From Oceanicola sp. 22II-s10i (GTDB lineage Bacteria > Pseudomonadota > Alphaproteobacteria > Rhodobacterales > Rhodobacteraceae), in assembly GCF_002210105.1 (NCBI RefSeq), contig NZ_AQQU01000002.1, positions 1 through 64,000 on the forward strand: DNA of 64,000 bases, in the 5' to 3' direction. A program made the position numbers and the translations under genes. The stretch's first letter is position 1. Every line of letters starts with the position of its first letter. Under the pieces are notes generated by a model that worked only from the letters and a program-made list of their open reading frames with translations, was not told the DNA's origin and ran no database searches. Below are positions 1-64,000 of this stretch, piece by piece.

Positions 1-1198
1 GACCGATACGACGGATAACACCGACAATACGGACACGACCGATAACACGGATGGCACCGACCCGACCGATAGTGCGGAGCAAGGGTTCCTCGATCCGATC
101 ATCTCGGACGACGGCCTCCTCGGCGATCTGACCGGCAACGAAGGGCTGCTGGGGGACGTGACGGGCTCCGATGGTCTGCTTGGTGACCTGATCGGCAGCG
201 AAGGCGCACTCGGAGGGCTGGGCGAAGACCTTCTCGGGCAACCGCTTCTTGGCGACGGCGAGATTTCCGAGGAGATCGGCCTGATCGACGGCCTGGTCGC
301 CGATGGCGGCCTGCTGGGTGATCTGACCGGCAACAACGGTCTGCTCGGCGATGTCACCGGGTCCGAGGGCCTGCTGGGTGACCTGGTCGGCAACGATGGC
401 AGCCTCTCGGACGTGTCCGGCAGCGACGGGATCGTTGGCGATCTCACCGGAACCGGGGTTTTGGGGACTTCCGGCGGGAACGACGAGGGTGACGGCCTGC
501 TGGACGGGCTCCTCGGAGACGAGGGCCTCGTGGGTGGCCTCCTCGGCGGCGACGATGGCCTTCTCGGCGGGGTGCTCGGCGACGAGGGTCTCACCGGCGG
601 TCTGCTCGACGGCGGCCTGACCGACGGTCTCCTCGGAGACGAGGGCCTCGTGGGCGGTCTTCTCGGCGGCGGCGACGATGGCCTGCTCGGCGGGGTGCTC
701 GGCGACGAGGGTCTCACCGGCGGTCTGCTCGATGGCGGCCTGACTGACGGGCTCCTCGGAGACGAGGGCCTCGTGGGCGGTCTCCTCGGCGGCGGCGACG
801 ATGGCCTGCTTGGCGGGGTGCTCGGCGACGAGGGTCTCACCGGCGGTCTGCTCGACGGTGGCCTGACCGACGGTCTCCTCGGAGACGAGGGCCTCGTGGG
901 CGGCCTCCTCGGCGGCGGCGATGACGGTCTGCTCGGCGGGGTGCTCGGCGACGAGGGTCTCACCGGCGGTCTGCTCGACGGCGGCCTGACGGACGGGCTC
1001 CTCGGGGACGAGGGCCTGGTGGGCGGCCTCCTCGGCGGCGGCGGCGACGATGGCCTGCTTGGCGGGGTGCTCGGCGACGAGGGTCTCACCGGCGGTCTGC
1101 TCGACGGCGGCCTGACCGACGGGCTCCTCGGAGATGACGGCCTCGTGGGCGGTCTCCTCGGCGGTCTGGGCGACACCTCCGACAGCGAGTTCGGCTGA
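1..1198 (+). CDS. Gly/Leu/Asp-rich tandem-repeat protein, C-terminal part (cut by left edge)
   Basis: The frame is open from the left edge to a TGA at 1196-1198, so the start lies outside the window; the ATG at 158 is only an internal methionine. The visible part begins with a Thr/Asp-rich linker (TDTTDNTD type) and passes into irregular GLLGDLTGN-like units. It then enters five near-identical repeats of about 41 residues from base 506, plus a partial sixth. The composition is almost only Gly, Leu, Asp, Val, Thr and Glu, with no Cys and very few positive charges. That gives a highly acidic, low-complexity protein such as is found in surface or extracellular repeat proteins. No catalytic domain, sorting motif or clear secretion signal is visible at the C-terminus (ends SDSEFG). 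The function is unknown and a surface or matrix role is only a guess. A stem-loop follows the stop. Confidence 0.75.
   Translation, partial: TDTTDNTDNTDTTDNTDGTDPTDSAEQGFLDPIISDDGLLGDLTGNEGLLGDVTGSDGLLGDLIGSEGALGGLGEDLLGQPLLGDGEISEEIGLIDGLVADGGLLGDLTGNNGLLGDVTGSEGLLGDLVGNDGSLSDVSGSDGIVGDLTGTGVLGTSGGNDEGDGLLDGLLGDEGLVGGLLGGDDGLLGGVLGDEGLTGGLLDGGLTDGLLGDEGLVGGLLGGGDDGLLGGVLGDEGLTGGLLDGGLTDGLLGDEGLVGGLLGGGDDGLLGGVLGDEGLTGGLLDGGLTDGLLGDEGLVGGLLGGGDDGLLGGVLGDEGLTGGLLDGGLTDGLLGDEGLVGGLLGGGGDDGLLGGVLGDEGLTGGLLDGGLTDGLLGDDGLVGGLLGGLGDTSDSEFG
506..1186 (+). repeat. Tandem coding repeat, about 123 bp, five full copies plus a partial copy
   Basis: Units begin at 506, 626, 749, 872, 995 and 1121, each opening with GGG/GGT CTC CTC GG. 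Unit lengths are 120, 123, 123, 123 and 126 bases. The differences come from gain or loss of one GGC codon in the run GGG(G)DD. Copies differ by only a few synonymous changes, which points to recent duplication or gene conversion. Each unit encodes about 41 residues of the pattern GLLGDEGLVGGLL / DDGLLGGVLGDEGL / TGGLLDGGLTD. Confidence 0.9.
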
Positions 1199-1219
1199 CC
1201 TGGCAGGGTTCGGTCGAAA

Positions 1220-1257
1220 GTGGTCTGCTCTCTGACCCCCCAGCGAGGGCAGACCAC
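1220..1257 (+). terminator. Stem-loop after the repeat gene
   Basis: Arms GTGGTCTGC (1220-1228) and GCAGACCAC (1249-1257) are perfectly complementary over 9 bp with a 20-base loop. The hairpin lies 22 bases after the stop of the repeat protein. There is no strong T-run, so its use as a terminator is inferred. Confidence 0.5.
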
Positions 1258-1307
1258 GACAAAAGTCACGCGGGGCGCTCAGCCTTGCCAGTCAGAGGTG
1301 GAACATC

Positions 1308-1682
1308 ATGAGTGACATTCATTTCACGTTGCCTGACCGTCATGATGCTGGCCCAGGCGTCCCGCGTGGCCGGATGTCCGCGGCAAATGTCACTCCCGCC
1401 GGAAGCGCTGCTCGGGCCAGGCGGGCCTACCGGGTCGCCGCCGCGCTTGAGCCCAAGACATGTTCCGGTCCCGACAGTTTGGTCGACCTGATGTCCCTTC
1501 ACCTCTCGCTGCCGAAACTCCAGGTGAAGCTCGCACTGTCGAGACCGGAAGCCGCGTCGGGATCGGAGCCGGCCAGTGACGAAGGGGAAGCACCACTTGT
1601 CTCTTCCGACTGGTGGATCCTGCCCTCCGCGATGGTCGGGACGACCATCTGGGTGCTGCTGATGGTCAGCCTGTTCTCTTGA
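1308..1682 (+). CDS. Small tail-anchored hypothetical protein
   Basis: A 124-residue protein of unknown family. The ATG at 1308 is preceded by a GAGGTGG ribosome-binding site at good distance. The first 95 residues are polar and Ala/Arg/Pro-rich. The last 25 (starting SSDWWILPSAMVG) form a single hydrophobic segment ending only two residues before the stop, as in a tail-anchored inner-membrane protein. It sits 38 bases before the receiver-domain gene on the same strand and may be co-transcribed with it. Open frames on the opposite strand cover the same bases but have no good start signals. The function cannot be told from sequence. Confidence 0.5.
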   Translation: MSDIHFTLPDRHDAGPGVPRGRMSAANVTPAGSAARARRAYRVAAALEPKTCSGPDSLVDLMSLHLSLPKLQVKLALSRPEAASGSEPASDEGEAPLVSSDWWILPSAMVGTTIWVLLMVSLFS

Positions 1683-1719
1683 GGCGCAACGCGACTTCGG
1701 CTGGTGTGAAGGACCTGAC

Positions 1720-2706
1720 GTGAACAACCCCAGATCTCGCGAAGGCGGCATGCGATTGCTCGCCGTGGATGACAGCCCGATAGCGCTGGAAATGCTGCCT
1801 AAACTCTTCCCGCGACCGGAATTCGCCTTCGTGGGCGTCGCCCGGTCCGGACCTGAGGCGCTCGACATTCTGTCGGCGCCCGGCGCGGCTTTCGATTGCA
1901 TGCTGCTCGACATCGAGATGCCCGGAATGGACGGGATCGAACTTTGTCGACGCATCCGTGCCTTGCCGGGACATCGACATACCCCGATCATCATGCTCAC
2001 CGCACGTGACGACGGTGATACGATCGAGCGCGCCTTCGTGGCCGGTGCGAACGATCACCTCGTGAAGCAAAACCGGGTAAGTGAATACATCGGCCGCGTG
2101 AAGGTTGCCGGGAGGCTTCTGGCCGAAGAGAACCGCTTCCATGTCGAACGACGCCAGACCGCTGGCGAAATTGATGGGGATGGCAACGGGGTTCCGGGCC
2201 GCCATCCGTTTCACATCTCCGATGATCTCACCATCGACGGGGTGGATCGCCTGATCCTTCCGTTCTCGTTCGGGAACTATCTTACCCAACTGGGCCGCGA
2301 AGACTTGTACCGCTGCAAGATGTTCGCGGTGCGTATCGAGGATGTCACGGTGCACTACCGGTCCACGACAACCGCCGAGTTCTGTTCGATACTTGCCACG
2401 ATTGCAGAGGGCATTGCCAAAGTCGCGGAGTCGCGCCGTCTCCTGATGGCCTACTCTGGTGACGGGAACTTTCTTTGCGTGGTGCGAGATTCGAAAGTGC
2501 CCGATCCAGAGGCATTCGAAGCCCTTATGGCAAGACATCTGCGCGCCGCGGCAAGGCGGAGCAGATTGGACAGGCTTGTCGGTGTCCGGGTCACTGTCGG
2601 TGCCCAGACACCGCCTTGTGCCCATCGGAACCAGCGGGTTCGGCGGTCCCTGGAACGTGCGCTGGCCCGCCTCGAGGCAAGGCAGCGACAGAAGCTGTTT
2701 TCCTGA
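1720..2706 (+). CDS. Response regulator: receiver domain plus degenerate GGDEF-like C-terminal domain
   Basis: A 328-residue protein. Residues 12-135 form a CheY-like receiver with the acidic pair D17/D18, phospho-acceptor D64 (LLDIEMPGMDG), T94 and K116, all the residues needed for phosphorylation. Residues about 175-320 look like the fold of a diguanylate cyclase: a central MAYSGDGNFLCVV sits where RxGGDEFxxxL would be, followed by a VRVTVGAQ strand. The GGDEF signature is lost (SGDGNF, 246-251), so cyclase activity is unlikely and a binding or partner role is more plausible. The GTG at 1720 is preferred because GAAGGA lies about 8 bases upstream; the ATG at 1750 is an alternative. The hybrid kinase at 5130-7520 is a possible partner. 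The receiver assignment is firm, the C-terminal assignment is inference. Confidence 0.75.
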   Translation: MNNPRSREGGMRLLAVDDSPIALEMLPKLFPRPEFAFVGVARSGPEALDILSAPGAAFDCMLLDIEMPGMDGIELCRRIRALPGHRHTPIIMLTARDDGDTIERAFVAGANDHLVKQNRVSEYIGRVKVAGRLLAEENRFHVERRQTAGEIDGDGNGVPGRHPFHISDDLTIDGVDRLILPFSFGNYLTQLGREDLYRCKMFAVRIEDVTVHYRSTTTAEFCSILATIAEGIAKVAESRRLLMAYSGDGNFLCVVRDSKVPDPEAFEALMARHLRAAARRSRLDRLVGVRVTVGAQTPPCAHRNQRVRRSLERALARLEARQRQKLFS

Positions 2707-2861
2707 CGACCGGACCTCGTGCCTCGGCCACATCGGGCTCGTTCTCGGGTTCCGCGACATCGCACCCCAATTCGGAGATCGCCTCGGATGCGACAGGTCA
2801 GCCATCCGATGGCTGATCGCCAAACAGTCCGCGGCCCCCCTCAGTTTGCCGGTTAAAAACG

Positions 2862-3194
2862 TTAGCCCAAGGGCGCCGAGCCGAGATTGGTAACGCTGCC
2901 AACCGCGCAGGTTTCATGGCCAGTTGCCATCCGGATCGAGAGCGCGGTCCCGGAACCTTCGGCGGCACAGACAGGTCCATCCTCGACCGTGGCCGAGACC
3001 CGGACAGTGAAGCCAGCGACCTGTCCGAACATCGCCTTTCTCGGTTCTTCAGCCCTGGAGGCGCCGTTCTCGTCGATAAGGACCCTGATGCCCACGACCA
3101 CCGCGCCGGCCCCATTGCGCATCCGGAACACGACCGAATGCCATTCCGGGGAGTCGACGCCGGCCCATCGGGGGAGGGGAGGCAGGTAGGCCAC
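2862..3194 (-). CDS. Hypothetical protein, probably a truncated gene fragment
   Basis: A 110-residue minus-strand frame with a GTG start (GTG GCC TAC) and stop TAA at 2862. The frame also stays open upstream of the GTG for at least 15 codons, to the junction with the transposase remnant, so the true N-terminus may have been removed by the insertion. The sequence contains WAGVDSPEWHSVVFRMRNG and a pair of cysteines (VCAAEG ... HETCAVG) with normal amino-acid use. I recognise no family. The overlapping plus-strand frame (2887-3189) is a less convincing alternative. Confidence 0.3.
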   Translation of the reverse strand: MAYLPPLPRWAGVDSPEWHSVVFRMRNGAGAVVVGIRVLIDENGASRAEEPRKAMFGQVAGFTVRVSATVEDGPVCAAEGSGTALSIRMATGHETCAVGSVTNLGSAPLG

Positions 3195-3228
3195 TTCCTC
3201 GGCCGGACAGGACGAGAGGCAGCGATCT

Positions 3229-3476
3229 CTGTGCCGCCAGCCCGTTGAATATCCGGGCGGAGACCCCCATCTCGCTCCAACGCTTCCAGCGGCTGTAGAG
3301 TATCTTGGTTGGGTCGCATTCCTTCGGCGCGATTCATGACCGCGGCGAATTGAGATTGGTAGAGATTATCCCGTTCACAGCGCTGCGATCATCAGCCTGG
3401 GGGCGGCCATGGCACCTGGAAGGAACGGTCCGGGCAATGGCAAGTGATCGGCCGTCAACCTGAAGAGACTGCTCAT
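3229..3476 (-). pseudogene. IS5-family transposase, N-terminal remnant with frameshifts
   Basis: Three pieces in three minus-strand frames follow the order of an IS5/IS427-type transposase. From ATG 3476-3474, MSSLFRLTADHLPLPGPFLP matches the usual MxxLFWLTDxQMxxLxPFFP start. HGRPQADDRSAVNGIIS then matches the SHGRPRVDDRRVLSGIIF block. Finally YSRWKRWSEMGVSARIFNG matches the YNRWKRWxxMGVFARM block. Everything after GLAAQ, including the whole DDE catalytic part, is missing. The element is dead. No inverted terminal repeat or target duplication could be found by eye. Confidence 0.75.
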
Positions 3477-3633
3477 CGCGCCCGCCCATGGTTAGAGAGC
3501 GAGAAGCGCGCTGCCATTGGTGGTGGTGACGCAAGTCGTATAGCGGTTCCTGAGCCTGGCGAGTTTCCATGGAACCAAAGTCGTCCGGCGCCGTTTAAGT
3601 AGGGAATGGATCCGGAGAAAAGCTAGAGCTCTG

Positions 3634-5133
3634 ATGAGTAGATACGACGACAACCGCGCGACGACGGGCATACGTGGTCTTGATGATGTCCTGCGCGGGG
3701 GACTTACACCAAACCGCCTTTACCTTGTGGAAGGCACGCCCGGCTCGGGAAAAACCACACTAGGACTGCAGTTCCTTCTGGCCGGAATTGCCGAGGGGCA
3801 GAGCGGTCTGTACGTGACCCTGTCGGAAACAGAGAACGAACTCCGCGCGGTTGCCGCGTCGCACGGGTGGTCGCTGGACGGGCTCGAGATCTTCGAGATG
3901 GCTGACGAAGGGGACTTCGGGTTCGACCAGGAACAGTCACTTCTGCATTCCAGCGACGTGGAGCTGGGCGAGACCGTGCGCGGCATTCTCGAGCGCGTGG
4001 AACAGATCGACCCGCGTCTCATCATCCTGGACAGCCTGTCCGAACTTCGCCTTCTGTCGCAGAGCCCTCTGCGCTACCGCCGGCAGATCATGTCGCTGAA
4101 GCATCACTTCGCCAGACGGAACTGCACCGTGCTGATGCTGGACGACCGCACCGCCGATCCGGGGGATCTGCAGCTGCATTCACTGGCACACGGGGTGATC
4201 AGTCTCGAACAGCTGGCGAGCGAATTCGGTTCGGAACGGCGGCGCCTGCGGATCGTGAAGATGCGCGGTCTCAAGTACGACGGCGGCTATCACGATTTCT
4301 CCATCGAGCGGGGCGGTTTGCAGGTCTACCCGCGTCTGGTCGCGGCAGATCACCACGAGAACTTTTCCAGCGTCCCCATCTCCACGGGGCTGCCGGGGCT
4401 CGACGCCCTGCTGGGCGATGGACTTGTTCCCGGCACAAATTGTCTGCTGTCCGGTCCGGCCGGAGTCGGCAAGACCACGACAGCGGTCAGATGCATGCTG
4501 TCGGCGCTCCAGCGTGGCGAAAGTGCAGCGTATTTTCTTTTCGATGAACGCCTGGCGACCTTGATGCAGCGCTGCAAATCGCTTGGCATGGACCTGACGC
4601 CCTATGTCGAGAACGGTCAGCTGACAATCCGGCAGATCGACCCGGCAGAATTGTCCCCCGGCCAATTCGCGAGCGCGGTCCGCTCGAGCGTTGAGGAACA
4701 TGGCGCGAAAGTCGTCGCGATCGACAGCCTGAACGCCTATCTGCATGCCATGCCGAGCGATACCTACCTGATGCTGCAGATGCACGAGCTGCTGAGCTAT
4801 CTCGCGCAGCGCGGCATCGTGTCCTTCCTGATCGTGGGTCATCACGGGATTGCCGGAGACCTCCGCGTGGATATCGACATCAGTTATCTGGCCGACACGG
4901 TCATGCTGCTGCGTTACTTCGAGGCGGAAGGCCATCTGCGCAAGTCTATTGCGGTCATCAAGACCCGGACTTCGGATCATGAGCGGTCGATCCGGGAATT
5001 CAGGATCGACAAGTCCGGAATGAGCATCGGGGAGCCGATCACGGACTTCAGCGGTATCCTGACCGGCAGCCCGGTGTACGGCCGCCGCAATGACGACCTG
5101 ATGAACCTCCGATCGGACGAGGACGATACGTGA
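3634..5133 (+). CDS. KaiC-like double-domain RecA-superfamily ATPase
   Basis: A 499-residue protein with two KaiC/RecA ATPase halves. The first has Walker A GTPGSGKT at 34-41 and a Walker B-like LIILDSLSE near 129-137. The second has Walker A GPAGVGKT at 274-281 and VVAIDSLNA near 360-368. The length and the IREFRIDKSG ... ILTGSPVYG tail match cyanobacterial KaiC. Relative to KaiC, the acidic pair before the first ATP site reads S-E (64-65) and before the second D-E (304-305). The C-terminal phosphorylation pair Ser-Thr appears as Ser417-Tyr418. No kaiA or kaiB lies in the window. The stop overlaps the start of the next gene (GTGA), so KaiC-like protein and hybrid kinase are made together and probably act in one signalling path. 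The ATG at 3634 has GGAGAA about 18 bases upstream. Confidence 0.88.
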   Translation: MSRYDDNRATTGIRGLDDVLRGGLTPNRLYLVEGTPGSGKTTLGLQFLLAGIAEGQSGLYVTLSETENELRAVAASHGWSLDGLEIFEMADEGDFGFDQEQSLLHSSDVELGETVRGILERVEQIDPRLIILDSLSELRLLSQSPLRYRRQIMSLKHHFARRNCTVLMLDDRTADPGDLQLHSLAHGVISLEQLASEFGSERRRLRIVKMRGLKYDGGYHDFSIERGGLQVYPRLVAADHHENFSSVPISTGLPGLDALLGDGLVPGTNCLLSGPAGVGKTTTAVRCMLSALQRGESAAYFLFDERLATLMQRCKSLGMDLTPYVENGQLTIRQIDPAELSPGQFASAVRSSVEEHGAKVVAIDSLNAYLHAMPSDTYLMLQMHELLSYLAQRGIVSFLIVGHHGIAGDLRVDIDISYLADTVMLLRYFEAEGHLRKSIAVIKTRTSDHERSIREFRIDKSGMSIGEPITDFSGILTGSPVYGRRNDDLMNLRSDEDDT

Positions 5134-7520
5134 ATCTCGTGGTTGCACCTGCTTCAAGTGCCGAAACGGAGCCGGGCAGTCCGGCGGTTGCTATTTTCGC
5201 GCCTCACGGGCGGGATGCGCAGGTTGCGTCGCAACTGTTTTCCGAACAGGGCATTTCTTCGTCCGTCGCGCGCGACCTCGGCAGCCTCCTTGCACTGATG
5301 GCGACCGATCTCGGCGCGGTGCTGCTGACCGAGGAAGCGCTGGACAGTCATAGCGTCGACCGCGTGCACGGTGCGCTGGCCGATCAGCCGGCATGGTCCG
5401 ATCTGCCCTTCATCGTTCTGGCGATCGGCAGCGAGCGGACAAGGTCGGACACCGCGCGGAAACGTATCGACGCACTGGGCAACGTCGTTCTGCTGACCCG
5501 CCCGATGCATGCCGAGGAACTGCTGAGGGCCGTCAAGTCCGCGCTCAAGGCGCGGCGGCGGCAGTTCGAGGCGCGCGACCGGATGGAGCAGCTCCAGCGG
5601 CGCGAAGAACAGCTTCGCGAGAGCGAGGCCAAGTTCCATACCATCGCGAATTCCGTGGATCAGATGATCTGGTCGACCCGGCCCGACGGGTTTCACGACT
5701 ACTTCAATGCGCGCTGGTATGAATACACCGGCGTCCCCGAGGGGTCGACGGACGGAGAGGAATGGAACGGTATGTTCCATCCAGAGGATCAGGACCGCGC
5801 ATGGTCGGTCTGGCGGCAGTCGCTGACCACGGGCGAACCCTACGAGATCGAATATCGGCTCCGGCACCGGTCGGGCGAATACCGCTGGGTGCTCGGCCGG
5901 GCCAAGGCGGTTCGCGACGCCGCCGGGAATATCGTCCGCTGGTATGGCTCCTGCACCGACATTCATGACGAGGTCACGGCGCGAGAGGCCGCGGTCGACG
6001 ACCTGACCCGGCAGCGCGACCAGGCATGGAACCTCAGCCTGGACCTGATGACGGTCATGTCGCGCACCGGCACGCTGGACCTGCTGAACCAGTCATGGAG
6101 CGGCCTTCTGGGCTGGAACGTGGACGAGCTGCGGGGCAAGCGGTTCGCGCGGCTGGTGCATCCGGAAGACCTGCCGACGGCCAAGGCCGCGTTCCGGCAC
6201 GTTCTGGAAACGCCGGTCACCGAACCGGTGGAGTTTCGGCTCCGGCATAGTGACGGCAGCTACCGCTGGTTCGCGTGGACGGCCTCGGGCCACGAGGATC
6301 GCATCTTCGCCACCGGCCGGGACGTGACCGAACGGCGCGAACAGGACGCCGCGCTGCAAAATGCCGAAGCGGCGCTCAGGCAGAGCCAGAAGCTGGAGAT
6401 GATCGGCCAGTTGACCGGCGGCGTGGCACATGACTTCAACAACCTGCTGGCCGCGATCCGCTCCAGCCTCGAGCTTGCCCGGCGGCGCCTTTCGCCGGGG
6501 ACGGACGTGTCCCGTTACCTGAACAACGCCATCGCCGCGACGGATCGCGGCGCGGGGCTGACCCAGCGGATGCTGGCCTTTGCCCGCAAGCAGGATCTGC
6601 ATCTGGACGCGGTGAAGGTTCAGCACCTGCTTCCCGATCTGCGCGACCTGCTGCAACGCTCGCTCGGACCGCAGATCGACCTGATCTTCGATATCCCCGA
6701 TGATCTGCCGGGTGTGCTTGTGGATGCCAACCAGCTCGAAATGGCGATCCTCAACCTGTCGGTGAACGGCCGTGACGCGATGGACGGGACCGGTCGTCTG
6801 ACGTTCTCCGCCCGTCCCGTGGCGGAGCCCGGCAGTTCGGACCTGAAGTCGGGGGAGTACGTTCTGGTTTCGATTGCCGATACCGGCTGCGGTATGGACG
6901 CCGCCACCCTTGAGCGTGCCTTCGAACCCTTCTTCACGACCAAGGGCGTGGGCAAGGGCACCGGCCTCGGGCTGTCCATGGTGCATGGCCTTGCCGCGCA
7001 GTCCGGAGGCGCATTTCGCATGGAAAGCGCGCCGGGGCGTGGCACGACGGCCTATCTCTACCTTCCCGTGAACCTGGCCGCGGACACCCAGCCCGCGGTC
7101 GAGACGACGCAGCCCGCACTGGCGCCGAAGGCCGTCAGCGACCGCAAGCTGACGATCCTGACCGTCGACGACGACCTGCTCGTGTCCATGGGCACCGTCG
7201 GGATGCTGGAAGACATGGGCTACGAGGTGCTGGAGGCGAGTTCCGGCGCTCAGGCGCTGGAACTTTTCTCGGGACGACCTGATGTCGATCTGGTCATCAC
7301 CGACCAGGCGATGCCCAAGATGACCGGCGTGGAACTGGCCAAGGCGCTGCGGCAGATGAAACCGGGCCTGCCCGTTATTCTGGCAACCGGGTACGCGGAA
7401 CTTCCTGAAGGGGCCTCGGGCGAGGTGACGGCGAAACTGGACAAGCCGTTCGCCGAAAGCGGCCTCAAGGCAGTCATCGACTCGGTCATGGACGGAGCGA
7501 TGACCAAATCCTCCGGGTAA
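5130..7520 (+). CDS. Hybrid sensor histidine kinase / response regulator
   Basis: A 796-residue soluble kinase without membrane segments. Order of parts: pseudo-receiver (about 18-140, with TEE where the phospho-Asp should be), short coiled coil (140-167), PAS with PAC (168-285), second PAS (300-403), dimerisation/phosphoacceptor helix with H434 (GGVAHDFNNLL), HATPase with N547, DTGCGMD at 584-590 and GTGLGLS at 610-616, then a complete C-terminal receiver with D680-D682, D725 and K772. The start is GTG at 5130, overlapping the KaiC-like stop by four bases. This is the HDFNN type common in alphaproteobacteria. It probably senses a cytoplasmic signal or the state of the KaiC-like partner. The output regulator is unknown; the receiver protein at 1720 is a candidate. 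Confidence 0.93.
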   Translation: MNLVVAPASSAETEPGSPAVAIFAPHGRDAQVASQLFSEQGISSSVARDLGSLLALMATDLGAVLLTEEALDSHSVDRVHGALADQPAWSDLPFIVLAIGSERTRSDTARKRIDALGNVVLLTRPMHAEELLRAVKSALKARRRQFEARDRMEQLQRREEQLRESEAKFHTIANSVDQMIWSTRPDGFHDYFNARWYEYTGVPEGSTDGEEWNGMFHPEDQDRAWSVWRQSLTTGEPYEIEYRLRHRSGEYRWVLGRAKAVRDAAGNIVRWYGSCTDIHDEVTAREAAVDDLTRQRDQAWNLSLDLMTVMSRTGTLDLLNQSWSGLLGWNVDELRGKRFARLVHPEDLPTAKAAFRHVLETPVTEPVEFRLRHSDGSYRWFAWTASGHEDRIFATGRDVTERREQDAALQNAEAALRQSQKLEMIGQLTGGVAHDFNNLLAAIRSSLELARRRLSPGTDVSRYLNNAIAATDRGAGLTQRMLAFARKQDLHLDAVKVQHLLPDLRDLLQRSLGPQIDLIFDIPDDLPGVLVDANQLEMAILNLSVNGRDAMDGTGRLTFSARPVAEPGSSDLKSGEYVLVSIADTGCGMDAATLERAFEPFFTTKGVGKGTGLGLSMVHGLAAQSGGAFRMESAPGRGTTAYLYLPVNLAADTQPAVETTQPALAPKAVSDRKLTILTVDDDLLVSMGTVGMLEDMGYEVLEASSGAQALELFSGRPDVDLVITDQAMPKMTGVELAKALRQMKPGLPVILATGYAELPEGASGEVTAKLDKPFAESGLKAVIDSVMDGAMTKSSG

Positions 7521-7528
7521 ACGAAGAT

Positions 7529-7562
7529 GGCCGGTCGCGGGGCAGGTGTCCCCGTGCCGGCC
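7529..7562. terminator. Bidirectional stem-loop between convergent genes
   Basis: GGCCGG (7529-7534) pairs with CCGGCC (7557-7562), and an inner CGCGGGG/CCCCG pairing closes a 7-base loop. It lies between the hybrid kinase stop and the convergent PhnM-like gene, so it could end both transcripts. Confidence 0.55.
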
Positions 7563-7570
7563 CTAGCGCC

Positions 7571-8782
7571 TCAGCCCAGTCCGGTGTCGTAGACGATCCG
7601 CCCGGCCGAGAGTGTCATGCGGATCGCGGGCGGGGCCCCGTCCGGCCAGTCCACCAGCACCAGATCGGCGCGCTGGCCGGGTGCGATCTCGCCCCGGTCG
7701 GAAAGGTGCGAGGCACGGGCGGGCGCGGTCGAGATCAGCTGCCAGAGCCTGTGCAGGGGGGCCGTGCCTTCGGCGTGGAGCCGCGCGACGGCCGACAGCA
7801 TGGCCGGGTAGTAATAGTCGGACGCGAGGATGTCGCACAGCCCGTCGGCCACCATGCCCGCCGCCGAGGGCGAACCGATGTGGCTGCCGCCGCGCAGCAC
7901 GTTCGGCGCGCCGAAGACAATCGAGTCGCCCGCCGCTCGGGCGGCACGGGCGGTCGGCAGGTTCATCGGAAACTCGGCGATCCGCGCGCCCCGGTCACGG
8001 TAATAGGCGCGGGTTTCGGGCTGCGTGTCGTCGTGGCTGAGCATGGACGCCCCGGCGGCGGTGGCCAGCGCCCCGACGCGGGCGATGGCGTCCGGGACCT
8101 CGGCGCGGCGCTGCCACATGCGGTCGATCAGCGCGACGTAGTCGGCCTGCGACAGGCCCGAGCGGCGGGCCCGTGCGTCGATCTTGGCGGCGAAGGCGGG
8201 GGTTGAGGTGTCGACCCGTGGGAAGTCGGGGGCGAATTCGAACGGGCGGTCCTGCAGACGCACCGAGGGGTCGAGCAGCGCCATCGAGGTGTGGTCGTTG
8301 AACGCGACGGAGGGCAGGGCGGGGCCTGACAGGACCTCGGCGATCAGCGCCTCGGCTTCGAAGCAGAAGGTCTCCCATCTCAGCTGCACCCGGTTGTCGG
8401 CGCCGAGCCGTGGCGCCAGCGCGGCGAGCCGTCCGGTGATCTCGCGCCCGCGCTCGACCGAGCGCAGGCCGGGTTCCCAGCCCAGCGTCAGCGCGTGAAA
8501 TGCGGTCGCGATGCCGTTGGAGACAAGCTGGCGGTCGGTCTCCATCAACGCGGCGTCGGTGGGGAAGAACACGCCGGGGCGGGGCATGATCTGGCGTTCG
8601 AAGGCGTCGCCGTGGATGTCGACGAGGGCAGGGGCGAGGATCATGTCGCTGGCGTCGATGACCCGCGCGCGGCCAGCGGGCGCGTCGAGCGCGGCGATGG
8701 TGCCGTCCTCGATCAGCAGGTCGGCGCGGGTCACGCTGTCGGTCAGGATCACCTGTGCACCGGCGATCAGAATGGGTTGCAT
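7571..8782 (-). CDS. PhnM-family amidohydrolase, second paralogue
   Basis: A 403-residue metal-dependent hydrolase of the PhnM type (alpha-D-ribose 1-methylphosphonate 5-triphosphate diphosphatase). It shares with the phnM at 27920 the HxD metal motif (DIHGDAFERQIMPRPG, H57/D59), LSHDD, AEFP, GAPNVLRGGSH and LASDYYYP. Start ATG 8782-8780 is chosen because the MQPILIAGAQVIL opening is the usual PhnM N-terminus; the open frame upstream overlaps the acetyltransferase. It is the last gene of a minus-strand set regulator - acetyltransferase - hydrolase. Because a normal phnM is present in the C-P lyase locus, this copy may act on a related substrate. Substrate unknown. Confidence 0.85.
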   Translation of the reverse strand: MQPILIAGAQVILTDSVTRADLLIEDGTIAALDAPAGRARVIDASDMILAPALVDIHGDAFERQIMPRPGVFFPTDAALMETDRQLVSNGIATAFHALTLGWEPGLRSVERGREITGRLAALAPRLGADNRVQLRWETFCFEAEALIAEVLSGPALPSVAFNDHTSMALLDPSVRLQDRPFEFAPDFPRVDTSTPAFAAKIDARARRSGLSQADYVALIDRMWQRRAEVPDAIARVGALATAAGASMLSHDDTQPETRAYYRDRGARIAEFPMNLPTARAARAAGDSIVFGAPNVLRGGSHIGSPSAAGMVADGLCDILASDYYYPAMLSAVARLHAEGTAPLHRLWQLISTAPARASHLSDRGEIAPGQRADLVLVDWPDGAPPAIRMTLSAGRIVYDTGLG

Positions 8783-8820
8783 CGGGTCCGGTCCTCGTTG
8801 CCGCGTCGCAGCAAGATGTG

Positions 8821-9654
8821 TCAGCCGAGTTCGAGCGTGGCAACCGCAAACAGCGTGCCGTCCGGCGCGGGCGGCGTGCCGCGATACATCCGGGCGGTGG
8901 CAAAGGTCTCGACAAAGCCCTGTTCGCGCAGTGCGTCGGCGAGGGCGGGCTGGCTGTCGGGGACGTCGACGATGACCGGCTCCGCCCCGGCGATCCCGGC
9001 GGCCGACGCGATCAGGGTCAGGGCGGTGTCGAGGTCCGGCGCGACGACCGGGCCGATCTTGCAGCCCGCCCGGCAGGTCCGCGCGGTGGCGAAGCCGGTG
9101 ATGCCTGCGGGCCCTTCGGTCACCATCGTGATGCGGGTGGCGGCCGGGGGCAGCCAGGTGTCGAGGAAGGCCGTGCGTGCATAGCCGTTGGCGGCGAGGT
9201 CGAGCGCCTGCGCGGTTTCCAGATCCTCGGGCAGCAGCGGTCGGGTGGGCCGCGCGGGCAGGGCGGGCATCGGGCCCTCCAGCCGCGCGGTGGCGCCGGT
9301 CAGGGCAAAGCCGGACCGGGCATAGTTGGCCTGCTGGTCGGCCACGCCGTCGAGGCCGACGGTGCGGGCTCCGGCGTGCGCGAGGGCGTGCTGCCACAGG
9401 GCATAGCCGATGCCACGGCCGCGAAACTCCGGCCGGCAAAGGTAGAGGCCGAGGAAGGCGAAGGCGTCGTCGTGGTTGACGACCGAGATCGCCGCGACCG
9501 GCGCGTCATCGGCTTCGGCGACGAAGAACCCCTCCGGATCGGCGGTGCGGAAGGCCGCGGCATCGTCGCGGCCGGGGTTCCAGCCCTCGGACGCGGCCCA
9601 ATCGAGCATCAGGGCGACCTCGTCGGCAGTCGCCGTGCGGCAGGTGACGCTCAT
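8821..9654 (-). CDS. GNAT-family N-acetyltransferase with two acetyltransferase-like halves
   Basis: A 277-residue protein. The N-terminal 130 residues are a classic GNAT fold with the acetyl-CoA loop CRPEFRGRGIGYALWQHAL. The C-terminal half resembles the extra domain found in YitH/HolE-type GNAT proteins. Its ATG overlaps the regulator stop by four bases (ATGA), and the PhnM-like gene starts 38 bases downstream. By analogy with PhnO, which N-acetylates aminoalkylphosphonates, it could modify an amino-phosphonate, but nothing in the sequence proves the substrate. Confidence 0.8.
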   Translation of the reverse strand: MSVTCRTATADEVALMLDWAASEGWNPGRDDAAAFRTADPEGFFVAEADDAPVAAISVVNHDDAFAFLGLYLCRPEFRGRGIGYALWQHALAHAGARTVGLDGVADQQANYARSGFALTGATARLEGPMPALPARPTRPLLPEDLETAQALDLAANGYARTAFLDTWLPPAATRITMVTEGPAGITGFATARTCRAGCKIGPVVAPDLDTALTLIASAAGIAGAEPVIVDVPDSQPALADALREQGFVETFATARMYRGTPPAPDGTLFAVATLELG

Positions 9655-10346
9655 GCCGCGCCCCCCTGCGCCAGCGCCTCGCGCAGCGAGGCGGGCGCGG
9701 ACCGGTCCGAGCGGAGGTCGAGCGAGGTCACGAGGTCCAGCAGGTGGCCCTGCATCAGCTCCTCGGCCCGGTCGGCATCATGGGCGGCGAAGGCGCCGAG
9801 CAGTTCGTGATGCGCATGGCTTTCACAGAGTGCCGACCGGCGCTGCCAGTAGACGGCGATGATGAGCGATGAGCGGGCGATCAGGCGGGCGACCATCTCG
9901 GCGATCGTGGCCTGATCCGCGATTTCGGCGATCTCGTTGTGGAACTGGCCCGACAGGTGCAGCGCGCGGCCCGTGTCGCCCGCCGCGAGTGCCGCATGTT
10001 CTGCGTCTATATGGGCCTGCAGCCGCGCGATGTCCTCGGGCCCCGCGCGTTCGGCGGCGGAGCGGGCCGTCCGCGCCTCGAGCAGGGCGCGCGCCTCGAA
10101 CACCTCGCGCGCCTCGACGATCGAGGGCTGGGCGACGAAGGCGCCACGGTTGCGCCGCAGATCGACGAGGCGGTTGTGCGCAAGGCTCTGCAGTGCGGCC
10201 CGGACGATGGTGCGGCTGACGCCATAGACCTCGGCCAGATCGTCCTCGCCCAGCTTCATGCCGGGGCTCAGGCGGTGTTCGTGGATCGCCTGTTCCAGCG
10301 CGGCCGCGATGCCGTCTACGCCTGTGATCTGCTGCTCGCTGCTCAT
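9651..10346 (-). CDS. GntR-family (FCD subfamily) transcriptional regulator
   Basis: A 231-residue regulator. Residues about 10-75 form a winged helix (LAEVYGVSRTIVRAALQSLAH, a GntR signature) and the rest is an all-helical FCD ligand domain with histidines of the usual metal site (LSGQFHNEI, ESHAHHELLGAF). ATG 10346-10344 is chosen; the frame runs further upstream but over the intergenic operator. It heads the acetyltransferase/PhnM-like operon and is divergent from the ABC transporter genes, so it likely controls both directions. A perfect TTGTATACAA palindrome lies in the gap. Confidence 0.9.
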   Translation of the reverse strand: MSSEQQITGVDGIAAALEQAIHEHRLSPGMKLGEDDLAEVYGVSRTIVRAALQSLAHNRLVDLRRNRGAFVAQPSIVEAREVFEARALLEARTARSAAERAGPEDIARLQAHIDAEHAALAAGDTGRALHLSGQFHNEIAEIADQATIAEMVARLIARSSLIIAVYWQRRSALCESHAHHELLGAFAAHDADRAEELMQGHLLDLVTSLDLRSDRSAPASLREALAQGGAA

Positions 10347-10419
10347 TGCCCTCGTCCTTGTTGGGATGATTCTGTCCTGCGCGGGCGGGAAGGGCAAGAT
10401 CGCCACTTTGTGCGCATGT

Positions 10420-10429
10420 TTGTATACAA
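10420..10429. promoter_or_regulatory. Candidate GntR/FCD operator TTGTATACAA
   Basis: A perfect 10-bp palindrome about 74 bases upstream of the GntR start and 146 bases upstream of the ABC transporter start, in otherwise GC-rich DNA. FCD regulators such as FadR and VanR relatives bind TNGTnnnACNA-like sites, which this fits. Binding is inferred. Confidence 0.5.
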
Positions 10430-10575
10430 TCATGTTGCAATTATTGTGCGCGAAGCCCGCCGGAACGCTGAAAGTTTCCGCAACGGAAGAAAACCGGCCC
10501 CCGGCGCGCAGGTTTCACTGACGGTACTGTGATTTTCTCCGCCAGCCTTGGCTCAGGGACGCGACAGGGGATGAC

Positions 10576-11550
10576 ATGCGCACGGGCTACGATCTGGAAC
10601 TGGTGCATCTGACCAAGCGCTATGGCGACACGGTGGCGGTGCGCGACATCAACTATGTCTTCACGCCGGGCACCTATGTCTGCCTGCTGGGGCCTTCGGG
10701 CTGCGGTAAGTCCTCGACCCTGCGGATGATCGCGGGGCACGAAACGGTGTCCGAGGGCTCCATCGTTCTCGACGGGCACGATGTGTCCAACCTGCCGCCC
10801 GCGCAGCGCGGGACGGCGATGATGTTCCAGAGCTATGCGCTGTTTCCGCATCTGAACGTGCGCGACAACGTCGCCTTTTCCATGCGGATGAAGGGCGTCG
10901 ACAAGGCGGCCCGGCACAAGAAGGCCGACGAACTGCTGGAACTGGTGGACATGGGCCGCTACGCCGACCGGCTGCCGGCGCAGTTGTCCGGCGGACAGCA
11001 GCAGCGGGTCGCACTGGCCCGCGCGCTGGTGACGGAGCCGAAGGTACTGCTGCTGGACGAACCGCTGTCGGCGCTGGACCCGTTTCTGCGGGTGCGGATG
11101 CGGACCGAACTCAAGCGGCTGCAGCGCGAGCTGGGGATCACCTTCATCCACGTCACCCACGGGCAGGACGAGGCGCTGGCGCTGGCGGACGAGATGGTCG
11201 TCATGAACAACGCCGTCATCGAACAGGCCGGCCCCGCGCGGCAGGTGTTCAACGCGCCCAAGACCGAATTCATCGCCCGCTTCATGGGTGGCCACAACGT
11301 CATCTCCTACCAGGGCGCCAAGGTCGCGCTCAGGGCGGACGAGGTGAAGCTGGGCGGCACCGGGCTGCCCGCCACCGTGACCGCCGTCGAATACCAGGGC
11401 GCGCATGTCGCCATGACCTCGACCACAGAGGCGGGGGAGGAAGTCCTCGCCCTCGTGCCCGAGGACGCCTTCTACGCGGCACCGAAATCCGTGGGCGATG
11501 CGGTGACGCTTTCATGGGACGAGGGGCGGCTGCACCGCCTCGAGGCCTGA
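10576..11550 (+). CDS. ABC transporter ATP-binding protein, spermidine/putrescine (PotA) type
   Basis: A 324-residue cytoplasmic ATPase. Walker A GPSGCGKS is at 39-46, followed by the Q-loop in MMFQSYALFP, signature [15 protein letters not shown], Walker B VLLLDEPLSALD and the H-switch HVTHGQDEA, with a TOBE-like C-terminal domain after about residue 240. CAGGGGATGAC precedes the ATG. It is the first gene of a five-gene set with a Tat-exported binding protein, two permeases and a racemase. The subfamily transports polyamines, betaine-like compounds or aminophosphonates, and the substrate here is not fixed by sequence. Confidence 0.92.
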   Translation: MRTGYDLELVHLTKRYGDTVAVRDINYVFTPGTYVCLLGPSGCGKSSTLRMIAGHETVSEGSIVLDGHDVSNLPPAQRGTAMMFQSYALFPHLNVRDNVAFSMRMKGVDKAARHKKADELLELVDMGRYADRLPAQLSGGQQQRVALARALVTEPKVLLLDEPLSALDPFLRVRMRTELKRLQRELGITFIHVTHGQDEALALADEMVVMNNAVIEQAGPARQVFNAPKTEFIARFMGGHNVISYQGAKVALRADEVKLGGTGLPATVTAVEYQGAHVAMTSTTEAGEEVLALVPEDAFYAAPKSVGDAVTLSWDEGRLHRLEA

Positions 11551-11594
11551 CCCGACCGACAGACCGAATTCAAGGACAGCAGGGAGACTTTACA

Positions 11595-12860
11595 ATGTCC
11601 AAGATGAGATACAGCCGCCGTTCGATCCTCAAGACCGGGGCCGCCGCCGCGGCAGCGAGCGCCTTTCCGGCGCCGATGATCTGGGCGCAGGAGAACAAGA
11701 ACATCGTCCTGCGCCAGTTCGGCACCGGCGTGTCGAACCTGAACGAGGTGGCGACCAAGGTTAAGGAAGACCTCGGCATCACGCTGGAGATGACGGCGCT
11801 CGATTCCGACAGCGTGACGCAGCGCGCGGCGACCCAGCCTGACAGCTTCGACATCGCCGACATCGAATACTGGATCTGCAAGAAGGTCTGGCCGACCGGC
11901 AACCTGCAGGCGATGGATACCGCCAAGATCAAGAACTATGACAAGATCGTCGGCATCTTCCGGGACGGCAAGCTGACCCCCGAGAGCGAGATCGCGCAGG
12001 GCACCGCGCCGCACACCGTGGGCTTCGTCGAAGGGCAGGGGAGCAAGACCTTCGCCAGCGAGGAAACCGGCTGGATGACGCTGATCCCCACGATCTACAA
12101 CGCCGACACGCTCGGCATCCGCCCCGACCTGATCGGCCGTCCGATCGAAAGCTGGGCCGAGCTGTTGAACCCCGAGTTCAAGGGCAAGGCGTCGATCCTC
12201 GACATCTCGTCGATCGGGATCATGGACATGGCGATGGTCTGCGAGGCCATGGGCGAGATCCAGTATGCCGACAAGGGCAACATGACCCGCGAAGAGATCG
12301 ACAAGACGATCGGCATCTTCACCGAGGCCAAGAAGAACGGCCAGTTCCGCGCGTTCTGGAAGACCTTCGACGAGTCCGTCAACCTGATGGCGTCGGGCGA
12401 GGTCGTGATCCAGTCGATGTGGTCGCCCGCGATCACCGCCGTGAAGTCGCGCGGGATCGAATGCGTCTACCAGCCGCTGAAGGAAGGCTATCGTTCCTGG
12501 GGCGGCGGCATCGGCCTGTCGAAATCGCTGGAAGGCGCCAAGCTGGACGCGGCCTATGACTACATCAACTGGTATCTCGACGGCTGGGTCGGCGGGTTCC
12601 TGATGCGCCAGGGCTATTACTCGGCCGTGCCGGAAACCTCCAAGAACTACATGTCCGAGAACGAGTGGGGCTACTGGTTCGAGGGCAAGGAGGCGACCGG
12701 CGACATCACCAACCCGTTCGGCGACGTACTGGCCAAGGCGGGCGAGACCCGCGACGGCGGTTCGTTCGAGGAACGCATGGGCGCGGTGGCCTGTTGGAAC
12801 GCCGTGATGGACGAGAACCAGTACATGGTCCGCAAGTGGAACGAGTTCATCGCCTCGTAA
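11595..12860 (+). CDS. ABC transporter substrate-binding protein (PotD/F type), Tat-exported
   Basis: A 421-residue periplasmic binding protein. The N-terminus has a twin-arginine signal (SRRSILKTG, then an Ala-rich hydrophobic stretch to PMIWAQ). The mature part has the two-lobed extracellular-binding-protein form seen in PotD/PotF (IADIEYWICKKVWP, VIQSMWSPAIT, DYINWYLDGW). AGGGAGAC lies about 10 bases before ATG 11595; a longer frame from 11514 overlaps the ATPase gene and is unlikely. The first permease follows after a gap carrying two strong hairpins. Confidence 0.9.
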   Translation: MSKMRYSRRSILKTGAAAAAASAFPAPMIWAQENKNIVLRQFGTGVSNLNEVATKVKEDLGITLEMTALDSDSVTQRAATQPDSFDIADIEYWICKKVWPTGNLQAMDTAKIKNYDKIVGIFRDGKLTPESEIAQGTAPHTVGFVEGQGSKTFASEETGWMTLIPTIYNADTLGIRPDLIGRPIESWAELLNPEFKGKASILDISSIGIMDMAMVCEAMGEIQYADKGNMTREEIDKTIGIFTEAKKNGQFRAFWKTFDESVNLMASGEVVIQSMWSPAITAVKSRGIECVYQPLKEGYRSWGGGIGLSKSLEGAKLDAAYDYINWYLDGWVGGFLMRQGYYSAVPETSKNYMSENEWGYWFEGKEATGDITNPFGDVLAKAGETRDGGSFEERMGAVACWNAVMDENQYMVRKWNEFIAS

Positions 12861-12870
12861 GCCGTGGTTT

Positions 12871-12915
12871 CGCCGCCTGACGGCGGCGACCAGCGGGGGG
12901 CCGCGGGCCCCCCGC
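12871..12915 (+). terminator. Tandem hairpins between binding protein and permease (attenuator)
   Basis: CGCCGCC-TGAC-GGCGGCG (12871-12888) is followed by GCGGGGGGCC / GGCCCCCCGC with a GCG loop (12893-12915). Both arms are perfect, 7 and 10 bp. They lie just after the stop of the binding protein. Such hairpins commonly protect binding-protein mRNA and lower read-through into permease genes. No T-run is present. Confidence 0.6.
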
Positions 12916-13020
12916 ACCCCCGCCCGGAGTGGGCTTTCCGCCCCCTCCGGACCACCCCCGAGAGTTTATCCGGCCAGATGAAGGCCGGGCCGGTCGCCTG
13001 AACGGTGCAGGAGCGAGACG

Positions 13021-13878
13021 ATGCGGATCACCAACCGCCACCTGATCGGATGGCTGGGCGCGAGCCCGCTGATGCTGATCCTTCTGGCCTTCCTCGTGGC
13101 GCCGATCGTCATGATCGTGATCGTCAGCTTCTGGGGGGCGACGGAATTCTCGATCTACCCGGACTTCCAGTTCGACAACTACGCCTTCCTGTTCGGCTCG
13201 CCCGTGACCTACAAGGTCTTCTTCGCGACCTTCAAATACGCCGTCATCACATGGGCGCTGACGCTGGCCATCGGGTTCACCGTGGCCTATTTCCTCGCCT
13301 TCCACGTCCGCAGCCAGTCGGTGCAGATCGCGCTGTTCCTGCTGTGCACGATCCCGTTCTGGACCTCGAACATCATCCGCATGATCAGCTGGATCCCGTT
13401 CCTCGGCCGCAACGGGATCGCCAACCAGACGCTGATTTCGTGGGGCGTGATCGACCAGCCGCTGGAATGGCTGCTCTATTCCGATTTCTCGGTGATCCTC
13501 GCCTTCGTGCACCTTTACACGCTGTTCATGGTGGTCCCGATCTTCAACACCATGATGCGGATCGACAAGTCGCTGATCGAGGCGGCCTATGACAACGGCG
13601 CGACCGGGCTGCAGACGCTGTGGCATGTCATCATCCCGCTGACCAAGCCGGGGATCATGATCGGCACCATCTTCGTCGTGACGCTGGTGATGGGCGACTT
13701 CATCACCGTGCGCTTCATGTCCGGGTCGCAGAAGGCCAACGTGGGGCGCCTGATCTCGAACGACATCGCGCTGCTGCAATACCCCTCGGCCGCCGCGACC
13801 GCCGTGGTGCTGCTGTGCACCGTGCTTCTGGTCATCGCGATCCTGCTGCGGTTCGTGAACATCCGGAAGGAGCTGTGA
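13021..13878 (+). CDS. ABC transporter permease, PotB/H type
   Basis: A 285-residue inner-membrane permease with about six hydrophobic segments, the first at about residues 10-37. The cytoplasmic EAA loop is visible as IEAAYDNGATGLQTLWHVIIPLTKPG without its full consensus, and it contacts the ATPase. GGAGCGAGACG precedes the ATG. The next permease starts two bases after the stop, so both subunits are probably made in equal amount. Confidence 0.92.
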   Translation: MRITNRHLIGWLGASPLMLILLAFLVAPIVMIVIVSFWGATEFSIYPDFQFDNYAFLFGSPVTYKVFFATFKYAVITWALTLAIGFTVAYFLAFHVRSQSVQIALFLLCTIPFWTSNIIRMISWIPFLGRNGIANQTLISWGVIDQPLEWLLYSDFSVILAFVHLYTLFMVVPIFNTMMRIDKSLIEAAYDNGATGLQTLWHVIIPLTKPGIMIGTIFVVTLVMGDFITVRFMSGSQKANVGRLISNDIALLQYPSAAATAVVLLCTVLLVIAILLRFVNIRKEL

Positions 13879-13880
13879 GC

Positions 13881-14717
13881 ATGGAAAAGCGTCCCCGGTC
13901 CTTCTATGTCCTCGCCGCCTTTTTCGGGCTATTCCTGCTGTTCCTCTACGGCCCCACGCTGACCATCGCGATCCTGTCTTTCCAGGGGCCGCAGGGCGGG
14001 CTGACCTTCCCGATGAACGGCGTGTCGCTGCACTGGTTCTACGACCTGTTCGAGGAACAGGCGGTCGGCGACATCTGGGGCGCATTCCGGCGGTCCTTCG
14101 CGCTCGGGCTGATCGTGATGGTGGTGACGGTCGTCGTCTCGGTCATGGCGGGTCTGGCGTTCCGCAAGCGGTTCGCGGGCTCGGGCGTGCTGTTCTACCT
14201 CGCCATCACCTCGCTGGTGATCCCGTCGATCCTGATCTCGCTGGGGGTCGGGCTGATCTTCAACCAGCTGGGCTTCCGGGTGCACTGGTCGACCTCGGGC
14301 CTCGGGTCGCAGCTGACGTGGACGCTGCCGTTCGGCCTGCTGATCATGTTCGCGGTCTTCAACCGCTTCGACAAGAGCTACGAGGAAGCCGCCCGCGACC
14401 AGGGCGCGACGGCGTGGCAGACGATCCGGCATGTGATCCTGCCGATCATCGCACCCTCGCTGATCGGCGTGGCGCTGTTCGGCTTCACGCTCAGCTACGA
14501 CGAATTCGCGCGGACGCTGCTGACCTCGGGCAGCTACAACACCCTGCCGCTGGAGATCTTCGGCATGACCACCAATGTCACCACGCCGGTGATCTACGCG
14601 CTCGGCACGCTGACGACGCTGTTTTCCTTCGGCATCATCGCGGTCTTCATCCTGACCGTTTGGGTGCTGGGCAAGCGGCGGGCGCGGTTCGGATCGGACG
14701 CGGGCAAGGGCGTGTGA
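13881..14717 (+). CDS. ABC transporter permease, PotC/I type
   Basis: A 278-residue permease and partner of the preceding gene, with six predicted membrane segments and an EAA loop (YEEAARDQGATAWQTIRHV). The frame also runs upstream over the first permease. ATG 13881 is chosen for the usual PotC N-terminus (MEKRPRSFYVL) and the GGAAGGAGCTG ribosome-binding site in the end of the previous gene. The stop TGA (14715-14717) overlaps the start of the racemase by one base. Confidence 0.92.
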   Translation: MEKRPRSFYVLAAFFGLFLLFLYGPTLTIAILSFQGPQGGLTFPMNGVSLHWFYDLFEEQAVGDIWGAFRRSFALGLIVMVVTVVVSVMAGLAFRKRFAGSGVLFYLAITSLVIPSILISLGVGLIFNQLGFRVHWSTSGLGSQLTWTLPFGLLIMFAVFNRFDKSYEEAARDQGATAWQTIRHVILPIIAPSLIGVALFGFTLSYDEFARTLLTSGSYNTLPLEIFGMTTNVTTPVIYALGTLTTLFSFGIIAVFILTVWVLGKRRARFGSDAGKGV

Positions 14718-15385
14718 TGCGCATCCTCTATATCAATCCCAACTCGACCGAGGCGATGACCGACGGTGTCGTCGAAGTCGCGCGCAAGGTGGCGCCTGCG
14801 GGCGTCGAGGTGATCGGCTGGACCAATGCCGGCGGTCCGCCCGCGATACAGGGGCCCGAGGACGGGGCGTCCGTGGTGCCTGCACTGGTGGGGATGCTGC
14901 CCGCCGCGCGGGAAGCGGGGGCGGATGCCATCGTGATCGCCTGTTTCGACGACACCGGGCTGGCCGAGATGCGGGCGGCGGCGCATTGCCCGGTCTTCGG
15001 GATCGGGCAGGCGGGCTATGTCATGGCCGACGCCATGGGGCACCGGTTCTCGGTCGTCACCTCGCTGGCGGTGTCGGTGCCGGTGATCGAGAACAACATC
15101 GCCACGCAGGGGTTCAAGGCGGCCTGCGTTTCGGTCCGCGCGAGCGGCCTGCCGGTGCTGGAGATCGAGGCGGGGGCGGAGCCCGCCCGCGCGCGGCTGG
15201 CCGAGGAGATCCTCGCCGCAAAGGGCGACGGGGCGAGTGTCGCGGTGCTGGGCTGCGCGGGGATGTCGGGGCTGAAGCCCGACCTCGCGCGGCGTACCGG
15301 CATGGTCCTGATCGACGGCGCGGTCGCGGCGCTGTGGCTGTCGATCGCCGCCGTTTCGCTGGGCGCGGACCCCGAAGCGGCCTGA
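14717..15385 (+). CDS. Asp/Glu/hydantoin racemase-family protein
   Basis: A 222-residue cytoplasmic protein of the Asp/Glu/hydantoin racemase superfamily. It opens with MRILYINPNST and carries both active-site cysteines, in VIACFDD (near residue 76) and in VLGCAGMSG (near 178). The two-cysteine mechanism inverts an alpha-carbon next to a carboxyl or hydantoin group. It is the last gene of the transporter set, separated by an ATG/TGA overlap, so it probably processes what the transporter brings in (hydantoin, allantoin or amino-acid derivative). Substrate unknown. Confidence 0.85.
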   Translation: MRILYINPNSTEAMTDGVVEVARKVAPAGVEVIGWTNAGGPPAIQGPEDGASVVPALVGMLPAAREAGADAIVIACFDDTGLAEMRAAAHCPVFGIGQAGYVMADAMGHRFSVVTSLAVSVPVIENNIATQGFKAACVSVRASGLPVLEIEAGAEPARARLAEEILAAKGDGASVAVLGCAGMSGLKPDLARRTGMVLIDGAVAALWLSIAAVSLGADPEAA

Positions 15386-15412
15386 TTACCGGGCAGGCCG
15401 CCGGGCCTGACG

Positions 15413-15427
15413 GCCCCCGCCGGGGGC
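15413..15427 (+). terminator. Short GC hairpin ending the transporter-racemase operon
   Basis: GCCCCC (15413-15418), loop GCC, GGGGGC (15422-15427). It lies 28 bases after the racemase stop and immediately before the PHO-box repeats. A weak T-run (TGTCAT) follows. Confidence 0.5.
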
Positions 15428-15459
15428 TGTCATCAAACTTTCGGATAAGTGTCACGAAA
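15427..15459 (+). promoter_or_regulatory. PHO box: three 11-bp direct repeats before phnC
   Basis: CTGTCATCAAA (15427-15437), CTTTCGGATAA (15438-15448) and GTGTCACGAAA (15449-15459) are three contiguous 11-bp units. They fit the PhoB recognition pattern of a 7-base CTGTCAT-like core followed by an AT-rich tetranucleotide. The box ends 49 bases before the phnC start. This places phnCDE under phosphate-starvation control by PhoB, the known mode for phn operons. No footprint is available, so activity is inferred. Confidence 0.7.
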
Positions 15460-15508
15460 GGGTAACCGTCCCCCCGTTTAAGCCCACCAAAACGTGGTGG
15501 GGACATTG

Positions 15509-16333
15509 ATGCTCGTAGTCGAAGAGCTGACCAAGACCTTCGGGAAGAATACGGCCGTGGACCGGGTGAGCTTCACCGTGGACCGGCCGCTGATGATCGG
15601 GATCATCGGGCGCTCGGGTGCGGGGAAATCGACCTTCCTGCGGATGATGAACCGGCTGACCGACGCCTCGTCGGGTCGCCTGATGTTCGACGGCCGCGAT
15701 GTCCTGACCCTGAAGGGCCGCGACCGGCGCGACTGGCAGTCCGACTGCGCGATGATCTTCCAGCAGTTCAACCTCGTCCCCCGTATGGACGTGGTGTCGA
15801 ACGTGCTGCACGGCACGCTTGGCCGCCGGTCGACCTTGCCGACGCTGTTCAACCTGTTTCCCCGCGCGGACATTCACAAGGCGATCGACATCCTCGACCG
15901 CCTCGGCATCGCCGCCCATGCCGCCAAGCGCGCCGAGGCGCTGTCGGGCGGTCAGCAGCAACGCGTCGCCATCGCGCGGGCGCTGATGCAGGACCCGCGC
16001 GTGATCCTCGCGGACGAACCGATCGCCAGCCTCGACCCGATGAACGCCCAGACCGTGATGGAGGCGCTGCGCCGCATCCACGAAGAGGACGGGCGCATGG
16101 TCATCGCGAACCTGCACACCCTCGATACCGCGCGGCGCTACTGCGACCGGATCATCGGTATGCGCGACGGGCGGGTCGTGTTCGACGGCACGCCCGGACA
16201 ACTGACCACCGGCGTCGCCCGCGACATCTACGGCGCCGGGGCGGACTTTTCCGAAGCCGCCACCTCGACCGAGATCGGACCGCTCGAAACCCCTGCGCAG
16301 GCCGCGCGGCGGGCCGCCGAAGCGACCGTCTGA
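15509..16333 (+). CDS. phnC: Phosphonate ABC transporter ATP-binding protein PhnC
   Basis: A 274-residue ATPase with Walker [25 protein letters not shown] signature, Walker [13 protein letters not shown] and an H-loop in [16 protein letters not shown], the last being typical of PhnC. ATG 15509 is chosen over GTG 15494/15497 because [13 protein letters not shown] is the normal PhnC start and GTGGGGAC sits just upstream. First gene of phnC-phnD-phnE-phnE2, with a PHO box in front. It energises uptake of phosphonates (and often phosphite or phosphate esters). Confidence 0.95.
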
Positions 16334-16395
16334 GACCCCGTTCAATCCACCCGCCTGCGACCAAGGGACCGCAGGCTCAACACCCGGAGACGACC

Positions 16396-17301
16396 ATGAA
16401 AAAACTGCTCGCAGCCGCTCTGGCCACCACCGCGCTCGTCAGCGCCGCCGGTGCCCAGGAGATCAAGGAATTCAACATCGGCCTGCTCGGCGGCGAAAAC
16501 GCCCAGGACCGTCTGAACTCGAACGAATGCCTCCGCGCCTATGCCGAGGAAGCGCTCGGCGTGCCGGTCAAGCTGTTCGCCCCCGCCGACTACAACGGCG
16601 TGATCCAGGGCCTGCTCGGCGGCTCGCTCGACATGGCGTGGCTCGGCTCGTCCGGCTACGCGGCGACCTTCCTGCAGAACCCCGACGCGGTCGAGCCGGT
16701 GCTGGTCAAGGCGAACCTCGACGGCTCCTACACCTACCACTCCATCGGCTTCGCCCGTAAGGATAGCGGCATCACGTCGCTGGAGGACGTGAAGGGCAAG
16801 AAATTCGGCTTCGGCGACCCGAACTCCACCTCCGGTTTCCTGATCCCCTCGGTCGAGATCCCGCAGCTGACCGGCGCGACCATGGAGTCCGGCGACTACT
16901 TCGGCGAGGTCGTATTCACCGGCGGCCACGAACAGACCATCGTCGCGGTCACCAACGGCGACATCGACGCCGGCGTCACCTGGGCCGACGGCATGGGCAA
17001 CTGGGAAGACGGCTACAACTCGGGCGCGCTGCGCAAGGCCGTGGACGCGGGGCTGGTCGACATGAACGATCTGGTCGAGATCTGGCGCTCCAAGCCGATC
17101 CCGGAAGGCCCGGTCGTGCTGAAGAAATCCCTGCCGGACGAGGTAAAGGCCAAGATGACGGCCCTCGTTGGCGATCTGAACGAAACCGACCCCGACTGCG
17201 CCTATGGCGTGGCGGCGGGCGAGACCGCCGGTTTCGTGCCGATCGACCATTCCTACTACGAGTCGATCATCGAAGTGCGCCGCCAGAAGTCCGGCAGCTA
17301 A
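16396..17301 (+). CDS. phnD: Phosphonate-binding periplasmic protein PhnD
   Basis: A 301-residue protein with a Sec signal peptide (MKKLLAAALATTALVSAAGA, cleavage near residue 20) and the PhnD-type binding fold. The YNGVIQGLLGGSLDMAWLGSSGY and FGDPNSTSGFL blocks form the phosphonate pocket (their Ser/Thr residues hold the phosphonate oxygens in the family). The sequence continues DAGVTW to the EGPVVLKKSLP region. CCGGAGACGACC precedes the ATG. An inverted repeat after the stop probably stabilises this high-abundance message. Confidence 0.95.
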   Translation: MKKLLAAALATTALVSAAGAQEIKEFNIGLLGGENAQDRLNSNECLRAYAEEALGVPVKLFAPADYNGVIQGLLGGSLDMAWLGSSGYAATFLQNPDAVEPVLVKANLDGSYTYHSIGFARKDSGITSLEDVKGKKFGFGDPNSTSGFLIPSVEIPQLTGATMESGDYFGEVVFTGGHEQTIVAVTNGDIDAGVTWADGMGNWEDGYNSGALRKAVDAGLVDMNDLVEIWRSKPIPEGPVVLKKSLPDEVKAKMTALVGDLNETDPDCAYGVAAGETAGFVPIDHSYYESIIEVRRQKSGS

Positions 17302-17317
17302 GCTTTCGACATCCTTC

Positions 17318-17345
17318 GGGGCCCTGCCATCGCTGGCGGGGTCCC
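17318..17345 (+). terminator. Hairpin between phnD and phnE (attenuator)
   Basis: Arms 17318-17328 (GGGGCCCTGCC) and 17335-17345 (GGCGGGGTCCC) pair over 11 bp with two G-U pairs and a 6-base loop, followed by TTTG. Its position between binding protein and permease suggests partial termination or 3'-end protection of phnD mRNA. Confidence 0.55.
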
Positions 17346-17364
17346 TTTGCCATCCGGGGGACAG

Positions 17365-18216
17365 ATGAGCACCACGACCGTCGACATCCGCGACGCCTAT
17401 TTCGACCTCGTGCGCCGCAGGCGGCTCTATGGCGGTCTGATCCTGCTGATCCTCGTCGTCCTGCTGGTCTCGGGCTTTGGCGTCGCCAATGACCGCAACG
17501 CCGGCGGCTTCCTGCCGGGCCTGCCGCAGGTGCTCGACTTTCCAGCCGACGTTATCGCCGAGGCGTGGGAGCGGCGGGCGGAACTGCCCGGCCATCTGGT
17601 GAAGTTCTTCCCCGCGCTGATCGAGACGATCAACATTGCCGCCGTCTCGACCCTGATCGGCGGGCTGATCGCCGTGGTGCTGTCGACGCTGTCGACCCGT
17701 GGCCTTGCCCGATGGCCACGCCTGATCCCGGTCTTCCGCCGGACGATGGACCTGATGCGCGCGGTGCCCGAGATCGTGATCGCGCTGGTCCTGATCTTTG
17801 TCCTTGGCGGCGGGCCGGTGCCTGCGGCCATCGCCATCGCCTTCCACACCTCCGGCGCGCTCGGCAAGCTCTTCTCCGAGGTCAACGAGAACGCCGACCT
17901 CAAGCCGCTCGAGGGCCTCGCCTCGGTCGGTGCGAACTGGTCCCAGCGGATCGCCATCGGGCTGATCCCGCAGGTCGCGCCGAACTGGCTGTCCTACGCG
18001 CTGCTGCGTTTCGAGATCAACATCCGCGCCAGCGCCATCCTCGGCTTCGTCGGTGCGGGCGGGATCGGGTACGAGCTGAAGAACGCAATCTCTTGGGGGC
18101 AGGGGCAGTTCGGACAGGCCGCCGCGATCTTCCTGCTGCTGTTCCTGACCATCGTGGCCTTCGACCAGCTGTCGAGCGCCGTGCGCCACCGCCTGACCCA
18201 CGGAGCGAAAGCATGA
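17365..18216 (+). CDS. phnE: Phosphonate ABC transporter permease PhnE (first copy)
   Basis: A 283-residue permease with about six membrane segments. The cytoplasmic loop ENADLKPLEGLASVGANWSQ carries the EGLxSxGAN variant of the EAA motif typical of PhnE. ATG 17365 (GGGGGAC upstream) is preferred over the in-frame upstream start at 17347. Its stop overlaps the start of the second permease by four bases (ATGA), so the two form a heterodimeric channel with PhnC. Confidence 0.93.
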   Translation: MSTTTVDIRDAYFDLVRRRRLYGGLILLILVVLLVSGFGVANDRNAGGFLPGLPQVLDFPADVIAEAWERRAELPGHLVKFFPALIETINIAAVSTLIGGLIAVVLSTLSTRGLARWPRLIPVFRRTMDLMRAVPEIVIALVLIFVLGGGPVPAAIAIAFHTSGALGKLFSEVNENADLKPLEGLASVGANWSQRIAIGLIPQVAPNWLSYALLRFEINIRASAILGFVGAGGIGYELKNAISWGQGQFGQAAAIFLLLFLTIVAFDQLSSAVRHRLTHGAKA

Positions 18217-19517
18217 CCGACGCCGCCCTTTATGCACAGGCCGACCGGCTGATCGCCCGCAAGCGGCTGATCGCATTCGCGCTGCCGGTCCTCGTGCTGG
18301 CCTACCTGACCTATGCCTTCTTCGCCTTCGACATCGCGGGCCTCGCGCAGCGGGCGCGGATGGACAATGCCGTGACGCTGATCTCGGACACCTACAGCTA
18401 CAAGACCCATGTCGAACGCTCGAACCGCACCGGCGGCATCGAGGTCGCGGTCGAGGGCGAGCGCAAGGGGACCTACGACGCGACGAACTACCCGTCCTGG
18501 GTGACGGTCGGGGACGACAGCGCGCGGATCGTGCTGGACGACGGCGGCGTGGTCGAGATCGACGGCGACACGACCCGCTACGACATTCCGGGCTACGGCG
18601 CGATCACCGCCTCGGTCGGCACCTCGGGGATCGAGGTGGACCGCGATCCCGCGACCCTGCCGGACTGGATGTCCTATTCGAACACCCGCCTGACCATCAA
18701 GACCGACGCCGCCCGCGTCTCGCTGACCCGCGCCCGGACCGAGGTCTTCGTCTACGACTTCGGGTGGGAGCTGTTCTGGTTCACGCTCGACAGCCCCTAT
18801 TACGGGCATTCCGTGTCGCAGGTGCTGTTCGGCGACCGGATCGACCCCGCGCGGTCCAATATCGCGGGCGCATGGCACGATTTCTGGAACAACCCGATCT
18901 GGCGCCATGGTGACACCGCCTGGGCGCTGTTCGAGACGATGCTGATGGCCTTCCTCGGCACCGTCGGCGCGGCGCTGGTGGCGCTGCCGCTGGCGTTCCT
19001 CGCGGCCCGGAACTTCGCCCCGCTGATGCTGCTGCGGCTGGCGATGCGGCGGGTGTTCGACCTGTTCCGGGGGATCGACGGGCTGATCTGGACGATCCTG
19101 CTGTCCCGCGCCTTCGGCCCCGGCCCGCTGACCGGGTCGCTGGCGATCCTGCTGACCGACACCGGGTCCTTCGGCAAGCTCTTCTCCGAGGCGCTGGAGA
19201 ACGTGGACGACAAGCAGATCGAGGGGCTCGCCTCGACCGGGGCCAAGCCGGTGCAACGCTATCGCTTTGGCGTCATCCCGCAGATCACGCCGGTGCTGCT
19301 GTCACAGGTGCTTTATTTCCTCGAATCGAACACAAGGTCGGCCACGATCATCGGCGCGATCACCGGGGGCGGCATCGGGCTCTTGCTCACGCAGGCGATC
19401 ATCACGCAGAAGGACTGGGAAGAGGTGAGCTATTACATCATCCTCATCGTCCTGATGGTGATGCTGATGGACAGCCTGTCGGGCTGGCTGCGGCGCAAGC
19501 TGATCAAGGGCGACTGA
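18213..19517 (+). CDS. phnE2: Phosphonate ABC transporter permease PhnE, large second copy
   Basis: A 434-residue permease, about 150 residues longer than the first. TM1 lies near residues 20-42. Residues about 45-205 then form a polar insert rich in beta-strand-like sequence (VEVAVEGERKGTYDATNYP region), expected in the periplasm. The normal permease core follows with the EGLASTGAKPVQ loop. It overlaps phnE by four bases. This long form is common in Rhodobacterales phn operons. The insert may help dock PhnD, but no domain was recognised in it. Confidence 0.92.
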   Translation: MTDAALYAQADRLIARKRLIAFALPVLVLAYLTYAFFAFDIAGLAQRARMDNAVTLISDTYSYKTHVERSNRTGGIEVAVEGERKGTYDATNYPSWVTVGDDSARIVLDDGGVVEIDGDTTRYDIPGYGAITASVGTSGIEVDRDPATLPDWMSYSNTRLTIKTDAARVSLTRARTEVFVYDFGWELFWFTLDSPYYGHSVSQVLFGDRIDPARSNIAGAWHDFWNNPIWRHGDTAWALFETMLMAFLGTVGAALVALPLAFLAARNFAPLMLLRLAMRRVFDLFRGIDGLIWTILLSRAFGPGPLTGSLAILLTDTGSFGKLFSEALENVDDKQIEGLASTGAKPVQRYRFGVIPQITPVLLSQVLYFLESNTRSATIIGAITGGGIGLLLTQAIITQKDWEEVSYYIILIVLMVMLMDSLSGWLRRKLIKGD

Positions 19518-19540
19518 GGCACAGCCGCAAGGACCGCCAG

Positions 19541-20158
19541 ATGGCCAGACTGAGCCCGAACGAACCGTTCCTGCACGACGACGTGGTGATCGTGAACACG
19601 ACCTTCGGGCGCTATTGCGAGGTCGGGCGCGGATCGCGGGTGCTGAATTCGGAATTCGGCGACTACGCCTATTGCGACCAGCGGGCGGACATCGCGAACA
19701 CCACGCTGGGCAAGTTCGCCAACGTGGCCGCCGCGACCCGGATCGGGCCGACGGACCATCCCTATGCCAATGCCTCGCTGCACCATTTCCTCTACCGCTC
19801 CGCCTCCTACTGGGACGACGTGGAGGACGATGCCGATTTCTTCGCCCGCCGCGCGGCCCGGCGGACGGTGATCGGGCACGACACATGGATCGGGCATGGC
19901 GCGATCATCAAGCCCGAGGTGACCATCGGCAACGGGGCCATCGTGGCCGCCGGCGCAATGGTGACCAAGGACGTCGCGCCCTACATGATCGTCGCGGGCG
20001 TCCCCGCCGTGCCGTTGCGCGCGCGCTATCCGGACGGCGTGGCCGACCGGATCGAGGCGCTGGCCTGGTGGAACTGGGACCACGACCGCCTGCGCGCGGC
20101 GCTCGATGATTTCCGCACGCTCGACGCCGCGGCCTTCTGCGACAGGTACGAAGCCTAG
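19541..20158 (+). CDS. Phosphonate-operon acetyltransferase, left-handed beta-helix (hexapeptide repeat) family
   Basis: A 205-residue trimeric-type acyltransferase with hexapeptide turns through most of its length (IGHDTWIGHGAIIKPEVTIG, GAIVAAGAMVTKDV), ending in VAGVPAVPLRARYP. It matches the family repeatedly found with phn genes and related to chloramphenicol acetyltransferases of the xenobiotic type. The catalytic His is probably in GPTDHPYAN. It likely acetylates aminoalkylphosphonates or a toxic intermediate, standing in for PhnO. It converges on phnF with a 4-base CTAG overlap of the two stop codons. Confidence 0.85.
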   Translation: MARLSPNEPFLHDDVVIVNTTFGRYCEVGRGSRVLNSEFGDYAYCDQRADIANTTLGKFANVAAATRIGPTDHPYANASLHHFLYRSASYWDDVEDDADFFARRAARRTVIGHDTWIGHGAIIKPEVTIGNGAIVAAGAMVTKDVAPYMIVAGVPAVPLRARYPDGVADRIEALAWWNWDHDRLRAALDDFRTLDAAAFCDRYEA

Positions 20159-20862
20159 TCCGCGAAGATCAGCGTCACCCGGTCGCCCGCGAACCACGTC
20201 GTGCCGAATTCGACCGGCACGCCGTCCGGCGTCTTGTTCAGCCCGGTCGATTTCAGCAGCGGCGCGCCCTCGGCCAGCCGCAGGTGCAGCGCCTGCGTGG
20301 CCGTGGCGGGTTCGGCCTGAAGCCGGGTTTCGGTGCGGACGTAATCCGGCACGCCCGCGCGTTTCAGCGCCTCGGTGACAGAGGGGATTTCGCGCAGCGC
20401 CGCCTCGAAACCCGGCAGTCGGGTGACCGGGAACAGGCTCTCGAACACCGCCAGCGGCGTGCCTTCGGACAGGGACATGCCCTCGGACACCAGCACCTGG
20501 TCGCCGGGGGCGAGGGCCAGAAGTTCCGCCTCGCGCGCGTCGCAGGGGCGGGTCTCCAGCCGGGTCATCCGCCGCTCGGGCGTGCGGCCGGTGGCGCGGA
20601 TGTTCTGGTGGAACCGGACGCGGCGGCCCATCGGGTATTCGGTCGGCGTCGTCGCCACGAACACGCCCGCGCCGCGCCGCGCGTGGAGGATCCCGCGCTC
20701 GGACAGATCCGACAGGCCCCGGCGCACCGTGTGGCGGTTGACGCCGAAGCGCGTGGCCAGTTCCGCCTCGGTCGGGATCTTGTCGCCGGGGCGGTAGTGG
20801 CCGCGGGCGATCTCGTCCTCGAGTGTCGAGACGATGGATTTCCAGACCGGTGTTCGGGCCAT
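20155..20862 (-). CDS. phnF: Phosphonate metabolism regulator PhnF (GntR/HutC family)
   Basis: A 235-residue repressor. Residues 5-70 are a winged helix (LATRFGVNRHTVRRGLSDLSERG) and residues 85-235 a UTRA ligand domain of the HutC type (TRLETRPC, LVSEGMSLSEGTPL, GVPVEFGTTWFAGDRVTL). The gene is divergent from phnG. Its ATG (20862-20860) directly abuts a PHO-box-like repeat, which therefore overlaps its ribosome-binding region, and a long inverted repeat in the gap is a good candidate for its own operator. Confidence 0.92.
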   Translation of the reverse strand: MARTPVWKSIVSTLEDEIARGHYRPGDKIPTEAELATRFGVNRHTVRRGLSDLSERGILHARRGAGVFVATTPTEYPMGRRVRFHQNIRATGRTPERRMTRLETRPCDAREAELLALAPGDQVLVSEGMSLSEGTPLAVFESLFPVTRLPGFEAALREIPSVTEALKRAGVPDYVRTETRLQAEPATATQALHLRLAEGAPLLKSTGLNKTPDGVPVEFGTTWFAGDRVTLIFAD

Positions 20863-20884
20863 CTGTCACCAAACTTTCATGCGC
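20863..20884 (+). promoter_or_regulatory. PHO-box-like direct repeat before phnG
   Basis: CTGTCACCAAA (20863-20873) and CTTTCATGCGC (20874-20884) are two adjacent 11-bp units resembling the first two units of the phnC box. The pair is 81 bases before phnG and touches the phnF start codon on the other strand. Inferred PhoB site. Confidence 0.55.
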
Positions 20885-20920
20885 GCGACGCTTGCCGTCC
20901 TGCGGCGAGTCGCGTAGGAT

Positions 20921-20948
20921 TTGTCTAGTTGTATATATTCCTAGACAA
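20921..20948. promoter_or_regulatory. Candidate PhnF operator (8-bp inverted repeat, 12-bp AT-rich spacer)
   Basis: TTGTCTAG (20921-20928) and CTAGACAA (20941-20948) are perfect inverted repeats around TTGTATATATTC. A further TGTCTAGA copy lies just before the phnG start (around 20960). HutC-type GntR proteins bind inverted repeats with AT centres. The AT-rich core is striking in this GC-rich region. Confidence 0.65.
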
Positions 20949-20965
20949 ATCGGCAAGGTGTCTAG

Positions 20966-21433
20966 ATGCCCATGACCACCACGGACCTATCCCCCGAAAC
21001 AGAGCGCCGGCGCGCGTGGATGTCGCTGCTGGCGACCGCGCCCGAGAGGCTGCTGTCGGACCTGATGTCGGCGCTCGGACCTGCGCCCGAGCATCGGATC
21101 CTGCGCGCGCCCGAGGTGGGCGGCGTCATGGTCCGGGGCAGGGCGGGCGGCACCGGTGCGGCCTTCAACATGGGCGAGATGACGGTGACCCGCTGCGCGC
21201 TGAGGCTGGCGGACGGGACGGTCGGCCATGGCTATGTGCAGGGCCGGTCCCGCGATCACGCGACCCGCGCGGCGCTGGTCGATGCGCTGATGCAGGGGGC
21301 GCAGGCCGAGGAGGTCGAGGCCAAGGTGCTGGGGCCGCTGCGCCGCGCACGGGACGAGAAGCGCGAGGCACGGGCGGCCCGGGCGGCGGCGACGAAGGTG
21401 GAGTTCTTCACCATGGCGCGGGGAGAGGACTGA
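20966..21433 (+). CDS. phnG: C-P lyase subunit PhnG
   Basis: A 155-residue component of the PhnGHIJ core complex, which makes alpha-D-ribose 1-methylphosphonate 5-triphosphate and then cleaves the C-P bond. Recognised by RRAWMSLLATAP at the N-terminus, the GGVMVRGRAGGTGAAFNMGEMTVTRC block and GHGYVQGRSRDHATRAALVDAL. The ATG at 20966 has GCAAGGTG about 14 bases upstream, and ATG 20972 is an alternative. The stop overlaps the phnH start by one base. Confidence 0.95.
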   Translation: MPMTTTDLSPETERRRAWMSLLATAPERLLSDLMSALGPAPEHRILRAPEVGGVMVRGRAGGTGAAFNMGEMTVTRCALRLADGTVGHGYVQGRSRDHATRAALVDALMQGAQAEEVEAKVLGPLRRARDEKREARAARAAATKVEFFTMARGED

Positions 21434-22002
21434 TGGACGACGTGACCCTCGGCGGCGGGTTCGACAACCCGCCGGTACAATCCGCGACGGCCTTCCGCGC
21501 GGCGCTGTCGGCGCTGGCCCGGCCCGGCCGGATCGAGCGGATCGGCGGGGCCGAGGCGCCGTCGCCGGTCTCGCCCGCCGCCGCGACGCTGCTGATGGTG
21601 CTGTGCGATCCCGAGACGCCGGTGCATCTCGCGGGCGCACATGACCGGGCCGAGGTGCGGGAGTGGATCGCCTTCCACATCGGCGCGCCAGTGGTCGGGG
21701 CGGCGGCGGCGCAATTCGCGCTCGGCACATGGGCCGCGCTGTCGCCCGTCGACCGCTTCGGCATCGGCACGCCGGAATATCCCGACCGGTCCGCCACGCT
21801 GATCGTCGAGGTCCCGGACCTCGCCGCAACCGGCGCACGACTGACCGGGCCGGGGATCGAGACCGCCGCCCGCCTGTCGCTGCCCGAAACCGAGGCGTTC
21901 CGCCGGAATGCGCTGCTGTTCCCGCTGGGGCTCGACTTCTTCTTCACCGCGGGCGACCGGATCGCCGGTCTGCCCCGCACGACCCGCGTGGAGGCCGACT
22001 GA
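21433..22002 (+). CDS. phnH: C-P lyase subunit PhnH
   Basis: A 189-residue PhnH, the subunit that forms a dimer in the centre of the C-P lyase core. It shows the family blocks FRAALSALARPG, TLLMVLCDPETPVHL, ALGTWAALSPVDRFGIGTPEYPD and GPGIETAARLSLP. Start and stop overlap phnG and phnI by one base each, so translation is coupled. Confidence 0.95.
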   Translation: MDDVTLGGGFDNPPVQSATAFRAALSALARPGRIERIGGAEAPSPVSPAAATLLMVLCDPETPVHLAGAHDRAEVREWIAFHIGAPVVGAAAAQFALGTWAALSPVDRFGIGTPEYPDRSATLIVEVPDLAATGARLTGPGIETAARLSLPETEAFRRNALLFPLGLDFFFTAGDRIAGLPRTTRVEAD

Positions 22003-23093
22003 TGTATGTCGCGGTGAAAGGCGGCGAGCGCGCCATCGAGAACGCTCATGACTGGCTGGCCGAGGAACGGCGGGGCGACACGTCGGTCGCGGAACTGACC
22101 GTCCCGCAGATCCGCGAACAGCTGGCGCTGGCGGTGAACCGGGTGATGGCCGAGGGCTCGCTCTACGATCCCGACCTCGCCGCGCTGGCGATCAAGCAGT
22201 CGCGTGGCGACCTGATCGAGGCGATCTTCCTGATCCGCGCCTACCGCACCACGCTGCCGCGCCTCGGCGCCTCGGTCCCGGTCGAGACGGACCGCATGGC
22301 TTGCATCCGCCGCGTCTCGGCCACGTTCAAGGACGCGCCGGGGGGGCAGGTCCTGGGACCGACATTCGACTACACGCACCGGCTGCTGGATTTCAAACTG
22401 GCCGCCGAGGGCGAAGTCGCGCCTGCGCCGCAGGCGAAGCCCGAGCGGGCGGATATGCCCCGGATCACCGAGTTTCTGAACAAGGACGGCCTGATCCAGA
22501 CCGAGGCGCGGGACGACACCACGCCGCCCGACATCACCCGGACGCCGATGAAATACCCCGCCGACCGGGCGACCCGGCTGCAGGCGCTGACGCGGGGGGA
22601 CGAGGGCTTTGTCCTCGGGCTCGCCTATTCCACGCAGCGCGGCTACGCCCGCAGCCATGCCTTTGTCGGCGAGCTGCGGATCGGCACCGTGGCGGTCGAG
22701 ATGGAGATCCCCGAGCTGGGCTTCGCCATCGAGATCGGAGAGGTCGAGCTGACCGAATGCGAGACGGTGAACCAGTTCAAGGGCTCCAGGACCGAGCCGC
22801 CGCAATTCACGCGCGGCTATGGCCTGACGTTCGGCCAGACGGAACGCAAGGCGATCTCGATGGCGCTGGTGGACCGGGCCCTGCGTTGGAAAGAGCTTGG
22901 CGAGGACAACGTCGGGGCCCCGGCGCAGGACGAGGAATTCGTGCTGTCCCATGCCGACAACATCCAGGCGACCGGGTTCCTCGAACACATCAAGCTGCCG
23001 CACTACGTCGACTTCCAGTCCGAACTGGAGCTGATCCGCAAGTTGCGCCGCGAGGCGCAGGGCGACAGGGAACATCGCGAGGCGGCGGAATGA
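22002..23093 (+). CDS. phnI: C-P lyase subunit PhnI
   Basis: A 363-residue subunit that catalyses exchange of the adenine of ATP for phosphonate together with PhnGHL. It starts MYVAVKGGERAIENAHDWLA, the standard PhnI opening, and contains RRVSATFKDAPGGQVLGPTFDYTHRLLDF and QGFLEHIKLPHYVDFQSELEL-like C-terminal blocks. It overlaps the phosphonate-epoxide protein start by four bases (ATGA). In most bacteria phnJ follows at once; here it begins about 1.2 kb later. Confidence 0.95.
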   Translation: MYVAVKGGERAIENAHDWLAEERRGDTSVAELTVPQIREQLALAVNRVMAEGSLYDPDLAALAIKQSRGDLIEAIFLIRAYRTTLPRLGASVPVETDRMACIRRVSATFKDAPGGQVLGPTFDYTHRLLDFKLAAEGEVAPAPQAKPERADMPRITEFLNKDGLIQTEARDDTTPPDITRTPMKYPADRATRLQALTRGDEGFVLGLAYSTQRGYARSHAFVGELRIGTVAVEMEIPELGFAIEIGEVELTECETVNQFKGSRTEPPQFTRGYGLTFGQTERKAISMALVDRALRWKELGEDNVGAPAQDEEFVLSHADNIQATGFLEHIKLPHYVDFQSELELIRKLRREAQGDREHREAAE

Positions 23094-23503
23094 CCCTCGG
23101 GCTGTCGCATGTCACGCTGATCGTCTCGGACCTCGACCGGACTCAGGGGATGCTGGAACGGGTGTTCGAGGCGCGCTGCACTTATGCAAGCGACGAGACG
23201 CGCTTTTCCCTGTCCGACGAACGCTTCTTCGACATCGGCGGGGTCTGGGTCGCGACGATGAAGGGCGATCCGCTGCCCGCGCGCAGCTACAACCACATCG
23301 CCTTCCGCATCCGGGAGGACGAGTTCGACGACCGGCAGGCACGGATCGAGGCCGAGGGGCTGGAGATGCTGCCGCCGCGCGCGCGCGTCGAGGGGGAGGG
23401 GCGGTCGCTCTACTTCTACGGCCCCGACAATCACCTCTTCGAGCTGCACACCGGCACGCTGGAAGAACGGCTGAAACGCTATGCGCGGGGGAGGGGCAGA
23501 TGA
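23090..23503 (+). CDS. fosX: FosX-type fosfomycin hydrolase (vicinal oxygen chelate family)
   Basis: A 137-residue glyoxalase-fold metalloenzyme. The three metal ligands fall at H7 (LSHVTL), H69 (YNHIAF) and E118 (LFELHTG), and E44 is present. In FosX these are the manganese ligands and the general base that adds water to the epoxide of fosfomycin. FosA, which uses glutathione, lacks that Glu. It overlaps phnI by four bases and is read with the C-P lyase genes. A FosX relative in a phn cluster is known from Mesorhizobium loti (from memory). It may detoxify or open natural epoxy-phosphonates so that they can be degraded. Confidence 0.85.
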   Translation: MTLGLSHVTLIVSDLDRTQGMLERVFEARCTYASDETRFSLSDERFFDIGGVWVATMKGDPLPARSYNHIAFRIREDEFDDRQARIEAEGLEMLPPRARVEGEGRSLYFYGPDNHLFELHTGTLEERLKRYARGRGR

Positions 23504-24093
23504 CAGAGCGTCCCGTCTATCACGACAAGATGCGCGAGTTGCAGCGCCGGTTCGGGTCCGAGAAGCTGGCGGATCGTCTGGCACAGCACCGCCGCCGCAC
23601 CGCGTTCAGCGACGCCGACCGGGACTTCATCGAGGGGGCGAAGTTCTTCTTCCTCGCCACCAGCGACGCCGAGGGCTTTCCCGACTGTTCCTACAAGGGC
23701 GGGCTGCCGGGCTATGTCCAGGCGACCGGGCCGGGCAGCCTGTCCTTCCCCTCGCTCGACGGGAACGGGATGTATCGCAGCCTCGGCAACATCGTCGCCA
23801 ATCCGCGTGTCGGGCTGCTGTTCATCGACATGGAGAGCCCGCGCCGCCTGCGGGTCAACGGGCGGGCCCGGATCGACTTCGACGATCCCCGGCAGGCCAC
23901 GATCCCCGGTGCGGAACTGATGGTGCATGTGGACGAGCTGAGCATCTTCACCAACTGCCCGCGCTACATCCACACGGGCGAAAAGGTCTCCGACTACATC
24001 GACCGGGGCGACGGCAACGCAAAGGTGCCGGACTGGAAGACATGGCCCGAGTTCTCGGACGTGCTGCCGGGCAAAGGGGGCGGAGATGACTAG
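23500..24093 (+). CDS. PNPOx-like FMN-binding split-barrel protein
   Basis: A 197-residue protein of the pyridoxamine 5'-phosphate oxidase-like flavin reductase fold. It has FLATSDAEGFPDCSYKGGLPGYV, LSFPSLDGNGMYRSLGNI and NPRVGLLFIDM, then INGRARIDF-like and TNCPRYIHTGE segments typical of MSMEG-like/YwrF-type FMN proteins. It overlaps fosX by four bases (ATGA), so it belongs to the phn transcript. Its role in phosphonate metabolism is not known; it may reduce or oxidise an intermediate or supply reduced flavin. Confidence 0.75.
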   Translation: MTERPVYHDKMRELQRRFGSEKLADRLAQHRRRTAFSDADRDFIEGAKFFFLATSDAEGFPDCSYKGGLPGYVQATGPGSLSFPSLDGNGMYRSLGNIVANPRVGLLFIDMESPRRLRVNGRARIDFDDPRQATIPGAELMVHVDELSIFTNCPRYIHTGEKVSDYIDRGDGNAKVPDWKTWPEFSDVLPGKGGGDD

Positions 24094-24100
24094 CCCAGCC

Positions 24101-24265
24101 TCACGGCCGGTCGGCGTGGCTGTCCGCGCCGCCCCGGTTCTCGCCGCCGTCGCGTTCCAGCGGCGGGGTGGCTCCGTCGCCGCCCGGCGTCCCGCCGAGC
24201 GCGCGTTTCAGGATGATCGCGACCGCCGTGACGACCGCGATCAGGGCGATGACTGTCCATTCCAT
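24101..24265 (-). CDS. Small single-pass membrane protein, antisense within the phn operon
   Basis: A 54-residue protein read against the phn genes. ATG 24265-24263 is preceded by GGAAGGAAGTGAC, a strong ribosome-binding site, so I prefer it over the longer frame from 24307. Residues 3-19 (WTVIALIAVVTAVAIIL) form one membrane helix, followed by KR and a Gly/Asp/Glu-rich soluble tail. It lies between the PNPOx-like gene (7 bases away, convergent) and phnJ (40 bases away, divergent). Family unknown. Confidence 0.5.
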   Translation of the reverse strand: MEWTVIALIAVVTAVAIILKRALGGTPGGDGATPPLERDGGENRGGADSHADRP

Positions 24266-24305
24266 TGTCACTTCCTTCCGATCTCTGCCCGCCGCGAGGC
24301 CCGAC

Positions 24306-25172
24306 ATGTCTGACTACAACTTCGCCTATCTCGACGAACAGACCAAGCGGATGATCCGCCGGGCGATACTCAAGGGGATCGCGATCCCCGGTTACCAAGT
24401 GCCCTTCGCCAGCCGCGAGATGCCCATGCCCTACGGCTGGGGCACCGGCGGCGTGCAGGTGACGGCGGCCTGCCTGACGCCCGACGACCGGCTCAAGGTC
24501 ATCGACCAGGGCGCGGACGACACGACGAACGCGGTGTCCATCCGCAAGTTCTTCGAACGCACGGCCGAGGTGGCGACCACCACGGTGACGTCCGAAGCCA
24601 GCGTCATCCAGACCCGCCACCGCATACCCGAAGAGGCGCTGAGCGAGGATCAGATCCTCGTCTACCAGGTGCCGATCCCGGAGCCGCTGCGGTTCCTCGA
24701 ACCGCGCGAGACCGAGACCCGCAAGATGCACGCGCTCGAGGAATACGGGCTGATGCACGTCAAGCTTTACGAGGACATAGCCCGGCACGGCCACATCGCC
24801 ACGTCCTATGCCTATCCGGTGAAGGTCGAGGGGCGATATGTCATGGACCCCAGCCCGATCCCCAAGTTCGACAACCCGAAGCTGGAGATGGCGGCGATCC
24901 AGCTGTTCGGCGCGGGGCGGGAACAGCGGATCTACGCGATCCCGCCCTACACGCAGGTTGTCTCACTCGATTTCGAGGATCATCCCTTCGAGGCGACGAA
25001 GGCCCCCGCGCCCTGCGATCTCTGCGGGGCCGGGGACAGCTATCTGGACGAGGTCATCACCGATGATGAGGGCGGGCGGATGTTCGTCTGTTCCGACACC
25101 GATTTCTGCACCACCCGCCAGGCGGCGGGCCATCGCGGGCGGCTGAGCCCGATCGAGGAGGCAACGGCATGA
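24306..25172 (+). CDS. phnJ: C-P lyase radical-SAM subunit PhnJ
   Basis: A 288-residue catalytic subunit that breaks the carbon-phosphorus bond with a 4Fe-4S cluster and S-adenosylmethionine. The cluster cysteines follow the PhnJ pattern Cx2Cx21Cx5C at C237, C240, C262 and C268. The glycine used as radical carrier in E. coli (G32) corresponds to G29 in AIPGYQVPF. Most of the chain is near-identical to known PhnJ (MPMPYGWGTGG, KVIDQGADDTTNAVSIR, HALEEYG). Unlike most phn genes here its start is not coupled to the gene before it. Confidence 0.97.
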   Translation: MSDYNFAYLDEQTKRMIRRAILKGIAIPGYQVPFASREMPMPYGWGTGGVQVTAACLTPDDRLKVIDQGADDTTNAVSIRKFFERTAEVATTTVTSEASVIQTRHRIPEEALSEDQILVYQVPIPEPLRFLEPRETETRKMHALEEYGLMHVKLYEDIARHGHIATSYAYPVKVEGRYVMDPSPIPKFDNPKLEMAAIQLFGAGREQRIYAIPPYTQVVSLDFEDHPFEATKAPAPCDLCGAGDSYLDEVITDDEGGRMFVCSDTDFCTTRQAAGHRGRLSPIEEATA

Positions 25173-25939
25173 CACCGCTTCTGTCCGTGCGCGGGCTGCG
25201 CAAGACCTATGGCGGCCGGATCGGCTGCGAGGACGTGAGCTTTGACCTCTATCCCGGCGAAGTCATGGGGATTGTCGGCGAAAGCGGGTCCGGCAAGTCG
25301 ACGCTACTGAACTGCATGGCGGGGCATCTGGCGCCCGATGCGGGCGAGGTTCTGTTCGACACCCGTGACCGGGGGCCGGTCGACACGCTCAGGATGAGCG
25401 AGCCGGAGCGGCGGATGCTGGGCCGCACCGACTGGGCCTTTGTCCACCAGAACGCGCGGGACGGGCTGCGAATGTCGGTATCCGCCGGCGGCAACGTGGG
25501 CGAGCGGCTGATGGCGGTCGGCGCGCGGCATTACGGCGACATCCGTGGCAAGGCGCTCGACTGGCTGGACCGGGTCGAGATCGCGGCGGACCGGGTGGAC
25601 GACCGGCCCTCGGCCTTTTCCGGCGGGATGCAGCAGCGGCTGCAGATCGCCCGCAACCTCGTCACCGGGCCGCGGCTGGTGTTCATGGACGAACCGACCG
25701 GCGGGCTCGACGTGTCGGTGCAGGCGCGCCTGCTGGACCTGCTGCGCGGGCTGGTGCGCGAGATGGGGCTGTCGGCGATCATCGTGACCCATGACCTCGC
25801 CGTCGTCCGGCTTCTGGCCGACCGCATCATGGTGATGAAGGGCGGGCGCGTGGTCGAGGCGGGGCTGACCGATCAGGTTCTGGACGACCCGCAACACGCC
25901 TATTCGCAGCTTCTCGTTTCTTCCGTCCTGCAGGTGTAA
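25169..25939 (+). CDS. phnK: C-P lyase ATP-binding protein PhnK
   Basis: A 256-residue ABC-type ATPase that docks on the PhnJ face of the C-P lyase core; it is not a transporter subunit. Walker A GESGSGKS, signature [16 protein letters not shown], Walker [15 protein letters not shown] and the H-loop VTHDLAVVR are all intact. Residues [13 protein letters not shown] and the overall match to oligopeptide-type ATPases are usual for PhnK. It overlaps phnJ by four bases. Confidence 0.95.
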
Positions 25940-25943
25940 GCCC

Positions 25944-26627
25944 ATGATCCGGATCGAAAACCTCTCGAAATCCTTCACCCTGCACAACCAAGGCGGCGCG
26001 GTGATCCCGGTCATGGCGGGGGCGCATCTGACCGTGGAGCCCGGCGAATGCGTCGCCCTGACCGGCAATTCCGGGGCGGGGAAATCCACGCTGATGCGGA
26101 TGATCTACGGCAACTACCTCGCCGCTGCCGGGTCCATCCGGGTGGGCGATCTGGACGTCGTCACCGCCGAGCCGCGCGAGATCATCGCGCTCCGGCGCGA
26201 GACGCTGGGATATGTCTCGCAATTCCTGCGGGTCGTGCCCCGCGTCCCGGCGCTCGACGTGGTGGCCGAGCCGCTGCTGGCCATCGGCACCGACCGGACG
26301 GCGGCGCAGGCGCGGGCGCGCGATCTGCTGGCGCGGCTGAACATCCCCGAACGGCTGTGGTCGCTGTCGCCCACGACCTTCTCGGGCGGCGAACAGCAGC
26401 GCGTGAACATCGCGCGAGGCTTCGCCCATGCCTATCCGGCGCTTCTGCTGGACGAACCGACCGCCTCGCTCGACGCCACGAACCGCGAGGTAGTGCTGAG
26501 CCTGATCGAAGAGGCCAAGGCGCGCGGCGCGGCGATCGTGGGGATCTTCCACGATGCCGAAGCGCGGGAACGGGTGGCGGACCGGGTGATCGACGTCTCG
26601 GCCTTCACCCCGAGGCGGGCGGCGTGA
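25944..26627 (+). CDS. phnL: C-P lyase ATP-binding protein PhnL
   Basis: A 227-residue ABC-type ATPase needed with PhnGHI for ribosylation of phosphonate. Walker [23 protein letters not shown] signature, Walker [12 protein letters not shown] and the switch region [18 protein letters not shown] are present, the last characteristic of PhnL. It starts four bases after phnK and overlaps phnN by three bases (GTGA). Confidence 0.95.
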
Positions 26628-27169
26628 GGGGCGGGCGGCTCTTCACCGTCGTCGGGCCCTCCGGCGCGGGCAAGGACACGCTGATCGAGGCGGTGCGCAG
26701 GCGGCGCCCCGATCTGGTCATCGTGCGCCGCGCCATCACCCGAGGGGCCGAGAAGGGCGGCGAGCCGTTCGAGCCGGTGACCGAACCGGAATTCACCGCC
26801 CGCGCCATGGCCGGAGGGTTCGCGATCCACTGGCGGGCGCATGGCCTGAGCTACGGCATCCCCGCCCGGATCGACCGGGATCTGGCCGAGGGGCGGGACG
26901 TGCTGTTCAACGGATCGCGCGCGGTGCTGCCGCAGGTGGCGGCGCGCTATCCCGAACTGACGGTGCTGCTGATCGACGCCCCGCGCGAGGTGCTGGCCGC
27001 CCGGCTGGCGGCGCGCAATCGCGAGGATCCGGCGGATATCGCGGCGCGGCTGGCGCGGTCGGATTACGCGCTGCCGGAGGGGCTGAACGTAGTGCGGATC
27101 GACAATGGCGGGACGCTGGAGACGGCGGTCGAGGCATGCCTCGCCGCGCTTCAGCCGGTCAGCGCATGA
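26624..27169 (+). CDS. phnN: Ribose 1,5-bisphosphate phosphokinase PhnN
   Basis: A 181-residue guanylate-kinase-like enzyme that converts ribose 1,5-bisphosphate to PRPP, the last step of the C-P lyase path. P-loop [10 protein letters not shown] is near the N-terminus, followed by RRAITR, the [12 protein letters not shown] block and [13 protein letters not shown], all typical of PhnN. The start GTG (26624) overlaps the phnL stop. The 3' end overlaps the convergent 2H-phosphoesterase gene by 19 bases. Confidence 0.93.
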
Positions 27170-27840
27170 CGGGAGACGAGGTGAAACCGACCCTCCGCAT
27201 CCTCGCCGAACAGGCAGAGGTCCGGGACAACGAACGGCCCCTCGGTCATCGGTGCGAGGATCGGGGTCAGCACCTGTGCGACCGCGTCGGCCTCCTCGGC
27301 GGGCAACCGGCCGGACAGGGTCAGGTGGAAACGGAAGTCTTCCATCACGTGGGGATAGCCCCATGTCATCAGGTTGACCTCCTGACTGGGGCTGAGGCCC
27401 CTGGCCCGGCGGCGGTTGAGTTCCGCCTCGGGCGCGGGCGCCCGGTGATGGTCGAGCGCACGGACGGCCTCGGCGGCCAGATGCGCCAGCGCGGTGGTGT
27501 CGCCGGTCGGGACCAGGGCGAGGAAGCCGCCGAGGCGGTGCAGTTCCAGCCCGTCGCAATGCACCGGGGCGATTCCGCTGCACAGCGCGTCGAGGTCCGA
27601 GGCCAGCGCCTCGGGCGAGGCGGAGGCGTTCAGGCGGAAGGGCGGCTTGATCGTGCCGTGAAAGCCGTATTTGCGCGGTGTCGCCGTGATCTCGGCCACC
27701 GGGCGCGGCAGGCCGGGCAGGTCGGGATGGGGCACCTCTGCGCCGGCCACCGGATCCCAGCCGAGCCACGCGGCGGCGAACTCGGCGAGAGGCCCCGGAG
27801 GGCGCGCGTAATAGACGGCGTAGCGGCTGAAGTCGGTCAT
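27151..27840 (-). CDS. Phosphonate-operon DUF1045 protein, 2H-phosphoesterase fold
   Basis: A 229-residue protein of the family that regularly accompanies phn genes in alphaproteobacteria. It has the two HxT motifs of 2H phosphoesterases, FHGTIKPPF and FHLTLSGRL. ATG 27840-27838 (MTDFSRYAVYYA) is chosen; the frame extends upstream to 27867. No PhnP (the metallo-lactamase-type 5-phosphoribosyl 1,2-cyclic phosphate phosphodiesterase) is in the window, so this enzyme may open the cyclic phosphate instead. That is inference from the active-site type and context. It converges on phnN and is divergent from phnM. Confidence 0.85.
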   Translation of the reverse strand: MTDFSRYAVYYARPPGPLAEFAAAWLGWDPVAGAEVPHPDLPGLPRPVAEITATPRKYGFHGTIKPPFRLNASASPEALASDLDALCSGIAPVHCDGLELHRLGGFLALVPTGDTTALAHLAAEAVRALDHHRAPAPEAELNRRRARGLSPSQEVNLMTWGYPHVMEDFRFHLTLSGRLPAEEADAVAQVLTPILAPMTEGPFVVPDLCLFGEDAEGRFHLVSRHALTG

Positions 27841-27860
27841 CTGCGCCCGGTATCCCAGTA

Positions 27861-27880
27861 GTGTCACACGACCGTGACAC
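27861..27880. promoter_or_regulatory. PHO-like inverted repeat between DUF1045 gene and phnM
   Basis: GTGTCAC (27861-27867) and GTGACAC (27874-27880) form a perfect 7-bp inverted repeat with a 6-base spacer. Each arm matches the GTGTCAC core of the third unit of the phnC PHO box, one per strand, and a CTTTCAT core continues at 27880-27886. It could serve PhoB on both divergent promoters. Confidence 0.45.
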
Positions 27881-27919
27881 TTTCATGCAAGTGAGGCGGC
27901 CTTCAAGGCAGGTAAAGCA

Positions 27920-29059
27920 ATGCAGGACATGATTTTCACCAATGCACGCATCGTTCTCGAGGACGAGGTGATCGAGGGCACCATCCACGTGGCGGATGGC
28001 CGGATCGCCGCGATCTCGCAGGGCGGCAGCGCGGTGCCCGGTGCCGTGGATTTCGGCGGCGACATGCTGATCCCCGGCCTGATCGAACTGCACACCGACA
28101 ATATCGAGCGGCATATCGAGCCGCGCCCCAAGGTCGACTGGCCCCATGCCGCCGCGATCATGGCGCATGACGGGGAACTTGCGTCGGTCGGGATCACCAC
28201 GGTCTTCGACGCCATGCGCGTCGGATCGCTGCCGAGCGCGGACACCGGCTATCGCAAATATGCCCGCCCGCTGTCGTCCGAGCTGATGGAGCTGAGGGCG
28301 AACGGCGCGCTCCGGATCAACCACTACCTGCACCTGCGGGCCGAGGTCTGTTCCGAGACGCTGGAGGAGGAGCTGGCGGAGTTCGGCCCCGAGGACCGGG
28401 TGCGGCTGGTGTCGCTGATGGACCACACGCCGGGCCAGCGGCAATTCCGCGATATCTCCAAGCTCAAGGACTACGTCCAGCGCAAGCGAGGGCTGAACGA
28501 CGAACAGTTCGCGCGCCACGTCGACAACCTGCGGACCCTGCGCGAGACCTACGGCGACCGGCACGAGGTGGTCGCGGTGCGCGAGGCCAAGCGGTTCGGC
28601 GCGGTGCTGGCCTCGCATGACGACACCACCTCGGCCCATGTGGCGCAGTCGGCGCGGCACGGCTGCACGGTGGCCGAATTCCCGACGACCGAGGAGGCGG
28701 CGGCGGCCTGCAAGGCCAGCGGCATCGCGGTGATGATGGGCGCGCCCAACCTGATCCGGGGCGGATCGCATTCGGGCAACGTCGCGGCGCATGACCTGGC
28801 CGAGGCGGGGCTGCTGGACATCATGTCGTCGGACTACGTGCCGTCGTCGCTGATGACGTCGGCGTTCCTGCTGGCGGACCTGTGGCAGGACGTCCCGCGC
28901 GCGGTGGCGACGGTGACATCGGCCCCGGCGGATGCGGTCGGGTTGACGGACCGGGGGCGGATCGCGCAGGGGTTGCATGCCGACCTCGTGAGGATCGGGC
29001 GGATCGGCGGCTCGCCCGTCGTGCGGGGTGTCTGGTGCCACGGACGGCAGGTCGGCTGA
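27920..29059 (+). CDS. phnM: Alpha-D-ribose 1-methylphosphonate 5-triphosphate diphosphatase PhnM
   Basis: A 379-residue amidohydrolase-superfamily enzyme that removes pyrophosphate from the ribosylated phosphonate to give the PhnJ substrate. Motifs: LIELHTDNIERHIEPRPKV (HxD metal site), LASHDDTT, VAEFPTTEEAA, GAPNLIRGGSHSGN and SSDYVPSSLM. GGCAGGTAAAG precedes the ATG. It has its own promoter region shared with the divergent DUF1045 gene, unlike phnM genes embedded in a single operon. Confidence 0.95.
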   Translation: MQDMIFTNARIVLEDEVIEGTIHVADGRIAAISQGGSAVPGAVDFGGDMLIPGLIELHTDNIERHIEPRPKVDWPHAAAIMAHDGELASVGITTVFDAMRVGSLPSADTGYRKYARPLSSELMELRANGALRINHYLHLRAEVCSETLEEELAEFGPEDRVRLVSLMDHTPGQRQFRDISKLKDYVQRKRGLNDEQFARHVDNLRTLRETYGDRHEVVAVREAKRFGAVLASHDDTTSAHVAQSARHGCTVAEFPTTEEAAAACKASGIAVMMGAPNLIRGGSHSGNVAAHDLAEAGLLDIMSSDYVPSSLMTSAFLLADLWQDVPRAVATVTSAPADAVGLTDRGRIAQGLHADLVRIGRIGGSPVVRGVWCHGRQVG

Positions 29060-29499
29060 GCCATCGGAGACCATGCCTGTGCGGATGTCCGCCGCCCGGC
29101 GGGTTGTGCCTGTTTCGTGGGCGGAGGCGCGTAGGGTATTGGGCTGGAACGGAAACCCTGGAGCCCTGGGCCTCCGGCGGCGGGTGCTGAGGCTTTCAGT
29201 GCGAAAGCAGCGCAAAGCCTCGGCGCCGGATCGCGACATGCCATGCGGAAAACTGCCTGCTCCGATCTATGGGGATTGGGGTGCCGCAGCGTAAGGCGTA
29301 AGATCACTCAACTCTCACGGGAACGGGAACTGTCGTGACCCCGGACGAGTTGGAAGGATGACGTCCGCGCTGCTGCGGTGCCAACCGGAAACGTTGCCAT
29401 GACCGAAGGTGTTTTCTGTCTCTGCCTGATCGCCGCATTCGCCGCGGCATCCGTCTTCTGAAGTCCGACTTTACGCGGGGCCCGGCGCCGTGCCGGGCC
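29060..29499. other. Intergenic region after phnM
   Basis: Some 440 bases without a convincing gene. Several open frames exist on both strands but none has a good start signal or a recognisable product. A 20-codon frame (29399-29461, MTEGVFCLCLIAAFAAASVF) is hydrophobic but too short to judge. The right end has a strong hairpin that fits the end of the LuxR-type gene. Confidence 0.5.
29479..29499 (-). terminator. Stem-loop after the LuxR-type regulator
   Basis: GGCCCGGC (29479-29486) and GCCGGGCC (29492-29499) are perfectly complementary with a 5-base loop. The hairpin touches the stop codon of the minus-strand regulator gene. No T-run is visible. Confidence 0.5.
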
Positions 29500-30138
29500 T
29501 CAGTCGTCGCGCCGCAGTCCCATCCGCGCCGCGTGCCATGCGGCTTCGGCGCGCGATGAGATGCCGAGCTTGCGATAGACCGCCTTGATGTAGCCCGCCA
29601 CCGTGGTTTCCGCGATGCCCAGATCACGCGCCACCTCGGCGTTGCGCAACCCGCGTCCGATCAGCGCCAGCACCTCGGTCTCGCGATCGGTCAGGTCCTG
29701 ATCCTCGCCCGCGGCGGGACCGGTGTAGCGGAAATGCTCCATGATCCGCCGCGCGATGCTGGGCGACAGGGCAGGGACCCCGTCGCCGATCTGCTGCAAC
29801 TGCCGGGTCAGGACGGCGGCCGGGTTTTCCTTGAGCAGGTAGCCGTCCGCCCCCGCCGACAGCGCGGCGACCACCGTCGCGTCGTCGCCCATCACGGTGG
29901 TGACGACGCAGAGCGTGTCGCGGTGATCGTCCCGGATCGCCCGCAGCAGGTCCAGCCCCGACCCGTCCGGCAACCCGAGGTCGATCAGCGCCAGATCGTA
30001 GTCGTTCCGCAGGAACCCGCGCGCCTGCCGCAGCAGTCCGGCCGTGTCGATCTCGACCGCGCCGAACGCGCCCCGGACCAGATCGGACAACCAGTCCCGC
30101 GTTTCGGTGATGTCCTCGACGATCAGAACCCGCTTCAT
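29500..30138 (-). CDS. LuxR/NarL-type response regulator
   Basis: A 212-residue regulator. The receiver (1-125) has E8-D9 (VLIVEDI), phospho-acceptor D52 in LALIDLGLPDGSGLDLL, T80-type residue in VVTTVMGDD and K103 in YLLKEN. Residues about 145-205 are a LuxR helix-turn-helix (LTDRETEVLALIGRGLRNAEVA, TVAGYIKAVYRKL). ATG 30138-30136 is chosen because MKRVLIVEDI is the normal start. It lies 31 bases after the sensor kinase gene, forming a two-component pair. Targets unknown. Confidence 0.92.
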   Translation of the reverse strand: MKRVLIVEDITETRDWLSDLVRGAFGAVEIDTAGLLRQARGFLRNDYDLALIDLGLPDGSGLDLLRAIRDDHRDTLCVVTTVMGDDATVVAALSAGADGYLLKENPAAVLTRQLQQIGDGVPALSPSIARRIMEHFRYTGPAAGEDQDLTDRETEVLALIGRGLRNAEVARDLGIAETTVAGYIKAVYRKLGISSRAEAAWHAARMGLRRDD

Positions 30139-30169
30139 CCCGTTACCCCCGGCCAATCCGGCCCGATAC

Positions 30170-32386
30170 TCATTCACCAACATCGCGCAGGCGGGCCACG
30201 AGGCCCGGCGCCGGATCCAGCGGCAGGACCGCCTGCAATTCGGCGCCCCGGCCATCCGCACCGCCCTGAAGCGAGAACCGGCCGCCCCGCGCCTCGGTCC
30301 GCTGGCGCAGGTTGCGCAGTCCGCTGCCGCCGGACTGTCCGGACATCTCCTGCGCGGGCCCGAGTCCCCGGCCATTGTCCGACACGCTGATGACCAGTTC
30401 GCCGTTCGCGCCCCGGTCCGAGGCGCGGATGGCGATGGTCGCCCGGTCGGCCGCCGCGTGGCGGATGATGTTGCTGGACCCTTCGCGCAGGATTGCCCGC
30501 AGCGAGTTGGAGGTATGCGGCGCGACCGGCGCCGAGGGCATCGGACCCTCGATCCAGTCCAGCTCGATGTCCGCGGCGGCGAGATGTTCCGAGATCTCGG
30601 CCCGGATATCGCCCAGCAGATCGGTCAGCACGGGCGTTTCGATCGTGGTGTTCGACACGATCTCCCGCAGGTCGGTCAGGGTCTGGCGGATCAGCGCGTC
30701 CTTGCGGCCCGCGTCGTGGCTGTGCAGCGCACCCAGTAGCTGGACGCCGATGTTGTCGTGCATGTCGCGGTTGATGCGGCGGCGTTCCTCTTCGACACCG
30801 GCTTCGAAGGCGTTGCGCCGCTCGACGAACTGGGCGGCCATCTGCAGGATCGCTGCCGCCCGCTTCAGGTCGGTGCCGGAAAACAGGCGCCGTCCGTTGT
30901 GGGCCCATTTCAGACGCGTCGGGTTCAGCGCGTCGATGCCGGGCAGGTCCATGATCGCCCCGCCGTCCTGCAGCGTCGGCTTGTGCACGTCGCCCGGTGC
31001 GGTGCCGATCTCCAGCGGGTGGTAGAGGTCGGTCAGCAACTGGTTCAGCTTGGCGCGCTGCTCGTCGGCATTGGGTGCCAGTGCGATGCCGGACACGAGG
31101 TCGAACAGGTCCTCGGTCGTCAGCTGCCGCCGCCCGGTCAGCGCCCGCGCGATCGCGTCGCGGGCCGGCAGGTAGAGGAATGCGACCACCAGCAGCGAAA
31201 TGGAGAAGGCCGGGATCCGGTCCATCGTGACGACGAAGACCAGCAGGGCGTCCAGCAGCAGCAGCAGGGCGACACCGCCCGCGTAGAACAGGATGCGGAA
31301 GGCCCAGAATTCCAGCTCGAAAAGGCGATAGCGGGCGACCCCGATGGCCAGCCCGGCATAGATGACGAGGAAGAAGGCAAAGGCGTGGCCCTGGCTCATC
31401 TGCGGTTGCAGGCCGATGGCCTGGGGCAGGGCGATCAGCCCGACGAAGGCGCCCGCGCCGATGGCGACCGACAGGCCGAACCAGCGCATGGCCGCGCGGG
31501 CGTGGGGATTGGCCCGCGATACCCAGATCTGGCCCGCGACGGCGATCAGGATGCCGATCATCTCGATCAGAACCGGGATGTGGATCGCCATCGGCATGGT
31601 CACGGTCAGGCGCAGGAAGGACAGCACGCCCCACGTGCCGAACACGCCGATCGCCGCCCATTCCATCCAACGCGGCAGGTAGCGGACGGGATAGACGAGG
31701 AACAGGCAGATCATCGCGACGCCAAAGGTGATCGCCCCGAAGGAGTTGATCGAGGAGGCCCATTCGAAGACGCCTTCCTGCATCGCCAGTTCGCGCGTGG
31801 AGTACAGCGCGGCGGCATGCGAGGCGAACATCAGCCCGACCGCGCCGGTCAGCAGATAGACCGATGCCGCGTCGCGCCCGCGCACCGTCAGCACCCAGGC
31901 GCCCATCCAGACCCCGCTCAGGCCCACGAGAAGCTGGACCCAGAAGACCCCCGGCAGGTCAGTCAGCGGGCGCGTCGGGGCGGGTGTCAGCGGCACCTCG
32001 ATCACCGTGCCGTCGCGCATCACCTCGGCGGTGACGGGGCCGTCTTTCAGGGTGTCGCTGATCCGGCCCTGATGGGCGAAAAGTTCGCGCAGGGCGGCGA
32101 CATCGGGCAGGCCGTCCGGTTCCTCGATCAGGTCGTCGGGCCGGAGGCTCAGGCTGCGGTCGGCACCCGCACCGGCCGGACGCAGCGCCAGGAGCCGGTC
32201 GCCGGGGCTGAGCGTGGCGGCGGGACCGTCGGCCGCGCGGTCGCTGACGGTGACGCCGCTTTCGCCATCCGCCGTCAGCGTCAGGCCGAGCCACGGCTGG
32301 CCGGTGGCCAGCAGCACGACCAGCGCGGCCGAGGCCAGCGATGCGATGGCGGCAACCAGAAACGGAACGGTTGAAAATCTCTGCAT
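30170..32386 (-). CDS. Membrane sensor histidine kinase, HisKA_3 type with multi-TM sensor
   Basis: A 738-residue kinase. After an N-terminal membrane helix (about 5-28) comes a periplasmic segment with a PDZ-like stretch (ESGVTVSDRAADGPAATLSPGDRLLAL). About eight further membrane helices follow (145-400), then a cytoplasmic linker and an H-box of the NarL-partner type (RRRINRDMHDNIGVQLLGAL). The HATPase has N (EGSSNIIRHA), VSDNGRG and GGSGLRNLRQRTEARGG. ATG 32386-32384 has GAGGGATTT upstream. The architecture, PDZ-like loop plus many TM helices plus HisKA_3, recalls ComP-type kinases. The ligand is unknown. Confidence 0.9.
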   Translation of the reverse strand: MQRFSTVPFLVAAIASLASAALVVLLATGQPWLGLTLTADGESGVTVSDRAADGPAATLSPGDRLLALRPAGAGADRSLSLRPDDLIEEPDGLPDVAALRELFAHQGRISDTLKDGPVTAEVMRDGTVIEVPLTPAPTRPLTDLPGVFWVQLLVGLSGVWMGAWVLTVRGRDAASVYLLTGAVGLMFASHAAALYSTRELAMQEGVFEWASSINSFGAITFGVAMICLFLVYPVRYLPRWMEWAAIGVFGTWGVLSFLRLTVTMPMAIHIPVLIEMIGILIAVAGQIWVSRANPHARAAMRWFGLSVAIGAGAFVGLIALPQAIGLQPQMSQGHAFAFFLVIYAGLAIGVARYRLFELEFWAFRILFYAGGVALLLLLDALLVFVVTMDRIPAFSISLLVVAFLYLPARDAIARALTGRRQLTTEDLFDLVSGIALAPNADEQRAKLNQLLTDLYHPLEIGTAPGDVHKPTLQDGGAIMDLPGIDALNPTRLKWAHNGRRLFSGTDLKRAAAILQMAAQFVERRNAFEAGVEEERRRINRDMHDNIGVQLLGALHSHDAGRKDALIRQTLTDLREIVSNTTIETPVLTDLLGDIRAEISEHLAAADIELDWIEGPMPSAPVAPHTSNSLRAILREGSSNIIRHAAADRATIAIRASDRGANGELVISVSDNGRGLGPAQEMSGQSGGSGLRNLRQRTEARGGRFSLQGGADGRGAELQAVLPLDPAPGLVARLRDVGE

Positions 32387-32461
32387 GAAATCCCTCGGGC
32401 CGCGGGTCTGCGGTCTGCAACGCACCTTGCGCAGTAATTACTGGGTATTCAACGGTTTGGT

Positions 32462-32480
32462 GCCCCCCTGATCGGGGGGG
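32462..32480. terminator. GC hairpin in the gap between the kinase and lipoprotein genes
   Basis: CCCCCC (32463-32468) and GGGGGG (32474-32479) around TGATC. It lies in the leader of the plus-strand lipoprotein gene, so it might act as an attenuator rather than a terminator. Confidence 0.3.
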
Positions 32481-32561
32481 CGACGGGGGGGCAGGTCTGG
32501 CTATTCATATCCCCACCATCGGAGGGGGCTGAGCCTCCGCAATTTTCGGAGATAGATTACT

Positions 32562-33251
32562 ATGGAATTCAGGACGATTACGCGCGGCGCCGCGATTCTG
32601 GCACTGGGCCTCGCGGCTGCGGGCTGCACCAGCACCAGCGGCGGGGGCGGGGCTGGGGGCGGCGGCGGTGGCGCCGGCCCGGCCAGCAAGGCGGACTTTC
32701 AGAAGGAATTCGACCGGGTGACGGGCGTTGCCCCGACCAGCGACATGCCCAAGACGCTCAAGGCGAAATACACCGGCGCGGCGCAGATGGACCTCAAGGA
32801 AGCTTCGACCCAGAGCACCGTGGGTGGCGTTCTGGCGGACCTGGACCTCAACGTCGACTGGACCGAAGGTCAGAGCGGGAACCCGTGGAGTGGCTCGGCC
32901 AAGAACTTCCGCGGCACCTTCAAGGGACAGGATTTCACGGCTGACGGCGAACTGACCGTGGCCAATGCCGAAGCCAAGGGCCTGCCCAGCGTGGTGGGCC
33001 GCAACGAGTCCACGATCAACGCGCCGGTCGTCGGCCCGATCACGACGGCGACAGGGTCCGCAAAGATCGAACTGGCGGGCGATCTGGAGTCGGGCAACGA
33101 CACGGGCACGATCCTGATGTCGCTGGGCGGGAACATGTTCGGCAAGGAAGGTGCGGGTATCGCGGGTACTGCGCAGGGCCTGTGGTTCGACAAGAGCAGC
33201 GGTTTCGGTGACGTCGCCGCCGGCGGCACGTTCTACCTCGACAAGAATTGA
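32562..33251 (+). CDS. Lipoprotein with TbpB/fHbp-like beta-barrel tail, candidate Slam client
   Basis: A 229-residue secreted lipoprotein. The signal peptide ends in a lipobox LAAAGC with Cys22, followed by a Ser/Gly-rich tether (about 23-42). The C-terminal half is Gly/Ala-rich with alternating beta-strands and the motif GIAGTAQGLWFDKSSGFGD near the end. That resembles the barrel domain of transferrin-binding-protein-B-like surface lipoproteins (GxFxG/AxGxF pattern). A GGAGATAG site precedes the ATG. The Slam-like gene begins 52 bases later, so this is probably the lipoprotein it moves to the cell surface. What it binds is unknown. Confidence 0.7.
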   Translation: MEFRTITRGAAILALGLAAAGCTSTSGGGGAGGGGGGAGPASKADFQKEFDRVTGVAPTSDMPKTLKAKYTGAAQMDLKEASTQSTVGGVLADLDLNVDWTEGQSGNPWSGSAKNFRGTFKGQDFTADGELTVANAEAKGLPSVVGRNESTINAPVVGPITTATGSAKIELAGDLESGNDTGTILMSLGGNMFGKEGAGIAGTAQGLWFDKSSGFGDVAAGGTFYLDKN

Positions 33252-33303
33252 CCGGTCTGCCGCGGCGCTCCGGCGTCGCAGCTCGCTCCGGCGCAGCGAT
33301 TTG

Positions 33304-34617
33304 ATGACCAAACACTTTTCCCCAATCCGGCCCGGTCACGGCGCTGCGTCTTCATCCCCGAAACGCGCGTCGTGGCCGGCATTTCTGCTTTGCCTCAGTC
33401 TCGGCCTGACCGGATGGGCCCCTGCCGCGGCGCGGGCCGACACCGGCGCATCGGTCTACCAGAGCGCCCGCGACCTTGCCGTGTCCGGCCGGACCGACGC
33501 CGCGATCCGGCGGCTGCTGGCCTGGCAGCCCGCGACCCCGGCCGAGGCGGAACAGCGGCTGTGGGGGCTGGCGGTGATCTATCGCCAGACCGGCCGCCCG
33601 CAGGAGGCGCTGCCGCACCTTGAACAACTGGTCGCGCTGCGACCCGATGTCGGCGACTTCCGCGATGCGCTGGCGCAGGTCCGTCAGGACCTCGGCCAGA
33701 CCGCCCCGCCGCCCTCGGACGTGCCGGACGGTGCCGTCGCGCTTGGAGGCGACTGGAGCGGGCACCTGCGTCTGTCCTTCATCCCCGCCACGAATGCCGC
33801 CGAGGGCACGCGGGCCGAAACCATCATCATCGGCGGCCGCCGTTTCGTCATCGGCGCAGGCTCCCGCCAGCGCCGGGCCTATGGCGTCGCGATCGGCGCC
33901 GGGCTGGCGTTTTCGCCCGCCATCGGTGAACGGACCCGCCTGCGGTTCGGGCTGAGCGTGGATGCCGACATCTATGACGGCAATGCCTATGACGACATCC
34001 GTCTGCGCGGCGAGACGGTACTGGTGCACAGCCTGTCCGCGCGCACCACGGTCGAGGGCGGGATCACCTACAGCCGCCGCTGGCTGGACGGGGCGGGCTA
34101 TTCCAAGGGGCCCGGCCTGACCTTCGGCCTGACGACGCAGCCTTCGGACCGGTCGCTGCTGCAGATCGCGGGCGCGGTGGACTGGCTGAGCTTCGACGGC
34201 GTCACGGGGCTGGACGGCCCGCGGGCCCTGGCGACAGTGCGCTATGCCTATGCGGTCTCGCCCCGGATGCACCTGCGCACCAGCGCGACGGTGGAACGGA
34301 CGGATGCCGATGTGGCCAGCTTTTCGTACACCGCCCTGCAGATCGGCATCGGCGGCACCTACGCCTTCGAGAACGGCCTGCGCACCGGGGTGGACCTTTC
34401 CGTGCGCCGGGCGGCCTATGACGCGGCATCGGCCTTTTTCGGCACCACCCGCAAGGACGACCGGTTCACCGCCTCGGTCAGCTTCAGCCACCCCTCGGTG
34501 CAGTACATGGGGTTCCAGCCGGAGCTGGAGATCACCTATACCACCCAGTCCTCCAACATCCCGCTTTATTCCTTCGACAATCTCGGGGCGAATCTGGGGA
34601 TCGTGAGACGGTTCTGA
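33304..34617 (+). CDS. Surface lipoprotein assembly modifier (Slam)-like outer-membrane protein
   Basis: A 437-residue protein with an N-terminal signal sequence (hydrophobic core WPAFLLCLSLGLTGWAP, cut near AARA-DTG). A TPR-like periplasmic region follows (about 45-135: ARDLAVSGRTDAAIRRLLA, GLAVIYRQTGRPQEALPHL), then a 290-residue beta-barrel ending in Phe. The barrel end SSNIPLYSFDNLGANLGIVRRF type closing strand fits DUF560/Slam, which exports lipoproteins through the outer membrane (type XI secretion). The lipoprotein gene upstream is the natural partner. TTG 33301 is an alternative start, and no strong ribosome-binding site is seen. Confidence 0.82.
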   Translation: MTKHFSPIRPGHGAASSSPKRASWPAFLLCLSLGLTGWAPAAARADTGASVYQSARDLAVSGRTDAAIRRLLAWQPATPAEAEQRLWGLAVIYRQTGRPQEALPHLEQLVALRPDVGDFRDALAQVRQDLGQTAPPPSDVPDGAVALGGDWSGHLRLSFIPATNAAEGTRAETIIIGGRRFVIGAGSRQRRAYGVAIGAGLAFSPAIGERTRLRFGLSVDADIYDGNAYDDIRLRGETVLVHSLSARTTVEGGITYSRRWLDGAGYSKGPGLTFGLTTQPSDRSLLQIAGAVDWLSFDGVTGLDGPRALATVRYAYAVSPRMHLRTSATVERTDADVASFSYTALQIGIGGTYAFENGLRTGVDLSVRRAAYDAASAFFGTTRKDDRFTASVSFSHPSVQYMGFQPELEITYTTQSSNIPLYSFDNLGANLGIVRRF

Positions 34618-34625
34618 AAATTACC

Positions 34626-34637
34626 TGCCGGTCGGCA
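34626..34637. promoter_or_regulatory. Perfect palindrome TGCCGGTCGGCA before nitronate monooxygenase gene
   Basis: TGCCG-GT-CGGCA with flanking ACC/AAG, 63 bases before the next start. TetR-type operators often have this form. No regulator gene is adjacent, so assignment is uncertain. Confidence 0.3.
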
Positions 34638-34700
34638 AGAATCGACTCCCGCCGTGATATGCCGGTGCTATACCGGAGGACGGACAAGGGAGGACTAGGA

Positions 34701-35681
34701 ATGCTGAAGACTCGGTTTACCGAACTGATGGGGATCGAACACCCGATCTGCCAGGGCGGGATGCAATGGGTGGCCAAGGCGGATCTGGCCGCGGCGGTGT
34801 CGAACGGCGGCGGGCTGGGGATCATGACGGCGCTGACGCAGCCGGACCCCGACGCGCTGATCAAGGAGGTCGAGCGCTGCCGCACCATGACAGACAAGCC
34901 GTTCGGCGTGAACCTGACGATCCTGCCGTCGCTCAAGCCCATTCCGCATGCCGAATACGCGCAGGCGATCATCGACAGCGGCGTCAAGATCGTCGAGACG
35001 GCGGGCAACAACCCCGGCAAGTTCATCGACATGTTCAAGGCGGCGGGGATCAAGGTGATCCACAAGTGCACCGCCGTCCGTCACGCGCTGACCGCGCAGC
35101 GGCTCGGGGTCGACGCCATCTCGATCGACGGGTTCGAATGCGCGGGCCACGTGGGCGAGGATGACATCACCAACCAGATCCTGATCCCGCTGGCGGTCGA
35201 CGCACTGGACATCCCGGTGATCGGGTCCGGCGGCTTTGGCGAGGGGCGGCAGCTGGCCGCGGCACTCGCGCTCGGGGCCGAGGGTATCAACATGGGCACC
35301 CGCTTCATGGCCACGAAAGAGGCGCCGATCCACGACGCCGTCAAGCAGCGGCTGGTCGACGCGGGCGAGCGGGACTCGATCCTGATCATGCGCGCGCTGC
35401 GCAACACCAGCCGGGTGTTCCGGAACACGGTGTCCGAGCAGGTCGCGCAGATCGAGAAGGAAAAGGGCATGGCCTTCGAGATCGGCGACGTGGCGGAACT
35501 GGTCGCGGGTGCGCGGGGCAAGAACGTTTACGGCACCGGCGATGTCGAGGAAGGCATGTGGTCGGCGGGCATGGTCGCGGGCGTGATCCACGACGTGCCG
35601 ACCTGCAAGGAACTGATCGAGCGCATCGTCTCGGACGCCGAAGAGGTGATCCGCGGCCGGATGGCCAAACTGGTCGCATAA
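34701..35681 (+). CDS. Nitronate monooxygenase (2-nitropropane dioxygenase family)
   Basis: A 326-residue FMN TIM-barrel enzyme that oxidises alkyl nitronates such as propionate 3-nitronate. It carries the FMN and substrate blocks MGIEHPICQGGMQWVA, NGGGLGIMTAL, SIDGFECAGHVGED (with the His-containing catalytic loop), IPVIGSGGFGEGRQLAAAL and GINMGTRFMATKEAP. The ATG at 34701 has GGGAGGACTAGGA upstream. It stands alone, ending in a strong stem-loop. It could also belong to the closely related enoyl reductase or nitronate oxidase subgroups. Confidence 0.88.
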   Translation: MLKTRFTELMGIEHPICQGGMQWVAKADLAAAVSNGGGLGIMTALTQPDPDALIKEVERCRTMTDKPFGVNLTILPSLKPIPHAEYAQAIIDSGVKIVETAGNNPGKFIDMFKAAGIKVIHKCTAVRHALTAQRLGVDAISIDGFECAGHVGEDDITNQILIPLAVDALDIPVIGSGGFGEGRQLAAALALGAEGINMGTRFMATKEAPIHDAVKQRLVDAGERDSILIMRALRNTSRVFRNTVSEQVAQIEKEKGMAFEIGDVAELVAGARGKNVYGTGDVEEGMWSAGMVAGVIHDVPTCKELIERIVSDAEEVIRGRMAKLVA

Positions 35682-35686
35682 GCCAG

Positions 35687-35712
35687 CGGGGCACCGGGAT
35701 GCCGGTGCCCCG
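35687..35712. terminator. Bidirectional stem-loop between convergent genes
   Basis: CGGGGCACCGG (35687-35697), loop GATG, CCGGTGCCCCG (35702-35712): an 11-bp perfect stem between the nitronate monooxygenase stop and the stop of the secreted hypothetical on the other strand. Confidence 0.7.
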
Positions 35713-35724
35713 ACGACCGGACGC

Positions 35725-36816
35725 CTAGCGCGCCGGTATCTTGGTGCGGGTTTCGCACCTCACTTCGTCGTCGCCGATGGTGCAGCTGTCGAACAGCTTG
35801 CGCAGTTCCCACCGGTTCCGCACCACGTCGAACGCGGCCCATTGCGACGTGTTGATCGCAAAGCCGAGGTTGGCGATCAGGATCGCCAGATTGTTCCCCG
35901 CGCCCGCCAGCTCGAAATTCGCCCGATAGCGGCAGTAGGCGTTGCTGCTGGTCGTGATGTGGCATTCGTGCAGGGTGAAGCCGCCCTTGGACCGGATTTC
36001 CATCTCGGTGAGCCCCAGCAGACCGGAAAAGACCGCAAGCCGCGCGCGAAAGTTGCGCAGGATCGCCGCCTCGGCCTGATTGGGCGTCGGGCCCATGGCA
36101 AGGCGGACCGGCTCCTTGTCGGCCAGATCCTCGGGCGAGGGGGGCGGCGGCACATAGCCGGGATCGGTCGTGCGGCAATGCTGGATCATGGGCTTGAGGT
36201 CGGCATCATAGCCCTCCAGCCCCGCGCCGCCGGAGAGGTTCATGTACTGGTCGTTCTTCATCAGCGTGGCCTGAAGGTTGCCGGTCGTCCTGAGGCTGGA
36301 AAACAGTTTGCCGTTGGCGGGGACGACGACAGCCACCCGGAATTGCCGGCGGTGCGGTGTGCCGGATTCCAGTTCCTCGACCTCGTGCAGGATCATGGCG
36401 TCCTTCAGCATCATGTCGATGGACTTGCCCGTCCGCAGCTTGGCCTTGACCCGAAGCTCGCCCTTGAACCCGGCCTTGATCTCGGGCGCCAGCGGCTTCT
36501 GCATGTACATACTCATCAGGTAGGTGATCCGCACCTTGCCCTCGCCGACACAGTCGAACGAGAAACCCAGCTGATCGCCGAAGCGCCAGTTGGACTCGCG
36601 GCGAAAGGCGAACACGGGCTTGCCGTGGACGGTCACGAGAAACAGCGAAATCTCATTTGATCGCTGCAATCTGACCGCCGGATCTGTGCCCGCCGCGGCC
36701 ACTTCGGCCAGCTGCTCAAAGGCGGCAATCTCGGCCGATACCTGCTGTGGATCCTGCGCGATCGCAGGGGTGGAAATGAATGAAAAGGCGGCGAAAAGGG
36801 CCGGCAATATGCGCAT
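35725..36816 (-). CDS. Secreted hypothetical protein
   Basis: A 363-residue protein with a Sec signal peptide (MRILPALFAAFSFISTPAIAQ, cut after AIA). Family not recognised. The mature part is mixed with a Pro-rich hinge (PPPPSP) near residue 230. The second part has several Cys (CHITTSSNAYC, CTIGDDEVRC), which suggests disulphides. ATG 36816-36814 is chosen for the signal peptide; the frame continues upstream to 36840. It stands alone between convergent and unrelated genes. A periplasmic or envelope location is likely. Confidence 0.7.
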   Translation of the reverse strand: MRILPALFAAFSFISTPAIAQDPQQVSAEIAAFEQLAEVAAAGTDPAVRLQRSNEISLFLVTVHGKPVFAFRRESNWRFGDQLGFSFDCVGEGKVRITYLMSMYMQKPLAPEIKAGFKGELRVKAKLRTGKSIDMMLKDAMILHEVEELESGTPHRRQFRVAVVVPANGKLFSSLRTTGNLQATLMKNDQYMNLSGGAGLEGYDADLKPMIQHCRTTDPGYVPPPPSPEDLADKEPVRLAMGPTPNQAEAAILRNFRARLAVFSGLLGLTEMEIRSKGGFTLHECHITTSSNAYCRYRANFELAGAGNNLAILIANLGFAINTSQWAAFDVVRNRWELRKLFDSCTIGDDEVRCETRTKIPAR

Positions 36817-36890
36817 CGGTAAATCCCAGGCTATGGACAATGCCCAAGCCTAGGACGGAAAACCCATATCGCATAACGGTTTGAGGGAAA

Positions 36891-38342
36891 TCACCCCTCC
36901 CATGGCAGCGAGAAGGTCTTGAGGTTGGTGTAGCTCTTCATCGCCTCGACCACGCCCTCCTTCTCGCCATTGCCGCTGTCCTTGATCCCGCCGAACGGCG
37001 ACATCTCGGTCCGGTAGCCGGGGACCTCCCAGATATTGACGGTGCCGACCTTCAGCCCCCGGATATAGTGTTGCATCCGCCGGTAGTCGTGGGTGCAGAC
37101 GCCCGAGGACAGGCCGAAGGCGGTGCCGTTGGAAATCGCCATGACCGCCTCGTCATCGTCAGGAACACGGATCACCGGGATGACAGGCCCGAATGTCTCC
37201 TCGCGCACCAGTTCGCTGTCCGGCCGGACATTGTCCACGACGATGGGCGGCAGCAGCGCGCCACGGCGGCCGGGGTGATAGAGCACATCGGCCCCGTCTT
37301 CCGCCGCCATGGTGACGCGCCGGTCGAAGAGCTCCGCGCTCGCCGCGTTGACCACGCAGCCGAGCTGCGTCGCCTCGTCCATCGGATCGCCGAACCTGAG
37401 CGCGCGGGCCCGTTCCAGCACCATCGGCACGAAGCGGTCCGCCACGCTGTCCTGCACCAGGATGCGCTTGACCGCCGTGCAGCGCTGGCCGGAGTTCTTG
37501 GTGGCCCCCGTCACCGCAAGATCGGCAGCCACGGCGAGGTCGTCGTCGGAAAGGTCTTTCAGCACGATCAGCGGATCGTTCCCGCCCAGTTCCAAAACGC
37601 AGCGTTTGTAGGCGGCCTTGGCGGCGATCAGCTTGCCGACCGGCACGCCGCCGGTGAAGGTCACCAGGTCGGCGTTCGGGTTCAGGATCATCTCGTCGCC
37701 GATATCGCCGGGCCAGCCGGTGACGACCGACAGCATCTCGGGCGGCAAGCCGGCCTCGTAGAGGACATCTGCCAGCGCAATAGCCGTCAGTGGCGTCAGT
37801 TCCGTCGGCTTGACCACCGTGCAGTTGTTGGTGGCGATGGCGGGCGCGATCTTGTGCGCGACCATGTTCAGCGGATGGTTGAACGGGGTGATCGCGGAAA
37901 TCGCGGTCAGTGGCTCGCGCAGGGTAAAGATGCGCCGCTGCTTGCCGTTGGGGGAGATGTCGCAGGCAAACGCCTCACCATCGTCCAGCAGGCAGAGCTG
38001 GCCGGTCAGGGTGAAGACATCGACCGCGCGACCCACCTCGTAGCGGGCATCGGCGCGCGAGACGCCGAGTTCCAGCGTGATCAGTTCCGACAAGGCTTCG
38101 CGCCGCGCGGCGAGCAGTTCGGCGGTGCGCAGCAGGATCTTCTGCCGCTCATGTCGGGTCAGCTTTGCCTCGTAAGCGCCTGCAATGGCGAAGGCTTCGC
38201 GGACCTGCTCGGCCGTGGCCGCGGGGACTGTGCCGACAAGGCTGTCGTCCCAAGGGTTGCGCACCTCGATGGCGGCGTCGGCGCTGACCTTGCGGCCCGC
38301 GATGCGCATCGCCTCGTGACGGATGTGGCCCACGTCCCTCAT
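36891..38342 (-). CDS. phnY: Phosphonoacetaldehyde dehydrogenase PhnY
   Basis: A 483-residue NAD(P)-dependent aldehyde dehydrogenase that oxidises phosphonoacetaldehyde to phosphonoacetate. Catalytic Cys288 ([11 protein letters not shown]), general base Glu251 (VLELGGNDP) and Asn155 (ITPFNHPLN) are present. The sequence closely follows PhnY of Sinorhizobium meliloti in length and blocks ([34 protein letters not shown]). It overlaps phnA by four bases, and with phnW and phnA forms the complete 2-aminoethylphosphonate to acetate route. Confidence 0.92.
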
Positions 38343-39592
38343 GACGCGGCCGCGGTGCAGGCGAAGTAGAAGGCGTCGAAGTTGCGCAGCACCGGCTGGC
38401 CGGGCAGGTCAGGCAGGACGCGGTTGACGATGAAGGGGACCTCCTGCTCGGTCAGCCCGCCGTGGCTGCGCAGGGGCTCCTTCAGCGCGGCCAGATCGTG
38501 ACGGTGTTCGGAGGTGCCGATGGTCATGTTCTCGCCCGAGATCAAGACGATGTCGCCGATCCGGTCGGCGGGCAGGTCGTAATGCGCGACCGCCTCTTCG
38601 CGGGTCAGGACCGCGATCAGTTCGGGCAGGGCGGCGAGGCGTTTCACGATGTCGGCGCGATCCGCGCCGTCGGGCAGATAGGCCGTCGCGAAGGCGCCGA
38701 GCGCGCCGTGATGGACGACATAAGGGTCGGTGATCGGCAGGATCACCCGCGCGGCGTCCTTGCCCAGCCACTCGTCCAGAACGTCCTGCACGTAGATCAC
38801 GTTGGGTTCGCCCGCCGCGTTGTGCTTGGGCTTCATCCCGTGGTCGGCGGTGACGACGATGGCCGCGCCGAGCGCGTCGAGCTGGCCGAGGTAACGGTCG
38901 AACATCTCGTAAAACGCTTTCGCCTCAGCGTCTTCCGGCGCGAACTTGTGCTGGATGTAGTCGGTCGTGGTCAGGTACATCACGTCCGGCCGCCGCTCGG
39001 TCAGGATCTTGACCCCGGCGGCGAAGACGAATTCGGACAGGTCCGCCGAATAGACCTCGGGCACCGGGCGGCCCAGCCATGCGCTGGCATTGTCGATCCC
39101 GTTCGCCTCCAGCGTCGTCTCGTCCGCGCGTTCGGACGAGAAACAGATCGCGCCGCCCTCGCCATGCTTCAGCCCGGCCCCCAGCAGGGCACGCAGCTTG
39201 TCCTTGGCGGTCACGATGGCGACTTTGGCCCCGGCACGCTGGAAGGCGGAGAACACCGTCGGCGCGCGCAGGAAGCGGACGTCGTTCATCATCACCTCCT
39301 GACCCGTTTCCGGCTCATACAGGTAGTTGCCGCAGATGCCGTGGACCGAAGGCGGACGGCCCGTTGCGATGGACAGGTTGTTGGGGTTGGTGAAGGATGG
39401 GATCACGGAATGCGCCAGACGGTCCGTGCCCGCCGCCCGGATCCGGGCGAGGTGCGGCATCAGCCCGTCGGCGATGGCGGCCTCCAGGTAGGCCGGTTCG
39501 CAGCCGTCGAGGCAGATGGCGATGGCCGGCACGTTCGGCCAGGGATAGGTGCGGTCGTTGACGGTGACGGCGGTGCGGGTCGGGGCGTTCAT
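38339..39592 (-). CDS. phnA: Phosphonoacetate hydrolase PhnA
   Basis: A 417-residue zinc enzyme of the alkaline phosphatase superfamily that splits phosphonoacetate into acetate and phosphate. The nucleophile is Thr68 in [12 protein letters not shown], with metal ligands D29 (CLDGCEP), [12 protein letters not shown] (Asp/His), VVTADHGM (Asp/His) and a late His in EHRHDLAAL or HGGLTEQE. The residue numbers match PhnA of S. meliloti. It overlaps phnY at its 3' end. Confidence 0.93.
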
Positions 39593-39610
39593 TCGGGGTC
39601 CTCTCAGGTC

Positions 39611-40792
39611 TCAGGCGGCAAGCTTGGCGCGTTCGGCCAGTGCGATGGCGGGCGGGGCGGCATTGGTGACGCCCATCCCGTGCAGCGCCTCGGCGGCAGC
39701 GGCGACGGCACGGCGCATGATCGCTGCGTCCATCCGGCCGATGCAGCCGATGCGGAAGCTGTCCACGACGGTCAGCTTGCCGGGATAGATGATAAAGCCG
39801 CGCGCTTTCATCGCGGCATAGAACTGGTTGAAATCAAAAGCCGGATCGGCCGGGCAGAAGAAGGTGACGATGATCGGCGACAGCCAGGTGTCGGCCAGCA
39901 GGGTCTCGAACCCGAGCGCGCGCATGCCTGCGACCATCACGTCGCGGTTGTCGGTGTAACGCGCCAGCCGGGCCGGTGCGCCGCCCTCGGCCTCGTGCAT
40001 CCTCAGCGCCTGCATGAAGGCCGCGACGGCATGGGTCGGCGGGGTGAACCGCCACTGGCCGGTCTTTTCCATCGTCTCCCACTGGGCGTGCACGTCCAGC
40101 GACAGGGAATGGCTGTTGCCCCTGGCCGCCTCGATGGCGGCCCGGCGCGCGATGACGAAGCCGAACCCCGGCACGCCTTCGATGCACTTGTTGGCGGAGG
40201 AGACAAAGGCCTCGACCCCGAGGTCCGGCGCGATCAGCGGCACCGCGCCAAAGGCGGACATGCTGTCCACCAGAAGCTTGCGCCCGGCGCGGCGGGTGGC
40301 CTCCGCGATCTCTTCCAGCGGGTTCAGGATGCCGGATGACGTCTCGCAGTGGATCGCCAGCACATGGGTGATCGCCGGATCTGCGGCCAGCGCCACGGCC
40401 ACCTCGGCCCCGCGCGGCGGCAGGTAGTCGCCCTTGTCGATCAGGGTGCAGGCGCGGCCCAGATACTCCAGCGTCTTCGCAGCCCGCAGCCCGTAGGCGC
40501 CATTGGCCAGCACCAGCACCTTGCCGTCACGCGGCACGAAACTGCCCAGCATCGCCTCGACGCAGTAGGAGCCCGAGCCCTGCAGCGGCACGCAGTCATA
40601 GCTCCCGTCGTCGCCCGCAATGGCCAGAAGCCGCTGTCGCATCTCGCGCGTCATGGCGCGGAAATCGTCGTCCCACGAGCCCCAGTCGCGCAGCATCGCC
40701 CGCTTGACCTCGATCGAGGTGGTCAGCGGGCCGGGGGTCAGCAGGAACGGTTCCCCCATCTCGGGGTCGGGGATCGGCGCGGTGAGGGTCAT
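39611..40792 (-). CDS. phnW: 2-Aminoethylphosphonate:pyruvate aminotransferase PhnW
   Basis: A 393-residue class V PLP enzyme converting 2-aminoethylphosphonate plus pyruvate to phosphonoacetaldehyde plus alanine. The PLP lysine is K202 ([12 protein letters not shown]) and the cofactor Asp is D176 ([10 protein letters not shown]). [10 protein letters not shown] and [10 protein letters not shown] at the N-terminus are PhnW signatures. ATG 40792-40790 is chosen, the frame being open upstream into the promoter. First gene of the phnW-phnA-phnY operon and divergent from the LysR regulator. Confidence 0.94.
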
Positions 40793-40835
40793 GGCAGCCT
40801 CGATGAGCAGGAGTCGCGCATAGGCTGTCACATGC

Positions 40836-40856
40836 AACGATATATGAAAAATCGTT
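40836..40856. promoter_or_regulatory. Candidate LysR operator between phnW and its regulator
   Basis: AACGAT (40836-40841) and ATCGTT (40851-40856) are inverted repeats with a 9-base spacer ATATGAAAA in the 98-base divergent gap. The form matches the interrupted palindromes bound by LysR proteins. Confidence 0.5.
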
Positions 40857-40890
40857 TGATTGTATGCTTGGATAAGTCTAGCTGATACAC

Positions 40891-41793
40891 ATGAAATACA
40901 CCCAGCTTCGTGCATTCCACTACGTGGCCACCGAGGGCGGATTCTCCCGCGCTGCCAGTGCCTTGAACCTGACGCAGCCCGCGCTGTCCGATCAGGTGCG
41001 GCAGCTGGAGGAGACCTATGATCTGTTACTTTTCGACCGTTCGCGCAAGCAGGTCAGCCTGACACCGGCGGGCGAGGACCTGCTGACCATCACGCGCCGC
41101 CTGTTCGAGGCCGAGCGCGAGGCGGCGGAGTTCCTGACCGAACGGCGCAGCCTGCGGGGCGGGCATCTGCGCATCATGGCCGATGCGCCGCACCACCTGC
41201 TGGGCATCCTGGCCGAGTTCCGGGTCCGCTATCCTGGCGTGCGGGTGACGATGACCTTCGGCAATTCGGAACAGGTCGTCGCGGCGCTGAAGGCGTATGA
41301 GGCGGACGTGGGGGTGATGGGGGAAAAGCCCGACGTTCAGGGCATTTCCGGCTGGATCCTCAACGAAGCGCCCATCGTCGCCTTCGTCGCCCGCAACTCT
41401 CCGCTGGCGGACCGCTCGGACCTGCCGATCGCGGAGCTGGCGGACCATCCGCTGGTGCTGCGCGAGGAGGGCTCCAAGACCCGCGCCAAGCTGCTGGCCG
41501 CCGCCAAGGACGCAGGCATCACCCTGACCCCCGCCATCGAGGCCGAGGGCCGCGAGGCTGTGCGCGAGATCGTGGCGGCGGGGGGCGGCATCGGCTTTGT
41601 CAGCATGGCGGAGTTCGGCGCCGACTCGCGGCTGGTGCCGATCCCCGTCCGCCCCGAATCGGGGCTGATGATGGAGGAGGCGGTCGTCTACCTGACGCAG
41701 CGGGGTGACGTCCGGCTGATCCGCGCCTTCCTCGATCTGGTGATGTCGGGCGAGGTCGACCTCAGCGCGCCGACAGCCGCCAGCGCGGGTTGA
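40891..41793 (+). CDS. LysR-type transcriptional regulator of the phnWAY genes
   Basis: A 300-residue LysR protein. The helix-turn-helix lies at residues 2-60 ([38 protein letters not shown]), with a substrate-binding domain from about 90 ([19 protein letters not shown]; ending in ILTLRR-like [13 protein letters not shown]). It is divergent from phnW, the classical LysR arrangement, and probably activates phnWAY in response to aminoethylphosphonate or an intermediate. Its 3' end overlaps betA by 32 bases on the opposite strand. Confidence 0.9.
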
Positions 41794-43423
41794 TCCAGGG
41801 CTCAGCGTTCTCGGCGGGCAGCGAGGTCCGGCCGAGGATGTGATCGGCCATCTTCTCGCCCACCATGATCGAGGGTGCGTTGATGTTGCCGTTGGTGATC
41901 TGCGGAAAAACGCTGCTGTCCGCGACCCTTAGCCGGTCGACGCCGATCACGCGGCCTTGCGGATCGACCACCGAGTTGGGGTCGTTCGCGCGTCCCATCC
42001 GGCAGGTGCCGCAGGGGTGGTAGGCGCTTTCGACATGCTCGCGGATGTGATCGTCCAGCGCGTCGTCCGACTGGATGGCGGCACCGGGCGAGATCTCGGC
42101 GGCGCGGTAAGGATCGAAGGCGGGCTGGGCGAAGATCTCGCGGGTGATGCGGATGCAGTGCCGGAAATCCGCCCAGTCCTGCGGGTCGCTCATGTAGTTG
42201 AACCGGATCACCGGCGCAGCCTTGGGATCGGGCGAGCGCAGCGTGACAGCGCCCCGCGACTTGGACCGCATCGGGCCGACATGTGCCTGGAAACCATGCC
42301 CTTCGGCGGCGGCCTTGCCATCGTAACGGACGGCGAGAGGCAGGAAATGGAACTGGATGTCGGGATATTCGACACCGGCGCGGGAGCGGATGAAACCGGC
42401 GCTTTCGAACTGGTTCGATGCGCCGGGGCCGGTGCCGGTGAACAGCCACCGCGCACCGACATAGGCTTTGCCGAAGAGGTTCCAGTACCGGTAGAGCGTG
42501 ATCGGCTGGGACGCCGCCTGCTGGATGTAGAGCTCCAGATGATCCTGCAGGTTCTGGCCGACGCCCGGGCGGTCGGCGATCACCTCGATGCCGTTCCGGG
42601 ACAGTTCGGCGCCGGGGCCGATGCCGGAAAGCATGAGCAGTTTCGGGGAGTTGAGGGAGGAGGCTGAGAGAATGACCTCGCGCCGGGCGGTCAGGATTTC
42701 GGTCCGTGCACCCGTATCATATTCGACCCCGGTGGCGCGGCCTTCGGACATCACGATACGGCGGGCGAAGCCGCGGACCAAGGTGCAGTTCGGGCGTTTC
42801 AGGGCGGGTTTCAGGTAGGCGTTGGCGGCGGACCAGCGGCGGCCGCGCCAGACCGTCTGCTCCATCGGGCCGAAGCCTTCCTGCTTTTCGCCGTTGTAAT
42901 CATTGGTCAATTCGAACCCGGCCTGCCGCCCCGCCTCGACGAAGGCGTGGTAGAGCGGGTTGCGGCGCTGGCCGCGCGTGACATGCAGCGGTCCGCCGTC
43001 GCCGCGCCAGTCGGGATCGCCACCATGACCGCCGGAGTGCCAGTCCTCCATCCGCTTGAAGTAGGGCAGCACGTCGGCATAGCGCCAGCCGGTCGCGCCC
43101 ATCTCGGCCCAGGTGTCGAAATCTTTAGCGTGGCCACGGACGTAGACCATGCCGTTGATGCTGGACGACCCGCCGATCACCTTGCCGCGCGGGGTGGCGA
43201 GGCGGCGATTGTTCAGATGCGGCTCGGGCTCGGACTGGTAGCCCCAGTCGTAGCGCGCCATGTTCATCGGGTAGCTGAGCGCACCCGGCATCTGGATGAA
43301 CGGCCCGGCATCCGTGCCGCCGGTTTCCAGAACGATTACGGAATGTTGGCCGTCTTCGCTGAGGCGGCTGGCGAGGGCGCATCCGGCGGAACCGGCGCCT
43401 ATGATGACGAAATCCGCTTCCAT
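41762..43423 (-). CDS. betA: Choline dehydrogenase BetA
   Basis: A 553-residue GMC-family flavoprotein that oxidises choline to betaine aldehyde at the membrane. The FAD-binding Rossmann motif [19 protein letters not shown] is at residues 5-23, GMC signatures are [19 protein letters not shown] and the [18 protein letters not shown] block, and the active-site His/Asn region is [12 protein letters not shown] ... [10 protein letters not shown]. Start ATG 43423-43421; the long frame upstream belongs to betB on another reading. It overlaps betB by one base (TGATG) and overlaps the end of the LysR gene. Confidence 0.94.
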
Positions 43424-44874
43424 CAGAACGGCGCCTCGACATCGCCCATGCAGACGTAGACCGTCTTGACCTGCGTGTAGTGGTCCAGCGCGGCGCGGGC
43501 GTTCTCGCGGCCGACGCCCGACATCTTCATGCCGCCGAAGGGCATTTCGACGGGGGTCAGGTTGTAGGTGTTGATCCAGCAGGTGCCCGCTTCGAGCCGG
43601 GCTACGACACGGTGGGCGCGGGTCAGATCGGCGGTGAAGACACCGGCGGCGAGGCCGAAATCCGTGGCATTGGCGCGGGTTATGACCTCTTCCTCGTCTT
43701 CGAACGAGAGGATGGACATGACCGGACCGAAGATCTCGTCGGTCGCCAGCGCCATGTCGTCGGAGACGGCGGCAAAGGCGGTCGGGGGCACGAACAGGCC
43801 CTCGCCATCCTCTCCGCCGAACAGCAGTTCCGCGCCGGCCGCCTTGCCCTTGGCGATGGCGGCGAGGATCTGGTCCTTCTGCCGGCGGTTGATGATCGGG
43901 CCGATGGTGGTGGCGGGGTCGAGCGGATCGCCGAGGACGGCGTTTGCGGTGCGTTCGGTCAGGCGTTCGCAGAAGGCCGAGAGGATCGGCTTCGCCACGA
44001 AAACCCTTGTTCCGTTGGAGCAAATCTGGCCGGAGGAATAGAAGTTCGCGTTGATCGCGGCGCTGACGGCGTTGTCGATATCGGCGTCTTCGAACACGAT
44101 CAGGGGGGACTTGCCGCCAAGCTCCATCGTGACGTGGCGGATGCCCTCGGCTGCCGCCGCATAGACCTTGCGGCCCGTGGGGACCGAGCCGGTGAGCGAG
44201 ACCTTGGCGCAGCGGGAATCGGTGACGAGCATCGCGCCGACATCGCCCGCGCCCTGCACGACGTTGAAGAGGCCCGCAGGCGCCCCGGCCTCCACAAGGA
44301 TTTCCGCCAGTTTCAGGGCGGTTAGCGGGGTTTCTTCGGATGGTTTGAAGATCATCGCGTTGCCCGCGGCCAGCGCGGGCGCGGCTTTCCAGCACGCGAT
44401 CTGGATGGGATAGTTCCACGCACCGATGCCCACGCAGACGCCGAGTGGTTCGCGCCGGGTGTAGGCCCAGTCGTCGCCGAGCGGGATCATCTCTCCGTTC
44501 AGCGTCGTCGCGATTCCGCCAAAGAACTCAAGCGCATCCGCGCCGGAGCTCGCGTCGGCGACCAGCGTTTCCTGGATCGGTTTGCCGGTGTCCAGCGTCT
44601 CCAGTTCCGACAGGTCCTCGTTCCGCGACCGGATGATGTCCGCAGCACGGCGCAGGACGCGGCCGCGTTCGACGGGGGGCAGTGCGGCCCATTTCTTCTG
44701 CGCCTCCTGCGCGCTCTCGAACGCGAGGTTGACGTCGGCGCGGGTGGCGGGGCGGATCTCGGCGATGACGGAGCCGTCGAACGGATAGCGATCCGGCACC
44801 GGCGTGACGGCTGCGTCTTCGCGATAGGCACCACCGATGAAATGCGAGGCGGGGGGCTGGGCGCGCATGGTCAT
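43423..44874 (-). CDS. betB: Betaine-aldehyde dehydrogenase BetB
   Basis: A 483-residue NAD-dependent aldehyde dehydrogenase making glycine betaine. Catalytic Cys lies in [11 protein letters not shown], Glu in MELGGKSPL and Asn in [10 protein letters not shown]. The [10 protein letters not shown] and [20 protein letters not shown] blocks are typical of BetB. ATG 44874-44872 (MTM) is chosen because it overlaps the betC stop by four bases. Operon betI-betC-betB-betA on the minus strand. Confidence 0.94.
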
Positions 44875-46409
44875 TCGCCCCTCGGAAAGCGTTTGTTCTC
44901 TTCGAGCACGTTCAGGTCCATGTGGTTGCGCATGTAGCGTTCCGACGCCTTCTGCAGCGGCTGGTAGTCCCACGGGAAATACGACCCGTTCCTGAGCGCG
45001 TCGTAGACGACATGACGGCGGGCCTGGCTCTGGCGGACCTCGGCGTCGTAGGCGTCGAGATCCCAGTAGGCGTCGGCCTCGGCGCGGAGTGCGGCCAGCA
45101 CGTCCTCGCCGTCCGACAGGGTATCCAGCAGCGAAGACCCGATCAGGTTGCGGCGTTCGTCCGGGTCGGTGTCGAGGTGGAACAGCATCTCGGGGTCGGC
45201 ATTGCAGCGGATGTATTTCCACGGCCCGTCGATCAGGCAGACCATCGGGGTGATCGTCGCCTCGGCGGCGTATTCGACGCGCACCGGGTCCATCCGCAAC
45301 CCGCGCGGATCGAAGATCGGGACGAGGCTGGCGCCGTCGACCCATGGCTCGATCTCGGCCATGTCGATGCCCGCCATCTCGCAAAGGGTGGGGGTGATAT
45401 CCATGGTGGAGACGCGGCGGTCCTCGTGGCGCGGCGCCACATCGGGGCCGGCGATCATCAGGGGCACGCGGGCGGAGCCTTCGAAGAAGTTCATCTTGAA
45501 CCACAGGCCCCGGTCGCCCAGCATGTCGCCGTGATCCGAGCAGAAGACGATGATCGTGTTGTCCTCCTGCCGGGTGCCGCGCAGCGCCTCGAGGATCCCG
45601 CCGATGTGGTCGTCGAGATAGGAGATGTTGGCGAAATAGGCGCGGCGCGAGCGGATCACGTCGTCTTCGGTGATGTCGAATTCGCGCCAGTTGTTGGCGT
45701 CGAAGATGCGTTTGGAATGGGGGTCCTGTTCCTCGTAGGGGATCGCGGGCATCTCGGGCGTCAGATGTTCGCAGTCCTCGTAGAGCTCCCAGTACTTGCG
45801 GCGCGCGACGTAGGGGTCGTGGGGATGGGTGAAGGACACCGTCATCATCCACGGCCGGTCGTCGAGGCGGCGGCCGAGGTCATAGACCTTGCGGGTCGCG
45901 TTGTAGGCGACCTCGTCGTCGTATTCCATCTGGTTGGAGATCTCGGCCACGCCCGCGCCGGTGACGGAGCCCATGTTGTGATACCACCAGTCGATCCGCT
46001 CGCCGGGCTTGCGGTAGTCCGGGGTCCAGCCGAAATCGGCAGGGTAGATGTCGGTGGTCAGTCGCTCCTCGAACCCGTGGAGCTGGTCGGGGCCGACGAA
46101 ATGCATCTTGCCGCAGAGCGTGGTGGCATAGCCCGCGCGGCGCAGGTGGTGGGCGTAGGTCGGGATGTCCGAGGCGAACTCGGCCGCGTTGTCGTAGACG
46201 CGGGTGCGACGGGGCAGGGCGCCTGCCATGAACGACGCCCGGCCCGGCGCGCACAGCGGCGAGGCGGTATAGGCGTTCTGGAACCGGATGGACCGCGCGG
46301 CCAGCGCCTTGAGGTTCGGGGCGTGCAGGAAGTCCGCGGGGCCGTCGGGGAAGAGGGTCCCGTTCAGCTGGTCGACCATGAGAATGAGGATATTGGGGCG
46401 GTCAGCCAC
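44871..46409 (-). CDS. betC: Choline-sulfatase BetC
   Basis: A 512-residue type I sulfatase that releases choline from choline-O-sulfate. Cys53 in [14 protein letters not shown] is the residue converted to formylglycine. Metal ligands are the N-terminal MVDQLN (Asp, Asn/Gln) and [12 protein letters not shown] (Asp-His). The C-terminal extension typical of BetC ([19 protein letters not shown]) is present. The start is GTG at 46409-46407, eight bases inside the end of betI, so translation is coupled. Presence of betC in the operon is common in Rhizobiales and Rhodobacterales. Confidence 0.94.
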
Positions 46410-46992
46410 GGGCTTTCCTTTCGAGCCAGAGGGTCAGGTAGTCGCAGACCAGCGCCTGCGTCGCGTCGCGGTCGGGGGCGACCGGCTGGAGGGCGTGGCG
46501 GATGTAGAAGCCGTCGATCATCGAGGCGAGGCCCTGCGCCACCTGTTCGGCCGTCTCGTCGTCAAAGAGCTGCCGCAGGTCGTGGCGCAGGTTCGACCGC
46601 AGCCGTTTGGCATAGACGATCAGCAGGCGGGCGACGTCCTCGGACTGCATCGCGCGGACATAGAATGTCAGCCATGCGGCCACGACGTCCTTGTCGAACT
46701 GCCCCTCGGAGAAGCTGGCCGCGATGATCGCGCGGATTCGCGCCTCGGGGTCGCTGAGGTTGCGCAGGCGCAGCGCCACGTTGTCGCCGAAAACCTTGAG
46801 GATATGGCGCATCGCGGCGAGGAAGATCTGGTCCTTGGAGCCGAAGTAGTGATGCGCCAGCGCCGAGGACATGCCGGCGCGCTTGGCGATCTGGCTGACG
46901 GTCACGTCGAGCGATCCCGCCTCGCCGATCGTCTCGATCGTGGCGCGGATCATCGCTTCGCGGCGAAGGGGTTCCATTCCCACCTTTGGCAT
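46402..46992 (-). CDS. betI: TetR-type choline-responsive repressor BetI
   Basis: A 196-residue repressor. The N-terminal helix-turn-helix (VTVSQIAKRAGMSSALAHHYFGSKDQIFLAAM) and the start MPKVGMEPLRREAMIRATIETI are the BetI standard. The C-terminal ligand part (DKDVVAAWLTFYVRAM, IDGFYIRHAL) is also conserved. First gene of the bet operon. In the family it binds the promoter and releases it on choline. A matching inverted repeat lies in the gap before choX. Confidence 0.94.
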   Translation of the reverse strand: MPKVGMEPLRREAMIRATIETIGEAGSLDVTVSQIAKRAGMSSALAHHYFGSKDQIFLAAMRHILKVFGDNVALRLRNLSDPEARIRAIIAASFSEGQFDKDVVAAWLTFYVRAMQSEDVARLLIVYAKRLRSNLRHDLRQLFDDETAEQVAQGLASMIDGFYIRHALQPVAPDRDATQALVCDYLTLWLERKARG

Positions 46993-47061
46993 GGCCGGGA
47001 ATCTCCTCTAGTGTGGCGGCGACGCGCCCGGCTGGGGAGACTTGCCGGGGGCGCTATGTTT

Positions 47062-47081
47062 TTGATTAACTCATCAATCAA
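47062..47081. promoter_or_regulatory. Candidate BetI operator
   Basis: TTGATT (47062-47067) and AATCAA (47076-47081) form an inverted repeat around AACTCATC. It sits in the 130-base divergent gap between betI and choX, in locally AT-rich DNA. BetI sites described in other proteobacteria have TTGA..TCAA-type arms. It would repress both the bet genes and the choline transporter. Confidence 0.6.
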
Positions 47082-47122
47082 TAACCGCGCAAGAGGCGCG
47101 GCAACAGGCATGGAGGTGCTGA

Positions 47123-48052
47123 ATGACGAAACGGAGCATGGTGAGCGGTATCGCGCTGGCAATCGCACTGGGCGCGGGCACGGCATATGCGGACTGCGGC
47201 GAGGTCGTGTTTTCGGACGTGGGCTGGACCGACATCACCGCGACGACGGCGGCCACGACGACGGTGCTGGAAGCTCTGGGCTACGAGACGGACATCAAGG
47301 TGCTGTCGGTGCCGGTGACCTACACCGCGCTCAGCAAGGGCGACGTGGACGTATTCCTCGGCAACTGGATGCCCACGATGGAGGCCGACATCGCGCCCTA
47401 TCGCGAGGATGGCTCGGTCGAGACGGTGCGCACCAATCTCGAGGGCGCGAAATACACGCTGGCCGTGAACAAGGCGGCCGCCGATCTGGGGATCGGCAAC
47501 TTCGCCGACATCGCGGCGCAGAAGGATGCGCTGGAGGGCAAGATCTACGGCATCGAGCCGGGCAATGACGGCAACCGGCTGATCATGGACATGATCGGGG
47601 CCGATGCCTTCGGCCTGAACGGGTTCGAGGTGGTCGAAAGCTCGGAACAGGGGATGCTGGCGCAGGTGCGCCGCGCGACCGACAAGGGCGAGCCGGTCGT
47701 CTTCCTCGGGTGGGAGCCGCATCCGATGAACGCCAATTTCGAACTGACCTACCTGGAGGGCGGGGACGATTACTTCGGCCCGAACCTCGGCGGGGCCGAG
47801 GTGATGACGAACACCCGCAAGGGGCTGTCCGGTGAATGTCCGAACCTGGGCAAGTTCCTTGGCAACCTGTCGTTCACGCTGGCCATGGAGAACGAGATCA
47901 TGGGCGCGATCCTCGACGACGGCGAGTCGCCGGAGGATGCGGCGGAGAAATGGCTGAAGGCCAACCCGGACGTCTGGATGGCCTGGCTCGACGGCGTGAC
48001 GACCGAGGACGGCGGCGACGCCGTGGCCGCGGTGAAGGCCGAGCTGGAGTGA
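47123..48052 (+). CDS. choX: Choline ABC transporter substrate-binding protein ChoX
   Basis: A 309-residue periplasmic protein with a Sec signal (MTKRSMVSGIALAIALGAGTAYA). Trp-rich binding positions of the OpuAC/ChoX family are visible: DVGWTDITATT, FLGNWMPTM and FLGWEPHPMN. Tyr in YTALSKGD also fits the aromatic cage that holds the trimethylammonium group. A GGAGGTGCTGA site precedes the ATG. It is separated from choW by a gap with GC hairpins. Confidence 0.92.
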   Translation: MTKRSMVSGIALAIALGAGTAYADCGEVVFSDVGWTDITATTAATTTVLEALGYETDIKVLSVPVTYTALSKGDVDVFLGNWMPTMEADIAPYREDGSVETVRTNLEGAKYTLAVNKAAADLGIGNFADIAAQKDALEGKIYGIEPGNDGNRLIMDMIGADAFGLNGFEVVESSEQGMLAQVRRATDKGEPVVFLGWEPHPMNANFELTYLEGGDDYFGPNLGGAEVMTNTRKGLSGECPNLGKFLGNLSFTLAMENEIMGAILDDGESPEDAAEKWLKANPDVWMAWLDGVTTEDGGDAVAAVKAELE

Positions 48053-48110
48053 GCGGGGCCACGGGGGCTTCGGTCTGATGATGCGTGACGCAGGGCAGCG
48101 CCCGGCCCGA

Positions 48111-48151
48111 GGGGGGGCGCAGATGCGCCCGCCCTTTGGGGCGGGGCGGGC
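48111..48151 (+). terminator. GC hairpins between choX and choW (attenuator)
   Basis: GGGCGC-AGAT-GCGCCC (48115-48130), overlapping a second stem GCCCGCCC / GGGCGGGGCGGGC around TTTG (about 48126-48151). It lies in the 192-base gap after the binding protein. The two stems share bases, so only one can form at a time. Confidence 0.45.
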
Positions 48152-48244
48152 GCTGTCCGGTCCGTGGGACCGGGCGGCGGCGACCTCTGAAGCCGGGCTG
48201 TTCCTGCGGACCATCGGCGACGCACAAACACAAAAGGATGCCCG

Positions 48245-49084
48245 ATGCTCGACTGGCTGACCGACACCAAGATCCCGGTCGGCAAATGGGCCAAGACCGT
48301 CTTCGACTGGCTTGAGCGGAAGGGCGGGTTCTTCTTCGATACGCTCTCCGACCTGCTGGAGGCGATGATCGACGGTCTGCTGTGGCTCTTGCAGGCACCG
48401 CATCCGCTGATCGTCATCGCGCTCTTCGCCGGGCTGACATGGGTGCTGCAACGCCGGTGGCAGACCTGCGTTCTGGTGGCGGTCGGGCTGCTGTTCATCC
48501 TCAACCAGGGCTACTGGGAGGAAATGACGGAGAGCCTGACGCTGGTGCTGTCGGCCTGCATCGTCTGCATGGGCGTCGGCGTGCCGATCGGCATCGCGGC
48601 GGCGCACAGGCCGCGGGTCTATGCGTGGATGCAGCCGGTGCTGGACCTTATGCAGACGCTGCCGACCTTCGTCTACCTGATCCCGGCCATCGTGTTCTTC
48701 GGCATCGGCATGGTGCCGGGCCTGATCGCCACGGTGATCTTCGTCCTGCCCGCCCCGATCCGGCTGACGCATCTGGGCGTGTCCTCGACCCCCGTGGCAC
48801 TGCGCGAGGCGGCGGAGGCGTTCGGCGCGACCCCCCGGCAACTGCTGTGGAAGGTCGAACTGCCCTACGCCCTGCCGCAGATCATGGCTGGGCTGAACCA
48901 GACGATCATGCTGTCGCTGTCGATGGTGGTGATCGCGGCGCTGGTCGGAGCCGACGGGCTTGGGGTGCCGGTGGTCCGGGCGCTGAATTCGGTCAACACC
49001 GCGCTCGGGTTCGAGAGCGGGTTCGTCATCGTGGTCGTGGCCATCGTGCTGGACCGGATGCTGCGGGTCGGGGGGCGGAAATGA
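48245..49084 (+). CDS. choW: Choline ABC transporter permease ChoW
   Basis: A 279-residue permease with an N-terminal amphipathic stretch (WLTDTKIPVGKWAKTVFDWL) and about six membrane segments. The coupling loop is LREAAEAFGATPRQLLWKVELP, the OpuAB/ProW-type EAA motif. AAAAGGATGCCCG precedes the ATG. It overlaps choV by four bases (ATGA). Confidence 0.93.
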   Translation: MLDWLTDTKIPVGKWAKTVFDWLERKGGFFFDTLSDLLEAMIDGLLWLLQAPHPLIVIALFAGLTWVLQRRWQTCVLVAVGLLFILNQGYWEEMTESLTLVLSACIVCMGVGVPIGIAAAHRPRVYAWMQPVLDLMQTLPTFVYLIPAIVFFGIGMVPGLIATVIFVLPAPIRLTHLGVSSTPVALREAAEAFGATPRQLLWKVELPYALPQIMAGLNQTIMLSLSMVVIAALVGADGLGVPVVRALNSVNTALGFESGFVIVVVAIVLDRMLRVGGRK

Positions 49085-50097
49085 GCGTTGTGGAGTTCGA
49101 CCGCGTCTCCATCGTCTTCGGCGGCAAGCCGGACGAGGCGCTGCCGTTGATGGACAAGGGCCAGACCCGCGCCGAGGTCGAGGCGGCGACCGGGCAGGTG
49201 CTGGGCGTCCACGACTGTACGCTGGCGGTCGAGGAAGGCGAGATCCTCGTCCTCATGGGCCTGTCGGGATCGGGCAAGTCGACGCTGCTGCGGGCCGTCA
49301 ACGGGCTGAACCCCGTGACGCGCGGCTCGGTCACGATCCGCGACGGCGACTGGAGCTGCACCCTGCCGGGCGACGGGGCCAAGGCGCTCGGGCGGCTGCG
49401 CAGGCAATGCGTGGCGATGGTGTTCCAGAGCTTCGGCCTGCTGCCATGGCGCAACGTGCGCGACAACGTGGCTTTCGGGCTGGAACTGGACGGCGTCGGA
49501 AAGGCCGAACGCAACCGGCGCGCGGAGGAGAAGCTGGAGCTTGTCGGCCTGACGGGCTGGGCCGACCGCAAGGTGGCCGAGCTGTCGGGCGGCATGCAGC
49601 AGCGCGTGGGTCTGGCCCGCGCCTTTGCCACCGACGCGCCGATCCTGCTGATGGACGAGCCGTTCTCGGCGCTCGATCCGCTGATCCGCACCCGGCTTCA
49701 GGACGAGTTGCTTGCGCTGCAGAAGGACCTGCGCCGCACGATCCTGTTCGTCAGCCACGATCTGGACGAGGCCTTCAAGATCGGCAACCGCATCGCGATC
49801 ATGGAGGGCGGGCGGATCGTGCAGTGCGGCACCCCGTCCGAGATTATCACAGCACCCGCAACGGATTACGTGGCCGAGTTCGTGGCCCACATGAACCCAC
49901 TCGGTGTCCTGCGCGCTGCCGACGTGATGACGCCCGCGACCGGTGCGCAGGAGGGCGCGGTCATCGCGCCGGACACCCCGCTGCGCGAGGTGATCGCGCG
50001 GCTGGCCGGGGATGACACGGTGCTGACGGTCGCCGGGGAGGACGGGGCCATGGGCCGTATCACCGCCTCGGAGATCGTCGCGGCCCTGTCGCGCTGA
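49081..50097 (+). CDS. choV: Choline ABC transporter ATP-binding protein ChoV
   Basis: A 338-residue ATPase of the OpuAA/ProV group. Walker A GLSGSGKS is at about 58-65, signature LSGGMQQRVGLARAF, Walker B ILLMDEPFSALDPL and HDLDEAFKIGNR. The N-terminal KPDEALPLMDKGQTRAEVEAATG segment is typical of choline/betaine ATPases. The C-terminal part (after about 275) is a short, CBS-like module that in the family senses ionic strength. It ends the cho operon. Confidence 0.93.
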   Translation: MSVVEFDRVSIVFGGKPDEALPLMDKGQTRAEVEAATGQVLGVHDCTLAVEEGEILVLMGLSGSGKSTLLRAVNGLNPVTRGSVTIRDGDWSCTLPGDGAKALGRLRRQCVAMVFQSFGLLPWRNVRDNVAFGLELDGVGKAERNRRAEEKLELVGLTGWADRKVAELSGGMQQRVGLARAFATDAPILLMDEPFSALDPLIRTRLQDELLALQKDLRRTILFVSHDLDEAFKIGNRIAIMEGGRIVQCGTPSEIITAPATDYVAEFVAHMNPLGVLRAADVMTPATGAQEGAVIAPDTPLREVIARLAGDDTVLTVAGEDGAMGRITASEIVAALSR

Positions 50098-50247
50098 GGC
50101 GCCGAACCTGCCCGGCGAACTGATGAAGTCGTCTCATGACCGCTATCGGGCGTCGGTCATTGTGGTTGCCAGCCTCTGAGCCACCTTGTGGACCAGCAGT
50201 CCTTCCGCGCGCCGGCGCGGGGGACCGGGCCGCAGCAGAGGAATGCC

Positions 50248-50694
50248 ATGCAACTGAACGTCAACGGAGCCACCCACGAAGTCGATGTCGAGCCGGATAC
50301 GCCGCTGCTCTGGGTCATCCGCGAGGAGCTGGGCCTGACCGGCACGAAATACGGCTGCGGCATCGCCGCCTGCGGGGCCTGCACGGTTCTGGTCGACGGA
50401 CAGCCGACACGGTCCTGCGTGACGCCCGCCGACACCGTCGAAGGCCAGCGCATCACGACGATCGAGACCGTGGAGGAAACCGAGACCGGCCGCCGCGTGG
50501 TCGCCGCCTGGGTCGAGCATCAGGTGCCGCAGTGCGGATACTGCCAGTCCGGGCAGGTTCTCGCCGCCACGGCGCTGCTGCGCGATGTGCCCGCGCCGAC
50601 GGATGCCGATATCGACGACGCGATGACCAACCTGTGCCGCTGCGGGACCTACAACAAGATCCGCGATGCCGTGCGCAGCGTGGCGGAGGGCTGA
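50248..50694 (+). CDS. Molybdenum hydroxylase small subunit with two [2Fe-2S] clusters (IorA type)
   Basis: A 148-residue iron-sulfur subunit of the isoquinoline 1-oxidoreductase/aldehyde oxidase family. Plant-type cluster cysteines are CGIAACGACTV plus a later SCVTP, and the second cluster uses CGYCQSGQ and CRCGTYNKI. GCAGAGGAATGCC precedes ATG 50248. The upstream open frame is not used, since MQLNVNGATHEVDV is the normal start. It passes electrons from the Mo site of the next protein to an outer acceptor. Confidence 0.92.
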   Translation: MQLNVNGATHEVDVEPDTPLLWVIREELGLTGTKYGCGIAACGACTVLVDGQPTRSCVTPADTVEGQRITTIETVEETETGRRVVAAWVEHQVPQCGYCQSGQVLAATALLRDVPAPTDADIDDAMTNLCRCGTYNKIRDAVRSVAEG

Positions 50695-50697
50695 TCC

Positions 50698-52884
50698 ATG
50701 ACCTTTCTCGACAGGATCGCGTCGCGGACCCCCGTCAACGTCTCGCGCCGGGGCTTTCTGGCCGGAACCGGTGCGCTCGTCCTTGCCGCAACCCTGCCGC
50801 TCCGCCCCGCGCGCGGGCAGCAGGCGGCCGAGGGCGGCCCGGCCGTTCAGGCTTTTCTGGAACTGCGGCCCGACGGGACGGCCCTACTGAAGAGTCCGTT
50901 TCACGAGGGCGGGCAGGGGATCTACACCACCATGGCCCAGATCGTGGGCGAGGAACTGGACCTCGCGCCCGACAGCTTCACGGTCGAGATCGCGCCCCCC
51001 GGCGGCCCGTTCGGCGTGATGGGCGGCTTCCGCCTGACCGGCGGCAGCGCCTCGACCCGGACGTCCTACGACCTGATGCGCCGTCTGGGCGCCTCGGCCC
51101 GCGCCATGCTGATCGAGGCGGCGGCGACCCGGTGGGACGTGGAAGCCGCGACGCTTGTCACCGAACCGGGGGCGGTGCTGCATCCCGACAGCGGGCGGCG
51201 TCTGGCCTATGGCGAACTGGCGGCTGACGCGATGGACCTGCCGGTGCCGGCCGAGGCCCCGCTGAAGGACCCGTCGAATTTCCGCTGGATCAGGACGCCT
51301 GTGGCCCGTCTGGATGTCCGTGACAAATCCACCGGCCAGACGAAATACGCCATCGACGTCGAGGTCGAGGGCATGCTGCTGGCCGCCGTCCGGCACGCGC
51401 CGCGCCTCGGGCTGGCGCCGACCGAAGTGACCAACCGGGCCGCCATCGAGGCGATGCGCGGGGTGCATTCGGTGCATCTACTGGACGGGGCCGTGGCCGT
51501 GGTGGCCGACCGGTTCTGGCAGGCCCGCCGCGCGATCGACGAGGCGCAGATCGAATGGGGGCCGGGCACGTCGAAATGGCCTATGCCCGAGGATTTCTCC
51601 TCCGCAGGGTTCCGCGACACGCTGGCTTCGGCCACGGGCGAGGTGGTGCAGATCGAGGCGACGGGCGATGCCGCCGCCGCGCTCGAGGCGGCCGGGACGG
51701 TGATCGAGGCGACCTATGACGCCCCCTTTGTCGTGCATGGCCAGCTGGAGCCGCCATCGGCCACGGCGCGGTTCAACGAAGACGGCACGCTGGATGTCTG
51801 GCTGCCGAACCAGGCGCCTGAGCAGTTCATGACCGCAGCGGCTGCCGCGGCCGGGATCGAGCCGCAGAACGTGCGGATCCACGGGCAGATGCTGGGCGGG
51901 TTCTTCGGGCGGCATTTCCTCTACGAAACCGCGAACCCGTTCCCGCAGGCCATCGCGCTGGCCCGCGCCGTCGGGCGCCCGGTCAAGCTGATCTGGACCC
52001 GCGAGGAAGACTTCCTGCGTGACGCCCCGCGTCCGCTGGGACTGGCGCGGTTCCGCGGCGTGCCCGGACCCGATGGCCCCGTCGCGCTGACCGCAGAGGT
52101 GGTGGGCGAGGGCCCGACGGGCCGCTGGTATGGCGCGCCTCCGGGCCGCGATGCCTCGGCCACCGAAGGCATATCGGGCAAGGCCTATGCCATTCCGAAC
52201 AGCCATATCGGCCAGGTCTACGTGCCGAACCCCGCCGTCATCGGCTATTGGCGGTCGGTCGGGCATTCGATGCATGACTTCATGTACGAGTGCTTTCTTG
52301 ACGAACTCGCCGCGGCGGGCGGTCAGGACCCCTATGAAATGCGGCGCGGGCTGTTGGCGGGGAACGACCGGCTGACGGCATTGCTGGAGGCGACGGTTGA
52401 ACTGTCCGGCGGCTGGCGGCCCGGCCCCTACGAGGCCGAGGACGGCTCGCGCCGGGCGCGCGGGATCGCGATGGCTTCGCCCTTCGGGTCCGAGGCGGCG
52501 GCGATCGCCGAGGTCTCGCTCGAGGACGGCGAGGTGCGTGTGCACACCGTCTGGACCGCGCTGGACCCCGGCCAGATCGTCAATCCGGCGATTGTCGAGG
52601 CGCAGGTGCAGTCGGCCGTGGCGCTTGGCGTGTCGCAGACGCTGCTGGAGGAACTGGTCTACGAGAACGGCGAACCCACGGCGCGGAACTTCGGCATGTA
52701 TCCGATCCTCGGGCCGGACCGGATGCCCGCCGTGCGCGTCGCGATCCTTGAAAGCGGCGCGCCCATGGGCGGGGTCGGGGAACCGGGGCTGCCTGCGGTC
52801 GGGCCCGCCATCGTGAACGCGGTCGCGGCCCTGACGGGCCAGCGGATCCGCAGCCTGCCGCTGTCCCGGCACGACTTCGGCTAG
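50698..52884 (+). CDS. Molybdenum hydroxylase large subunit (isoquinoline 1-oxidoreductase beta-type), Tat-exported
   Basis: A 728-residue molybdopterin subunit. A twin-arginine signal (SRRGFLAGTGALVLAATLP) sends it to the periplasm, together with the small subunit by hitchhiking. Family blocks: AVVADRFWQARRAID, MLGGFFGRHFLYE, KLIWTREEDFLRDAPRPLG, and the C-terminal GGVGEPGLPAVGPAIVNAV with the conserved Glu that acts as base. It starts three bases after the small subunit. Substrate could be an N-heterocycle or aldehyde. No cytochrome subunit or XdhC maturation gene is seen in the window. Confidence 0.9.
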   Translation: MTFLDRIASRTPVNVSRRGFLAGTGALVLAATLPLRPARGQQAAEGGPAVQAFLELRPDGTALLKSPFHEGGQGIYTTMAQIVGEELDLAPDSFTVEIAPPGGPFGVMGGFRLTGGSASTRTSYDLMRRLGASARAMLIEAAATRWDVEAATLVTEPGAVLHPDSGRRLAYGELAADAMDLPVPAEAPLKDPSNFRWIRTPVARLDVRDKSTGQTKYAIDVEVEGMLLAAVRHAPRLGLAPTEVTNRAAIEAMRGVHSVHLLDGAVAVVADRFWQARRAIDEAQIEWGPGTSKWPMPEDFSSAGFRDTLASATGEVVQIEATGDAAAALEAAGTVIEATYDAPFVVHGQLEPPSATARFNEDGTLDVWLPNQAPEQFMTAAAAAAGIEPQNVRIHGQMLGGFFGRHFLYETANPFPQAIALARAVGRPVKLIWTREEDFLRDAPRPLGLARFRGVPGPDGPVALTAEVVGEGPTGRWYGAPPGRDASATEGISGKAYAIPNSHIGQVYVPNPAVIGYWRSVGHSMHDFMYECFLDELAAAGGQDPYEMRRGLLAGNDRLTALLEATVELSGGWRPGPYEAEDGSRRARGIAMASPFGSEAAAIAEVSLEDGEVRVHTVWTALDPGQIVNPAIVEAQVQSAVALGVSQTLLEELVYENGEPTARNFGMYPILGPDRMPAVRVAILESGAPMGGVGEPGLPAVGPAIVNAVAALTGQRIRSLPLSRHDFG

Positions 52885-52899
52885 AGGCCGCGCCTGTGG

Positions 52900-52925
52900 C
52901 GCCCCGCCCGTGAAAGGGCGGGGCG
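52900..52925. terminator. Bidirectional stem-loop after the molybdenum hydroxylase genes
   Basis: CGCCCCGCCC (52900-52909), loop GTGAAA, GGGCGGGGCG (52916-52925), a 10-bp perfect stem between convergent stops. Confidence 0.7.
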
Positions 52926-52932
52926 TCATGAG

Positions 52933-53844
52933 TCAGCGCAGTCCGTGGCGGTCGATGAAGTCCAGCACCGCCGCGGCGATCGGTTCCGCGATCGCCGGAT
53001 CGAGGTGGAAATGGTGGTCGCCCGGCAGATCCAGCGTCTCGTAGACCGGCACCAGCCGTTGTGCGAGCGCGATCAGGTCGGTGGTCTGAGGCCGCTTCTT
53101 GCGGACCCCGGTTTCGGCCCAGATGTTCAGCACGGGGCACTGCAGCGACCGCAGGACGGTTTCCATCTGTTCGCGCGTCAGCTTGACCGCCGAACTGGCG
53201 AACAGGCGCGGATCGCCGCGCATCCTGACGCCCTCCGGCACCTCCTCCAACGCGCGGGCGGCCAGCGCCTCGGAGGTCCGGGGCGAGTTTCCCTGCTCCT
53301 GACGGCGCCGGATATAGGCGTCGCGGCTCGGGAAGGTGCGCAACGTGCCGGTCTTGCGCCTGCGGGTGTCCTCGATGAAGGCGCGGAGGGTCGTGGCGAA
53401 GTCGGCGGGATCGTTCGCCGCCGGCACCAGCGAGTCCAGCGCGATGAACGCGCGGACCTTCTCGGGCTGCGCCGCCGTGAACAGCGACGAGATGTTGGCC
53501 CCCCGCGAATGGCCCATGATGATGCAGTCGCTCCAGCCCAGCAGGTCCAGAAGTTCGGCGATCTGGGGCAGGTCGTCCCAGATGTTGTAGGTGGCATGGG
53601 CCGCGCGGCGGGAGCTTAGCCCCTGTCCGCTGAGGTCGGGCGCCACGACGTGGCAGCCGGTCAGCAGGGGGGCGAGGATGCCGTAGCTGTCGGCGTGGTC
53701 CATCCAGCCGTGCAGGGCCAGAACCGGGGTGCCGTCCTCGGGGCCCCATGACAGGCCCTGATAGGTCAGCCCGTCGATGTCCCAGCTGACCGCGCGCGCG
53801 GTGTCCTGCCCGATCGTGTTCTGCCCCTTGTCCTGCGCTGTCAT
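52933..53844 (-). CDS. Alpha/beta hydrolase
   Basis: A 303-residue alpha/beta-hydrolase-fold enzyme. The oxyanion region is ALHGWMDHADSY and the nucleophile elbow GHSRGAN gives Ser. The acid is probably in the NIWAETGVRK region, and the catalytic His is in LPGDHHFHLD. ATG 53844-53842 is preceded by GAGGCAGGA. A related group in proteobacteria is called MESTs or ABHD-like serine hydrolases. The substrate is unknown. It stands alone between terminators. Confidence 0.85.
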   Translation of the reverse strand: MTAQDKGQNTIGQDTARAVSWDIDGLTYQGLSWGPEDGTPVLALHGWMDHADSYGILAPLLTGCHVVAPDLSGQGLSSRRAAHATYNIWDDLPQIAELLDLLGWSDCIIMGHSRGANISSLFTAAQPEKVRAFIALDSLVPAANDPADFATTLRAFIEDTRRRKTGTLRTFPSRDAYIRRRQEQGNSPRTSEALAARALEEVPEGVRMRGDPRLFASSAVKLTREQMETVLRSLQCPVLNIWAETGVRKKRPQTTDLIALAQRLVPVYETLDLPGDHHFHLDPAIAEPIAAAVLDFIDRHGLR

Positions 53845-53948
53845 TCCTGCCTCATTCGTCTGTTTCCGTTGCGTCCCGGCGGACATACCGCAGGACACTG
53901 GTGGATGAGAAGCCGAAGGGCGCAGGTGACAGGATGCGGAACGGAAAA

Positions 53949-53978
53949 CGGCGCGCACCGGTCGACCGGTGCGCGCCG
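53949..53978 (-). terminator. 30-bp perfect palindrome with T-run, terminator of the aldo/keto reductase gene
   Basis: The 15-bp arms 53949-53963 and 53964-53978 are exact inverse complements with no loop (centre GGTC-GACC). On the minus strand the stem is followed by GTTTTCCG. It lies downstream of the minus-strand reductase gene and after a second stem-loop, so it is a plausible intrinsic terminator, unusually long and perfect. Confidence 0.7.
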
Positions 53979-53990
53979 CTGCGGCATATC

Positions 53991-54020
53991 GGGCCGGTCC
54001 GGGGAGGGCAGGACCGGCCC
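53991..54020 (-). terminator. First stem-loop after the aldo/keto reductase gene
   Basis: GGGCCGGTCC (53991-54000) and GGACCGGCCC (54011-54020) form a 10-bp perfect stem with a 10-base loop, only 7 bases past the stop codon. It forms a tandem with the 30-bp palindrome. Confidence 0.65.
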
Positions 54021-54027
54021 GACCTGC

Positions 54028-54891
54028 TCACATCTTGCCGCCGTAGACGGGGAAGACGCTCGCGTCGCCGTAATCCTTGATCGGCTCGGCGTTCTTCAGC
54101 GCCTCCATATCCGCGTCGGAGATCACGAAGTCCACGTCCGCGTTGTTCTGCATATGCGCCGGGTTCGCCGTCTTGGGCAGCGGCAGCAGGCCCAGTTGCA
54201 GGACGTAGCGGATGCAGAGCTGCGGAACGCTGACGCCGTATTTCTCGGCCATCGCCTTGATCTCGACATTGTCGAGGATCTGGCCGTGGCCGACCGGCGA
54301 ATAGGCTTCGACGAGGATGTCGTTGGCCTTGATGTAGTCGATCAGCTCGAAGGGCGTGTTGCTGACATGCGCGAGGATCTGGTTCAGCATCGGCTTGACC
54401 TCGGCATTGTCGATCAGGTTCTGCAGGTCGTCCTTTTCGAAGTTCGACACGCCGATGGCGCGCAGCTTGCCGTCCGCATAGGCCTCTTCCAGCGCCTTCC
54501 ACGCCGCGAGGTTGCCCTCGAAGAAGCGGTCGTCGCCCGCGAAGTTCTGCCAGGGCTGCGGGCTGTGGATGATCATCAGGTCGATGTAGTCCAGCCCCAT
54601 CGTGGCGAGCGACCAGTCGATGGCCGCCTTGGCCTCGTCATAGGACTTGATCCCGGCGTCCAGCTTGGTGGTCACGAACAGGTCTTCGCGCGCCACGCCG
54701 CTGTCGCGGACGCCTTCGCCCACGCCACGCTCGTTCTGGTAGGCCTGCGCGGTGTCGATGTGCCGGTAGCCGAGCTTGACGGCGGCCTTGACCGCGTCGG
54801 CGACCTTGTCGTCCTCGATCATCCATGTGCCGAGACCCAGCTTGGGGATCGCGACGCCGTTCGGCAGGGTGTATGTCTCTTGCAGTATCAT
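54028..54891 (-). CDS. Aldo/keto reductase
   Basis: A 287-residue NADPH-dependent oxidoreductase. The catalytic tetrad Asp-Tyr-Lys-His is seen in RHIDTAQAYQNE, VTTKLD and LMIIHSPQP. The cofactor end is KTANPAHMQNN (variant of the KSxxxxR motif). It resembles 2,5-diketo-gluconate reductase-type AKRs. ATG 54891-54889 (MILQETYTLPNGV) has GGAAGACTG upstream; the frame is open further upstream. Divergent from the ThDP enzyme gene. Confidence 0.92.
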   Translation of the reverse strand: MILQETYTLPNGVAIPKLGLGTWMIEDDKVADAVKAAVKLGYRHIDTAQAYQNERGVGEGVRDSGVAREDLFVTTKLDAGIKSYDEAKAAIDWSLATMGLDYIDLMIIHSPQPWQNFAGDDRFFEGNLAAWKALEEAYADGKLRAIGVSNFEKDDLQNLIDNAEVKPMLNQILAHVSNTPFELIDYIKANDILVEAYSPVGHGQILDNVEIKAMAEKYGVSVPQLCIRYVLQLGLLPLPKTANPAHMQNNADVDFVISDADMEALKNAEPIKDYGDASVFPVYGGKM

Positions 54892-55167
54892 CAGTCTTCC
54901 TTTCATCACGCGCGCCGCAGCGGCGTTCGATTTCCGGATCGCGGTGTGCACGCCCCTGTCCCTCGGGGCCGGGGAGGATGCCGTGTCCTTCGACGTGACA
55001 GGTAGTCCCGTGACGGGGCCGAAATAATCGGTGGAAAATCGAAAGCACTCATGAGGCGAGAACATGAATGCTCCCCTGTCCGCGCGCATGGCATCGGCGC
55101 TCGCCCCCTTTCCCTTTCCCGTCCTTTCGGAAAGAGTGGCGCCGGAACAAGCGAAGGAGCCGCCCCG

Positions 55168-56829
55168 ATGACCGTCACCCTCACCGAACGCACCGGGGCC
55201 CGTGTCCTGGTCGACCAGCTGATCGCGCAGGGTGTCACCCACGCCTCATGCGTGCCGGGCGAAAGCTACCTGAGCGTTCTCGACGCGCTGATCGATTCCG
55301 GCGTCGACCTCGTCACCTGCCGGCAGGAAGGCGGTGCGGCGATGATGGCCGAAGGCTGGGGCAAGCTGAGCGGCCGGCCGGGCATCTGCTTCGTCACCCG
55401 CGGGCCGGGCGCGACCAATGCGGCAGCCGGCGTGCACGTTGCCATGCAGGACTCGACGCCCATGATCCTGTTCGTCGGCCAGATCGGCCGTGAGATGCGC
55501 TATCGCGAGGCGTTCCAGGAACTCGACTACGGTGCGGTCTTCGGCACGATGGCCAAGTGGGCGTTCGAGATCGACGACGCCGCGCGGATTCCCGAACTCG
55601 TCGCCCGCGCCTTCCGCGTGGCGACCCAGGGCCGCCCCGGCCCGGTGGTGATCGCGCTGCCCGAGGACATGCTGGCCGATGTCGTGACGGTCGCCGACGC
55701 GCCTGCCGCCGCGCCGGTCGAGATGGCCCCGACCGCCACCGACGCGGCGAAGCTGGGCGAGCTGCTGGCGGGGGCCGAACGGCCCTTCGCGATCTTCGGC
55801 GGCTCCCGCTGGGACGCGGCCTCGGTCGCCAGCTTCACCGGGCTCTGCGAGCGCTACGCCATCCCCTTCGCCGCCTCGTTCCGGCGGGCGGGGCAGGTGC
55901 CCTCGCAGCATCCGAACTACGCGGGCGACCTGAGCCTCGGCGCGAACCCGGCACTGATCAAGGCCGTGACGGATGCCGACGTGATCCTGCTCATGGGCGG
56001 GCGGATGTCGGAAAGCCCCTCGCAGGGATACACGCTGCTGCCGATCCCCTCGGGGCCGCAGACGCTGATCCACATCCATCCGGACCCCGAGGAGATCGGG
56101 CGCGTCTACCAGCCGACGCTTGGGATCGTGGCGACGCCCAAGGGCATGGCGCCGGTCTTTGACGGCCTCTCGCCCGACAACCCCCGCCAGGGCGAGGCGG
56201 TGGCCGAGGCCCGCGCCGCCTATATGGACTGGTCCGAGGTTCCGCGCGAGAACCCCGGCAAGCTGCAGATGGGGCAGGTGCTGAAATGGATGCGCGATGA
56301 ACTGCCGGACGATGCGATCCTGACCAACGGGGCCGGGAACTTTGCCATCTGGCTGAACCGTTACTACCGGTTCCGCAGCTTCAACACCCATCTCGCACCG
56401 ACCTCCGGCTCGATGGGCTACGGCTTCCCGGCTTCGGTCGCGGCCAAGCGGGCCCATCCCGACCGGACGGTCGTCTGCCTCGCCGGTGACGGGGATTTCC
56501 TGATGACCGGGCAGGAATTCGCGACCTGCATCCACCACGACATCCCGGTAATCGTGGTGCTGGTGGACAACGGCATGTACGGCACGATCCGCATGCACCA
56601 GGAACGCGAATTCCCGAACCGCGTCAGCGCGACGGCCCTGACCAACCCGGATTTTGCCGCGCTGGCCGAGGCCTATGGCGGGTTCGGGATGCGGGTGGAA
56701 ACGGCGGAGGATTTCCCGGCGGCCTTCGAGGCGGCGCAGGCCAGCGGCAAGCCCGCGATCCTGCACCTGATCCTCGACCCCGAGGCGCTGTCGCCGACCG
56801 CGACGATCACCGGCCTGCGCAACCGCTGA
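55168..56829 (+). CDS. Acetolactate synthase-like thiamine-diphosphate enzyme
   Basis: A 553-residue ThDP-dependent enzyme. The N-terminal PYR domain has the cofactor-activating Glu in CRQEGGAAMMAEG. The central domain binds a nucleotide, and the C-terminal PP domain has the GDG...N motif (AGDGDFLMTGQEF ... VLVDNGMYG). ATG 55168 with GAAGGAGC upstream is chosen over upstream starts from 55051. No small regulatory subunit gene lies next to it, so it is probably a catabolic decarboxylase or carboligase rather than the biosynthetic IlvB. The substrate is not known. Confidence 0.88.
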   Translation: MTVTLTERTGARVLVDQLIAQGVTHASCVPGESYLSVLDALIDSGVDLVTCRQEGGAAMMAEGWGKLSGRPGICFVTRGPGATNAAAGVHVAMQDSTPMILFVGQIGREMRYREAFQELDYGAVFGTMAKWAFEIDDAARIPELVARAFRVATQGRPGPVVIALPEDMLADVVTVADAPAAAPVEMAPTATDAAKLGELLAGAERPFAIFGGSRWDAASVASFTGLCERYAIPFAASFRRAGQVPSQHPNYAGDLSLGANPALIKAVTDADVILLMGGRMSESPSQGYTLLPIPSGPQTLIHIHPDPEEIGRVYQPTLGIVATPKGMAPVFDGLSPDNPRQGEAVAEARAAYMDWSEVPRENPGKLQMGQVLKWMRDELPDDAILTNGAGNFAIWLNRYYRFRSFNTHLAPTSGSMGYGFPASVAAKRAHPDRTVVCLAGDGDFLMTGQEFATCIHHDIPVIVVLVDNGMYGTIRMHQEREFPNRVSATALTNPDFAALAEAYGGFGMRVETAEDFPAAFEAAQASGKPAILHLILDPEALSPTATITGLRNR

Positions 56830-56837
56830 GCCGGGTA

Positions 56838-56863
56838 AGGCGCGGCCTTTCGGGGCCGCGCCT
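56838..56863. terminator. Bidirectional stem-loop
   Basis: AGGCGCGGCC (56838-56847), loop TTTCGG, GGCCGCGCCT (56854-56863): 10-bp perfect stem between the ThDP enzyme and the convergent copper chaperone gene. Confidence 0.75.
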
Positions 56864-56871
56864 GCGGACGC

Positions 56872-57363
56872 TCAGTTCGACACCTTGTGGCCGTGTTTCA
56901 TCTGGCCCGCCGCTTGCGGCTGGCGCTCCAGATCGACCGGGATCTCGACGGTCATCTCGCCCGCCTTCTCGAAGGTCAGGGTCACGGTGACGGTGTCGCC
57001 CTGGGCCCATGGACCGGTCAGCCCCATGAACATCACGTGGTCGCCGCCACGGGCCAGCGCATGGGTGCCGCCCGCGGGGATCTCGAACCCGTCCTCGTTC
57101 TCGCGCATCTGCATGACGCCGTTGCCCGCGTCGATATGCGTGTGCAGTTCGACCCGCGCGGCGGCCTCCGAGGCGACGCCGGTCAGCCGGTCGTCCTCGG
57201 TGCCGGCGTTGTGGATCGTCATGAAGGCGGCGCCGGACTGCGCCATCATGCCCGAGGTGCGGGCATAGGCATCCTCGACGGTGATGTCCCCGGCGAGGAG
57301 CGTTGCGGGGACGAGGGTGAAAACCGCGGCGGTCAGCGCGCGGCGGAACATGGTGTCGGTCAT
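56872..57363 (-). CDS. Copper chaperone PCu(A)C
   Basis: A 163-residue periplasmic protein with signal peptide (MTDTMFRRALTAAVFTLVPATLLA). It has the copper-binding pattern of PCu(A)C: HTHIDAGNGVMQMRE (His and Met) and ALARGGDHVMFMGLTGP (His and Met). The C-terminal Met/His tail (GQMKHGHKVSN) may bind more copper. It delivers Cu(I) to cytochrome oxidase or nitrous oxide reductase assembly factors. ATG 57363-57361 is the first in frame with the signal peptide. Confidence 0.92.
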   Translation of the reverse strand: MTDTMFRRALTAAVFTLVPATLLAGDITVEDAYARTSGMMAQSGAAFMTIHNAGTEDDRLTGVASEAAARVELHTHIDAGNGVMQMRENEDGFEIPAGGTHALARGGDHVMFMGLTGPWAQGDTVTVTLTFEKAGEMTVEIPVDLERQPQAAGQMKHGHKVSN

Positions 57364-57398
57364 CTGTCTGTCCTTGAATCTGAAGCTTTGTGTGCGGA

Positions 57399-57743
57399 TC
57401 AGGACGGAACAGGGGGCCCCCGCGCGATGGCCGTGGGGCTCAGACGGGCGTGGGCCGAAGTGCTGTAGGGGGTGCGCTCCAGCCGGCCGATGCGGGCGAC
57501 CGGCACGGGCAGGACCGGGGGCAGGGCGATGGCCTGCAGGATCAGGAAGGCGTTGTCGGGGCAGAGGTGGGCGTGGCCAATGGGCTGCCCGTCCGCGTCG
57601 ATCGCCACCATCACCGGGCCGGTGCCGGTGCAGAGTTCCGCGTAGCCCGCAGCGCCCGGCATGCCGCGTGCGATCGCCGCCGCCTGGGCGGTCACGGCCA
57701 TCATCAGGGCCAGCGCGAGGGCGAGAATCGGGCGCAGCGTCAT
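57399..57743 (-). CDS. DUF2946-like secreted protein next to PCu(A)C
   Basis: A 114-residue protein with signal peptide (MTLRPILALALALMMAVTAQA) and a short polar part with paired Cys (ELCTGTG, HAHLCPDNAF). This pattern, CTG...HCPxC-like near a copper chaperone, is that of DUF2946 proteins. It lies 35 bases upstream of the chaperone on the same strand and is probably co-transcribed. Role in copper handling is inferred from context. Confidence 0.65.
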   Translation of the reverse strand: MTLRPILALALALMMAVTAQAAAIARGMPGAAGYAELCTGTGPVMVAIDADGQPIGHAHLCPDNAFLILQAIALPPVLPVPVARIGRLERTPYSTSAHARLSPTAIARGPPVPS

Positions 57744-57792
57744 GCGGGCAAACTAGGCAGCGGCGGGCAGGGCGCAAGCGCGTCAAATGGAA

Positions 57793-57821
57793 ACAGCCCC
57801 GGCCTTGCGGCGCGGGGCTGT
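57793..57821 (-). terminator. Terminator of rpmB
   Basis: ACAGCCCCG (57793-57801) pairs with CGGGGCTGT (57813-57821). Read on the minus strand the stem is followed by TTTCCATTTG. It lies 26 bases past the rpmB stop. Confidence 0.75.
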
Positions 57822-57846
57822 GATCTTACGGAAGATCGGGGCGCAA

Positions 57847-58137
57847 TCAGGCGGTTGCGGCCTGGGCCTTCGCGATCTCTTTCTTGACCTTCAGCGCGTT
57901 CACGGAGAGGTCCGCATCGCTCGCCTTGGCGAGGAACTTGTCCAGACCGCCGCGGTGATCGACGGTGCGCAGGGCCGAGGCGCTGATGCGCAGCTTGATG
58001 TTGCGGCCGAGCGTTTCGGAACGCAGGGACACGTCGTTCAGGTTCGGCAGGAAGCGACGCCGGGTCTTGTTGTTGGCGTGGCTCACGTTGTTGCCCGTCA
58101 TCGGGCCTTTTCCGGTCAGTTCGCAGCGGCGCGACAT
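57847..58137 (-). CDS. rpmB: 50S ribosomal protein L28
   Basis: A 96-residue ribosomal protein of the long alphaproteobacterial form. Typical start [33 protein letters not shown] and [19 protein letters not shown]. Single gene with its own promoter region and terminator. Confidence 0.97.
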
Positions 58138-58382
58138 GGCTCGTCCTCGATCTTCTGCGGGCGGCGGGGCCCTGATACATATGAATGGGCGCCGCCTGAT
58201 GCAGCGCCACCGAATTCCGTCCGCGCTCTGTATGGCGATCGAGGGGAGAGGTCAAGAGGCAAGAGCGGAAGGGATCCGACCCGGCGCGGGGCTGCCCGGA
58301 GACCTGCGCGACCACACGGAGCGCGCGTGCCGCGCGCACGCCTTTAGTGGGCATTTCCTTTCCTGCGGAAAGAAAATGCGGT

Positions 58383-58567
58383 GCCTCCGGCGGAAGTATT
58401 TTCGGCCAGAGGAAGCAGGGGAACGCCGGAGCAGGTTCCGGCCCCTTGCGCGAGGGCAAGGGGCCTTCCCCTGGCACGGTCATCGACACTTCTGCCTGTA
58501 CCGCGGGTCCACCGTGACCCATCAGAGTTAAGGTTCCGTTACTTCCTCTGGCGGGAAATACTTCGGG
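58383..58567. repeat. Pair of inverted copies of an intergenic repeat element
   Basis: The first copy (58383-58415) reads GGAAGTATTTTCGGCCAGAG followed by GAAG. The reverse complement of 58541-58567 reads GAAGTATTTCCCGCCAGAGG followed by AAG. The two are near-identical over about 24 bases and face each other across 125 bases. The CTCCGGCGGxAGTATTT motif is frequent near gene ends in this bacterial group (recalled, not searched). Confidence 0.6.
58440..58465. terminator. Strong GC stem-loop
   Basis: GGCCCCTTGC (58440-58449), loop GCGAGG, GCAAGGGGCC (58456-58465), followed by TTCCCC on the plus strand. Perfect 10-bp stem between the two repeat copies. Which transcript it ends is unclear, probably the minus-strand shape operon from the right. 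Confidence 0.5.
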
Positions 58568-58569
58568 GT

Positions 58570-58586
58570 CCGGGGCAGAGCCCCGG
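58570..58586 (-). terminator. Hairpin downstream of the shape operon
   Basis: CCGGGGC (58570-58576), AGA, GCCCCGG (58580-58586), 48 bases past the stop of the minus-strand reductase gene. Confidence 0.5.
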
Positions 58587-58634
58587 TCCGCCCGTGACGC
58601 AGGCGCGGTGCTGTCGGCAAGGTCGATTCGCCTG

Positions 58635-59570
58635 TCAGTAACCCGCGGCGCGGTCCACGAGATGCAGGAGCGGCTCGCCCGCCTCGGCGCGGCGGACGTT
58701 CTCGGCGATGATCTCGGAGGCCGTGTCGGGGCGGGTCTCGGAGGCCACGTGCGGGCTGACCGTCACGCGGGGGTGCGCCCAGAAGCGGTGCTCCGGCGGC
58801 AGCGGTTCCTGCCGGACGACGTCGAGCGTGGCGTGGCCGATCGCGCCGCTGTCCAGGGCGTCGAGCAGGGCGTCGTCGTCGATCAGCGTGCCGCGGCCGG
58901 GGTTCAGGATGACCGCGCCCTCGGGCAGCAGCGACAGGCGGGCGGCGTCGAGCAGGCTGTCCGTTTCGGGCGTCGCGGGCAGCAGGAGGACGAGGATTTC
59001 AGCCCGGCGCAGCGCCTCGGTCAGGCCGTCGGGGCCGGAGAGGCAGGTGAGGCCGGGCAGGTCCTTGGGGCGGCGGCTCCAGCCCGTCACGGGAAATCCG
59101 AGCGCGGTCAGCGATCCGGCGCAGGCGGCGCCGAGCGCCCCGAGGCCAAGGATGGTGACCGGACGGTCCCTGGCCAACGGCGGCACCTCGGGGCGCCAAT
59201 CGCCGGACTGGTTGGCCAGCAGCCGGTCGATGCCGAGGTGGTGGCGCAGGACCTGGCCGGTGACCCATTCGATCATGCCCGCACGCAGGCCGTCGTCGAC
59301 CATGCGGGTCAGCGGCATGGTCAGGGAGGCATTGCCGACGATCTTTTCCACCCCGGCCCAGAGGCTCAGCACCGCCTTGCAGCGCGTGTAGGGGGTGAAA
59401 TCGGTGAAACCGTCGGGGGTGGGAGCGTAGACGATATAGTCGACCTCGGCGGGCGGCAGGTCGGTCGCCAGCACCGCCTCGCTCAGGCCCGCCGCGTCGA
59501 GGGCGTGGCGCAGGGGGGCCTGATACTGCGGCCAGCGGTGCGAACCGCCGGCGAAGAGGATATTGACCAT
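58635..59570 (-). CDS. ghrA: Glyoxylate/hydroxypyruvate reductase A-like D-2-hydroxyacid dehydrogenase
   Basis: A 311-residue NAD(P)H-dependent reductase. Rossmann motif GLGALGAACAGSL, catalytic Arg in the LSLWAGVEKI / NPGRGTLIDDD region, Glu in DVVRQEPLPPEH and His in SPHVASET. The NILFAGGSHRWPQYQ start and HLGIDRLLANQSGDWRP block match GhrA. Its ATG overlaps the rodA stop by one base (TGATG), so it is made as the last gene of the shape operon. Cofactor choice not visible. Confidence 0.85.
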   Translation of the reverse strand: MVNILFAGGSHRWPQYQAPLRHALDAAGLSEAVLATDLPPAEVDYIVYAPTPDGFTDFTPYTRCKAVLSLWAGVEKIVGNASLTMPLTRMVDDGLRAGMIEWVTGQVLRHHLGIDRLLANQSGDWRPEVPPLARDRPVTILGLGALGAACAGSLTALGFPVTGWSRRPKDLPGLTCLSGPDGLTEALRRAEILVLLLPATPETDSLLDAARLSLLPEGAVILNPGRGTLIDDDALLDALDSGAIGHATLDVVRQEPLPPEHRFWAHPRVTVSPHVASETRPDTASEIIAENVRRAEAGEPLLHLVDRAAGY

Positions 59571-60718
59571 CAGCGGCGGCCCCGCGGACGGTGGACATGG
59601 GCGCTCTGGACCAGGCCGAAGGCCGCCAGCAGCACCAGCATGGCCGAGCCGCCGTAGCTGACCATCGGCAGCGGCACGCCCACGACGGGGGCGAGGCCCA
59701 TGACCATCGCCATGTTCACCGCGAAGAACAGGAAGAAGGTCGTCCCGATCCCGAGCGTCAGCAGTGCGCCGTAGCGGTTCTGGTTGGTCAGGGCCGAGTG
59801 GAAGCAGAACACGATGATCAGCGCGTAAAGCACCAGCAGCGACGCTCCGCCGAGAAAGCCGAATTCCTCGGCCAGCGTGGTGAAGATGAAGTCGGTGTGC
59901 TTTTCCGGCAGGAAGTTCAGCCGCGACTGCGTGCCCTGCATGAAGCCGCGCCCGGTCCAGCCGCCGGAGCCGAGCGCGATCTTGGACTGGGTGATGTGAT
60001 AGCCCGCCCCCAGCGGGTCGTTCGACGGGTCGAGGAAGGTGTCGATCCGGCGGAACTGGTAGTCCTTGATCAGCTGCCAGTCCGTGCCGCGCGACTTGAA
60101 GACCGCCGCCACCAGCCCGCTGCCCGCCGCGATGACGGCGGCGAAATAGGCCCAGTGGACACCGGCGAAGAACATCATCGCCCCGCCGCCGCAGAGCAGG
60201 AGCAGCGCGGTGCCGAGGTCGGGCTGTTTCAGGACGAGGAAAGTCGGCAGCAGGATCATCAACACCGGCACGGCGACCCAGACGGGGTGGGATACCTTGC
60301 GCACCGGCAGCCAGTCGTAATAGGCGGCCAGCAGCATCACCATGGTGATCTTCGTCAGCTCGGACGGCTGCAGGCGGATGAACCCGAGGTCGATCCAGCG
60401 CTGTGCCCCCATGCCTATGGCGCCGAACAGCTCCACCGCCAGCAGCAGCGCCAGCGAGCCCAGATAGGCCACCCCGGACACGTTGCGCCAGAACCAGACC
60501 GGCACCATGGCGATCAGCACCATGCCGACGAAACCGGCAGCAAAGCGCTTGATCTGCGGTTCGGCCCATGGCGCGAAGGAGCCGCCGGCGACCGAGTAGA
60601 GCATAAGGAACCCGACGCTGGCCACGGCGAGCAGAAGCAGCGCGAGGGGCCAGTTCAGGTAGAGGATCTTGCGCGGCCCGGACGGGGTGGTCTGGACGGA
60701 ATACTCTAGGTAACTCAT
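59570..60718 (-). CDS. rodA: Rod-shape SEDS glycosyltransferase RodA (MrdB)
   Basis: A 382-residue membrane protein with about ten helices that polymerises peptidoglycan with PBP2. SEDS markers: GAQRWIDLGFIRLQPSELTKI, KQPDLGTALLL and PEKHTDFIFTTLAEEFGFLGG, the last holding the catalytic Asp, and GLAPVVGVPLPMVSYGGSAM. It starts 10 bases after the mrdA stop and its stop overlaps the ghrA-like gene. Confidence 0.96.
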   Translation of the reverse strand: MSYLEYSVQTTPSGPRKILYLNWPLALLLLAVASVGFLMLYSVAGGSFAPWAEPQIKRFAAGFVGMVLIAMVPVWFWRNVSGVAYLGSLALLLAVELFGAIGMGAQRWIDLGFIRLQPSELTKITMVMLLAAYYDWLPVRKVSHPVWVAVPVLMILLPTFLVLKQPDLGTALLLLCGGGAMMFFAGVHWAYFAAVIAAGSGLVAAVFKSRGTDWQLIKDYQFRRIDTFLDPSNDPLGAGYHITQSKIALGSGGWTGRGFMQGTQSRLNFLPEKHTDFIFTTLAEEFGFLGGASLLVLYALIIVFCFHSALTNQNRYGALLTLGIGTTFFLFFAVNMAMVMGLAPVVGVPLPMVSYGGSAMLVLLAAFGLVQSAHVHRPRGRR

Positions 60719-60728
60719 GCCGCCGCCC

Positions 60729-62672
60729 TCATGCCCGGCTCTTGGCCGAGGATTCGTCGGCCGGGCGCAGGGCGCGCAGGCGTTCCTGCTGGGACCGGAT
60801 GCGGCCGCGGTCCTTTTCGGGATAGGCCGTCAGCGGCGGGTCGTCGCCATAAAGCGCCTGCAGGGTGATGTCGCGCGCAAGCGGCGCCGCGGCGGTCGAG
60901 CCACCGCCGCCATGTTCCACCACCACGGCCACCGCGACCCTGGGATTGTCGTAGGGCGCGAAATTTACGAACAGCGCATGGTCGCGCCGGTTCCACGGCA
61001 GTTGGTCGTTCCGGGTTACCCCGCGCGCCCGTTCGGCGGCGGTGATGTTGCGGACCTGGCTGGTGCCGGTCTTGCCGGCCATGCGGAAAGCGTCTTCGGC
61101 GATGCGGTTGGAATAGGCGGTGCCGCGCCGGTTGTTCGACACCTGGTACATCGCCTTGCGCACCTGCCGCAGGTGGTTCTCGTTCAGGCCGAGGCTCGGC
61201 CCCCTGCCATCTGGTTGTTCGACCGTGTCGACCGATTTCAGCAGCCGTGGCGACACCGCGTGACCTGTGGCGATCCGCGCGGTCATCACCGCCAGCTGCA
61301 GCGGCGAGGCCAGCACGAAGCCCTGGCCGATGGCCGAGTTCACGCTGTCCCCGATCAGCCAGTCTTCGCCGCGGATTTCCTTTTTCCACGCCTTGTCCGG
61401 TGCCAGACCCTGCGCGACGGCGGACATCGGTATGTCGTGGCGCACGCCGATGCCGAGCCGCTGCGCCATGTCGGAGATCCGTTCGATCCCGACCTCCAGC
61501 GCCAGTTCGTAGTAGTAGACGTCGCAGCTTTCGCGCAGCGAGCCTTCGAGGTTCATATGCCCGTGCCCGCCGCCTTTCCAGCAGTGGAAACGGCGTCCGC
61601 CGACCTCGAGGTGGCCGGGGCAGTAATAGGTGTCCTCGGCGGTGATGATCCCCGCTTCGAGCCCGGCCAGCGCCGCGACCATCTTGAAGGTCGAGCCGGG
61701 CGGATAGGTCCCCTGCACGGTTTTCGACGCCAGCGGACGATAGTCGTTTTCGGTCAGCGCCTTGTAATCCGCGACCGAGATCCCGCGCACGAAGAGGTTG
61801 GGGTCGTAGGAGGGCGAGGAGCCGATGGCCAGCAGATCGCCCGTCTGGCAGTCCATCACCACCGCGCTGGCGCTGTCATCGCCCATCCGGGCCTGCACGT
61901 AGTTCTGCAGCATGTGGTCGATGGTCAACTGCAGGTTCGCGCCCGGCTGGCCTTCGCGGCGGCTGAGTTCGCGCATGACGCGGCCGGTGGCGTTGACCTC
62001 GACACGGCGGGCGCCCGCCTTGCCGCGCAGGTTGTCCTCCAGCTTGGACTCGATCCCGACCTTGCCGATCTGGAACCGGGGGATGCGCAGCAGCTGGTCG
62101 GGTTCTTCCATCCGCTCCAGATCGTAGTCGGAAATCGGACCGACATAGCCCACGACATGGGCAAAGTCCTTGCCGAGCGGATAGATGCGGCTCAGGCCCA
62201 CCTCGGGGGTGATGCCGGGCAGGGCGGGGGCGTTGACGGCGACGCGGCTGATGTCGTCCCAGCTGACCCGGTCGGCCAGCGTGATCGGCAGGAAGGGGGC
62301 CGAGCGGGCCATTTCCGTCCGGGCCTTTTCCAGCTCGTCCGGGTCCAGTTTGACGATCCGCGACAGCCGGTCGATCACGGCGTCCACGTCGCCCGCATCC
62401 TCGCGCGTGATCACGATGCGATAGGCCTGTTCGTTGCCCGCGACCAGCCGGCCGTTGCGGTCAAAGATCTCGCCCCGCGCGGGCGGGATCAGGCGGATGT
62501 TGACGCGGTTCTCTTCGGCCAGCAGGCGGAATTCGTCGGCCTGGTCGACCTGCATGTAGCGCATCCGCGCCCCGAGCAGCCCCATGACGCCAAGCTGCGC
62601 GCCGCCGAGCAGTAGGCCCCGGCGGGTGATCCGGCGGCTGCTTTCGGCGCTGTCCTTGGGTGTGCGTCTCAT
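60729..62672 (-). CDS. mrdA: Penicillin-binding protein 2 (MrdA)
   Basis: A 647-residue transpeptidase of the elongasome. After a short cytoplasmic tail and one membrane anchor (GLLLGGAQLGVMGLLGARM) comes the dimerisation domain (RLIPPARGEIFDRNGRLVA). The transpeptidase follows with SxxK in YPPGSTFKMV, SxN in GDSVNSAIGQG and KTGTS in AGKTGTSQV. The C-terminal tail is charged (ESSAKSRA). ATG 62672-62670 overlaps the mreD stop by four bases. Confidence 0.96.
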   Translation of the reverse strand: MRRTPKDSAESSRRITRRGLLLGGAQLGVMGLLGARMRYMQVDQADEFRLLAEENRVNIRLIPPARGEIFDRNGRLVAGNEQAYRIVITREDAGDVDAVIDRLSRIVKLDPDELEKARTEMARSAPFLPITLADRVSWDDISRVAVNAPALPGITPEVGLSRIYPLGKDFAHVVGYVGPISDYDLERMEEPDQLLRIPRFQIGKVGIESKLEDNLRGKAGARRVEVNATGRVMRELSRREGQPGANLQLTIDHMLQNYVQARMGDDSASAVVMDCQTGDLLAIGSSPSYDPNLFVRGISVADYKALTENDYRPLASKTVQGTYPPGSTFKMVAALAGLEAGIITAEDTYYCPGHLEVGGRRFHCWKGGGHGHMNLEGSLRESCDVYYYELALEVGIERISDMAQRLGIGVRHDIPMSAVAQGLAPDKAWKKEIRGEDWLIGDSVNSAIGQGFVLASPLQLAVMTARIATGHAVSPRLLKSVDTVEQPDGRGPSLGLNENHLRQVRKAMYQVSNNRRGTAYSNRIAEDAFRMAGKTGTSQVRNITAAERARGVTRNDQLPWNRRDHALFVNFAPYDNPRVAVAVVVEHGGGGSTAAAPLARDITLQALYGDDPPLTAYPEKDRGRIRSQQERLRALRPADESSAKSRA

Positions 62673-63217
62673 GCCGTGCGTCCCAGTTCGTCGTGGCTGG
62701 CCGAGATCCGGCGGACCCCCATGAAGGTGCCGAAGAACACCGCAGCCAGCGGATAGACCGCGACCGAGACCACCAGCTGCATCAGGTTCAGCACCAGCGG
62801 CGGTTGCGGCGTCAGGAAGATCGCCAGCGCCACCCGGTAGCCCAGCAGGACACCAGCCATCACGGCGGCGGCGGCGGCCCATTCGGTCAGGAAGTTCATC
62901 TCGCGCGTCGTGCGGGCGCGGGCGCGCAGCCATTCGCAGCCCACGACCACCAGTGCGGCCATCAGGCCGGGCGGGCGCTGGAACATCAGGTCGGCCAGAA
63001 AGACCAGCGTCCCGACGGCCAGCGCGGGGGCGTAGTCCGGGCGGCGCAGCGTCCAGACGCAGGCGAGCGTCAGCAGCAGGTCGGGCCCCGCCCAGCGACG
63101 TGGCGTGGTTTCCAGCGGCAGGAGGTTGAACAGGATCACCCCCAGCCCGATGCCGAGGAAGGCGATCCGCATCGACCAGCGCCGCGCGGCCCCTTGGCGT
63201 CCCGCCACCTCAGCCAT
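62669..63217 (-). CDS. mreD: Rod shape-determining protein MreD
   Basis: A 182-residue inner-membrane protein with about five to six helices (first near 17-35). It has PDLLLTLACVWTLRRPDYAPALAVG and LADLMFQRPPGLMAALVVV, as in alphaproteobacterial MreD. It bridges MreC and the PBP2-RodA pair. Its start overlaps the mreC stop by eight bases. Confidence 0.93.
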   Translation of the reverse strand: MAEVAGRQGAARRWSMRIAFLGIGLGVILFNLLPLETTPRRWAGPDLLLTLACVWTLRRPDYAPALAVGTLVFLADLMFQRPPGLMAALVVVGCEWLRARARTTREMNFLTEWAAAAAVMAGVLLGYRVALAIFLTPQPPLVLNLMQLVVSVAVYPLAAVFFGTFMGVRRISASHDELGRTA

Positions 63218-64000
63218 TGCCGGGATCCCCCGCAGAGGCGGTGTCGGCGGGCATCAGACGCGGCGAGACGAGGCTGCCCGGATCGTCGATGTCCTCGGTC
63301 CCGAGGTGGCGCAGCACGCGCAGGAATTCCAGCCGTTCGTAATCCGCCGCCAGCCGCACGCGCAGCCGCCCGCCCGGATCCTGCGCGACCTGACCGATCA
63401 GCAGACCGGCCGGAAACACCCCGCCGTCACCGGAGGAGATCACCCGGTCGCCGGGCCGCACGAGGCTGGGGTCCTCGATGAACTCGATCGGCGGGGTGGC
63501 CGAGTTGTCGCCCGACAGGATCGCCCGCTGGCCCGAAGGCTGGATCGTCACCGGGATGCGGCTGGAGGTGTCGGTCAGCAGCAGGACGCGGCTGGTCGCC
63601 CCGCCCACGCCCGAGATGCGCCCGACCAGCCCGATGCCGTCCATCGTCGCCCAGCCGTCTACGATCCCGTCCCGCGTGCCGACGTTCAGCAGCACCGACT
63701 GCCGGAAGGGCGAGCCGCTGTCGGCCAGCACCACGCCGGTGATATAGGTGAGGCGCGGATCCAGCCGGACGTTGTTCAGGTCCAGCAGCCGGGCGTTTTC
63801 CTGCTCCAGCTGCAGTGCCGCTTCCTTCCACGCCTTCATCTGCTGCAACTCGCGCCGCAGCTCCCGGTTCTGTTCGTGGATGCGGTGATAGCTCTGGAAA
63901 TCGCGCAGGATGTTCAGCGTGCCCGTCACCGGCGCCATGGCCCAGTCGAACGAAGGCATCACACGGTCGATCACCTGCGCGCGAAACCGTTCGACGCGCG
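63210..64000 (-). CDS. mreC: Rod shape-determining protein MreC, N-terminus outside the window
   Basis: The frame runs from the stop at 63210 to the right edge without interruption (the last visible codons read RVERFRAQVIDR), so about 260 C-terminal residues are present. The signal anchor and mreB would lie to the right. The visible part has the coiled coil (about 35 residues starting HRIHEQNRELRRELQQMK), then the beta-domains (YITGVVLADSGSPFRQSVLLNVG, VVGRI-like GLVGRISGVGGATSRVLLL, DRVISSGDGGVFPAGLLIGQV). It forms the periplasmic scaffold of the elongasome. Confidence 0.94.
   Translation of the reverse strand, partial: RVERFRAQVIDRVMPSFDWAMAPVTGTLNILRDFQSYHRIHEQNRELRRELQQMKAWKEAALQLEQENARLLDLNNVRLDPRLTYITGVVLADSGSPFRQSVLLNVGTRDGIVDGWATMDGIGLVGRISGVGGATSRVLLLTDTSSRIPVTIQPSGQRAILSGDNSATPPIEFIEDPSLVRPGDRVISSGDGGVFPAGLLIGQVAQDPGGRLRVRLAADYERLEFLRVLRHLGTEDIDDPGSLVSPRLMPADTASAGDPGNG

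Follow-up and report, generated by a model that had tools for sequence, protein, structure and literature searches.

A fosX gene overlapping phnI within the C-P lyase locus of Oceanicola sp. 22II-s10i

The closest described systems are the fosX genes of rhizobia and Listeria. According to excerpts of three papers, fosX of Mesorhizobium loti is located within the phn operon (PMC6122793, PMC9304900, PMC12413358), and its product exhibits low, promiscuous activity (PMC6122793). Deletion of fosX from strains of M. japonicum and M. ciceri lowered fosfomycin resistance, as stated in an excerpt of PMC9973854, and a Rhizobium huakuii strain is cited in a passage of PMC8928225 as degrading fosfomycin (McGrath 1998). 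The FosX of Listeria monocytogenes is described, in an excerpt of PMC6122793, as a core trait of Listeria conferring fosfomycin resistance, with a C-terminal segment that includes L128 and Y131. For the FosX family in general, the hydration step is known and depends on an essential glutamate base (PMC4790336, in excerpt). In Escherichia coli, the phosphonate importers were proposed as entry routes for fosfomycin; insertions expressing phnG-P were advantageous in its presence, and phnG-P expression was proposed to inactivate it (PMC7566553, in excerpt).

The presence of FosX inside a phn operon is, consequently, already known from rhizobia, and the locus considered here is a variant of that arrangement. 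It was found in the window, which is the whole stretch of 64,000 nucleotides analyzed from Oceanicola sp. 22II-s10i (contig NZ_AQQU01000002.1).

Organization of the phn locus and the predicted FosX

The genes follow the order phnC-D-E-E, a hexapeptide transferase gene, phnF, phnG-H-I, fosX, a PNPOx-like gene, an antisense ORF, phnJ-K-L-N, a DUF1045 gene and phnM; phnF, the antisense ORF and the DUF1045 gene are on the minus strand and the others on the plus strand. The importer is encoded by phnC (ATPase, 15494..16333, start codon uncertain), phnD (phosphonate binding protein, 16396..17301) and the permease genes phnE1 (17365..18216) and phnE2 (18213..19517). These are followed by the gene for a phosphonate-locus hexapeptide transferase (19541..20158; TIGR03308, 299.6 bits at a cut-off of 201.65) and by phnF for a GntR-family regulator (20155..20862; TIGR02325, 196.4 bits at a cut-off of 156.8). 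The C-P lyase core includes phnG (20966..21433; PF06754, TIGR03293), phnH (21433..22002; PF05845, TIGR03292), phnI (22002..23093; PF05861, 548.1 bits) and phnJ, encoding C-P lyase (24306..25172; PF06007, 478 bits, with no NCBIfam match). Further downstream are phnK (25169..25939), phnL (25944..26627), phnN (26633..27169; TIGR02322, 198.9 bits at a cut-off of 156, start codon not fixed), the gene for a DUF1045 protein (27151..27867; PF06299, TIGR03223) and phnM (27920..29059). The DUF1045 protein is a putative cyclic phosphodiesterase, a role proposed in an excerpt of PMC8235418. Pfam or NCBIfam profiles support phnG, phnH, phnI, phnJ, phnF and phnN; the ORFs of phnK, phnL, phnM and phnCDE lie in the expected places and were named by reading and position, without a profile.

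Between phnI and phnJ, 1212 bases are occupied by fosX (23090..23503, plus strand), a gene for a PNPOx-fold protein of 197 amino acids, putatively FMN-binding (23500..24093, plus strand), and an antisense ORF of 54 codons with one N-terminal hydrophobic span (24101..24265, minus strand). An overlap of 4 bases was found at phnI/fosX and again at fosX/PNPOx (23500 versus 23503), and translation of these genes may be coupled. The earlier note, which had placed these three genes in about 1.2 kb between phnI and phnJ and had the flavin gene overlapping fosX, described the arrangement accurately. No Rfam family reached its gathering score in positions 15000-30000, and no sigma-70-like promoter was found across 20860-25200. 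In the latter interval, two sites resembling terminators were found on the minus strand, each within phnI, versus 1.4 expected.

The fosX product (137 amino acids) is a predicted metal-dependent epoxyphosphonate hydrolase. It scored 190.4 bits against NCBIfam NF000222, above the cut-off of 170. Among the solved chains, it is closest to 1r9c (61% identity, 81/132), which we take to be the M. loti FosX, the structure record being named glutathione transferase. Another solved chain, 2p7k, is presumably the L. monocytogenes FosX (its record lists a glyoxalase family protein) and is 58% identical (76/130). Residues H7, H69, E118 and E44 are invariant across 13 aligned FosX sequences and are the same in both solved chains; we assume the first three to be the metal ligands and E44 to be the general base. 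The statement that this FosX retains all metal ligands and the base E44 was borne out by these alignments. In addition, two residues of the C-terminal segment, L128 and Y131, are shared by the window protein and the Listeria enzyme, whereas 1r9c carries K in place of Y131. Based on these sequence comparisons, activity as a Mn-dependent fosfomycin hydrolase is predicted. The data support an intact fosX gene overlapping phnI inside a C-P lyase locus.

Accessory genes at the phnI-phnJ junction

To describe this junction, we used 100 phnJ loci, namely 20 from the window's genus and the first 80 others of a score-ordered list; two divergent second phnJ copies of the genus (L158 and L159, with a gap of 23 bases) and two further such copies, in G003 and G001, lay outside this sample. 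The phnI-phnJ gap was below 120 bases in 38 loci, 120-299 bases in 17, 300-449 bases in 6 and at least 450 bases in 39. The claim that phnI and phnJ are nearly always adjacent does not hold in this family, since at least 120 bases separate them in 62 of the 100 loci. The split is, then, not special to the window and is commoner in the sample than the unsplit state. For 40 of the 80 non-genus loci, about every second one, wider DNA was taken and the neighboring junctions were compared. Gaps of at least 120 bases occurred at phnI-phnJ in 22/40 loci, versus 0/40 at phnG-phnH, 0/40 at phnH-phnI, 4/40 at phnJ-phnK and 8/39 at phnK-phnL. At the phnI-phnJ junction, extra genes are frequent in this family.

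The contents of the junction vary. Among the 45 loci with a phnI-phnJ gap of at least 300 bases, related HAD hydrolases were found in 25 and a DUF559 cluster in 7, with an eighth DUF559 protein in L139; an EamA protein (L143) and a histidine phosphatase (L236) are single cases. The Pfam check of this cargo covered one HAD hydrolase, two DUF559 proteins and the EamA and histidine phosphatase cases.

The antisense ORF of the window starts 40 bases from the phnJ start, in divergent orientation. It is preceded by AAGGAAG, has a third-position G+C of 0.91, and is likely to be coding, judging from these features. A search of the genus gave no homologue above chance, the best other match having an E-value of 0.011; beyond the genus, the ORF was compared with the loci of this analysis. 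Neither Pfam nor NCBIfam gave a match for it or for two relatives.

Similar ORFs were sought in other loci as antisense frames that comprise 40 or more codons and encode a strongly hydrophobic stretch. Such an ORF was present in 10 of the 26 phnI-phnJ gaps tested, where shuffled sequences lead one to expect about 0.03, and in 7 of the 23 gaps left when L138, L143 and L167, picked for having one, are set aside. No sense-strand membrane ORF was found in the 26 gaps. The two control junctions provided 12 gaps of at least 120 bases (4 at phnJ-phnK and 8 at phnK-phnL), and none of the 12 contained an antisense membrane ORF. A long sense-strand membrane-type ORF of 318-319 amino acids was observed in 4 of these 12 gaps.

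Four of the 27 loci with the order phnI-fosX-phnJ, all from Mesorhizobium (L090, L115, L118 and L130), also carry an antisense membrane ORF between fosX and phnJ. The dN/dS ratio of the antisense frame was 0.13-0.35 in four pairs, formed by three loci from Mesorhizobium and two from the window's genus, and 0.50 and 0.56 in pairs with the more distant L230. A sense ORF as the real gene of the gap was rejected, as in each of these six pairs of relatives the antisense frame had a lower dN/dS than every other open frame. One opposite-strand frame in the three Mesorhizobium pairs gave similar values, lower in one of them (0.23 vs 0.28), but contains 3-5 stop codons. The antisense ORFs of two groups thus display coding-type substitution. 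Since the ORFs of different genera mostly lack a convincing alignment, they may represent a type rather than one family. Among the papers listed by a literature search, none dealt with a small membrane-protein or antisense gene at phnJ, judging from titles and the beginnings of abstracts. We regard the junction bias and the antisense membrane ORFs as the more unusual observations of this locus class.

A broader proposal can be made for C-P lyase operons in both Rhodobacterales and Mesorhizobium, although we consider it rather improbable. The phnI-phnJ junction would be a dedicated accessory slot with a recurrent opposite-strand gene for a single-span membrane protein near the phnJ start. This gene or its transcript would uncouple the production of PhnJ (or PhnJKL) from that of PhnGHI, or would tie the complex or the importer to the membrane, and the sense-strand cargo (FosX, HAD hydrolase, EamA, PNPOx) would widen the substrate range.

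Distribution of fosX and of the PNPOx-like gene

A profile scan of genome contigs yielded 384 confirmed FosX relatives, and the best 80 were taken as the fosX locus set. Counts from this set are not population frequencies, because 20 of them comprise less than 20 kb of DNA and the query alignment included phn-linked members. Linkage to phn genes was found in 28 of the best 80 loci: 27 of them, Gemmobacter included, have the order phnI-fosX-phnJ with a 4-base phnI/fosX overlap in 27/27, and one has the order phnI-phnJ-fosX. A DUF1045 gene without phnI and phnJ was present in 11, and in 41 all three were absent from the examined DNA. In 6 of the 80 loci, fosX is followed by an EamA transporter gene, and all six are without phnI and phnJ in the examined DNA; no paper pairing FosX with EamA was found in a literature search. 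An M. huakuii genome (L115) is among the loci with the order phnI-fosX-phnJ, and two annotated Shinella plasmids share it. The Mesorhizobium loci with fosX between phnI and phnJ, that is, the M. loti-type operon, share the 4-base overlap with the window but, unlike it, do not contain the PNPOx gene. Pseudooceanicola atlanticus (L056), which probably belongs to the same genus as the window strain, has a fosX in its phn operon that is 79% identical by tblastn. As in the window, an antisense membrane ORF is present in its phnI-phnJ gap (L146), but its fosX comes after phnJ, and the next gene encodes an alpha/beta hydrolase and not a PNPOx protein.

In a sample of 295 genomes of the family, FosX (E-value of 1e-20 or better) was found in 11 and PhnJ in 146. 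In the window's genus, FosX was present in 2 of 22 genomes and PhnJ in 20 of 22. The earlier note had made its reading depend on a link between fosX and phn genes in close relatives. This link stood in the genus, where both fosX copies are within phn loci, and in the window's Rhodobacterales group of the FosX tree, where 11 of 12 are phn- or DUF1045-linked. It did not stand in the family sample, where fosX adjoins phnJ in two of the 11 fosX-bearing genomes, the window and G278, among the matches listed. In G311 and G316, fosX lies near a DUF1045 gene and neither genome has a PhnJ match.

The FosX tree was built from 83 sequences and 139 columns with a midpoint root, and many of its forks are open. 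The window FosX groups with Rhodobacterales FosX and not with the rhizobial (M. loti-type) ones; its group of 12 (support 99/95) comprises 8 DUF1045-linked members, 3 phn-linked members and 1 with neither, and is separate from the 32 unlinked, free-standing FosX that form another group (support 97/91). On the opposite side of the midpoint are 39 mostly rhizobial sequences, of which 28 are phn-linked, 8 unlinked and 3 DUF1045-linked. The phn label changes 8 times on the tree, versus a mean of 25.1 after shuffling. The occurrence of fosX at phnI-phnJ in two parts of the tree is compatible both with repeated gain and with loss of one old state.

The PNPOx-like protein scored 52.3 bits against PF01243 (cut-off of 28.1) and 82.6 bits, below the cut-off of 170, against TIGR04025, the model of MSMEG_1061-type PPOX flavoproteins. 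Its family profile reaches 2htd with an E-value of 2.9e-7. A single-sequence AlphaFold model had a mean pLDDT of 35.5 and was discarded. Relatives (E-value of 1e-25 or better) were found in 18 other genomes of the 295-genome sample, none of which contains fosX. In two genomes, such a relative and phnJ share a contig, 42 and 127 kb apart among the PhnJ matches listed, a set outside of which lie those of G277 and the second of G065. Nine plasmid records also contain relatives; of the six taken for inspection, one is unannotated and the other five have unrelated neighbours. A scan of viral contigs confirmed no relative. A survey of the best 80 fosX loci, including the 28 phn-linked ones, gave no PNPOx gene even at an E-value of 1e-3, and a conserved fosX-PNPOx cassette was rejected on this basis. 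Most likely, the PNPOx gene was added locally to the phnI-phnJ junction as a passenger.

Proposed role of FosX in the C-P lyase operon

Based on the above results, we suggest, with a probability of about 0.65, that this C-P lyase operon carries its own FosX, which would hydrate imported epoxyphosphonates and thereby both protect the cell and supply C-P lyase. Epoxyphosphonates such as fosfomycin would enter via the phosphonate importer. FosX would then add water to the epoxide, using a metal ion and E44 as the base, and the resulting diol would no longer alkylate MurA. The diol would serve PhnGHIJKL as a source of phosphorus, so that detoxification and feeding would be accomplished in one step. 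This reading follows from the match to the FosX model, the conserved active-site residues, the recurrence of phnI-fosX-phnJ with an identical overlap and the grouping of the window FosX with phn- or DUF1045-linked ones. The Mesorhizobium fosX deletions and the fosfomycin-degrading R. huakuii strain, both known to us from excerpts (PMC9973854, PMC8928225), point in the same direction, as do the importer entry routes and the inactivation by phnG-P expression proposed for E. coli (PMC7566553) and the two Shinella plasmids. It is weakened by the 41 unlinked loci among the best 80, by the two genomes with fosX near a DUF1045 gene and no PhnJ match, and by the mixture of linked and unlinked FosX on the rhizobial side of the tree. 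Moreover, E. coli C-P lyase alone, without FosX, was proposed to act on fosfomycin in the excerpt of PMC7566553, and the weak, promiscuous M. loti enzyme, as described in the excerpt cited above, suggests that the natural substrate is perhaps not fosfomycin. As the same junction carries unrelated genes in other genomes, position alone is no proof of a shared pathway.

It is also possible, though we find it doubtful, that FosX only protects against fosfomycin entering via the phosphonate importer and that its product is not consumed. The entry routes proposed for E. coli (PMC7566553, in excerpt), the reduced resistance of Mesorhizobium after fosX loss (PMC9973854, in excerpt) and the six fosX-EamA loci are consistent with protection alone, but fosX is repeatedly placed between genes for C-P lyase subunits, and fosfomycin degradation by R. 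huakuii, as cited in the excerpt of PMC8928225, also argues against it. An unlikely alternative is that phnI-phnJ is a permissive insertion point, with fosX, the PNPOx gene and the antisense gene as cargo that has no functional tie to C-P lyase. The frequency of gaps at this junction and the variety of their fillers, from HAD hydrolases and DUF559 proteins to EamA and histidine phosphatase, agree with it. Against simple permissiveness, fosX is located at this one junction in two parts of its tree, whether by gain or by loss, and further cargo recurs as well (the HAD hydrolase in 25 loci, for instance), which suggests selection.

The earlier note had further proposed that FosX and the flavoprotein form a two-step route preparing epoxyphosphonates for C-P lyase. 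Both genes are intact and overlap by 4 bases, which speaks for such a route, but the pairing is not repeated in any other fosX locus of the best 80, so that the route is unsupported. With the PNPOx relatives of the family occurring in genomes without fosX and those of the annotated plasmids beside unrelated genes (five of the nine records), we consider it highly improbable.

Beyond the rhizobia, for which a fosX inside a C-P lyase operon was already known, Rhodobacterales have this arrangement too, with fosX at the same junction and its product located elsewhere in the FosX tree. The Rhodobacterales case is in line with a published view that regards enzymes of fosfomycin resistance as relatives of an enzyme of phosphonate operons. 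Furthermore, the results point to a favored site of accessory genes within C-P lyase operons and to antisense genes for small membrane proteins beside phnJ, and both can be tested in environmental bacteria.

EamA transporter genes beside fosX and between phnI and phnJ

A gene for an EamA-family transporter was found directly 3' of fosX, the predicted epoxyphosphonate hydrolase gene, in six of the 80 fosX loci, which represent the best 80 of 384 confirmed relatives. In these loci (L057, L059, L060, L061, L065 and L077), fosX followed by the EamA gene occupies positions ~10001-11265, and DUF1045, a putative cyclic phosphodiesterase, is encoded close by. Based on their coordinates, L057 and L061 correspond to genomes G316 and G311, respectively, and the PhnJ search of the family sample gave no match in either of these genomes.

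An EamA transporter gene was also found inside the phnI-phnJ gap of L143, a locus from the same genus as the window, where fosX is absent. Its product shared 62-72% identity with two fosX-linked EamA transporters. The same gap additionally contains an antisense membrane ORF.

Other genes in phn gaps

A HAD-family hydrolase of ~200 aa recurs between phnI and phnJ (25 of the 45 sampled loci with a gap of at least 300 bases, e.g., L142 and L171), and in 23 of these 25 loci the longest HAD ORF begins at a 4-base overlap with phnI. Among the eight phnK-phnL gaps of at least 120 bases, four (L256, L262, L279 and L287), each of ~1 kb, contain an ORF on the sense strand that encodes 318-319 aa, including a hydrophobic span.

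fosX in other surroundings

On a Leptolyngbya boryana plasmid (L053), fosX (10001-10408) lies 3' of arsH in an arsenic-resistance region, and no C-P lyase genes are annotated in the stretch around it. The record entitled Bacillus subtilis SK6B4 (L063) carries a phn locus with a FosX nearly identical to those of Pseudochrobactrum and other Brucellaceae; this record is possibly a contamination or mislabelled. In Pseudooceanicola atlanticus, an alpha/beta hydrolase gene (L056, 10414-11073) is located between fosX and phnK.
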